Source of the DNA: a virus
IMG/VR virus record: IMGVR_UViG_3300031608_000024
Span: 1-31,412 of that record
DNA: 31,412 bases
Reading direction: 5' to 3' (one strand)
Shown: piece by piece, positions 1 to 31,412 of the stretch
Position numbering within the stretch: the stretch's first letter is position 1
Layout: every line of letters begins with the position of its first letter
Program-made: the position numbers and the translations under genes
The notes under the pieces: generated by a model
Databases searched by the model: none
The model's input: only the letters and a program-made list of their open reading frames with translations
Told to the model about the DNA's origin: nothing

Positions 1-26
1 GAATAGAAATAGTAATAACAAGATAA
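1..26 (+). CDS. Possible 3' end of an upstream gene (partial)
   Basis: The third frame is open from the window edge and ends with TAA at 24-26, 12 bases before the next ATG. This fits the tail of another tail gene cut by the window edge, given how tightly the following genes are packed. Only seven codons are visible, so no product can be named and the call may be chance. Confidence 0.25.
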
Positions 27-38
27 ACTTAAAGCTCA

Positions 39-2474
39 ATGGCAACAACTAAAGTAACTACAAACAGTATTGACATGAGTAGTAACGCTGGAGGGCTTAC
101 CTGGGTAAAGGGCACTACTGCTCAAAGACCCGCAGGAGCTTCCGTATCGGATTGCAATTATCCTACTACAGCAACAGCGCTGTATCAGCTTGAAGGTAAC
201 GCCAACGATACATGCGGAAATTATAACGGAACAGCTGCAAATATTACATATACATCGGGTTCAGGAGGTAAGTACGGGGAGGCTGCTATTTTTAATGGTA
301 CCAGTAGTTATATAGACTTAAATTTAAAAAATAAATTCATAGGAACTATTTCAATTTGGTTTAATGGCGCTACACCCTCTTCACTATGTTTTTTATATGC
401 GTCAACAGCAGGAAGTAGTTCAAACAACGGTGTTGCCCTTATAGCTAACACAGATGGAACAATAAGAATACTTATTGGGCAAGGCATAAGTGGTTCGTTT
501 GCTTTGGATGTGTCAACAACAGATACTTTTTTTGACAGCAATTGGTATAATGCAGTATTAACATGGGATTTGAGTAGCGCTGGAACTAATGTATATTTGT
601 ATATAAATGATGTGGAAAAAGCTTCTGGGGCAGCAACTACTGGAAATTGGACTACAGGTCAAGACTCTTCTGACCTTATTTTAGGACATTATAACACTGC
701 AGGTGGTTCTGAAACATTCAATGGTAACATAGACCAAGTTAGAATCTTCCCAAGTGTTTTGAGTTCAACTGAGATCACAAAGTTACAAAGCGAAACAACA
801 ACTGGCACGCTCTCTATTGGGAATCTACGAGAAAACACGGAGACAAACAGAACAGAGGTGTTTACTAATCAGTTAGCTTCAGCCGCTACCGTATCGGATT
901 GCAATTATCCTACTACAGCTTCTGCTTTATATCAATTTGACGACGATGTATCAGATACTTGTAATAATTACAACGGTACAGCTTATAATTTAAATGCTTA
1001 TGTTACAGGTAAATTTGGAAAAGCAGCTAGTTTTAATGGTACCAGTAGTAGAGTTGATATTACCTCGCCAATTGGTCAAAATGCTAGTAATGAAAATGAT
1101 GATTTTAGCATATCTGTTTGGGTTTATTGGACTTTTATAACAGGAACAGCTGGAGCATCTAATGGAACAATAAGTGGTAATTCTAGTGGATCAAGCAATA
1201 GTTCATTTGCAATATATTCTTATGGTAATGCTGCCGGAATATCTGTAGCATTTGAAAGATTTTTTAATAATACAGGTTATTATTCTTCAGGTTATCTCAC
1301 GGCTGCTCCTTTTGCAGCTGTAATTAATACTTGGTACAATATTGTTTTTACATACGCTGGTAGTACAAAAACTGTTACAACTTATGTTGACGGAACAGCC
1401 TTACCTACTTATACACTTAATACTAATGCTGGAGCTAGAACTATGAATCCTTTGAATAGTTTTGGGTCATACAATGGGAGTAGTTTTGGGCATCTTGGAT
1501 ATTTAGACCAAATAAGAATATTTCCAAGTGTATTATCACAACCAGACGTAACAAAGTTACAAAACGAAACAACAACTGGCGGAGCCTCTTCTTGGAGAAA
1601 TCTAAAGGAGTCGGCAGCTACTGTAAATATAGACAGCGAGTATTTAGTTGTAGCAGGCGGCGGCGGCGGCGGCTCATTAAACAACGCTGGAGGAGGTGGA
1701 GCTGGAGGTCTTAAAACAAATTTTGGAGGTACTAAAATTACTTTATCGGGTGGTACAGCTTATACTATTACAGTAGGACCACCAGGCGCAGGAAAAAGTG
1801 CAAGCGCGGCAGGAGGAAATGGTACAAATTCTATTTTCTCAGGGTCAGATATTACAAATATAGAGTCTACAGGTGGTGGAGGTGGAGCTACAGGAACTGG
1901 GGGAGGTGGCTCTGCATATACAGCAGGAAACGGAGGATCTGGAGGAGGATCTGGATGGAATCAAACAAATCAAGGAACCGGAAATGCAGGCGAAGGATTT
2001 GCTGGAGGTGTTGGATCACAAAGTGGCGCATATACAGGTGGTGGTGGTGGTGGTGCTAGTGAAGCTGGAAGTACGAATGGAGTTGGGCATGGTGGAGACG
2101 GTGTTAGTAATTCTATAACAGGCTCAGCTATTGATTATGCAGGTGGTGGTGGTGGTGGCGCAGATAATACAGGTAGCCCTGGCGGAGCGGGAGGAGGCGG
2201 AGCGGGCGCAATTGGAGCCGGAACTACGGCAGTAGATGGTAGTGCTAACAAAGGCGGCGGCGGCGGCGGCGGAAATCCATCAAGATTGCCTAGTGGCGCT
2301 GGAGGCTCTGGAATAGTTATATTAAGAAATAAAGCAGCAACGGCAACATTAGGTTCAGGGATAACAGTCAATGGTATAGCAGGCCCTAGTTCAGTAACTG
2401 GAACATCAATTGGAGCAACGGGTGATTATTATTATTCAGCAACATTAGGAACAGGAACAATAACATTTAGTTAA
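39..2474 (+). CDS. Tail fibre/adhesin with two LamG domains and a glycine-rich tail
   Basis: This 811-residue protein is probably a virion adhesin that binds surface carbohydrate. It starts MATTKVTTNS, the short N-terminal style shared with the fibre genes at 3444 and 4688 (MALTKV, MAITKI). Two concanavalin-A-like LamG (Laminin_G_3 type) domains lie at about residues 38-250 and 287-508. Both open with VSDCNYPTT, contain DTC-NYNGTA and FNGTSS, and close with QVRIFPSVLS or QIRIFPSVLS and KLQ-ETTTG. The pieces around them (KGTTAQRPAG, then IGNLRENTETNRTEVF, then SSWRNLKES) look like one fibre module interrupted twice. Residues 535-770 are a glycine-rich phage tail domain (YLVVAGGGGGG). The first and second LamG-coding segments share an exact 31-base repeat at their starts. 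The class is clear; the ligand is not visible. Confidence 0.85.
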   Translation: MATTKVTTNSIDMSSNAGGLTWVKGTTAQRPAGASVSDCNYPTTATALYQLEGNANDTCGNYNGTAANITYTSGSGGKYGEAAIFNGTSSYIDLNLKNKFIGTISIWFNGATPSSLCFLYASTAGSSSNNGVALIANTDGTIRILIGQGISGSFALDVSTTDTFFDSNWYNAVLTWDLSSAGTNVYLYINDVEKASGAATTGNWTTGQDSSDLILGHYNTAGGSETFNGNIDQVRIFPSVLSSTEITKLQSETTTGTLSIGNLRENTETNRTEVFTNQLASAATVSDCNYPTTASALYQFDDDVSDTCNNYNGTAYNLNAYVTGKFGKAASFNGTSSRVDITSPIGQNASNENDDFSISVWVYWTFITGTAGASNGTISGNSSGSSNSSFAIYSYGNAAGISVAFERFFNNTGYYSSGYLTAAPFAAVINTWYNIVFTYAGSTKTVTTYVDGTALPTYTLNTNAGARTMNPLNSFGSYNGSSFGHLGYLDQIRIFPSVLSQPDVTKLQNETTTGGASSWRNLKESAATVNIDSEYLVVAGGGGGGSLNNAGGGGAGGLKTNFGGTKITLSGGTAYTITVGPPGAGKSASAAGGNGTNSIFSGSDITNIESTGGGGGATGTGGGGSAYTAGNGGSGGGSGWNQTNQGTGNAGEGFAGGVGSQSGAYTGGGGGGASEAGSTNGVGHGGDGVSNSITGSAIDYAGGGGGGADNTGSPGGAGGGGAGAIGAGTTAVDGSANKGGGGGGGNPSRLPSGAGGSGIVILRNKAATATLGSGITVNGIAGPSSVTGTSIGATGDYYYSATLGTGTITFS
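142..172 (+). repeat. 31-bp direct repeat, copy 1 (LamG entry)
   Basis: These 31 bases recur exactly at 889-919, and both copies encode the VSDCNYPTT entry of a LamG domain. The flanking LamG-coding DNA has diverged much more, which suggests a domain duplication with the boundary kept by conversion or selection. Confidence 0.85.
889..919 (+). repeat. 31-bp direct repeat, copy 2 (LamG entry)
   Basis: This is an exact copy of 142-172 and marks the start of the second LamG domain. A shorter relative (TGCAATTATCCTGTAACAGG) opens the third LamG domain at about 4017, in the gene starting at 3444. Confidence 0.85.
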
Positions 2475-2476
2475 TT

Positions 2477-3457
2477 ATGGCATACTACGCAAAAATATCA
2501 AATGATGAGTTTACAGTAAGTGAGAGATCTAGGCTGGCCGCTGCTGAACAAGAAAGATATTCTATTATAGCGACTAACACGGATAGGGAAAACGCTGAAT
2601 ATACAGCACTAAAAGATGCCTATAGAGAATCATTAAACGGAACGGAAGAAGAGCAAAAAATAGCCAAAGATAATCTCGAAGCTAAAGAATCTGAGGGTAC
2701 AGAGGCATTAACCATAGAAATTGAAGCTCTAGAAACTAAAATAGCGAATGCGCTTTGCAGGGTTACTGATATGTGTTCAGGAGTTGATGAATACACCTCT
2801 TCTAAAGGTGAAGAAACAGCCGAAGACAACTCAGTATATTGGGAAGGATACTACGGGGGATGCAAGAGAACGTCATACAACACACGAGGTGGCGCACACA
2901 CGCTAGGCGGCACGCCGTTTAGAAAAAATTATGCAGGGGTAGGATATATCTACGACCCTGTTCGAGATGCGTTTTATTCGCAGCAACCCTACGCAAGCTG
3001 GACACTTAATGAGTCTACTTGTTACTGGTCAGCGCCAACTTCTATACCCGAAGAAGGAGATTGGTATTGGAAAGAAGACACAACCGAGTGGGTTGATTAC
3101 GTTTACATAAACCCAGACAACAACCAACCCTATCCTAGTTGGATATGGGATATAACAAACGGAGGATGGAAAGCCCCAATAGAAGCGCCGGCTGAATACT
3201 ATCGACCAGCGTGGGATGAAAAAAATCAAAGGTGGATAGATTATGAGACGGGAAACTATTACTGGAAAGAAGATACTCAGGAGTATGTAGACTATGTGTA
3301 TTACAATCCTGATAACAACCAGCCCTATCCTAGTTGGACATGGGACTCGTCAAAAGGTATTTGGGAGCCACCGGTAGAAAAACCTGACGATGATTTAAAG
3401 TATTATTGGAATGAAGAAACATTAACTTGGGAAAAGACACATCATGGCACTAACTAA
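2477..3457 (+). CDS. Tail-associated protein with aromatic W-rich repeats
   Basis: A 326-residue protein starting two bases after the preceding stop. The first 100 residues are charged and probably helical (NDEFTVSERSRLAAAEQER and a later E/K/A-rich stretch). The rest is rich in Trp and Tyr and contains repeated units: QQPYASWTLN, then two nearly identical units with DYVY-NPDNNQPYPSW followed by W-D and a W-P-E/A-P turn, and a final YYWNEETLTWEK. I have seen this arrangement (YDPVRDAFY, then PYPSW repeats) in fibre-region proteins of marine tailed phages, where no biochemical role is established. Its place between two LamG fibre genes suggests a fibre accessory or structural role. The DNA for the two main units is also recognisably repeated (around 3093 and 3290). 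Confidence 0.7.
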   Translation: MAYYAKISNDEFTVSERSRLAAAEQERYSIIATNTDRENAEYTALKDAYRESLNGTEEEQKIAKDNLEAKESEGTEALTIEIEALETKIANALCRVTDMCSGVDEYTSSKGEETAEDNSVYWEGYYGGCKRTSYNTRGGAHTLGGTPFRKNYAGVGYIYDPVRDAFYSQQPYASWTLNESTCYWSAPTSIPEEGDWYWKEDTTEWVDYVYINPDNNQPYPSWIWDITNGGWKAPIEAPAEYYRPAWDEKNQRWIDYETGNYYWKEDTQEYVDYVYYNPDNNQPYPSWTWDSSKGIWEPPVEKPDDDLKYYWNEETLTWEKTHHGTN

Positions 3458-4688
3458 AGTAATAACAGACTTAACGGAATTCAACCCAGGCAATCCTGAT
3501 TATTTTTTAACTGCAACCAATCCAGTTACGGTTATTAATGCGGGTGGTAATCAGTATAACTTTAATGGTGTATATGGTAAGTTTGGATTAAGAATAGGCA
3601 CTACAGTTTTAACAGGCGTGCCTAGCTCTCATCCTTTTGCTGTTTTAAATAATGGACTTACAGGGATTACATATACTGGGACTGTTAATGAAGGTACTTT
3701 AGCGGTAGGTGGATTTACATATACTTTTTACTCAGGAGATGTAACAATTACAGTTACTGCTGGTTTTGGTGTTGCTAGTTATTATTGCAAAATCCACGGT
3801 TACATGGGAGGAGAAAATAATTTTGTTTCTGTTTATTCCACATCGGGACTTAGAATGCCAAGTAGCAGTTCTGCATATTCAGGTCCAGCTGTAGCAAAAG
3901 GAATGATGCGTAATGAAGTAGGTCAAGTATCAGAAAGTTCAGCTAGTTGCATGCAACATTACAACGGGACAGATTGGAAAAACTTTGATAATTTATCTAA
4001 CTCTACACTAGGTACTTGCAATTATCCTGTAACAGGAACTGCTTTATATCAATTTGAAGATAATGCTAATGATACGTGTGGAACTTATAATGGAACAGCA
4101 GGTGCTAATATAACTTACCCAGCTGGTAAGTTTGGAAAAGCGGCAAATTTTCCAGGAAATTTAAATACGCCGGCTGATGGAATAGTTTTACCATCTTCAC
4201 TTTCTCCTAAATTAATTAACAATTTTAGTATGTCTTTTTGGTTTAATGCCGATACTTTTGCTACAGGCTGTCTTAGTGGTTGTGGAAATTATCCTACATT
4301 ATTTGCTGGGTTTGAAGATATGAAAATGTATTTTTGTGTATATGGATCTGGTAGTAATTATAAATTATATTATTATAATTATGGTGGTAGTGGTGCCAAT
4401 TTAATCGGAACAACAAATTTATCTACTAGCACATGGTATAATGCTGTATTGACTCAAAGTTCTACAGGTGGGGCAAAAATATATTTAGATGGTAATATCG
4501 ATGGGTCTAATGCTAGTATAACTGCTGATGGACCTTCTACAGGAACCGCATCTGGGCAAAATTTATTTGGAGGATATAATAGTAGTGGAAATTTTGATCT
4601 TCCTTGGAATGGATTAATGGATCAGATAAGAATATTTCCTTCAGTATTAACACAAGGAGATATAGATAAACTTCAATTAGAATCATAA
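3444..4688 (+). CDS. Tail fibre with cupredoxin-like N-terminal module and LamG domain
   Basis: A 414-residue protein whose ATG lies 14 bases inside the preceding gene. Residues about 20-130 form a beta-rich module with H63 (SSHPF) and, after a Gly/Thr-rich stretch, YYCKIHGYMGG. C115, H118 and M121 together with H63 match the His/Cys/His/Met ligand set of type-1 copper (cupredoxin) folds. This HP...YYC-x2-H-x2-MGG module recurs in marine phage structural proteins; whether it binds copper is unknown. After a fibre linker (HYNGTDWKNF) comes a LamG domain at about 190-411, with TCNYPVTG, DTCGTYNGTA, GKFGKAANF and QIRIFPSVLT as in the gene at 39. It is likely an adhesin or fibre. It ends in a TAATG overlap with the next gene. 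Confidence 0.8.
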   Translation: MALTKVITDLTEFNPGNPDYFLTATNPVTVINAGGNQYNFNGVYGKFGLRIGTTVLTGVPSSHPFAVLNNGLTGITYTGTVNEGTLAVGGFTYTFYSGDVTITVTAGFGVASYYCKIHGYMGGENNFVSVYSTSGLRMPSSSSAYSGPAVAKGMMRNEVGQVSESSASCMQHYNGTDWKNFDNLSNSTLGTCNYPVTGTALYQFEDNANDTCGTYNGTAGANITYPAGKFGKAANFPGNLNTPADGIVLPSSLSPKLINNFSMSFWFNADTFATGCLSGCGNYPTLFAGFEDMKMYFCVYGSGSNYKLYYYNYGGSGANLIGTTNLSTSTWYNAVLTQSSTGGAKIYLDGNIDGSNASITADGPSTGTASGQNLFGGYNSSGNFDLPWNGLMDQIRIFPSVLTQGDIDKLQLES

Positions 4689-5953
4689 TGGCAATAACAA
4701 AAATAGGAACACCGGAATTATTTGACTTCAGCGCAACCAATACAGAGCTGCAATTACCAACGGGTGATACGGCATCTAGACCTGCCTCTCCCAGTACTGG
4801 CGAGTGGCGCTTTAATACTACATTAAAATATGTAGAGTTCTATGATGGTGGTGAATGGAGGCAAATAGACACTGAAGCAATTCCTGCCCCCGCTGAACCA
4901 GGTACAGATAATTTTAATACAGTTTTATATGTAGGTAACGGTTCAACTAAAGTTGTCACAACAGTTGGATTTGGAGTTGGACTTGTTTGGATAAAATCAC
5001 TGAATGGTACGGGATCAAGCGGCGGTTATAACGCTTTGTTTGATATAATTAGAGGACCATATAAACAAAATAACACAAATTTAACTCGTGCCGAGTATAA
5101 CTCATCACCATACGGTGTAACTACTTTTGGTACTGATGGTTTTACTGTTGCCGATAATTCTGAAGGGGGTAACTCTGTTAATGGTGGAGTTGGAGGTACG
5201 TACTCAGGAACTCCACCTGATTATGTTTCATGGAACTGGAAAGCCGGAGGTGCTGCTACAACAATAGCAGCGGGTACAGAAGGTAATTCAATAGCCAGTG
5301 ATGTTAGTACAAATGTTGCTGGGGGTTTTAGTATAGTAAATTATACAGGAAATAATACAACTGGAGCAACCGTCAGTCATAATCTTGGAGGGGTGCCTGA
5401 TCTTATAGTTTGGAAAGCTAATCAAAATGCAGGTTGGAAAGTTTTCTGTAGTCAATTTCCTACACCCACCTCTCAAATAATGGAGCTGTATACCACTGAA
5501 GGGCTTAGTACTAACACTACTTTTATTAATCTAACGCTACCAACCGATAAACTTATTACTCTTGGAGCATATGGTGATACAAATCCTAATAACGTTTCAA
5601 CTAGTGTGTATTGTTGGAGATCAATACCAGGCTATAGTAAAATTGGCACTTACACCGCTGCCGGAGGCACCACGTTTGATATTGCGTTAGGATTTAAACC
5701 AGCGTGGATAATGTTTAAGAGTCAAGTATCTACAGGCAATTCTGCTTGGATTATATTTGATAATAAAAGAAATCCATCAAATCCAAGAACATGTGAGATA
5801 TTTCCTAATAGTGATGTGGTACAGTCTTGCACAACAGGAACATCACCTAATTATAGAGGTATTAATTTTACAAGTACAGGAGTTGAATTATTGCCTAATA
5901 GCTACGTTAATAACCTAACAAACAATTTTATTTATATGGCTTTTGCTGAATAA
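4688..5953 (+). CDS. Tail fibre protein, DUF7483-like
   Basis: A 421-residue protein whose ATG overlaps the previous TAA by one base. The N-terminus carries an uninterrupted fibre module (TASRPASPSTGEWRFNTT, then EFYDGGEWRQ), which is the unit that appears broken by LamG domains in the gene at 39. The remainder has the pattern I associate with the DUF7483 family of phage fibre proteins: GFSIVNYTGNNTTGATVSHN, PDLIVWK, VYCWRSIPGYSKIGTYT, then FKPAWIMFK and NFIYMAFAE at the very end. It is probably a distal or side fibre involved in host contact. The family call is from memory of the motif order; the receptor cannot be inferred. Confidence 0.75.
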   Translation: MAITKIGTPELFDFSATNTELQLPTGDTASRPASPSTGEWRFNTTLKYVEFYDGGEWRQIDTEAIPAPAEPGTDNFNTVLYVGNGSTKVVTTVGFGVGLVWIKSLNGTGSSGGYNALFDIIRGPYKQNNTNLTRAEYNSSPYGVTTFGTDGFTVADNSEGGNSVNGGVGGTYSGTPPDYVSWNWKAGGAATTIAAGTEGNSIASDVSTNVAGGFSIVNYTGNNTTGATVSHNLGGVPDLIVWKANQNAGWKVFCSQFPTPTSQIMELYTTEGLSTNTTFINLTLPTDKLITLGAYGDTNPNNVSTSVYCWRSIPGYSKIGTYTAAGGTTFDIALGFKPAWIMFKSQVSTGNSAWIIFDNKRNPSNPRTCEIFPNSDVVQSCTTGTSPNYRGINFTSTGVELLPNSYVNNLTNNFIYMAFAE

Positions 5954-6009
5954 AAATATGGAATATACACAGACTACTACGGCGGGAGACATTAAGGTAA
6001 ATTATATAT

Positions 6010-6477
6010 ATGTTAATGGACAAGATAAGTAAACATGTATCGTATAAAGAAGGAGTGCGATCTAATACAGCCACCCGTTTAGATATTGACAACACGCCCT
6101 CATCTTACGAGCTTTCTAACATGGGTATTCTTGCAGATAATCTTTTTGAGCCTTTAAGGAAGTGGGCATCTGGACCAATAAAAATTAATTCTTTTTATAG
6201 ATCTCCAAAATTAAACACCGCTATTGGCGGAAGCAAATCAAGTCAGCATTGTCAAGGACGAGCAATAGATATAGACGATACTTTTGGACATAAAACAAAT
6301 GCAGAGATGTTTAATTACATCAAAGAAAACTTAAGCTTTGATCAGATTATTTGGGAATTTGGAGATAACAATAACCCTGATTGGGTACATGTTAGCTATG
6401 TGTCAGAATCCGAAAATAGAGGGAGAGCTTTACTAGTTAAGAAAGTAAAAGGAAAGAATACTTATCAAGCAATATGA
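6010..6477 (+). CDS. M15 family peptidase (endolysin)
   Basis: A 155-residue zinc peptidase of the D-Ala-D-Ala carboxypeptidase/L-Ala-D-Glu endopeptidase fold (Peptidase_M15 type), expected to cut peptidoglycan cross-bridges during lysis. The zinc-site signature is complete: SFYRSP, then S78-x-H80-x2-G83-x-A85-x-D87 (SQHCQGRAID), and H127 in WVHVSY, with E116 in IIWEFG as a candidate catalytic base. There is no signal peptide, so it would need the holin encoded next. The length is normal for single-domain phage M15 endolysins. A second in-frame ATG at 6016 is possible. It overlaps the holin gene by four bases (ATGA), forming a lysis pair. Confidence 0.88.
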   Translation: MLMDKISKHVSYKEGVRSNTATRLDIDNTPSSYELSNMGILADNLFEPLRKWASGPIKINSFYRSPKLNTAIGGSKSSQHCQGRAIDIDDTFGHKTNAEMFNYIKENLSFDQIIWEFGDNNNPDWVHVSYVSESENRGRALLVKKVKGKNTYQAI

Positions 6478-6968
6478 GTAGGCCAAAGAAAAAATTTGGA
6501 CAAACAACCGTAGGCAAACTTCTAAAAGGAGCAGTAGGTTTAATTAACCCAACCCTAGGAAGTTTAATCCAAGGAGAGATGTCTGTAGAGCAGGTAGTGT
6601 CTTCTATTAAAAATTCTGACGTACCACCAGAAGACAAGATAAAAGCGCAAGAGATGGTCTTAGAAGCATATCAGGCGGAAGTAGAAGATAGAGCAAGCGC
6701 TAGACAAAGAGAGATGGCAGCATTGTCCTCTGGGTCAGAAGATATACTATTTAAAACAGTAGGATGGGGAATAACATTGTGTTTTGTAGGCGTTATAGCT
6801 GGAGCTATAGGTTTATGGGAAATTCCTGAAGAGTCCCAGCGATTATTTGACATGGCTTTTGGTGCGGTAGTCGCTGCATTTACACAAGTCATTGGATATT
6901 ACTTTGGATCTTCAGTAGGAAGTAAGCAAAAAACAAACTTGATGAACGGCAAAGGAACTAGCGAATAA
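6474..6968 (+). CDS. Holin, 3TM-like family
   Basis: A 164-residue membrane protein overlapping the M15 gene by ATGA. It has a basic start (RPKKK), an amphipathic helical region with EVEDRASARQREM at about 69-81, then two clear membrane segments at about 97-114 (WGITLCFVGVIAGAIGLW) and 126-146, followed by YYFGSSVGSKQKTNLM. This arrangement (charged RASAR helix, hydrophobic segments, YYFGSS-GS-K tail) is typical of the holin_3TM group of phages and gene transfer agents. Role: forms lesions in the inner membrane that release the endolysin. The basis is motif order and context; only two strong membrane segments are visible to me. Confidence 0.8.
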   Translation: MSRPKKKFGQTTVGKLLKGAVGLINPTLGSLIQGEMSVEQVVSSIKNSDVPPEDKIKAQEMVLEAYQAEVEDRASARQREMAALSSGSEDILFKTVGWGITLCFVGVIAGAIGLWEIPEESQRLFDMAFGAVVAAFTQVIGYYFGSSVGSKQKTNLMNGKGTSE

Positions 6969-6998
6969 TCATTCGTGTAGCTGCCTTTAAATTATTTG

Positions 6999-7028
6999 TA
7001 TCTTTATCCTTTAATCAAATCAAATCAA
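6999..7028 (+). promoter_or_regulatory. Candidate -7 box and AAATC-repeat leader
   Basis: TATCTTTA (6999-7006) is one mismatch from the Bacteroidetes -7 box TAnnTTTG. It is followed by a leader of three AATCA/AAATC-like repeats running directly into ATG at 7029. No convincing -33 TTTG is visible, so this is a candidate only. The same box plus similar spacer is found upstream of 16894. Confidence 0.45.
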
Positions 7029-7253
7029 ATGGATATAAGAAAAATATCTGTAGGTCCCGACTATAAATCAGGGGCTATGCATTACCTAACAGGACAAGAG
7101 GTGTTGGGAGGCAGTTACAAAATTCATTTACTACAGCACGACACTATTAATGACTCTTTTAAAATTTGGATAGAAAGAGACAAAGAGGTTGTTCTATGGA
7201 AAGAGTTTAAGTCGAATATTCCAGTGTCAATTGAATATAATATAAACTTCTAA
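7029..7253 (+). CDS. Small hypothetical protein
   Basis: A 74-residue protein. I chose the ATG at 7029 rather than an upstream TTG at 6996, because the TTG overlaps the likely -7 box and the ATG directly follows the A-rich repeat leader used by several other genes here. The sequence (MDIRKISVGPDYKSGAMHYL, later SFKIWIERDKEVVLWKEF) shows no signal peptide or membrane segment, and I recognise no family. It is the first gene of a tightly coupled run (TAATG into 7253) leading to terminase and portal. Confidence 0.65.
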   Translation: MDIRKISVGPDYKSGAMHYLTGQEVLGGSYKIHLLQHDTINDSFKIWIERDKEVVLWKEFKSNIPVSIEYNINF

Positions 7254-7816
7254 TGAACTCACCTAAAGATTTCATAGTTGAACCTTTCGAAGGAGGTCGC
7301 TATAAAAACACAAAAAACATATCGGGATTGGATTTTATAACAAGCTCTTCTGAAGAAAATCATAAAGCATCTAATAGGATTGCTAAAGTTATAGCCACTC
7401 CCTTAAACTACAAAGGTCCTATAAAAAAAGGAAACTTATTAATTGTTCATCATAATGTTTTTAAGTTCTATTTTGATATGAGAGGAAGAAGGCGTAGTGG
7501 AAAAAGTTATTTAAAAGATGATTTGTTTTTGGTTGATAATGATCAGTTCTATATGTACAAACAAAAAGGCGAATGGCATAGTCATGATAGGTATTGTTTT
7601 GTAGAGCCTATAGATAAAGAAGAGTCTTTTTTGTTTAAGAGGTTTAAAGAAGAGCCGCTAATGGGAAAGATGAAGTATCCGAACGAGTATTTAATGTCTA
7701 GAGGCGTAATGCCAGGTAGCAAAGTAAGTTTTAAACCGGACAGCGAATATGAGTTTGAAGTCAACGGAAAGAAATTATATAGAATGTTTGATCATCAAAT
7801 ATCTTTATTGTTATGA
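7253..7816 (+). CDS. GroES-like (Cpn10-fold) protein, candidate co-chaperonin
   Basis: A 187-residue protein starting at a TAATG overlap. The pattern looks like two small Cpn10-type beta-barrels. The first, about 41-119, has RIAKVIATP, a GPIKKGNLLIVHHNVF turn-and-strand (the 'ikkGD-V' region), a loop rich in Arg/Gly/Lys (RGRRRSGKSYLKDD, possible mobile loop), then LFLVDNDQFYMYK and YCFVEPI. The second, about 148-187, has GVMPGSKVSFKPDSEYEFEV, NGKKLYRMFDHQI. Phages such as T4 (gp31) encode co-chaperonins to fold capsid proteins, and its place upstream of the head genes fits that role. The assignment is from strand pattern, not a clear signature, so it could be another small beta-barrel. Confidence 0.5.
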   Translation: MNSPKDFIVEPFEGGRYKNTKNISGLDFITSSSEENHKASNRIAKVIATPLNYKGPIKKGNLLIVHHNVFKFYFDMRGRRRSGKSYLKDDLFLVDNDQFYMYKQKGEWHSHDRYCFVEPIDKEESFLFKRFKEEPLMGKMKYPNEYLMSRGVMPGSKVSFKPDSEYEFEVNGKKLYRMFDHQISLLL

Positions 7817-8283
7817 CAAATTTAATACTAGATAATGCTATATCCGACCCGGACAGTTATGTTAAGGAAATATTAAGTGGAGATTTTATAGATGTTCCGG
7901 ACGGAGAAAAAGTTTTTAAAGGAATACAAATAAGAAAAGATGATGAGTTACAGCAAAAAATAGAAAAAACATATCCGGGGTACAAAGTGGTATATAATTT
8001 TGTGAGACAATCTCCCGAAGGACAGGCAGAGCCGAACTACATTCATAGTGATGAAATGATGGGAGATAAAACTGTTTTGTTGTACTTAAATAAAATTAAT
8101 CCAAAAGGTGCGGGAACTACGCTGTACGATTATGACAATCCCATGTGTATTTTTTTTGCTAAATACAATCGTCTAGTGGTTTTTGATTCTTATATTCCTC
8201 ATTCAAGAAATATTTTTAATAATTTTGGAGAGGGTGATAATTCAAGGTTAGTACAAGTAATGTTTTTAAAAAAAATAACATGA
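7813..8283 (+). CDS. 2OG-Fe(II) oxygenase-like protein (DUF6445/prolyl-hydroxylase type)
   Basis: A 156-residue protein with the complete Fe(II)/2-oxoglutarate oxygenase site: H78-x-D80 (YIHSDEMMGD), distal H130 (DSYIPHSR) and R145 (SRLVQVMF), the Arg expected to bind the 2-oxoglutarate carboxylate. Strands VLLYLN, GTTLYDY and LVVFDSYIPH follow the jelly-roll order. The compact form resembles the DUF6445 group related to prolyl 4-hydroxylases; the substrate cannot be read from the sequence. It overlaps both neighbours by ATGA, so it is made together with the terminase and portal run. Small 2OG oxygenases are frequent in marine phages. A possible partnership with the glycosyltransferase at 27336 is discussed in the findings. 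Confidence 0.8.
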   Translation: MTNLILDNAISDPDSYVKEILSGDFIDVPDGEKVFKGIQIRKDDELQQKIEKTYPGYKVVYNFVRQSPEGQAEPNYIHSDEMMGDKTVLLYLNKINPKGAGTTLYDYDNPMCIFFAKYNRLVVFDSYIPHSRNIFNNFGEGDNSRLVQVMFLKKIT

Positions 8284-8558
8284 GTTCAGAGTTATTAAAA
8301 GTACAGATTATAGAGGCAGGTCGTAGGGCAGTCGAGCAGCTTATAAAAGTTGCTAAGGAGGATATAATAAAACCTGATCCCGAAGATGATATAGCAGCGG
8401 ATAAATTAAAAAATGCAGCAGCTACAAAAAAGCTAGCCATATTTGATGCCTTTGACATACTAAGTAAAATAGATCAAGAGCAGGAAAACATAGATGCTTC
8501 TGTTAATAATGTGCCAACTCAAACAAAACAAGGATTTGCTGAAAGAAGATCAAAATAA
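8280..8558 (+). CDS. Small protein before large terminase; candidate small terminase subunit
   Basis: A 92-residue, mainly helical, charged protein (QIIEAGRRAVEQLIKVAKED, AADKLKNAAATKKLAIFDAF, EILSKIDQEQE-like). It overlaps the oxygenase gene by ATGA, and its 3' end overlaps the large terminase by up to 65 bases. Position and size suit a DNA-recognising small terminase subunit, but I see no definite helix-turn-helix, so the role is inferred from location only. Confidence 0.55.
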   Translation: MSSELLKVQIIEAGRRAVEQLIKVAKEDIIKPDPEDDIAADKLKNAAATKKLAIFDAFDILSKIDQEQENIDASVNNVPTQTKQGFAERRSK

Positions 8559-10782
8559 ATTATATTATTCTTTAAAGGATTTTATTCCTCAAAAGGTAAT
8601 GACTCAAAAAAACAGAGGCAAAACCTGGTTGTATGGATACAACGAAAGATTTGATTTTATTGTAATTTCTAAAACAGGAATAATTAATGAAATCATAAAT
8701 ATAAATGGTCTTAATATTGGATTACCGAATACGCCAGAAAATATAGCCAAGGAAGATTGTGAGCCTTCTAGTCAATATTGGTCTAGAGAAAACCTTCCTA
8801 AAGAATTATCTAGAATGGTATCGATCTTTCAGTGGAACGATATGCCGGTGGGGTTTAAAAATAAATGGGTTGATTATATAGAAAGTGAGTTTGATAGGAG
8901 AGAGTTAGGGCATTGGTTTTATAATAAAGGAATACCTACATATATAACGGGATCACATTATATGTATCTTCAATGGACTAGTATTGATGTTGGATATCCA
9001 GATTTTAGAGAAGCCAATCGAATATTCTTTATTTACTGGGAAGCATGCAAGGCAGACAAGAGGTGTTTCGGATTAGACTATCTTAAGATAAGAAGGTCAG
9101 GTTTTTCTTTTATGGGCTCCTCAGAGTGTGTAAACACAGGAACTCTAGCAAAAGACGCAAGGGTTGGAATACTTTCGAAGACTGGATCAGATGCTAAGAA
9201 AATGTTTACCGATAAGGTTGTTCCTATCGCCAATAGACTTCCTTTCTTTTTTAAACCCATACAAGATGGTATGGATAAACCTAAAACAGAATTAGCTTTT
9301 AGAATACCAGCGTCTAAGATTACCAAAAAAAACATGTATGATACAGTTGCTGACGAACTATATGGCTTAGACACTACAATAGATTGGAAGAACACAGACG
9401 AAAACTCCTATGATGGTGAAAAGTTATTGCTATTAGTTCACGATGAAAGTGGTAAGTGGATAAAGCCTAACAATATATTAAATAATTGGAGGGTAACTAA
9501 GACCTGTTTAAGGTTAGGGAGTAAAATTATAGGCAAGTGCATGATGGGGTCTACTTCAAATGCATTAAGTAAAGGAGGGTCTAACTTTAAAAAGTTATTT
9601 GAAGACTCAGATATTTCAACACGAAACGCTAATGGCCAGACTAAAAGTGGAATGTATTCTTTGTTTATTCCGATGGAATGGAACATGGAAGGGTTTATTG
9701 ATAAACATGGATGGCCTGTATTTCATGCGCCAGAGAAAAATATGCTAGGAGTCGATGATGAGATGATATCAAATGGTGCGATAGACTATTGGGAGGCCGA
9801 AGTGGAGTCTTTAAAAAACGATGCCGATGCATTAAATGAATTTTATAGACAGTTTCCAAGAACAGAGTCTCATGCTTTTAGAGATGAAAGTAAATCATCT
9901 TTATTTAACTTAACTAAAATATATCAACAGATAGATTATAATGATTCTTTGATATTGGAGCATCATGTAACTCAAGGTAAATTTTATTGGAAAAATGGTG
10001 TAAAAGACTCCGAAGTAATATTTACACCAAGCAACAAGGGAAGATTTAAGGTTTCATGGATGCCCAATAAAAACCTTACGAATATACATAGTGTTAAAAA
10101 CGGAACTAAGTATCCACTTAATGAGCACATTGGAGCATTTGGATGTGACTCATATGATATATCAGGAACCGTAGGAGGAAGAGGATCTAATGGTGCGTTA
10201 CATGGATTAACAAAATATAGTATGGAAGAGGCTCCAAGTAATGAGTTTTTTCTAGAGTATGTTGCTCGACCAGAAACTGCAGAGATGTTTTTTGAAGAGG
10301 TTCTTATGGCATGTATATTTTTTAGTATGCCCATTCTTATTGAGAACAATAAGCCAAGGCTTCTTTACCATTTTAAAAACAGAGGGTACAGAGGGTTTTG
10401 CATGAACAGACCGGACAAGCATTTTAATAAGCTATCTAAAACAGAAAAAGAATTAGGAGGTATACCTAATACTTCTGAAGATGTAAAGCAATCACACGCG
10501 GCAGCTATAGAATCTTATATAGAAAAACACATTGGCATAGACTTAGATAGTGTGGGGGAAGAAAGCAAGGGAATGGGTAGTATGTATTTTGTTAGAACAT
10601 TAGAAGATTGGTCTAGGTTTGATATTACGAGTAGAACACAATATGATGCTAGTATCAGTTCGGGCCTAGCAATAATGGCAAATCAAAAATCCTTATATTT
10701 ACCTGAGCAAAAACAGTCGAAAATAAGTCTTAACTTTGCTAGATATACTAATAGTGGAAATTATAGCGAATTAATTAAATGA
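8494..10782 (+). CDS. Terminase large subunit
   Basis: A protein of up to 762 residues that would package DNA into the prohead. The ATPase half shows KIRRSGFSFMGSSE (about 198-211) where the Walker A-like motif should be, with Arg but no classic GKT/GKS; a clear Walker B (LLLLVHDE, D317/E318); and a coupling-type GST motif (MMGSTSN, about 350-356). The nuclease half shows RNase-H-like acidic residues at D552 (FGCDSYD) and E617 (PILIENN). The start is uncertain: ATG at 8494 has an AGCAGGA stretch upstream, but ATG at 8509 or 8599 is possible. The conserved-looking region begins at LKDFIPQKVMTQKNRGKTWL. It ends in an ATGA overlap with the portal gene, the usual terminase-portal order. Confidence 0.9.
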   Translation: MLLLIMCQLKQNKDLLKEDQNKLYYSLKDFIPQKVMTQKNRGKTWLYGYNERFDFIVISKTGIINEIININGLNIGLPNTPENIAKEDCEPSSQYWSRENLPKELSRMVSIFQWNDMPVGFKNKWVDYIESEFDRRELGHWFYNKGIPTYITGSHYMYLQWTSIDVGYPDFREANRIFFIYWEACKADKRCFGLDYLKIRRSGFSFMGSSECVNTGTLAKDARVGILSKTGSDAKKMFTDKVVPIANRLPFFFKPIQDGMDKPKTELAFRIPASKITKKNMYDTVADELYGLDTTIDWKNTDENSYDGEKLLLLVHDESGKWIKPNNILNNWRVTKTCLRLGSKIIGKCMMGSTSNALSKGGSNFKKLFEDSDISTRNANGQTKSGMYSLFIPMEWNMEGFIDKHGWPVFHAPEKNMLGVDDEMISNGAIDYWEAEVESLKNDADALNEFYRQFPRTESHAFRDESKSSLFNLTKIYQQIDYNDSLILEHHVTQGKFYWKNGVKDSEVIFTPSNKGRFKVSWMPNKNLTNIHSVKNGTKYPLNEHIGAFGCDSYDISGTVGGRGSNGALHGLTKYSMEEAPSNEFFLEYVARPETAEMFFEEVLMACIFFSMPILIENNKPRLLYHFKNRGYRGFCMNRPDKHFNKLSKTEKELGGIPNTSEDVKQSHAAAIESYIEKHIGIDLDSVGEESKGMGSMYFVRTLEDWSRFDITSRTQYDASISSGLAIMANQKSLYLPEQKQSKISLNFARYTNSGNYSELIK

Positions 10783-13214
10783 AAGAAGTTAAAATAAATA
10801 TTTCCTCTGTAGGATTTCCCAGTCAGTTTGCGTCAGACGCAGAAAAAAAAACTGAAGAATTTGGGCTACAGATAGGACAGGCAATTCAATACGAATGGTT
10901 TAGGAAAGATTCAGGTGGCTGTAGATACTATAGTCAGTGGAGAGACTTTAACAGATTGCGACTTTATGCTAGAGGAGAGCAGTCTGTAGCTAAATACAAA
11001 AACGAATTAGCTGTAGATGGAGATTTATCTTATTTAAACTTAGACTGGACTCCCGTTCCTATCCTTCCAAAATTTGTTGACGTTGTTGTTAACGGAATGG
11101 CGGAAAGAATATTTAAAGTAAAAGCATACGCTCAAGACGCATTGTCTCAGGCAAAAAGAAGTAAGTATCAAGAAATGATAGAAGGTCAGATGGCAGCAAA
11201 AGACCCCTTGATAACTTTACAAGAAGCAACGGGTGTAGATCCTTTTACTATGAATCCTGATGATTTGCCTTCATCGGACGAAGAGTTAAGCTTGTACATG
11301 AATCTTAATTACAAGCCCGCTATAGAAATAGCTGAAGAAGAAGCAATAGACACTATGTTTGCTGAAAACCATTATGAAGATATTCGCAAGAGAATAGATT
11401 ATGATCAAATGGTGATTGGTGTAGGTATGTCGAAACATGAGTTCCTTCCAGGAGCAGGAGTAAAAGTTTCATATGTTGATCCTGCTAACGTGGTATACAG
11501 TTATACTGAAGATCCTCATTTTAAAGATTGTTTTTATTGGGGAGAGATTAAAACAGTAGCCATGACTGAATTGGTAAAGATTGATACCACTCTTTCAAAA
11601 GAAGACATGGAAAAGATTTCTAAGTATAGTCAGAGCTGGTATGATTATTATAATACAGCTCAGTATTATGAAAATGATATTTTTTATAGAGATACATGCA
11701 CTTTAATGTATTTCAATTATAAGACAACAAAAAAAATAGTATATAAAAAGAAAATTTCTGATACAGGAGCAACAAAGATGATTGAAAAAGACGATTCTTT
11801 TAATCCTCCAGAAGAAATGCTTGAAGAAGGAAAGTTTGAAAAAATAGAAAAAACAATAGATGTCTGGTATGATGGAGTAATGGTTATGGGAACCGATATA
11901 ATTTTAAAGTGGGAGTTGGCAGAAAACATGGTTAGACCTAAGTCTGCTTCTCAGCATGCAATACCTAATTATGTGGCTGTTGCTCCAAGGATGTACAAAG
12001 GAGTAATTGAATCTTTAGTTAGACGAATGATACCTTTTGCTGATCTTATTCAGATGACTCACTTAAAGTTACAGCAAGTAATTGCAAGGGTTGTTCCTGA
12101 TGGAGTATACATTGATGCAGATGGATTAAATGAAGTAGACCTCGGTACGGGAGAAGCTTATAACCCAGAGGATGCGCTGCGTTTGTATTTTCAAACAGGT
12201 AGTGTAATTGGAAGAAGTTATACTCAAGAAGGAGAATACAATCAAGGTAAGGTCCCTATAAAAGAACTGACCTCAAACTCTGGAGCCTCTAAAACACAAA
12301 TGTTAATTTCCAACTACAATCATTACTTAGACATGATACGGTCAGTAACAGGGTTAAATGAAGCTCGTGATGGATCATCGCCAAACTCTGATGCTTTGGT
12401 TGGAGTTCAAAAACTAGCAGCCTTAAGCTCTAATACAGCTACCCGCCATATATTAGACGGAGGTCTTTACATATATCGTACGTTAGCCGAAGCGCTAACA
12501 TATAGGGTAGCTGATATTTTAGAGTACGCAGACTTTAAAGAAGACTTTATAAACAAAATAGGAAAGTATAATGTAAGTATTCTAGGAGAAATATCCGACT
12601 TGTATATCTATGACTTTGGTGTCTTTATAGAGCTATCTCCAGATGAAGAACAAAAAGCAATGTTAGAGCAAAACATTCAAATGGCTTTATCTAAAGGAGA
12701 TATAAATTTAGAAGACGCAATAGATATTAGAGAAATAAAAAATCTTAAACTTGCCAATCAACTTCTAAAAGTAAAAAGAACTGCGAAAGAAGAAAAAGAT
12801 GACCAGAAAGAAATGCAGAAACAAGCCATGGTATCGCAGCAACAATTAAAGTCTCAAGAAATGGCAGGGCAATTAGCAATGCAGACAATTAATTTAGAAA
12901 CAGAGGCAAAGTTAAAGTACAAGCAAGGAGAGATGCAGATGGAAATGGAAAAAAACAAAATGGAAGCTCAATTAAAAGCGCAACTAATGCAACAAGAGTT
13001 TTCCTATAACATGCAGCTTCAAGGTATAACAGAGTCTCAGCTCTCAAATAGAGAAACGGCAAGAGAAGATGGAAAAAGTAATAGGATAAGCCAACAAAAC
13101 ACAGAACAGTCAAAGTTAATATCACAACGAAAAAATAACTTGCCACCTCAAAATTTTGAGTCGAATGAAGACTCGTTAGATGGTTTTGACCTTTCTGAGT
13201 TCAGTCCAAGATAG
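10779..13214 (+). CDS. Portal protein
   Basis: An 811-residue protein directly after the terminase (ATGA overlap). The order from the N-terminus is: WFRKDSGGCRYYSQWRDFNRLRLYARG, then LNLDWTPVPILPKFVDVVVNGM (portal core entry), a wing region with VSYVDPANVVYSYTEDP, a stem/crown region with RMIPFADLIQMTHLKLQQV and TGLNEARDGSSPNSDALVG, then a long Gln/Glu/Met-rich helical tail (about 650-770; KEMQKQAMVSQQQ). Role: dodecameric channel at one capsid vertex for DNA passage. The long coiled-coil-like C-terminus may form a barrel inside the head, as in some podoviruses (inference). The gene is followed at once by a hairpin terminator. Confidence 0.88.
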   Translation: MKEVKINISSVGFPSQFASDAEKKTEEFGLQIGQAIQYEWFRKDSGGCRYYSQWRDFNRLRLYARGEQSVAKYKNELAVDGDLSYLNLDWTPVPILPKFVDVVVNGMAERIFKVKAYAQDALSQAKRSKYQEMIEGQMAAKDPLITLQEATGVDPFTMNPDDLPSSDEELSLYMNLNYKPAIEIAEEEAIDTMFAENHYEDIRKRIDYDQMVIGVGMSKHEFLPGAGVKVSYVDPANVVYSYTEDPHFKDCFYWGEIKTVAMTELVKIDTTLSKEDMEKISKYSQSWYDYYNTAQYYENDIFYRDTCTLMYFNYKTTKKIVYKKKISDTGATKMIEKDDSFNPPEEMLEEGKFEKIEKTIDVWYDGVMVMGTDIILKWELAENMVRPKSASQHAIPNYVAVAPRMYKGVIESLVRRMIPFADLIQMTHLKLQQVIARVVPDGVYIDADGLNEVDLGTGEAYNPEDALRLYFQTGSVIGRSYTQEGEYNQGKVPIKELTSNSGASKTQMLISNYNHYLDMIRSVTGLNEARDGSSPNSDALVGVQKLAALSSNTATRHILDGGLYIYRTLAEALTYRVADILEYADFKEDFINKIGKYNVSILGEISDLYIYDFGVFIELSPDEEQKAMLEQNIQMALSKGDINLEDAIDIREIKNLKLANQLLKVKRTAKEEKDDQKEMQKQAMVSQQQLKSQEMAGQLAMQTINLETEAKLKYKQGEMQMEMEKNKMEAQLKAQLMQQEFSYNMQLQGITESQLSNRETAREDGKSNRISQQNTEQSKLISQRKNNLPPQNFESNEDSLDGFDLSEFSPR

Positions 13215-13236
13215 CAAAAAGCATATTGCTTTTTTG
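13215..13236 (+). terminator. Intrinsic terminator after portal gene
   Basis: AAAAAGCA (13216-13223), loop TAT, TGCTTTTT (13227-13234) plus a further T. The hairpin begins right after the portal stop codon and ends just before the next -7 box. Confidence 0.65.
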
Positions 13237-13238
13237 TG

Positions 13239-13267
13239 TAAATTTGTAATAAATCTAATCTAATCAA
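13239..13267 (+). promoter_or_regulatory. Candidate -7 box (TAAATTTG) and AAATC-type leader for scaffold gene
   Basis: TAAATTTG at 13239-13246 matches the Bacteroidetes -7 consensus exactly. The leader has repeated AATCT/AATCA units that run into ATG at 13268. A -33 TTTG at the usual distance is not evident. Confidence 0.5.
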
Positions 13268-14413
13268 ATGGAAATTAAAGTAAAAGAAGTAACAGATGTA
13301 GTTGAAAAGTCAAAACAAGAAATTGAAAATGACCTTTTAAAAAAACATGAAGAGTCTCAGGAAGGCAATAAAGAAGTTGTGCAAGAAAAAATTGTAGTGG
13401 CTGATTCAGAAGAACCTTCCGAAGATAAGAAAGTTGAAGAGGTTTCTGCAGTAGAAGAAACAGAACCTGAAACTAAAGACATAGCTTCTGAGTTAACAGA
13501 AGAGGAAGTTCTTTCATTTATTGGAAGTAGATGGGGTGAGTCGGTAAATTCTCTAGAAGAATTAAAAACACGTCGTGAAGAGGCAGAGCCTTTAGCGGAA
13601 GATGTTGCGGCTTTCCTTAAATACAAAAAAGAAACAGGACGAGGTATAGAAGATTTTGTAAAATTACAACGAGATTTTTCTGACATGAATCCTGATTCTT
13701 TGCTAAAAGAGTACTTAACCGTTACCGAAGAAGGTTTAGATCCAGAAGATATTGAGATGTTGATGGAGGACTATGATATTGATGAAGAAGAAATGGAACC
13801 GGGAGAAGTTAAAAAAATAAAATTAGCAAAGAAAAAAGTTATTGCTAAAGCAAAAAAGTTCTTTAGAGAACAGCAGGAATTATACAAACAGCCTCTTGAG
13901 TCAAGGGAAAGTTCAGCTACTGCTTCTGAAGAATTAACTGCTTATAAGCAATATGTAAATACCGCTAAGACCCATCAGGAGGAAGCTAGTCGCCAACGCG
14001 ATTGGTTTATGAAGAAAACAGAAGAGGTATTTAGTAATGAATTTAAAGGTTTTAAGTTCAATCTAAATAACGAAGAAGTTTTATTTAACCCTGGGAGTTC
14101 AATGGATTTAAAAAAGGCCCAAGAAACACCTATGAATTTTGCAAAAAAATACTTAGATGAGAAAGGACTTTTAGTAGATCCGGAAGGATACCATAGGTCT
14201 CTAGCGATTGCAATGAATCCTGATAAGTTTGCTCAGTTTTTTTATGAGCAAGGACAATCAAATGCTACGGAGGATGTAATACGTAAGACTAAGAATATTA
14301 ATATGACTGAGCGTACTGCACCTGAAGTTTCAACAAAAGGAGGATTTCAAGTTAAATCAATTTCTCAGCCTTCAAGTCGAGGGTTAAGAATTAAAAGTGT
14401 AAAACGAACTTAA
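13268..14413 (+). CDS. Acidic scaffold-like protein
   Basis: A 381-residue soluble protein between portal and capsid genes, the usual place of the scaffold. The first 90 residues are strongly acidic and low-complexity (VEEVSAVEETEPETKD), the middle is helical and charged (EELKTRREEAEPLAEDVAAF, then DYDIDEEEMEPGEVKKIKLA), and the C-terminus is basic (SRGLRIKSVKRT), as in scaffolds whose basic end contacts capsid protein. No protease signature is visible. The call rests on composition and position. Confidence 0.65.
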   Translation: MEIKVKEVTDVVEKSKQEIENDLLKKHEESQEGNKEVVQEKIVVADSEEPSEDKKVEEVSAVEETEPETKDIASELTEEEVLSFIGSRWGESVNSLEELKTRREEAEPLAEDVAAFLKYKKETGRGIEDFVKLQRDFSDMNPDSLLKEYLTVTEEGLDPEDIEMLMEDYDIDEEEMEPGEVKKIKLAKKKVIAKAKKFFREQQELYKQPLESRESSATASEELTAYKQYVNTAKTHQEEASRQRDWFMKKTEEVFSNEFKGFKFNLNNEEVLFNPGSSMDLKKAQETPMNFAKKYLDEKGLLVDPEGYHRSLAIAMNPDKFAQFFYEQGQSNATEDVIRKTKNINMTERTAPEVSTKGGFQVKSISQPSSRGLRIKSVKRT

Positions 14414-14433
14414 TATAAATTAAATATAACATT

Positions 14434-15888
14434 ATGGCTGGACAAGTAAATATTGCCCCAACTTTCGCGTTGACTCCGAGTTCCGAAAGAACTCCGACAA
14501 CTGAAAACTACATAACAAACTTTGACTTTTTAAATCAGTATCTTCCAGATACTTACGAGAAAGAATTTGAGCGTTATGGAAATAGAACAATCTCTTCTTT
14601 TCTACGTATGGTAGGAGCTGAGATGCCTACTAATTCTGACCTTATCAAATGGGCAGAACAAGGTAGATTACATACTAAATATACTGCAGTAGGAACTGCG
14701 GCCGTTGCTGGTACTGGTAACCCAACGTTTCAAGTAAACGATGTATTAGACCCAGTAACTTCTAATCAAGTGGTAAGAATTGGACAAACTGTTGCTATCG
14801 TGCAAAACGGAGGCGGTGGAATGAACAAAGCAGTAGTAACTGCGGTAAATAACGGTGGTGGAGCAAGAGGACAGTTTACTGTTGCTTGTTACGAAGCAGC
14901 TGGATTAATTGCTGCAGGAACAGGCGTAGGTAACTCAGATGTAACAATATTTATCTATGGATCTGAATTTAGAAAAGGAACTGCAGGAATGCAAGGTTCT
15001 CTTGAAGCTAATGACTTTATTTTTAGCAACAAGCCTATTATCTTAAAAGACACTTACACAGTATCTGGATCTGACATGGCTCAAATAGGATGGGTTGAGA
15101 TTACTACTGAAGATGGTGGAACAGGATACTTATGGTATTTAAAATCTGAGCATGAAACAAGACTACGTTTTGATGACTACTTAGAAACATCAATGATTGA
15201 GGCTGTACCTGCTGAAACAGGATCAACTGCTGCAACAGCGGTAGGAGATGGCGGAGCTGCACCAAATGGTGGTGGTTCAGATGGTATTTTTTACGTTGTA
15301 CAACAAAGAGGTAATGTATGGGACGGTGGAAACCCAACTGTACTAGCTGATTTTGATAATGTAATAAGTAGATTAGATAAGCAAGGAGCAATTGAAGAAA
15401 ACGTTTTATTCGTTGATCGTCAGTTTGCTTTTGATATTGATGATATGTTAGCTGCACAAAACTCTTACGGAGCGGGTGGTACTTCATATGGTCTTTTTGA
15501 TAATGACGAAGAGATGGCGTTAAACTTAGGTTTCACAGGATTTAGAAGAGGTTACGACTTCTACAAGTCTGACTGGAAATACCTAAATGACCCAACAATG
15601 AGAGGTGGACTTCCAACAGGAGCAGGATCAGGACGTGTGAACGGACTACTTGTACCAGCTGGATCAACTAGTGTTTACGACCAAGTACTTGGTAAAAATG
15701 CTAAGAGACCTTTCTTACATGTTAGATATAGAGCTTCTGAAACAGAAGACAGACGTTACAAAACTTGGATTACTGGTTCAGCCGGTGGTGCAGCTACTAG
15801 TGATGTTGATAACATGCAAGTAAACTTCTTGTCAGAAAGAGCTGTTTGTACTTTAGGTGCTAACAACTTCTTTATCTTCCAAGAGTAA
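14434..15888 (+). CDS. Major capsid protein (HK97-like inferred)
   Basis: A 484-residue protein after the scaffold. The N-terminal arm has TENYITNFDFLNQYLPDTYEKEFERYGNRTI, with later elements YLWYLKSEHETRLRFDDYLE, GNVWDGGNPT, LFVDRQFAFDIDDML, GFTGFRRGYDFYKSDWKYLN, and a Gly/Thr-rich end. It resembles capsid proteins I know from marine Bacteroidetes phages; the HK97 fold is inferred, not shown. A region at about 85-180 (VRIGQTVAIV, KAVVTAV, VTIFIYGSE) looks like an inserted beta-module related to those in the genes at 17544 and 18478. Synonymous choices are somewhat less A/T-biased than neighbours (GGAGGCGGTGGA, CGTGTGAACGG), consistent with high expression. It is followed by a strong hairpin. 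Confidence 0.82.
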   Translation: MAGQVNIAPTFALTPSSERTPTTENYITNFDFLNQYLPDTYEKEFERYGNRTISSFLRMVGAEMPTNSDLIKWAEQGRLHTKYTAVGTAAVAGTGNPTFQVNDVLDPVTSNQVVRIGQTVAIVQNGGGGMNKAVVTAVNNGGGARGQFTVACYEAAGLIAAGTGVGNSDVTIFIYGSEFRKGTAGMQGSLEANDFIFSNKPIILKDTYTVSGSDMAQIGWVEITTEDGGTGYLWYLKSEHETRLRFDDYLETSMIEAVPAETGSTAATAVGDGGAAPNGGGSDGIFYVVQQRGNVWDGGNPTVLADFDNVISRLDKQGAIEENVLFVDRQFAFDIDDMLAAQNSYGAGGTSYGLFDNDEEMALNLGFTGFRRGYDFYKSDWKYLNDPTMRGGLPTGAGSGRVNGLLVPAGSTSVYDQVLGKNAKRPFLHVRYRASETEDRRYKTWITGSAGGAATSDVDNMQVNFLSERAVCTLGANNFFIFQE

Positions 15889-15899
15889 TAGAGTGAATT

Positions 15900-15925
15900 T
15901 AATGGGGGTGTAAAAGCCCCCATTA
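15900..15925 (+). terminator. Hairpin terminator after capsid gene
   Basis: A nine-pair stem TAATGGGGG/CCCCCATTA (15900-15908 and 15917-15925) with an eight-base loop, followed by an A/T-rich run rather than a pure T tract. Confidence 0.6.
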
Positions 15926-15956
15926 TTATTATAAATTTTAAATTAAATCTAATCTA

Positions 15957-16715
15957 GTGAATAACTCAGAACGAAAAGTGTATGTTGATAAGACATATAA
16001 ATTAACAAGAGATGTAGCTCCTTTATCTCTAATACTAGCATCAAGACATACCCAAAGATTTCCTCTATTGTGGTTTGATGAAAAAAAAGGATTAAACAAA
16101 CCTTTAAGATATGCAAGAAATCAAAACTCTCCCTTTCAGGATGAGCAAGATGACAATGCAATATTAGAGCCTATAATATTTGAGAACGGATTTTTATCGG
16201 TTCCAAAAAACAATCAAGTTTTACAGAAGTTTTTATATTTTCATCCTGGGAATGGAAAGATTTTTGAAGAATTAAATAAAGAGAAAGAAGCAGCTGATGT
16301 GGTTGAAGAATTAAACATAGAGGTAGATGCTTTAATTGAAGCACGTCAACTTGATGTAGATCAGGTAGAAAATATATCTAGAGTTCTATTTAATAAAAAC
16401 ATCTCGACAGTAAGCACGGCAGAATTAAAAAGAGATATTTTAGTTTTTGCTAAAAATCAAGCTAAAGACTTTTTGTTATTATTAAAAGACCCTATGCTAA
16501 AGTTAAACGCTACAGTACAAGGATTTTTTGACAAGGGGTTATTAACCTTAAGAAATGGAAATAAAGAAGTGTGGTTTAACACTCCTTCTAACAAAAAGAA
16601 AATGCTAAATGTTCCTTACGGAGAGGAGCCTCTATACATGGCAGTATCTTTTTTTCAAACGGAAGAGGGTTTAGAGTTATTAAAGCATTTATCTGGATTG
16701 TCAAAAAACGTGTAA
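15957..16715 (+). CDS. Hypothetical protein after capsid gene (GTG start)
   Basis: A 252-residue protein starting with GTG, placed exactly after an AAATC/AATCT-type repeat leader like those before 13268 and 7029, which supports the start. Features: TRDVAPLSLILASRHTQRFPLLWFDEKKG near the N-terminus (short conserved-looking Arg-rich strand then FPLLWFD), a central helical region with E/K (EELNKEKEAADVVEELNI), FAKNQAKDFLLLLKDP, and a C-terminus with VPYGEEPLYMAVSFFQTEEG. There is no signal peptide or membrane segment. Position suggests a virion or head-completion protein, but I do not recognise the family. The GTG start may lower its output relative to the capsid protein (inference). Confidence 0.7.
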   Translation: MNNSERKVYVDKTYKLTRDVAPLSLILASRHTQRFPLLWFDEKKGLNKPLRYARNQNSPFQDEQDDNAILEPIIFENGFLSVPKNNQVLQKFLYFHPGNGKIFEELNKEKEAADVVEELNIEVDALIEARQLDVDQVENISRVLFNKNISTVSTAELKRDILVFAKNQAKDFLLLLKDPMLKLNATVQGFFDKGLLTLRNGNKEVWFNTPSNKKKMLNVPYGEEPLYMAVSFFQTEEGLELLKHLSGLSKNV

Positions 16716-16817
16716 TAATATTTAGTATATTGTAGCTGTAAAAGGAGATAAGTTTCGCGACAGACTCTCTTTTTATAAAGAGTACTTTTGCGAGAGAGTA
16801 GCTTTTTTTCATAGTTA

Positions 16818-16846
16818 TAGCCCTTATTGCGATATAAGGGCTATTT
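16818..16846 (+). terminator. Intrinsic terminator, 10-pair stem
   Basis: TAGCCCTTAT (16818-16827), six-base loop, ATAAGGGCTA (16834-16843), then TTTTATT (16844 on). A perfect stem directly before the candidate promoter of the next gene. Confidence 0.75.
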
Positions 16847-16855
16847 TATTTATTG

Positions 16856-16893
16856 TATCTTTATTCTTTATTAACACATAAATTATTATTATT
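16856..16893 (+). promoter_or_regulatory. Candidate -7 box and leader of small virion gene
   Basis: TATCTTTA at 16856-16863 is near the Bacteroidetes -7 box. The 29 bases ending in the start codon (16868-16896) recur exactly at 17178-17206, so the leader was copied with the gene. Confidence 0.45.
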
Positions 16894-16896
16894 ATG
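16868..16896 (+). repeat. 29-bp leader repeat, copy 1
   Basis: An A/T-rich leader including the ATG, identical to 17178-17206. It contains TTAACACATA and several ATT units. Confidence 0.85.
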
Positions 16897-17172
16897 AATA
16901 AATACCTAAGCATACCGGTTACTAGTGAAGGAGATCAATTAGTTCCCGTAACAAATGTCAAACTAATTGAGGCGGCATCTACTACTTCTACGACTATTAA
17001 TTATGGTTCGTCAAAAGTAATTACAATAACGCATGCTGCAGTGCCAGCTAGCTCAACTAAGTTTAGAAACTTTTTACAAACAGAAATGGTTGCTGCTCTT
17101 AGTCTATCATGGACTAATGTAACTTTAGATATTAAACCTGCTTATGCTGTATCTAATATAGACATTGCATAA
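16894..17172 (+). CDS. Small virion-type protein, paralogue 1 of 3
   Basis: A 92-residue beta-rich protein. N-terminus MNKYLSIPVTSEGDQLVPV; a central TTSTTINYGSSKVITITHA; C-terminal FRNFLQTEMVAALSLSWTNVTLD. It shares all three parts with the next two genes (MEKFLSIPV..., VQNAVVSALESGWTSVSAD; and MEKFINFKQ..., VQNAVVASLQTPWSNVAFD). The family is not known to me. Position after the capsid gene and before the neck genes, its small size and its triplication suggest a decoration or minor head protein (inference). Confidence 0.65.
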   Translation: MNKYLSIPVTSEGDQLVPVTNVKLIEAASTTSTTINYGSSKVITITHAAVPASSTKFRNFLQTEMVAALSLSWTNVTLDIKPAYAVSNIDIA

Positions 17173-17177
17173 CATTA

Positions 17178-17206
17178 TTATTAACACATAAATTATTATT
17201 ATTATG
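17178..17206 (+). repeat. 29-bp leader repeat, copy 2
   Basis: Identical to 16868-16896 and ending in the ATG of the next gene. It supports a tandem duplication of gene plus leader. Confidence 0.85.
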
Positions 17207-17530
17207 GAAAAATTTTTAAGTATCCCAGTACTAGATGCTGGAGGAACATTAAATCAAGATCAATTGGTGTCGTGTTCTGGCATTGTAGCTATTGGTCAGA
17301 CAACTACAACCGCTGCAGCAATAACCTACTTAGACGGAAAAGTTGTAACTCTTACATGGCCTGATGCTTATGCATCGCCTATTTTAGAGGTATCAGTTCA
17401 AAATGCAGTAGTAAGCGCATTAGAATCAGGATGGACATCTGTGTCAGCGGATTATCTTCCAAAAGGAGCAACAGTAAACTTAGTTACTGGTGTAGTGTCT
17501 AACCCATTGAGTACAATAGTTTACTCTTAA
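17204..17530 (+). CDS. Small virion-type protein, paralogue 2 of 3
   Basis: A 108-residue protein with MEKFLSIPVLDAGGTLNQDQ, a beta-rich middle (AITYLDGKVVTLTWPDA) and VQNAVVSALESGWTSVSAD followed by a short extra tail. It aligns by eye with the preceding gene over its whole length and shares its 29-base leader exactly, so it is a recent-looking tandem duplicate at the leader but diverged in protein. Function unknown; decoration or minor capsid role inferred from position. Confidence 0.65.
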   Translation: MEKFLSIPVLDAGGTLNQDQLVSCSGIVAIGQTTTTAAAITYLDGKVVTLTWPDAYASPILEVSVQNAVVSALESGWTSVSADYLPKGATVNLVTGVVSNPLSTIVYS

Positions 17531-17543
17531 AATGATATCAACA

Positions 17544-18386
17544 ATGGAAAAATTTATAAACTTTAAACAACTTAACGTTGTTAAAACAGGAACGTCAACT
17601 GCTAATGGATCAGCAGCTTTGACACTAACAGATTCTGCCGCTTTATTTACACAAAGTGTTTTCGTTAATGCAATTGTATGGGACAGAACAACTAATGTTG
17701 GTCAAGGTGGACAAATGTATCTTGTTACTGCCGTTACCTCAGATACTGTACTAGCTCTAGTAGCAATAGGAGCTTCGGTTAGTAGAGGCGGAGGAGTGCC
17801 AGATGCAACAGGATATTTTATTTATAACCCAGAGAATACCGTTAAACAGAGCGGAACTGCTGATGGTACAGGATCGTATCAGTTAATCGACTCAACAGTT
17901 AATTTTGTTGCTGCTGGTGTTCAGGTAGGAGATTCAGCTTATGATATAACAGGAGGAGCTACCGCTACTGTAACAGCGGTTGGTGTAACTACATTAACAG
18001 TAGACGCTGATATATTTGTAGGAGGAGATGTATATATGGTATATCGAAAGGTAGCGGATAATCATGATAAATTAATGAGGTCAGCAGATTTAGGTTTTAT
18101 AGAAAACACAGGTACGAACACTCTAAATTCCGAACTTAAATTAACTTATGGAGATAAGTCAGCTTCACAGATCTTATTAACTTATGCTTTTACCTCTTCT
18201 GCAGGAGCAGATGAAGACATGAGAAATGGTGTTCAAAATGCAGTAGTTGCATCTTTGCAAACGCCCTGGTCTAATGTAGCTTTTGATTTTACAGGAGTAT
18301 TAAATAAAGAAGTTACGGCTGGAAACGTTAATGATGGACCATTAGCAGGGCAAAACTTTTTTATATTAAGATTTCAAAAAGTGTAA
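17544..18386 (+). CDS. Larger virion-type protein, paralogue 3 of 3 with two inserted beta-modules
   Basis: A 280-residue protein. I prefer ATG 17544 over 17532 because it gives MEKFINFKQL, matching the paralogues, and the first 12 bases equal those of the gene at 17204. The end repeats the paralogue tail (MRNGVQNAVVASLQTPWSNV). Between them are two beta-modules at about 15-95 and 102-168 (ALTLTDSAALF, FVNAIVWDR, QMYLVTAVTSDTVLAL, TGYFIYN; and YQLIDSTVNF, VQVGDSAYDI, ATVTAVGVTTLTVD, DVYMVY), related to those in the gene at 18478. A decoration or connector protein is plausible; no enzyme motif is seen. It is followed by a strong terminator. Confidence 0.65.
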   Translation: MEKFINFKQLNVVKTGTSTANGSAALTLTDSAALFTQSVFVNAIVWDRTTNVGQGGQMYLVTAVTSDTVLALVAIGASVSRGGGVPDATGYFIYNPENTVKQSGTADGTGSYQLIDSTVNFVAAGVQVGDSAYDITGGATATVTAVGVTTLTVDADIFVGGDVYMVYRKVADNHDKLMRSADLGFIENTGTNTLNSELKLTYGDKSASQILLTYAFTSSAGADEDMRNGVQNAVVASLQTPWSNVAFDFTGVLNKEVTAGNVNDGPLAGQNFFILRFQKV

Positions 18387-18414
18387 TATATAATCGTTAT
18401 AAATTTAATAACTG

Positions 18415-18451
18415 AAAGAGGGGTCAACAAAAATTGACCTCTTTTTTTTTT
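18415..18451 (+). terminator. Intrinsic terminator overlapping the next promoter
   Basis: A thirteen-pair stem (18415-18427 with 18434-18446, two G-T pairs), loop CAAAAA, then a T tract. The 3' arm contains TTG at 18434-18436, which is also a plausible -33 element for the next gene. Confidence 0.75.
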
Positions 18452-18462
18452 ACTTATCTTTG
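18434..18462 (+). promoter_or_regulatory. Bacteroidetes-type promoter, TTG-N18-TATCTTTG
   Basis: TTG (18434-18436), 18 bases, TATCTTTG (18455-18462). Box sequence and spacing fit the Flavobacterium/Bacteroides housekeeping promoter pattern. The gene's ATG at 18478 follows 15 bases later. It is the best promoter in the window. Confidence 0.65.
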
Positions 18463-18477
18463 TGTAAAAGAATAACA

Positions 18478-19692
18478 ATGATAAATTCTGTTAGGAATAC
18501 AGTTTTAGCAATAATTAATAAAAACAACTACGGTTACTTATCGCCTAATGATTTTAATTTATTTGCAAAACAAGCACAATTAGATTTGTTTGATGAGTAT
18601 TTTTTTCAATATAATCAACAGATAAATGAAGAAAACGCAAGGCTTTCAGGAACTGGATACGCAGATTTAAAAAAGGGATATGAAGAAGTTATAGATACAT
18701 TTTCACAAACAAGTAGTTTGGCACAAACTTTCACTACTCAGTCCACAGAGACTTCGGGAACTACTACAGCAGCAGCGCCAGCAGCAGCAGGAAATCAGTT
18801 AATTGATGGAACGGCAGCATTTACAGCAGATATGGTAGGAGATATAGTCTCTATTAATGTAAATGGCGTAACCTCTAAAATATTAATAACAGCTTTTGTT
18901 TCGGCAACTACATTAACAATAGACTCCACTTCGATAACTACATTAGGTCATGTATATAGTATATTAAAAACCACGCAAGCTCCTGCAGGAGTTGATAATA
19001 TATATGTGCTACCCAGTGCAGAGACAACAGGGTTTGATTATTATTTGTTAAATAAATTATTGGTATATAATACCATTACAGCAACCGGAACTACAACAGG
19101 CTTTGCTACAGCTGGTAATCAGATAAAAAACACGAGTGCTGCATTTACTGCTGCATTAGTGGGAAGTACTGTGTCAATAGTTTTAAACGATAACGTTGTA
19201 ACTACAGCGTTAATAACAGGCTTTACTGATCAATTTATAATAACAGTTGATTCAACGAGTATTTTGTTTTCAGGATTAAAGTACGAGATATATGAGGAAG
19301 GTAAATTAAATAATGAAGCAGAGCAAGTGAGTAATTCTAAAATAACAATGCTAAATAATTCTATTCTTACTCCTCCCACTTTAAATTATCCAGCTTATAC
19401 TCAAGAGGCTAATAATATAAAGTTATTTCCTGCGTCAATTAAGACTCAAGGTCAAGTAGTAGCTCAATATGTTAGGTACCCTAAAGATCCTAAATGGACC
19501 TTTACTTCAATATCAAACGGTGATCCATTGTTTGATCAAAGTCAAGCAGATTATCAAGACTTTGAACTCCCTATAGATGATGGAAATGATTTGGTATCTA
19601 AAATCTTACAATACGCTGGAATATCAATAAGAGAAGGGGATGTATTTAAATTTGGACAAGTTGAAGAACAAACACAAAACCAAGAACAATAA
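18478..19692 (+). CDS. Neck/adaptor-type structural protein with two inserted beta-modules
   Basis: A 404-residue protein. The start is set at ATG 18478; an upstream TTG at 18460 lies inside the -7 promoter box and is rejected. The core begins NSVRNTVLAIINKNNYGYLSPNDFNLFAKQAQLDLFDEYF and resumes with EQVSNSKITMLNNSILTPPT, NIKLFPASI and VRYPKDPKW, a pattern seen in neck or head-completion proteins of Bacteroidetes phages. Two related beta-modules interrupt it at about 100-164 and 206-272 (NQLIDGTAAF, DIVSINVN, TLTIDSTSI, HVYSIL; and NQIKNTSAAF, TVSIVLND, IITVDSTSI, KYEIY). Probably part of the portal-to-tail connector. The exact role is inferred from position between head and hub genes. Confidence 0.68.
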   Translation: MINSVRNTVLAIINKNNYGYLSPNDFNLFAKQAQLDLFDEYFFQYNQQINEENARLSGTGYADLKKGYEEVIDTFSQTSSLAQTFTTQSTETSGTTTAAAPAAAGNQLIDGTAAFTADMVGDIVSINVNGVTSKILITAFVSATTLTIDSTSITTLGHVYSILKTTQAPAGVDNIYVLPSAETTGFDYYLLNKLLVYNTITATGTTTGFATAGNQIKNTSAAFTAALVGSTVSIVLNDNVVTTALITGFTDQFIITVDSTSILFSGLKYEIYEEGKLNNEAEQVSNSKITMLNNSILTPPTLNYPAYTQEANNIKLFPASIKTQGQVVAQYVRYPKDPKWTFTSISNGDPLFDQSQADYQDFELPIDDGNDLVSKILQYAGISIREGDVFKFGQVEEQTQNQEQ

Positions 19693-19694
19693 TT

Positions 19695-20615
19695 ATGGCT
19701 TACATAGATCAAAAAAAATATTATACTAATGATACCAATCCTGCAAGTGAGGCCAATTGGGGGTCCTATCAATATGTAAGTTTAGCAGATATAGTAAACA
19801 ATTTCTTATTAATGTATGATGGGAATCATTCTTTAGTAAACAATGAAAGCAGATACAAAATTTTGTTTCATGCTAAAAGAGGAATACAAGAATTAAATTA
19901 TGATGCATTTAAAGAGATAAAATCTTTAGAGCTTACTGTTTATTCAGACCTAAGATTTGTTTTGCCCTCGGATTACATTAACTGGATTCGAATTTCTTTA
20001 TTTAAAAATAATTCAATTTTACCTTTAACAGAAAACATACAGGTTCAATCAGCATTATCTTATGTGCAAACGGCTACTGCTGCATTTACTTATGACGCTT
20101 CCAATAATGTTGAGAAAGAGGCTTCAGATCTTGATACTGCAAGAACAAACGGCAATTTAAGAAGTATATATTTAAATCAAGTTAATGATAACGATAATGC
20201 TGCAGCGAACACGCCTTATAACGAAGATTTTTATACCACAAATATTGGAGCTAGATATGGTTTAAATACAGAAACCGCTAATATGAATCCTACTTTTAGA
20301 ATAGACAAAAAAGCAGGAGTAATAAACTTTGACTCTACCATGGCCAACCAACAATGTATCTTAGAGTATATTTCGGATGGTATGGAAGGAGGGGTAGATT
20401 CGGAAGTGACGGTCAATAAAATGTTTGAGGACTATGTTTATGCTTACATAAGATATGCTATACTAAACAATAAGTTTGGGGTGCAAGAGTACATAATAAA
20501 CAGAGCACGAAAAGATAAAACAGCCTTGTTGCGAAATGCAAAAATTAGATTAAGCAATATTCACCCAGGTAGATTGTTAATGAACCTAAGAGGTGTAAAT
20601 AAGTGGATAAAGTAA
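19695..20615 (+). CDS. Tail tubular/ring protein (T7 gp11-like adaptor type)
   Basis: A 306-residue protein. Diagnostic stretch: YKILFHAKRGIQELNYDAF, then LELTVYSDLRFVLPSDYINW (about 52-97), a pattern found in ring or adaptor proteins under the portal of Bacteroidetes podoviruses, including crAss-like phages. The C-terminal half has a beta-rich region (ILEYISDGMEGG) and a final helix pair (FEDYVYAYIRYAILN, RARKDKTALLRNAKIRLSN). It starts two bases after the previous stop and is followed one base later by the hub gene. Role: adaptor linking portal and tail hub (from family resemblance). Confidence 0.7.
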   Translation: MAYIDQKKYYTNDTNPASEANWGSYQYVSLADIVNNFLLMYDGNHSLVNNESRYKILFHAKRGIQELNYDAFKEIKSLELTVYSDLRFVLPSDYINWIRISLFKNNSILPLTENIQVQSALSYVQTATAAFTYDASNNVEKEASDLDTARTNGNLRSIYLNQVNDNDNAAANTPYNEDFYTTNIGARYGLNTETANMNPTFRIDKKAGVINFDSTMANQQCILEYISDGMEGGVDSEVTVNKMFEDYVYAYIRYAILNNKFGVQEYIINRARKDKTALLRNAKIRLSNIHPGRLLMNLRGVNKWIK

Positions 20616-20616
20616 G

Positions 20617-21702
20617 ATGGGAAAAATACAAAGAAATTTTGTACTTGGGCGGATGAATAAAAGCCTTGATGAAAGGCTAGTACCTAATGGAGAATATGTA
20701 GACGCACTTAATGTAAGGTTGGGATCAACTGAAGCCTCAGAGGTAGGGTCGGTAGAAAACGCTAAAGGGAATTCTCAGATAACAGCTTTGTTTTTTCCTG
20801 ACTCAGATACTTTAACAAATGTAAACTTAAGCTCTTCTGCACGAACCATAGGAGCTTATGAAGACGGAGCAAATGAAACTATCTATTGGTTTGTGCATGA
20901 TCCTAGTTTTCCTTTAGGAGACACAGGAAAATGTGATATGATATGCTCTTTTAACACAACATCTGCAATAATAAACTATCATGTTGTCAGTCTAGATGAT
21001 GGTGGAGGAAACGATACAACATTAAATTTTAATCCTCAAAACTTAATAACGGGAGTAAATATGATTGGTCGTCTGTTATTTTTTACAGACAACATTAACC
21101 CTCCAAGGAATATAAATGTAGATAACAACTATGGTTCTCCTAAGTTTATAGTTAAACCTGTGGTAACTCCAGAACCTATTCCTCTTATAGCATGGAAATT
21201 TACAGCCGGGACATTTAGGCTTGGTAGTCTCCCAGCTCAAATAGGATTTCATCAAGGATCGCTGGCTGGATGTCCTGTATCAAAAGGAGAAATAGGGGTG
21301 GGAGAAACACCAACCACTAGTCAAATACCTTTACCAGGAACAGGCTGTTATACCCTAACAGGTTCTATTCCAGCTAAATTTACAAAAGGTTATGCAATAG
21401 CGGGGGTAAATAATGCATCTCAATATGCCTTGTCAATGTTTCTTCAAAGTTCTACGGGAAACCCGGCTTTTGGCTTTACCAACTCATCAGGTACTGGCGC
21501 TCCAGGAACAGTAACACTACAAGGAACTGTATTAGGAAGTGATGGGTCGAGCGGAACATGGTCGTGTAGCACTAATAGTGCCCCTAATTTTACAGACGGT
21601 AGTGGAGCGACCATAACAGGTCCGGAATCTGTAGACCCCGCTGGTACGTTGGAAGGAATAATCTTTAAGAATAAAGTAACTTATACAATATTTGTAAAAT
21701 AA
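20617..21702 (+). CDS. Tail hub protein (P22 gp10-like), N-terminal part with inserted domain
   Basis: A 361-residue protein. It starts KIQRNFVLGRMNKSLDERLVPNGEYVDALNVRLGS, the hallmark N-terminus of large tail-hub proteins of podoviruses related to P22 gp10, followed by VGSVENAKGN, ETIYWFVHDPS and GRLLFFTDNINPPRNINVDN (to about 172). In relatives I know this runs straight into a segment like the start of the next gene (FSAESLLVIKKPP, then ENFMEDRFLCFAYRY). Here about 185 residues of unrelated Gly/Thr/Ser-rich beta sequence (ending GIIFKNKVTYTIFVK) intervene, then a stop, then TAATG restarts translation. It appears to be the front half of a split hub. Confidence 0.75.
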   Translation: MGKIQRNFVLGRMNKSLDERLVPNGEYVDALNVRLGSTEASEVGSVENAKGNSQITALFFPDSDTLTNVNLSSSARTIGAYEDGANETIYWFVHDPSFPLGDTGKCDMICSFNTTSAIINYHVVSLDDGGGNDTTLNFNPQNLITGVNMIGRLLFFTDNINPPRNINVDNNYGSPKFIVKPVVTPEPIPLIAWKFTAGTFRLGSLPAQIGFHQGSLAGCPVSKGEIGVGETPTTSQIPLPGTGCYTLTGSIPAKFTKGYAIAGVNNASQYALSMFLQSSTGNPAFGFTNSSGTGAPGTVTLQGTVLGSDGSSGTWSCSTNSAPNFTDGSGATITGPESVDPAGTLEGIIFKNKVTYTIFVK

Positions 21703-24700
21703 TGGCCTCATACATAGATCAATTTTCCGCAGAGTCTTTATTGGTAATAAAAAAACCCCCAGTAGCTGCTCCTCAAATAACATCTTCAAAGATAGCAGGA
21801 GAGAATAATTTTATGGAAGATAGGTTTTTATGTTTTGCATATAGATATCAATATGTAGACGGCGAATTTTCGGCTACTTCTCAATTTAGTAGTCCTGCGT
21901 TTGTCCCTAAGTCTTTTAGTTTTGGTTCCAATAGTTTTTTGAACGAAGGTATGATTAACGCTGTAAATGCAGTAAATATATCATATAATACCGGAGGAGT
22001 TTTAGTAACAGGAATAGAGTTGTTGTTTAAAGAAATGAACGACTCGACAATAAAAGTTATTGAAAGATTTGATAAGGCTGAACTTGGATTGGGTAATGAC
22101 AACATAGAAACTTATTTATTTAATAATCAAAAAATATTTACTGTTTTACCGGAGTATGAAATATTACGACTTTATGACAATGTTCCTTTAAATGCTAAAG
22201 CTCAAACTTTGATGGGCAATAGATTAATATATGGAAACTACAAGGAAGGATATGATTTAGTAGATAGGTTTAATAATAAAGTAAATTTTGTTTTTGACAC
22301 TACTTTACTTTCTACGGAAATAACCGAAACAGAAATTATAGCAACTACACAAAACGGAAATTATAATATAAACGGAAACCTTGATGTAGTAAATTCTGTG
22401 GTGTTTATTCCTTTAGACGTTGATAAGTTAATTATTGGGGCCTCTATAACTTTTTCTTTAACAATAGTGCATGAGAGTTTTACGGGACAACAAAATTTCC
22501 CTACAGAAACTACTGTAAATACGGACATAGAATTCAGTTATATTTTGCAACAGACTTTTGCATCGGTTTTTGCCTTAGCAACTGACGCAGATTTTGTAGC
22601 TAAAATTGGAACCGCAGCCAACATTAAAACAGTAGCTAATGCTTGCACTGGAATAACATTAACAGATGTATTTAATTGCGCTATTCCATCCCAATTAGAC
22701 GCGTTTGAAAAATGTGCGAGTGGAATATCGGCTATAAATCAGCCTGTAGAAATTATAGCTTCTGCCTCTAGTTCATCTATTGGTCTTCAGCTGCCAGCTA
22801 TGCAGTGGTCTAATAGCTGTGAGTTTCCTCTTCAAGTTTTTTATGAATATTATTCAATAATTTTTACAGATGTAATACTATTTAGTGATTCAAACAATTA
22901 TAGTCTACACAGTAATAGAGGGTACGAGATAGGTATGGTTTATATGGACGAATTTAATAGATCGTCTACTACTCAGGTAAGCCTTAATAATGCAACTCAT
23001 GTTTCTTGTGGTTTGTCGAAAAGTAAAAATGAGATCCAAGTAACGATTCCAGGTGGTGGAGCAGGACAATCTTTTCAAGCAGCGCCTTTTTGGGCGACAA
23101 GGTATAAGTTTGTTATAAAGCCTGACAAGAGTTCATATGATACCATATACTCAAACATAATATATCAAGACCCTAATAGTAATGCTGCGTATTTTTTATT
23201 GGAAGGGGAAAACGCCAAAAAAATAGAATCTGGAGATAGGCTTATAGTAAAACGAGATGCAGGGGGTGCTATGGAAAATTGTGTTTATACTACGGTTTTA
23301 GAAAAACAAGTACAGACCAAGAATTTTATAGAGATTGATGACCCTCTTAACGCAGATACGCTCATAAATATATCCGCAGGGGTATATATGAAGATAAACC
23401 CAAATAATTTTAGAACTACTATTTTAACGGATGCTGGAGGTAATGTGGTTGCTCCTGGAAGAGTGTACGTACAGACTGCAAAAACGGGAAATTTTCCTAA
23501 AATATTTTATCCTGTTAATGTTATTAATCCTGCTGGAACAGGCGCTAATTCTTATGAAAATTACACTATACCATCAGGAAGCATAATAAACTTGTACTTT
23601 TATCAATTGAGGGAAGGTAATGGCAGAAAAGTAGAGCGGGTAAGAAATGAAGTAGAGTTTAAGGTAATTGCTACAAATGATTATGCGGACTTTAAAGAAA
23701 TGTGGGATGTAGAAAATGTAGGAGCTCTTTTAGATCAAAACCAAATAGGGCAAGTTTCGCCAGGCCCTACGCCTGAAGGAAGAGAAATTATTTTTAACTC
23801 ATACGATAATACTTTAGTGTCACAAGCAGGGCCGCCTAATCCAGGATCTCAGCCAAATCAAGCGCAACATACGTTCTTTTATCAATTTTTTAAAAACACC
23901 ACAACTGGACAGATTCAACTCGGAGTTTCAGGGCCTAGATCCGCAGGAAATTCATCCACACGTATAGCTCGTTTAACTGTTACTATAGAAGTTATAAGGG
24001 CGGATGCAACATGTGTTTTTGAAACGGAACCTACAGATGCTCTTGCAGATGTATGGTATGAAAACGAAAAATCTTTTCCTATAGATGCGTTAGGTAATCA
24101 TTCAGGTAATATTCAAAATCAAATAATAAATTTTCAAAATGCAGATGTGGTTACGCCTCAAGACGCAATAATAAATACAGGGTTTGTTAACTGTGTTACA
24201 TTTGGGAATGGAGTAGAAAGTTTTAAAATAAGAGATTCTTTAAATTCAAAATCATTTATTTTTGGTAACAGGGTTTCAAGCACATCAGCTCAAATATATA
24301 AAGCAGCTCACCGGTTTGCAGACCTTTCTTATAGTGGAATATTTAATGACGAGTCAAATGTAAATAAGTTAAACGAGTTTAATTTAGGGTTATTAAATTT
24401 TAAACCATTAGAGGTTTCATTTGGACCTATAGAAAAGTTATCAGGAAGACGAGATGATATATTAACCTTACAAGAAGATAAGATTTCATATGTTTTGGTT
24501 GGTAAAGATTTATTATCAGATGCATCTGGCGGTGGCGCTTTAACGTCTGTTCCTGAAGTTTTAGGAAAGCAAGTAGCCCGATCAGAAGAGTATGGTATAA
24601 GTAATAATCCAGAAAGTTTTGCGGTGTGGGGAGCAGATACTTTTTTTACTGATGCTAAAAGAGGTGTTGTTATAAATTTAAAAGGAAGTGCTGCAAGTAA

Positions 24701-26156
24701 TGATCGCCTTTTTATTATATCTCAAGCAGGAATGAGAGGATGGTTTCGAGACTTTTTTATTGAAACGATAGGAAGGCAAAAGCTAGGTGGTTACGATCCT
24801 TATATGAATGAGTTTATTTTGTCCTCAACCTCTGAGGATAACCCTTCTCAAAACCAGTGTAAACCATGCGGTGTAACAGAGAATGTTTTAGTGTCTCCTG
24901 GAAGTGAATCTATATATTGCGTAAACTTATCTCAAGAAGTGGGTCAGGTTACGATAACATATATTATACCCAATGCACTTGAAGATGGTGTTATTACGGA
25001 GTCAAATACTCCGGCTGGTGCAGGACTTCAAGAAATGGAAACGGAATTGGGTCAAATAATAACTACTGAGGAGACGATGACTGGTGTGGGATATTCTATT
25101 CAAGCCATTTATAATGGTATAGCCTATAGCACGGGAGATGTTTTTGTAAGTGGAACTTTAGTTTTTAGTAAAAATATTGTTGATGTTTCTGAAGTAACGC
25201 TTATTGTTACAACTACTTCTACGATTGCGGACACTATAGAGATTACTACTAGCTGTCCAACACAAACTATTTTGAATGTATATAATATAGCATTGACAAG
25301 TAATAATGAAGCAGAACAAACTATTCAAAACCAATATTCGTGGCTAGATGACTCCTTTTCTTCTACCGTGCAAAGTCAAAACGTAACGTTCTTATCTTCT
25401 ACAGCGAATCCTATTGTTTCTCAGTTTAATAAGTTAAGCGGAGCAATTGGATCAAACAGTGTTCCTGATGCTCTTTCAACAGTAACTATTATAAGCAATA
25501 AAAGAGATGAGGATACTTTTCTGTTTAACAAAAAAACTAATAAATTTAGATACTTAAGAAGCGACACGGTGTTTGAAAATAATGCAGCAGACATCAACAC
25601 TTTAATAGGGGCATCAGCAGTTGCTGAACCAATAACTCCAGGATCAAACAGAAATTTTGCTACTTTTGTTATGCCGGACAATACGGGGTCTAACTTGTAT
25701 TTGTTATGGGACTATAGAAGTTCAACAGGAATAGATTTAAATTATGACAGCATAAGCAAGTTTAACGCCTGCTGTTCTTCAATTATAGGACCAGAGTTAT
25801 TGTGCGGTCAAGCTCAAAGCGGAGGATTTGGTTATCCTATTACTTATAAATTAGTTCTGGGAACTGACACCGGAAATTCAATTTTACATTTTGTATCGGG
25901 TCAAACGCCAACAAGATATGTAGTAGAGTTTGATGGGGTCAATGTTATTGACACGGGGTATAGAGGTCCTGCTTCACAGCAAGGAACTTTAAATCAAGCG
26001 CTAACAGACTTAGGACAAGCAAGTGCTACAATAGCAGGAGTAGGATCAGGAAGCGCGACATTCGTTAAAAACACCGCAACGTCAGAAGCGAGACTTATTA
26101 TTTACGCTCCAATACGAAATTCAATATGGACCGCAACAGTAGATTGTCCAGTTTAA
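21702..26156 (+). CDS. Tail hub protein, large C-terminal part
   Basis: A 1484-residue protein, the longest here, with its ATG overlapping the previous TAA by one base. It begins MASYIDQFSAESLLVIKKPP and continues ENFMEDRFLCFAYRYQYVDG, FLNEGMINAVNAVNISYNTG, LLFKEMNDSTIKVIERFDK, and LRLYDNVPLNAKAQTLMGNR, the usual continuation of the hub protein begun at 20617. Further on come GYEIGMVYMDEFNRSS, many strands consistent with beta-propeller or beta-sandwich folds, DKISYVLVGKDLL, and AVWGADTFFTDAKRGVVINL. The last ~120 residues hold a separate module (VEFDGVNVIDTGYRGPASQ, then RLIIYAPIRNSIWTATVDCP) seen in Bacteroidetes and cyanophage surface proteins. Role: tail hub closing the portal vertex and carrying fibres. 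Confidence 0.8.
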   Translation: MASYIDQFSAESLLVIKKPPVAAPQITSSKIAGENNFMEDRFLCFAYRYQYVDGEFSATSQFSSPAFVPKSFSFGSNSFLNEGMINAVNAVNISYNTGGVLVTGIELLFKEMNDSTIKVIERFDKAELGLGNDNIETYLFNNQKIFTVLPEYEILRLYDNVPLNAKAQTLMGNRLIYGNYKEGYDLVDRFNNKVNFVFDTTLLSTEITETEIIATTQNGNYNINGNLDVVNSVVFIPLDVDKLIIGASITFSLTIVHESFTGQQNFPTETTVNTDIEFSYILQQTFASVFALATDADFVAKIGTAANIKTVANACTGITLTDVFNCAIPSQLDAFEKCASGISAINQPVEIIASASSSSIGLQLPAMQWSNSCEFPLQVFYEYYSIIFTDVILFSDSNNYSLHSNRGYEIGMVYMDEFNRSSTTQVSLNNATHVSCGLSKSKNEIQVTIPGGGAGQSFQAAPFWATRYKFVIKPDKSSYDTIYSNIIYQDPNSNAAYFLLEGENAKKIESGDRLIVKRDAGGAMENCVYTTVLEKQVQTKNFIEIDDPLNADTLINISAGVYMKINPNNFRTTILTDAGGNVVAPGRVYVQTAKTGNFPKIFYPVNVINPAGTGANSYENYTIPSGSIINLYFYQLREGNGRKVERVRNEVEFKVIATNDYADFKEMWDVENVGALLDQNQIGQVSPGPTPEGREIIFNSYDNTLVSQAGPPNPGSQPNQAQHTFFYQFFKNTTTGQIQLGVSGPRSAGNSSTRIARLTVTIEVIRADATCVFETEPTDALADVWYENEKSFPIDALGNHSGNIQNQIINFQNADVVTPQDAIINTGFVNCVTFGNGVESFKIRDSLNSKSFIFGNRVSSTSAQIYKAAHRFADLSYSGIFNDESNVNKLNEFNLGLLNFKPLEVSFGPIEKLSGRRDDILTLQEDKISYVLVGKDLLSDASGGGALTSVPEVLGKQVARSEEYGISNNPESFAVWGADTFFTDAKRGVVINLKGSAASNDRLFIISQAGMRGWFRDFFIETIGRQKLGGYDPYMNEFILSSTSEDNPSQNQCKPCGVTENVLVSPGSESIYCVNLSQEVGQVTITYIIPNALEDGVITESNTPAGAGLQEMETELGQIITTEETMTGVGYSIQAIYNGIAYSTGDVFVSGTLVFSKNIVDVSEVTLIVTTTSTIADTIEITTSCPTQTILNVYNIALTSNNEAEQTIQNQYSWLDDSFSSTVQSQNVTFLSSTANPIVSQFNKLSGAIGSNSVPDALSTVTIISNKRDEDTFLFNKKTNKFRYLRSDTVFENNAADINTLIGASAVAEPITPGSNRNFATFVMPDNTGSNLYLLWDYRSSTGIDLNYDSISKFNACCSSIIGPELLCGQAQSGGFGYPITYKLVLGTDTGNSILHFVSGQTPTRYVVEFDGVNVIDTGYRGPASQQGTLNQALTDLGQASATIAGVGSGSATFVKNTATSEARLIIYAPIRNSIWTATVDCPV

Positions 26157-26166
26157 AATAAAAATT

Positions 26167-27306
26167 ATGGCAGTAGGAAAATATTTTTTAGACACAGCGA
26201 GTTTTACTAACGCCAACACGGTGTATTCTGATGAAGCTTTGTCTGCTGCAGCTCCAGACGGCTTTTATTCCGATGGTGTTATATCAAGAGGCCAAGCGGC
26301 AGGAAAATTAGGTCCTTCAGAAGTGTGCATAGGATGTACTGGACCTACTCCAACTCCACAACCAACAGTTACTTTAACCCCAACTGTTACCCCACTGCCG
26401 CCAACACCGACGGTTACAGTGACGCAACCGCCCACGCCTACCCCGGCACCTTCACCTCTGCCAACAGCCACACCAGTTCCTACGCCAACAGCTACACCAC
26501 AACCAACGACGCTTCCGAGTGGATTGTATTATGCTTTAAGTCCTTGTGATAAATTTGCAGACCCAATTTTTGGTGCTACTGCGAGGTATTTCTTTGCTTT
26601 GACTACTCCTGTTGGAAATCAAAGATATGTAGATCCTTTATCAGGGAACTACTATACAGCATTACCTTCTCCACTTTTAAGCACGTTCGTAGTTGCTCCT
26701 CAAAATTTAATAATTGATGTTTCAATAGTGCCTAATGAGACAGGTTGTCCTGTTATCAACGTAACGCCACTATTAGCATATAGACTAAGACGATGTGCGG
26801 ATGGTAATTTTAACTTCTATACTTTTTCACAAGCACAATTTGCAACTGGCACCCGAGTAATTGATACCGCTAATGACACCTATCAAGTAGAGTCCATTAT
26901 CGGGGCTCAAAACCTTGCAGGATTAACATTGATAACGCCAGTAATTTGTGTAGATGTAAATGGTCTAAGACCTTCAGATGTAGGTTTCACTGGATGTGCC
27001 ACCAATAATTGTGGTAGTGGATTATATTTGCTTATGAGAGAATGTGGTAACGTTTTTGGACCATCCTCATTTGGAAACTATATTGTATCCGCATTGAATT
27101 TTCAAGAATTAGCGTTAACAGGAATTCCAAGCTGGGCTCCTCAAACTCTTTATTCTACTGTTACTAATAAATGCTATATAGTTACCGGGGGTCATAATGA
27201 ATCTGCATCTAATTTAGGAGGAGTTTCTCAGAGAATTGGAGGGCTTGTGAGTGTCGCTCGTATGGCAAGGGACTGTACCACATGTACCTCAAGTTTTGTA
27301 GTTTAA
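26167..27306 (+). CDS. Virion surface protein with Pro/Thr-rich linker
   Basis: A 379-residue protein. Residues 1-57 form a recurrent phage module (KYFLDTASFTNANTVYSDEA, DGFYSDGVISR, CIGC at 54-57). Residues 58-118 are almost entirely Pro and Thr with some Val, Gln, Ala (GPTPTPQPTVTLTPTVTPLP and similar), a stiff mucin-like linker. The rest looks like three related beta-rich units, each opening with a Tyr-x-Leu/Ala and Cys: YYALSPCDKF, AYRLRRCADG, LYLLMRECGN. Position right after the hub suggests a fibre or spike component. Two glycosyltransferase genes follow, making the Pro/Thr linker a plausible glycosylation target (inference). Confidence 0.7.
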   Translation: MAVGKYFLDTASFTNANTVYSDEALSAAAPDGFYSDGVISRGQAAGKLGPSEVCIGCTGPTPTPQPTVTLTPTVTPLPPTPTVTVTQPPTPTPAPSPLPTATPVPTPTATPQPTTLPSGLYYALSPCDKFADPIFGATARYFFALTTPVGNQRYVDPLSGNYYTALPSPLLSTFVVAPQNLIIDVSIVPNETGCPVINVTPLLAYRLRRCADGNFNFYTFSQAQFATGTRVIDTANDTYQVESIIGAQNLAGLTLITPVICVDVNGLRPSDVGFTGCATNNCGSGLYLLMRECGNVFGPSSFGNYIVSALNFQELALTGIPSWAPQTLYSTVTNKCYIVTGGHNESASNLGGVSQRIGGLVSVARMARDCTTCTSSFVV

Positions 27307-27310
27307 TAAA

Positions 27311-27335
27311 ATGAAATCAAATCAAATCAAATTAA
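27311..27335 (+). promoter_or_regulatory. AAATC-repeat leader of glycosyltransferase gene
   Basis: Three AAATC units and an AAATT unit run into ATG at 27336. No -7 box is evident here, so this repeat acts as a leader in an operon rather than as part of a promoter. An ATG at 27311 in another frame is ignored. Confidence 0.5.
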
Positions 27336-28565
27336 ATGGAATCTATATTTATACAAATTGCAAGCTATCGCGACCCTGAACTTATACCTACTCTTGATGA
27401 TTTATTATTAAACGCGAGTCATCCAGAGCGACTTACTATTTGTGTCGCACATCAATATGATGAGAAAGATAAGTGGGATAGTTTAGAAAAATACAAAAAC
27501 GACAGTAGGTTTATAGTGATTGAAATACCTCATCTAGAATCTGGTGGAGCATGTTGGGCAAGAAATCAAGTTCAACAACATTACGACAATCAAGATTATA
27601 CTTTACAGTTAGACTCTCATCATAGATTTATAAAGGGGTGGGACGTAAGGTGTATTGATATGTTAAAAGATCTGCAGGAGAAAGGACACTCTAAGCCATT
27701 ACTAACAAGCTATATACCTTCTTATAAACCTTCTAACGATCCTGCGGAAAGACATAACAAACCATGGGGGATGAGTTTTGATCGATTTACTCCAGAAGGG
27801 GTAGTGTTTTTTTTACCTTATTATATAGATAGTAATACTACGGAGCCTATTCCTGCTCGGTTTTATTCCGCACATTTTGCTTTTACGTTAGGAGTTTTTT
27901 GTAAAGAAGTTCAGCACGACCCTTTGTTTTATTTTCATGGAGAAGAAATTACAATAGGAGTAAGGGCTTTTACTCATGGCTATAGTTTGTTTCATCCTCA
28001 TGAAGTTCTAGCATGGCATGAATACACGAGAGAAGGAAGAACAAAACATTGGGATGATCATTCTAGTTGGGGAACGCACAACAATCAAGCTCATCAGAGA
28101 ACCAGGCTCTTGTTGGGAGTAGATGGACAGGTTTGTACTCCTTGTAATAAAAATATGTTTCAAGGGTACGACATAGGAACTGTAAGAACATTGAAAGAAT
28201 ACGAGTTATATGCGGGCATAAGATTTAAAGATCGAACATTAACGCAGTCTTGTATAAGTAACATAGATCCTCCTGGAGATTTATCGGACACTTTTCTGCT
28301 AAAGTTTAAGCATGCTATTGATTTAAACAAATCTTTTTTCCCAGAAAAAGACTATAATTTTGCAGCACTTGTTTTTGAAGACATTAATAATAAGGAGGTT
28401 TATAGACAAGACATAAGCAAACAAGAGATTGACGAGTATTTAAACGGCTCTAGCGATTCGTTTACGGTATGGAGAGAGTACAATGGACCTAAACCTCATC
28501 ATTGGATATTGTGGCCTAACAGCGCACACAAAGGGTGGGGTTTAAAAACTACAGTAAACTTATGA
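27336..28565 (+). CDS. GlcNAc-transferase-like glycosyltransferase (PF11397/GT60 type)
   Basis: A 409-residue enzyme. Motifs match the family of Skp1-type (hydroxyproline) GlcNAc transferases: IFIQIASYRDPELIPTLDDL at the start, SHPERLTICVAHQ, SGGACWARN (68-77), and LQLDSHHRFIKGWD (90-103), where D93-S-H95 is the metal/nucleotide-sugar site, then FYFHGEEITIGVRAFTHGY and EVLAWHEYTREG with conserved His and acidic residues. Expected action: transfer of GlcNAc, or another sugar, from a UDP donor to protein, possibly to hydroxyproline; donor and acceptor are not visible. It is soluble, with no signal peptide. It overlaps the next glycosyltransferase by ATGA, so the two are made together. Confidence 0.8.
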   Translation: MESIFIQIASYRDPELIPTLDDLLLNASHPERLTICVAHQYDEKDKWDSLEKYKNDSRFIVIEIPHLESGGACWARNQVQQHYDNQDYTLQLDSHHRFIKGWDVRCIDMLKDLQEKGHSKPLLTSYIPSYKPSNDPAERHNKPWGMSFDRFTPEGVVFFLPYYIDSNTTEPIPARFYSAHFAFTLGVFCKEVQHDPLFYFHGEEITIGVRAFTHGYSLFHPHEVLAWHEYTREGRTKHWDDHSSWGTHNNQAHQRTRLLLGVDGQVCTPCNKNMFQGYDIGTVRTLKEYELYAGIRFKDRTLTQSCISNIDPPGDLSDTFLLKFKHAIDLNKSFFPEKDYNFAALVFEDINNKEVYRQDISKQEIDEYLNGSSDSFTVWREYNGPKPHHWILWPNSAHKGWGLKTTVNL

Positions 28566-30856
28566 TTCCAAAACTAATTCATCAAACATTCGAAACAGAA
28601 TATACTCCTACAGACATGTCTAAAGCTAGAGACAGCTGGAAGATTAATAACCCCGAGTATCAATACCACTTCTATAATGACACTCAAAGAATAGAATACA
28701 TAAAGAAACATTTTTCCCCTCAAGTTTTAGAAGCATACCATTTTCTTATTCCCGGATCTTTTAAAGCAGACTTGTTTAGGTATTGTGTTTTGTATATTAA
28801 AGGAGGTGTGTATGTGGATTGTGATATGATATGTCTGCAACCTTTATCTAAACTTATAGAGGATGGGGACAAGCTAATTATTGTTCGTGATGATCCTATG
28901 ACTAAAAAATGGTTAGCAACTGGATTTATAGCCGCAGAACCTAGGCACCCAGCGTTGTGGGAAGCTATTAATAAGGTTACAGAAAATATAATTAAAAGAG
29001 AAGAAGTTTTTTACCTAGACTATACAGGTCCTGGTGCTTTTGGAAAAGCAGTAAATTGTGTGGCCGGACGAGACATAGAAACAGATTATGAACTTGGAAA
29101 TCAATACATAAATACTTTAAAAGTTAAAATATTATTTCATGATTATGTAAATACTAAATTTAAATATGACGGTCAAGAGGTATTGCACGTAGAGTACCCA
29201 ACCTATAGGGAAGAGATGAAAGCTATTAATAACCATCCATTTTATTATTACGTGCAAAACAAAAATATATTTAAAAAAATACCCAATAAGATAATATTTA
29301 CCACATATGATGGGTTAGATGTTAACGATTATATGGTGTCTTCATTTAAAAAACTCAATCCTGAATATGAGCTTATACATTTTAATCAAGAACAAGTAGA
29401 CCAGTGGTTTAAAGATGGGATATATAATGAAGCATATCAAAAACTGTCCGAAAGAGGAGAGCGCTCTGACTTTTTTAGATACTGTTATCTTTGGGAAAAC
29501 GGAGGAGTTTATGTAGATGCAGATATTTATTGTAATCAGCCCTTAAGAAATTGGATTATAGATCAAGCTTTGATTGTAGGGTTAGAAGCAAACATGGATG
29601 TGTCAGACCCCCTCTTTAAAGACATAGGAGTAAGAGTGGATGATAAGATATTAAGCGTTTCTAACTGGGCGTTTGCTTGTGCTCCACGACAAATGCCTTT
29701 GAATTTTATTATAAATGACATAATTAATAACCCCTTATCAGGCGTTCTTCAAAACACAGGACCTGGTAGATTTAGTAAACATATGATTGCTTATTTTGGG
29801 AAAGAAAACAAAATTAAAGATAGCCATCTTCTCCCTATAAACGCCTTTGGATCAAACCAAAATCACAGTGGCTCTTATAAAAACGCTAATCCTTTGAATG
29901 TTAATCGATCAGATGTTTATTTGACTCATATGTTTGCGGGAACATGGAGAGGTAATGTAACTCCAAAAAAAATAATGTATTTAGACAAGGAGACAGCTCC
30001 TGCGGTTTCTCATAACATCACCATATCAAAAACACTGACTGGCTATAAGGGTGTGGCAAGGTATGACCAGGACACTAAGAGAACTGTATTTATGAAAGAA
30101 ATTGGAGAGTGCAAGTCTCTTTTAGAATATCACTTTGATCATGACTTTAATTACACGTCTAAATCAATTAGACCTATAAATACAAACACGGACGAGCTTT
30201 TAAAGTTTGAAGACTATCGAGCTTTTACTTTTAAAGGTAAGGAGTTTTATTGCGTGGCTTACATAGATAAAGATTTCAATACTTACATGGGCGTTTTAGA
30301 TGGAGAATATAATTTTAAAGGAAAGATTCAAATAGACCGTCATCAAAAAATAAGTTTTGGAATAGGAGGGGATGTCTTGTGGGAAAAGAACTGGTTGTTT
30401 GTAGAAAAAAACAATGAATTGTATTTTATATATTCAACCACACCTAATCTTATTATATATAAATGTGATGATTTTGAAACTTTAAAATTTTCTGTTAACA
30501 GTACAAAAGTAAATTTTCTATCAAACATTTTACCTCAAGACGAGCTTTACGTCACATCAAATACCACCACAGGTGGATCGACAAATCCAATATGGGTACA
30601 TTCGTTAGACTCTTATGTTTATTTAATACACACTAAAATATATAATGAAAGAAAATACAATCATTTTGTAGTAACCTTAGACAAGGACTTTAATCTTAAA
30701 AACTTAAACCCGGTTCCTTTTGTTAGATCACAGGCAGGTACCTTGATGTTTGTCACCACCCTTTTAGAGACTAAAGAGCACTATGTAGTTTGTGGAGGAG
30801 TAGATGACAATCAAAATTTTATATGGGAAATACCTAAAAACAGATTGGTGGTTTAG
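28562..30856 (+). CDS. Three-domain glycosyltransferase: two GT32-like domains plus GH130-like propeller
   Basis: A 764-residue protein; ATG 28562 is chosen because it forms the ATGA overlap and begins MIPKLIHQTFE, the canonical GT32 start. Domain 1 (1-225): FKADLFRYCVLYIKGGVYVD with the DxD motif D86-C-D88. Domain 2 (240-465): NKIIFTTYDG, RSDFFRYCYLWENGGVYVDA with D319-A-D321, ending in HMFAGTW. Domain 3 (about 485-764): repeated blades with WEKNWLFVEKNNELYFIYST (EKNW 608-611), GGSTNPIWV (671-679) and HFVVTLDKDF, as in GH130-like five-bladed propellers fused to bacterial glycosyltransferases. Likely adds two sugars in sequence to an acceptor started by the enzyme at 27336. Sugars unknown. 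There is no membrane segment, so it works in the host cytoplasm. Confidence 0.82.
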   Translation: MIPKLIHQTFETEYTPTDMSKARDSWKINNPEYQYHFYNDTQRIEYIKKHFSPQVLEAYHFLIPGSFKADLFRYCVLYIKGGVYVDCDMICLQPLSKLIEDGDKLIIVRDDPMTKKWLATGFIAAEPRHPALWEAINKVTENIIKREEVFYLDYTGPGAFGKAVNCVAGRDIETDYELGNQYINTLKVKILFHDYVNTKFKYDGQEVLHVEYPTYREEMKAINNHPFYYYVQNKNIFKKIPNKIIFTTYDGLDVNDYMVSSFKKLNPEYELIHFNQEQVDQWFKDGIYNEAYQKLSERGERSDFFRYCYLWENGGVYVDADIYCNQPLRNWIIDQALIVGLEANMDVSDPLFKDIGVRVDDKILSVSNWAFACAPRQMPLNFIINDIINNPLSGVLQNTGPGRFSKHMIAYFGKENKIKDSHLLPINAFGSNQNHSGSYKNANPLNVNRSDVYLTHMFAGTWRGNVTPKKIMYLDKETAPAVSHNITISKTLTGYKGVARYDQDTKRTVFMKEIGECKSLLEYHFDHDFNYTSKSIRPINTNTDELLKFEDYRAFTFKGKEFYCVAYIDKDFNTYMGVLDGEYNFKGKIQIDRHQKISFGIGGDVLWEKNWLFVEKNNELYFIYSTTPNLIIYKCDDFETLKFSVNSTKVNFLSNILPQDELYVTSNTTTGGSTNPIWVHSLDSYVYLIHTKIYNERKYNHFVVTLDKDFNLKNLNPVPFVRSQAGTLMFVTTLLETKEHYVVCGGVDDNQNFIWEIPKNRLVV

Positions 30857-30884
30857 TAATAATAAATCATTAATAATAAAGTTG

Positions 30885-30912
30885 TAAATTTGTTTCAATA
30901 AAATCAACAGCA
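30885..30912 (+). promoter_or_regulatory. Candidate -7 box (TAAATTTG) before the last gene
   Basis: TAAATTTG at 30885-30892 is identical to the box at 13239. It is followed 20 bases later by the GTG start at 30913, through a leader containing AAATC. No clear -33 element. Confidence 0.45.
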
Positions 30913-31412
30913 GTGAGCAGTATAGGATGCGGTGGCGTAGTTTCATTAGTTCCAGACAAATATGGAGCTGGAGGCACATATAGAGGAACAGATGGTGTTC
31001 TTTATAGGGTAGGAAATACAAGGTGTTATACAACAACACAAGGCACCCCGAATGGCATCGTAACCATGTCGATAGAGATTGATCCTGGACAACCAGCTAC
31101 TGTCGCTTCGTTAGTAGCTCAAGGAGTTGTCTTGTTTCAAGGAAAAGAAGTTGCTACATTTTATGGAGCCAATGCTGTAGTAGGAGGAACCAGTAACCTA
31201 TCAGGGGTAAAAACGGTAAAAGCTAATAACAATTTACCGGGAGCTCTTAACAATGTGTTGCCAGCAGGGCAATATTGCATCCTTACGTTTAAGATAGCAA
31301 CTTCTAGTTTTTTAGGAACGACACCTAGTGGTGAGATACAAATATGTCTGAGCGGATCTATACCTGCACCCGCTCCGACTTCGCCTCTAGTGCCGCCACC
31401 GTCACCTACCTC
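30913..31412 (+). CDS. Virion-type protein entering a proline-rich linker (partial, 3' end missing)
   Basis: Open from GTG 30913 to the window edge (166 complete codons); the nearest in-frame stop upstream is at 30877. The first ~145 residues are beta-rich with paired Cys (SSIGCGGVVSLVPDKYGAGG, NTRCYTTTQ, AGQYCILTFKIA, IQICLSG). Then IPAPAPTSPLVPPPSPT begins a proline-rich stretch like that in the gene at 26167. It is probably a second surface or fibre protein flanking the glycosyltransferase pair. The GTG start is the only standard start giving the whole domain, so start confidence is moderate. Confidence 0.6.
   Translation, partial: MSSIGCGGVVSLVPDKYGAGGTYRGTDGVLYRVGNTRCYTTTQGTPNGIVTMSIEIDPGQPATVASLVAQGVVLFQGKEVATFYGANAVVGGTSNLSGVKTVKANNNLPGALNNVLPAGQYCILTFKIATSSFLGTTPSGEIQICLSGSIPAPAPTSPLVPPPSPT

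Follow-up and report, generated by a model that had tools for sequence, protein, structure and literature searches.

A candidate protein O-glycosylation cassette beside Thr-Pro tracts in the tail-tip operon of a putative marine crAss-like phage

We analyzed a stretch of viral DNA of 31,412 nucleotides (IMG/VR record IMGVR_UViG_3300031608_000024, positions 1 to 31,412; hereafter the window), in which two glycosyltransferase genes are embedded in the muzzle (tail-tip) operon between two genes for Pro/Thr-rich proteins, PR1 and PR2. We consider it likely that this locus is a phage-encoded O-glycosylation cassette positioned beside its own substrates, the tail-tip Thr-Pro tracts of PR1 and PR2, although no glycan has been shown. 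This reading rests on computed results: the enzyme families and folds, where the genes sit in the muzzle operon, and how enzymes and tracts are associated across phages. Because enzymes and tracts tend to co-occur in both related and unrelated phages, mucin-like sugars are most likely added by this phage to its own tail tip.

Organization of the muzzle operon

Crassviruses, which infect Bacteroidota, form a large group, and little is known of how their tail tips engage the host. The source of the window, a marine phage, is judged from sequence to be crAss-like, and the window is its late region. This assignment, a point beyond the earlier note made from the letters alone, is based on the matches of the muzzle to PF25731 and phrog_14478 (Table 1). 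The nearest annotated relatives of the window are Flavobacterium and Cellulophaga phages and one circular spring-water genome, and annotated structural proteins of Cellulophaga and Flavobacterium phages are homologues of the main muzzle protein. The gene order, 5' to 3', is muzzle (two ORFs), PR1, GT60, double GT32 enzyme and PR2, which runs into the window edge. The Crassvirales muzzle family match thus lies within the window, and the muzzle C-terminal domain (MUZ_C, PF25729) lies beyond the edge and is inferred from PR2, in which residues 1-145 are homologous to the N-terminal domain encoded by relatives' muzzle-C genes (E 4.7e-7). By this homology, PR2 is predicted to be the muzzle C-terminal gene.

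Table 1. Coordinates and supporting evidence for features of the window.
Feature	Position	Strand	Evidence or remark
Muzzle (tail-tip) N-terminal part, own ORF	20617..21702	+	PF25731 E 1.9e-7; phrog_14478 positions 2-152
Main muzzle protein	21702..26156	+	phrog_14478 E 1.6e-184, from position 159 on
PR1, tail-tip-associated protein, likely acceptor	26167..27306	+	Virion location inferred from position only
PR1 Pro/Thr tract, likely glycosylation sites (no glycan shown)	26335..26523	+	22 Pro and 21 Thr in 63 residues
GT60 polypeptide HexNAc-transferase candidate (activity inferred)	27336..28565	+	PF11397 E 1.5e-71
Double GT32 and propeller enzyme, 764 aa	28562..30856	+	PF04488 E 1.8e-32, 112 bits, two stretches
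First GT32 domain, DxD at residues 86-88	28562..29266 (boundaries approximate)	+	PF04488, AlphaFold2 model
Second GT32-like domain, DxD kept (VDAD)	29276..29956 (boundaries approximate)	+	PF04488, AlphaFold2 model
GH130-fold beta-propeller domain	29999..30853	+	Foldseek
PR2, 5' part, likely acceptor	30913..31412	+	Relatives' genes end in muzzle C-terminal domain PF25729

The N-terminal 54-59 aa of PR1 are conserved across our survey, in relatives with and without enzymes, and its C-terminal part in the near clade. Proline makes up 3.7% of the window's other ORFs, and a 40-aa stretch with 16 Pro would be expected by chance about 4e-9 times. The Pro-rich tract of PR2 starts near 31360, after which the ORF leaves the window. 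The phrog_15511 match of PR1 was limited to the Pro-rich stretch; it was treated as compositional.

A GT60 enzyme followed by a double GT32 enzyme

The GT60 protein scores 242 bits against the PF11397 profile, for which the curated cut-off is 21. Its DxH motif is DSH (residues 93-95), with D93 and H95 invariant in 31 sequences. The best PDB matches of its structural model (pLDDT 92.4) are ppGalNAc-Ts, at a moderate TM-score of ~0.5; a sequence search for solved GT60 relatives returned none. The fold result agrees with published work: GT60 and GT27 have in common a DxH motif, in place of DxD, and peptide O-glycosylation (PMC7185993), and the O-glycans of Trypanosoma cruzi mucins are started on Thr by a GT60 enzyme (PMC3769586). 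Tandem pairs of diverged GT60 genes occur at three other loci (L014, L015 and L029); in L029 the next gene encodes a protein in which FkbM methyltransferase and YibB are fused.

The ATG of the double GT32 gene at 28562 overlaps the GT60 stop codon as ATGA, an arrangement by which the two genes are predicted to be translationally coupled; a longer, GTG-started ORF at 28535 is also present. In the AlphaFold2 model of the enzyme (pLDDT 83.9), the GT32 part matches Och1/SetA. The second GT32-like domain is absent from the L049/L055 homologue. For the propeller, which has a five-bladed fold, the best Foldseek matches are GH130 mannoside phosphorylases (target-normalized TM 0.50-0.66). There was no Pfam GH130 match at E <= 1 and no sequence match to solved chains. 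Since sequence does not link it to GH130, we refer to the domain as GH130-fold and not as a GH130 member; a conserved E-D-x-R (KFEDYR) is seen in it, not aligned to a GH130 structure. No cultured phage has a relative of the double GT32 enzyme, and a first search of viral contigs with this enzyme gave no match; relatives were found with an alignment query.

These results bear out the descriptive part of the earlier note, which had proposed a PF11397-like glycosyltransferase overlapping by ATGA a protein with two DxD GT32-like domains and a propeller. Profile and model agree on the first, both PF04488 stretches carry a DxD, and the propeller, called 'GH130-like' there, does resemble GH130 enzymes in its model. 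Likewise, the virion-type protein with a ~60-residue Pro/Thr linker corresponds to PR1 and its 63-residue tract, and the second Pro-rich linker, said to begin at the window edge, is that of PR2.

Slot enzymes and Pro-rich tracts co-occur in related loci

The earlier note had asked for a survey of whether such enzymes accompany Pro/Thr-rich genes in relatives. Accordingly, loci were gathered with the GT60, muzzle, GT32 and MUZ_C proteins as queries (at least 589 MUZ_C loci were found and 80 kept), and the survey comprised 88 distinct loci spanning muzzle to MUZ_C after MUZ_C sequences were merged at 95% identity. Enzyme genes lie between muzzle and MUZ_C in 43 of the 88. Pro-rich tracts in muzzle, PR1 or PR2 are present in 38/43 enzyme-bearing loci and in 0/45 enzyme-free loci, so that the proposed association was recovered; the former count includes L067 on the strength of a 174-aa Pro-rich ORF (37/43 without it). 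In L031 and similar enzyme-free relatives, MUZ_C is a protein of ~268 aa whose domain lies close to the N-terminus; its counterpart in the window clade has acquired an N-terminal domain as well as a tract.

The enzymes found in this slot are GT60, double GT32, YibB (PF09612), prolyl 4-hydroxylase (P4H, PF13640), O-FucT (PF10250), carbamoyltransferase and FkbM methyltransferase; HPAT-family (hydroxyproline O-arabinosyltransferase), epimerase and radical-SAM/SPASM genes occur in the slot of single loci tested. One enzyme can give way in the slot to a different peptide-modifying one (P4H, O-FucT, HPAT-like or radical SAM) without loss of the tracts. In one crAss clade (L101, L103, L107, L111 and L199), GT60 is kept without Pro-rich tracts. 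The region is slightly richer in Thr/Ser/Pro there than in enzyme-free relatives, and since a protein of 730-807 aa is modestly rich in these residues, the acceptor may differ.

The enzymes could instead remodel a surface glycan of the host (O-antigen or capsule), blocking superinfection or changing receptors, with the tracts unrelated to them. Many phage glycosyltransferases do so, PF04488/PF05704 include capsule and cell-wall enzymes, and some GT60 genes (L011-L019) belong to clusters of glycan type that are apart from structural genes. We nevertheless think this unlikely, as the enzymes sit inside a split muzzle operon, the tracts vary with them, and the partners exchanged in the slot include peptide-modifying enzymes (prolyl hydroxylase, HPAT-like, radical-SAM/SPASM).

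Independence of the association

A Fisher test on the survey table gives p 7e-19 (computed with 37/43 versus 0/45). This test ignores shared ancestry, and because of that ancestry and the few events behind the table we do not use the p value as evidence. On a tree of muzzle plus MUZ_C (88 rows), two changes are enough for the enzyme state (mostly one gain and one loss), and three for the tract state. Such a history leaves room for the tracts to be plain flexible spacers whose link to the enzymes arose once by chance and was then co-inherited: one enzyme gain and one loss suffice, and PT-rich spacers are common in proteins generally.

Three observations make this quite unlikely in our judgement. 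First, L045, a locus within the enzyme clade, has an enzyme-free slot; its PR1 tract is gone and little remains of its PR2 linker, so that loss of the enzymes went with decay of both tracts, and the domains on both sides are kept. Its contig spans only 11 kb, and such an enzyme could be encoded elsewhere. Second, tract chemistry follows enzyme type. Within the enzyme clade GT60 changes 8 times and the hydroxylase 4 times and the tracts stay, yet their sequence differs: Thr precedes Pro in 65% of cases where GT60 occurs without P4H, in 42% where P4H is present and in 13% in O-FucT cassettes without P4H (a group of three related loci), in which Val and Ala replace Thr before Pro. Third, the pairing recurs outside this lineage.

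Recurrence in unrelated phages

The pairing of enzymes with tracts is found in at least two unrelated lineages, a 297-kb phage (G024) and the XacN1/RAS14 type. In the former, 4 of 373 ORFs are PT-rich, and all four lie within ~7 kb of GT60-carbamoyltransferase-YibB genes. The latter are cultured jumbo phages with GT60 and with 16 (XacN1) and 13 (RAS14) PT-rich ORFs, some of those in XacN1 beside tail sheath genes. Thr-Pro tract proteins of XacN1 include ORF232-237, 369, 370 and 372. For XacN1, proteomics detected at least two glycoproteins, and the authors suggested ORF328 and ORF334 as their source (PMC5852040). We find that ORF334 is a GT60 homologue; ORF328, a second glycosyltransferase, could also explain the glycoproteins.

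No PT-rich ORF was found in Erwinia phage Y3 or in six enzyme-free crAss-like phages, nor in three partial GT60-positive contigs (G011, G015 and G018; 51-122 kb). Likewise, no strong Pro-rich tract is encoded within 12 kb of P4H in cultured phages of Erwinia, Salmonella and Microcystis. The cultured cyanophage Synechococcus phage S-SCSM1 (L230) carries a comparable set at 10261-24546: several 2OG oxygenases, a protein O-fucosyltransferase and a carbamoyltransferase together with GDP-sugar enzymes and glycosyltransferases; its two PT-rich ORFs lie elsewhere in the genome.

XacN1 and RAS14 also bear on the possibility that the substrate of the enzymes is phage DNA, as it is in T4-like and other phages. 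Glycosyltransferases that act on DNA are a familiar class in phages (cited in PMC12619734), both genomes encode PF00303 proteins, and the XacN1 GT60 gene is ~5 kb from the DNA polymerase. By contrast, PF00303 (hydroxymethyl-pyrimidine synthase family), the only family tested, was absent from 18 IMG/VR records including crAss-like ones, the genes of the window have a late-operon position, and the GT60 model resembles polypeptide transferases. A role in DNA modification is therefore very improbable.

Acceptor residue and prolyl hydroxylases

PF13640 was found neither in the window, whose own genome is incomplete, nor in the largest same-clade contigs (52-58 kb). Given this absence and the 65% frequency of Thr before Pro in this cassette type, we prefer Thr as the inferred acceptor in this phage and set hydroxyproline aside as the less likely one in the window clade.

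The sister lineages differ. P4H and GT60 occur together in L098, L139, L173 and L190, and the P4H matches solved prolyl hydroxylases (E 2e-25). Within the 408-aa P4H protein, the C-terminal half is also similar to a cyanophage 2OG oxygenase, so that hydroxylation may persist in lineages that have this half alone. In L150, a cassette at 5588-9542 beside Pro-rich muzzle genes consists of a prolyl 4-hydroxylase, a sugar-nucleotide epimerase/dehydratase, a 273-aa protein of unknown function and an HPAT-family protein. This layout is repeated in L155 and L161, and an HPAT-size gene is also found in L152. The HPAT match is modest (E 5.5e-8), and no relative of this protein was found in cultured phages. 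Where P4H is accompanied by GT60 or by an HPAT-family protein, as in these lineages, the glycans are suggested to be linked to hydroxyproline. Separately, a radical-SAM/SPASM protein is encoded between the prolyl hydroxylase and GT60 genes of L139 (7185-8087), which suggests further peptide modification.

Proposed pathway and relation to known systems

In the pathway that we infer, including its acceptor residue, donor sugar and order of steps, GT60 would add an alpha-linked N-acetylhexosamine, most likely GlcNAc, to Thr of the (Thr-Pro)n tracts of PR1 and PR2. The double GT32 enzyme would then extend this first sugar by one or two residues, and the GH130-fold propeller may bind or trim the glycan. 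Where sister lineages carry prolyl 4-hydroxylase and other transferases in the slot, hydroxyproline would be the likely attachment residue. Effects on infection are likewise inferred; possible ones are stiffening of the tail-tip linker, protection from proteases, altered adsorption and masking. Glycosylation of the adjoining Pro/Thr-rich virion proteins, the central proposal of the earlier note, thus gains support from the co-occurrence, the double loss in L045, the repeats in unrelated phages and the ppGalNAc-T-like GT60 model, and still lacks a demonstrated glycan, glycoproteins being reported only for the distant GT60 phage XacN1. The effect on host contact that the earlier note also suggested goes further than these results.

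Neither the glycosylation of virions by phage enzymes nor the existence of viral prolyl hydroxylases is new. Phage glycosyltransferases are thought to act on virion proteins in mycobacteriophages (cited in PMC12619734) and in XacN1 (PMC5852040). Mycobacteriophage glycans are described on the C-termini of capsid and tail-tube subunits, whereas the acceptors predicted here are tail-tip Pro/Thr linkers and the enzyme slot is exchangeable. In the literature, of which our coverage is incomplete, we found no paper linking phage hydroxylases or GT60 to Pro/Thr-rich virion proteins.

A close eukaryotic likeness is the T. cruzi GT60 enzyme ppalphaGlcNAcT (PMC3769586), which has Thr/Pro-rich acceptor regions and further transferases that extend the glycan; the phage system differs in belonging to a bacterial virus, in encoding its acceptors beside the enzyme and in its GT32/GH130-fold extender, and its activity has not been shown. 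Protist Skp1 glycosylation, in which the GT60 enzyme Gnt1 follows a prolyl 4-hydroxylase (reviewed in PMC8724618), also has GT60 in common. This analogy had been drawn in the earlier note; it fits the P4H-encoding sister lineages better than the window clade, which is without detectable P4H and for which Thr is the likelier acceptor, and the phage acceptors are repetitive tracts, unlike the single site of Skp1. Plant extensin-type Hyp O-arabinosylation (HPAT, PF23452) has a counterpart in the L150-type cassettes, with P4H, HPAT-family protein and Pro-rich repeats, but only in relatives and not in the window.

More broadly, the tail-tip gene of Crassvirales may carry an exchangeable protein-glycosylation cassette, in some lineages a hydroxyproline-type pathway acting on extensin- or mucin-like muzzle tracts, with an acceptor sequence that tracks the enzyme set. 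We can neither favor nor discount this generalization. It is not excluded that the parts of such a pathway comprise prolyl 4-hydroxylase, an HPAT-like or GT60 transferase, a nucleotide-sugar enzyme and carbamoyl and methyl decorations. If it holds, the contact surface of the tail would be set by sugars that are invisible in bare protein structure or sequence, and eukaryote-style O-glycosylation (mucin-type and hydroxyproline-type), known mainly from eukaryotes, would operate in bacterial viruses. For XacN1, which is in culture and in which glycoproteins have already been reported, the prediction is a definite one.

The muzzle of crAss001, gp44 (PMC10172136), is of the same tail-tip protein family and has in common with this system the PF25731 domain and the PF25729 domain, the latter inferred for the window from relatives' genes, whereas the muzzle of the window is split into several genes with enzyme and tract-protein genes between the parts. 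The N-terminal and main parts are separate ORFs in L002-L010 as well, with MUZ_C as a third gene; Flavobacterium phage elemoF (L032) has a single muzzle ORF that includes MUZ_C. A conserved gene of ~136 aa lies 3' of MUZ_C in most loci, with or without enzymes, and is annotated in L031 (22520-22930) as an N-terminal acetyltransferase subunit.
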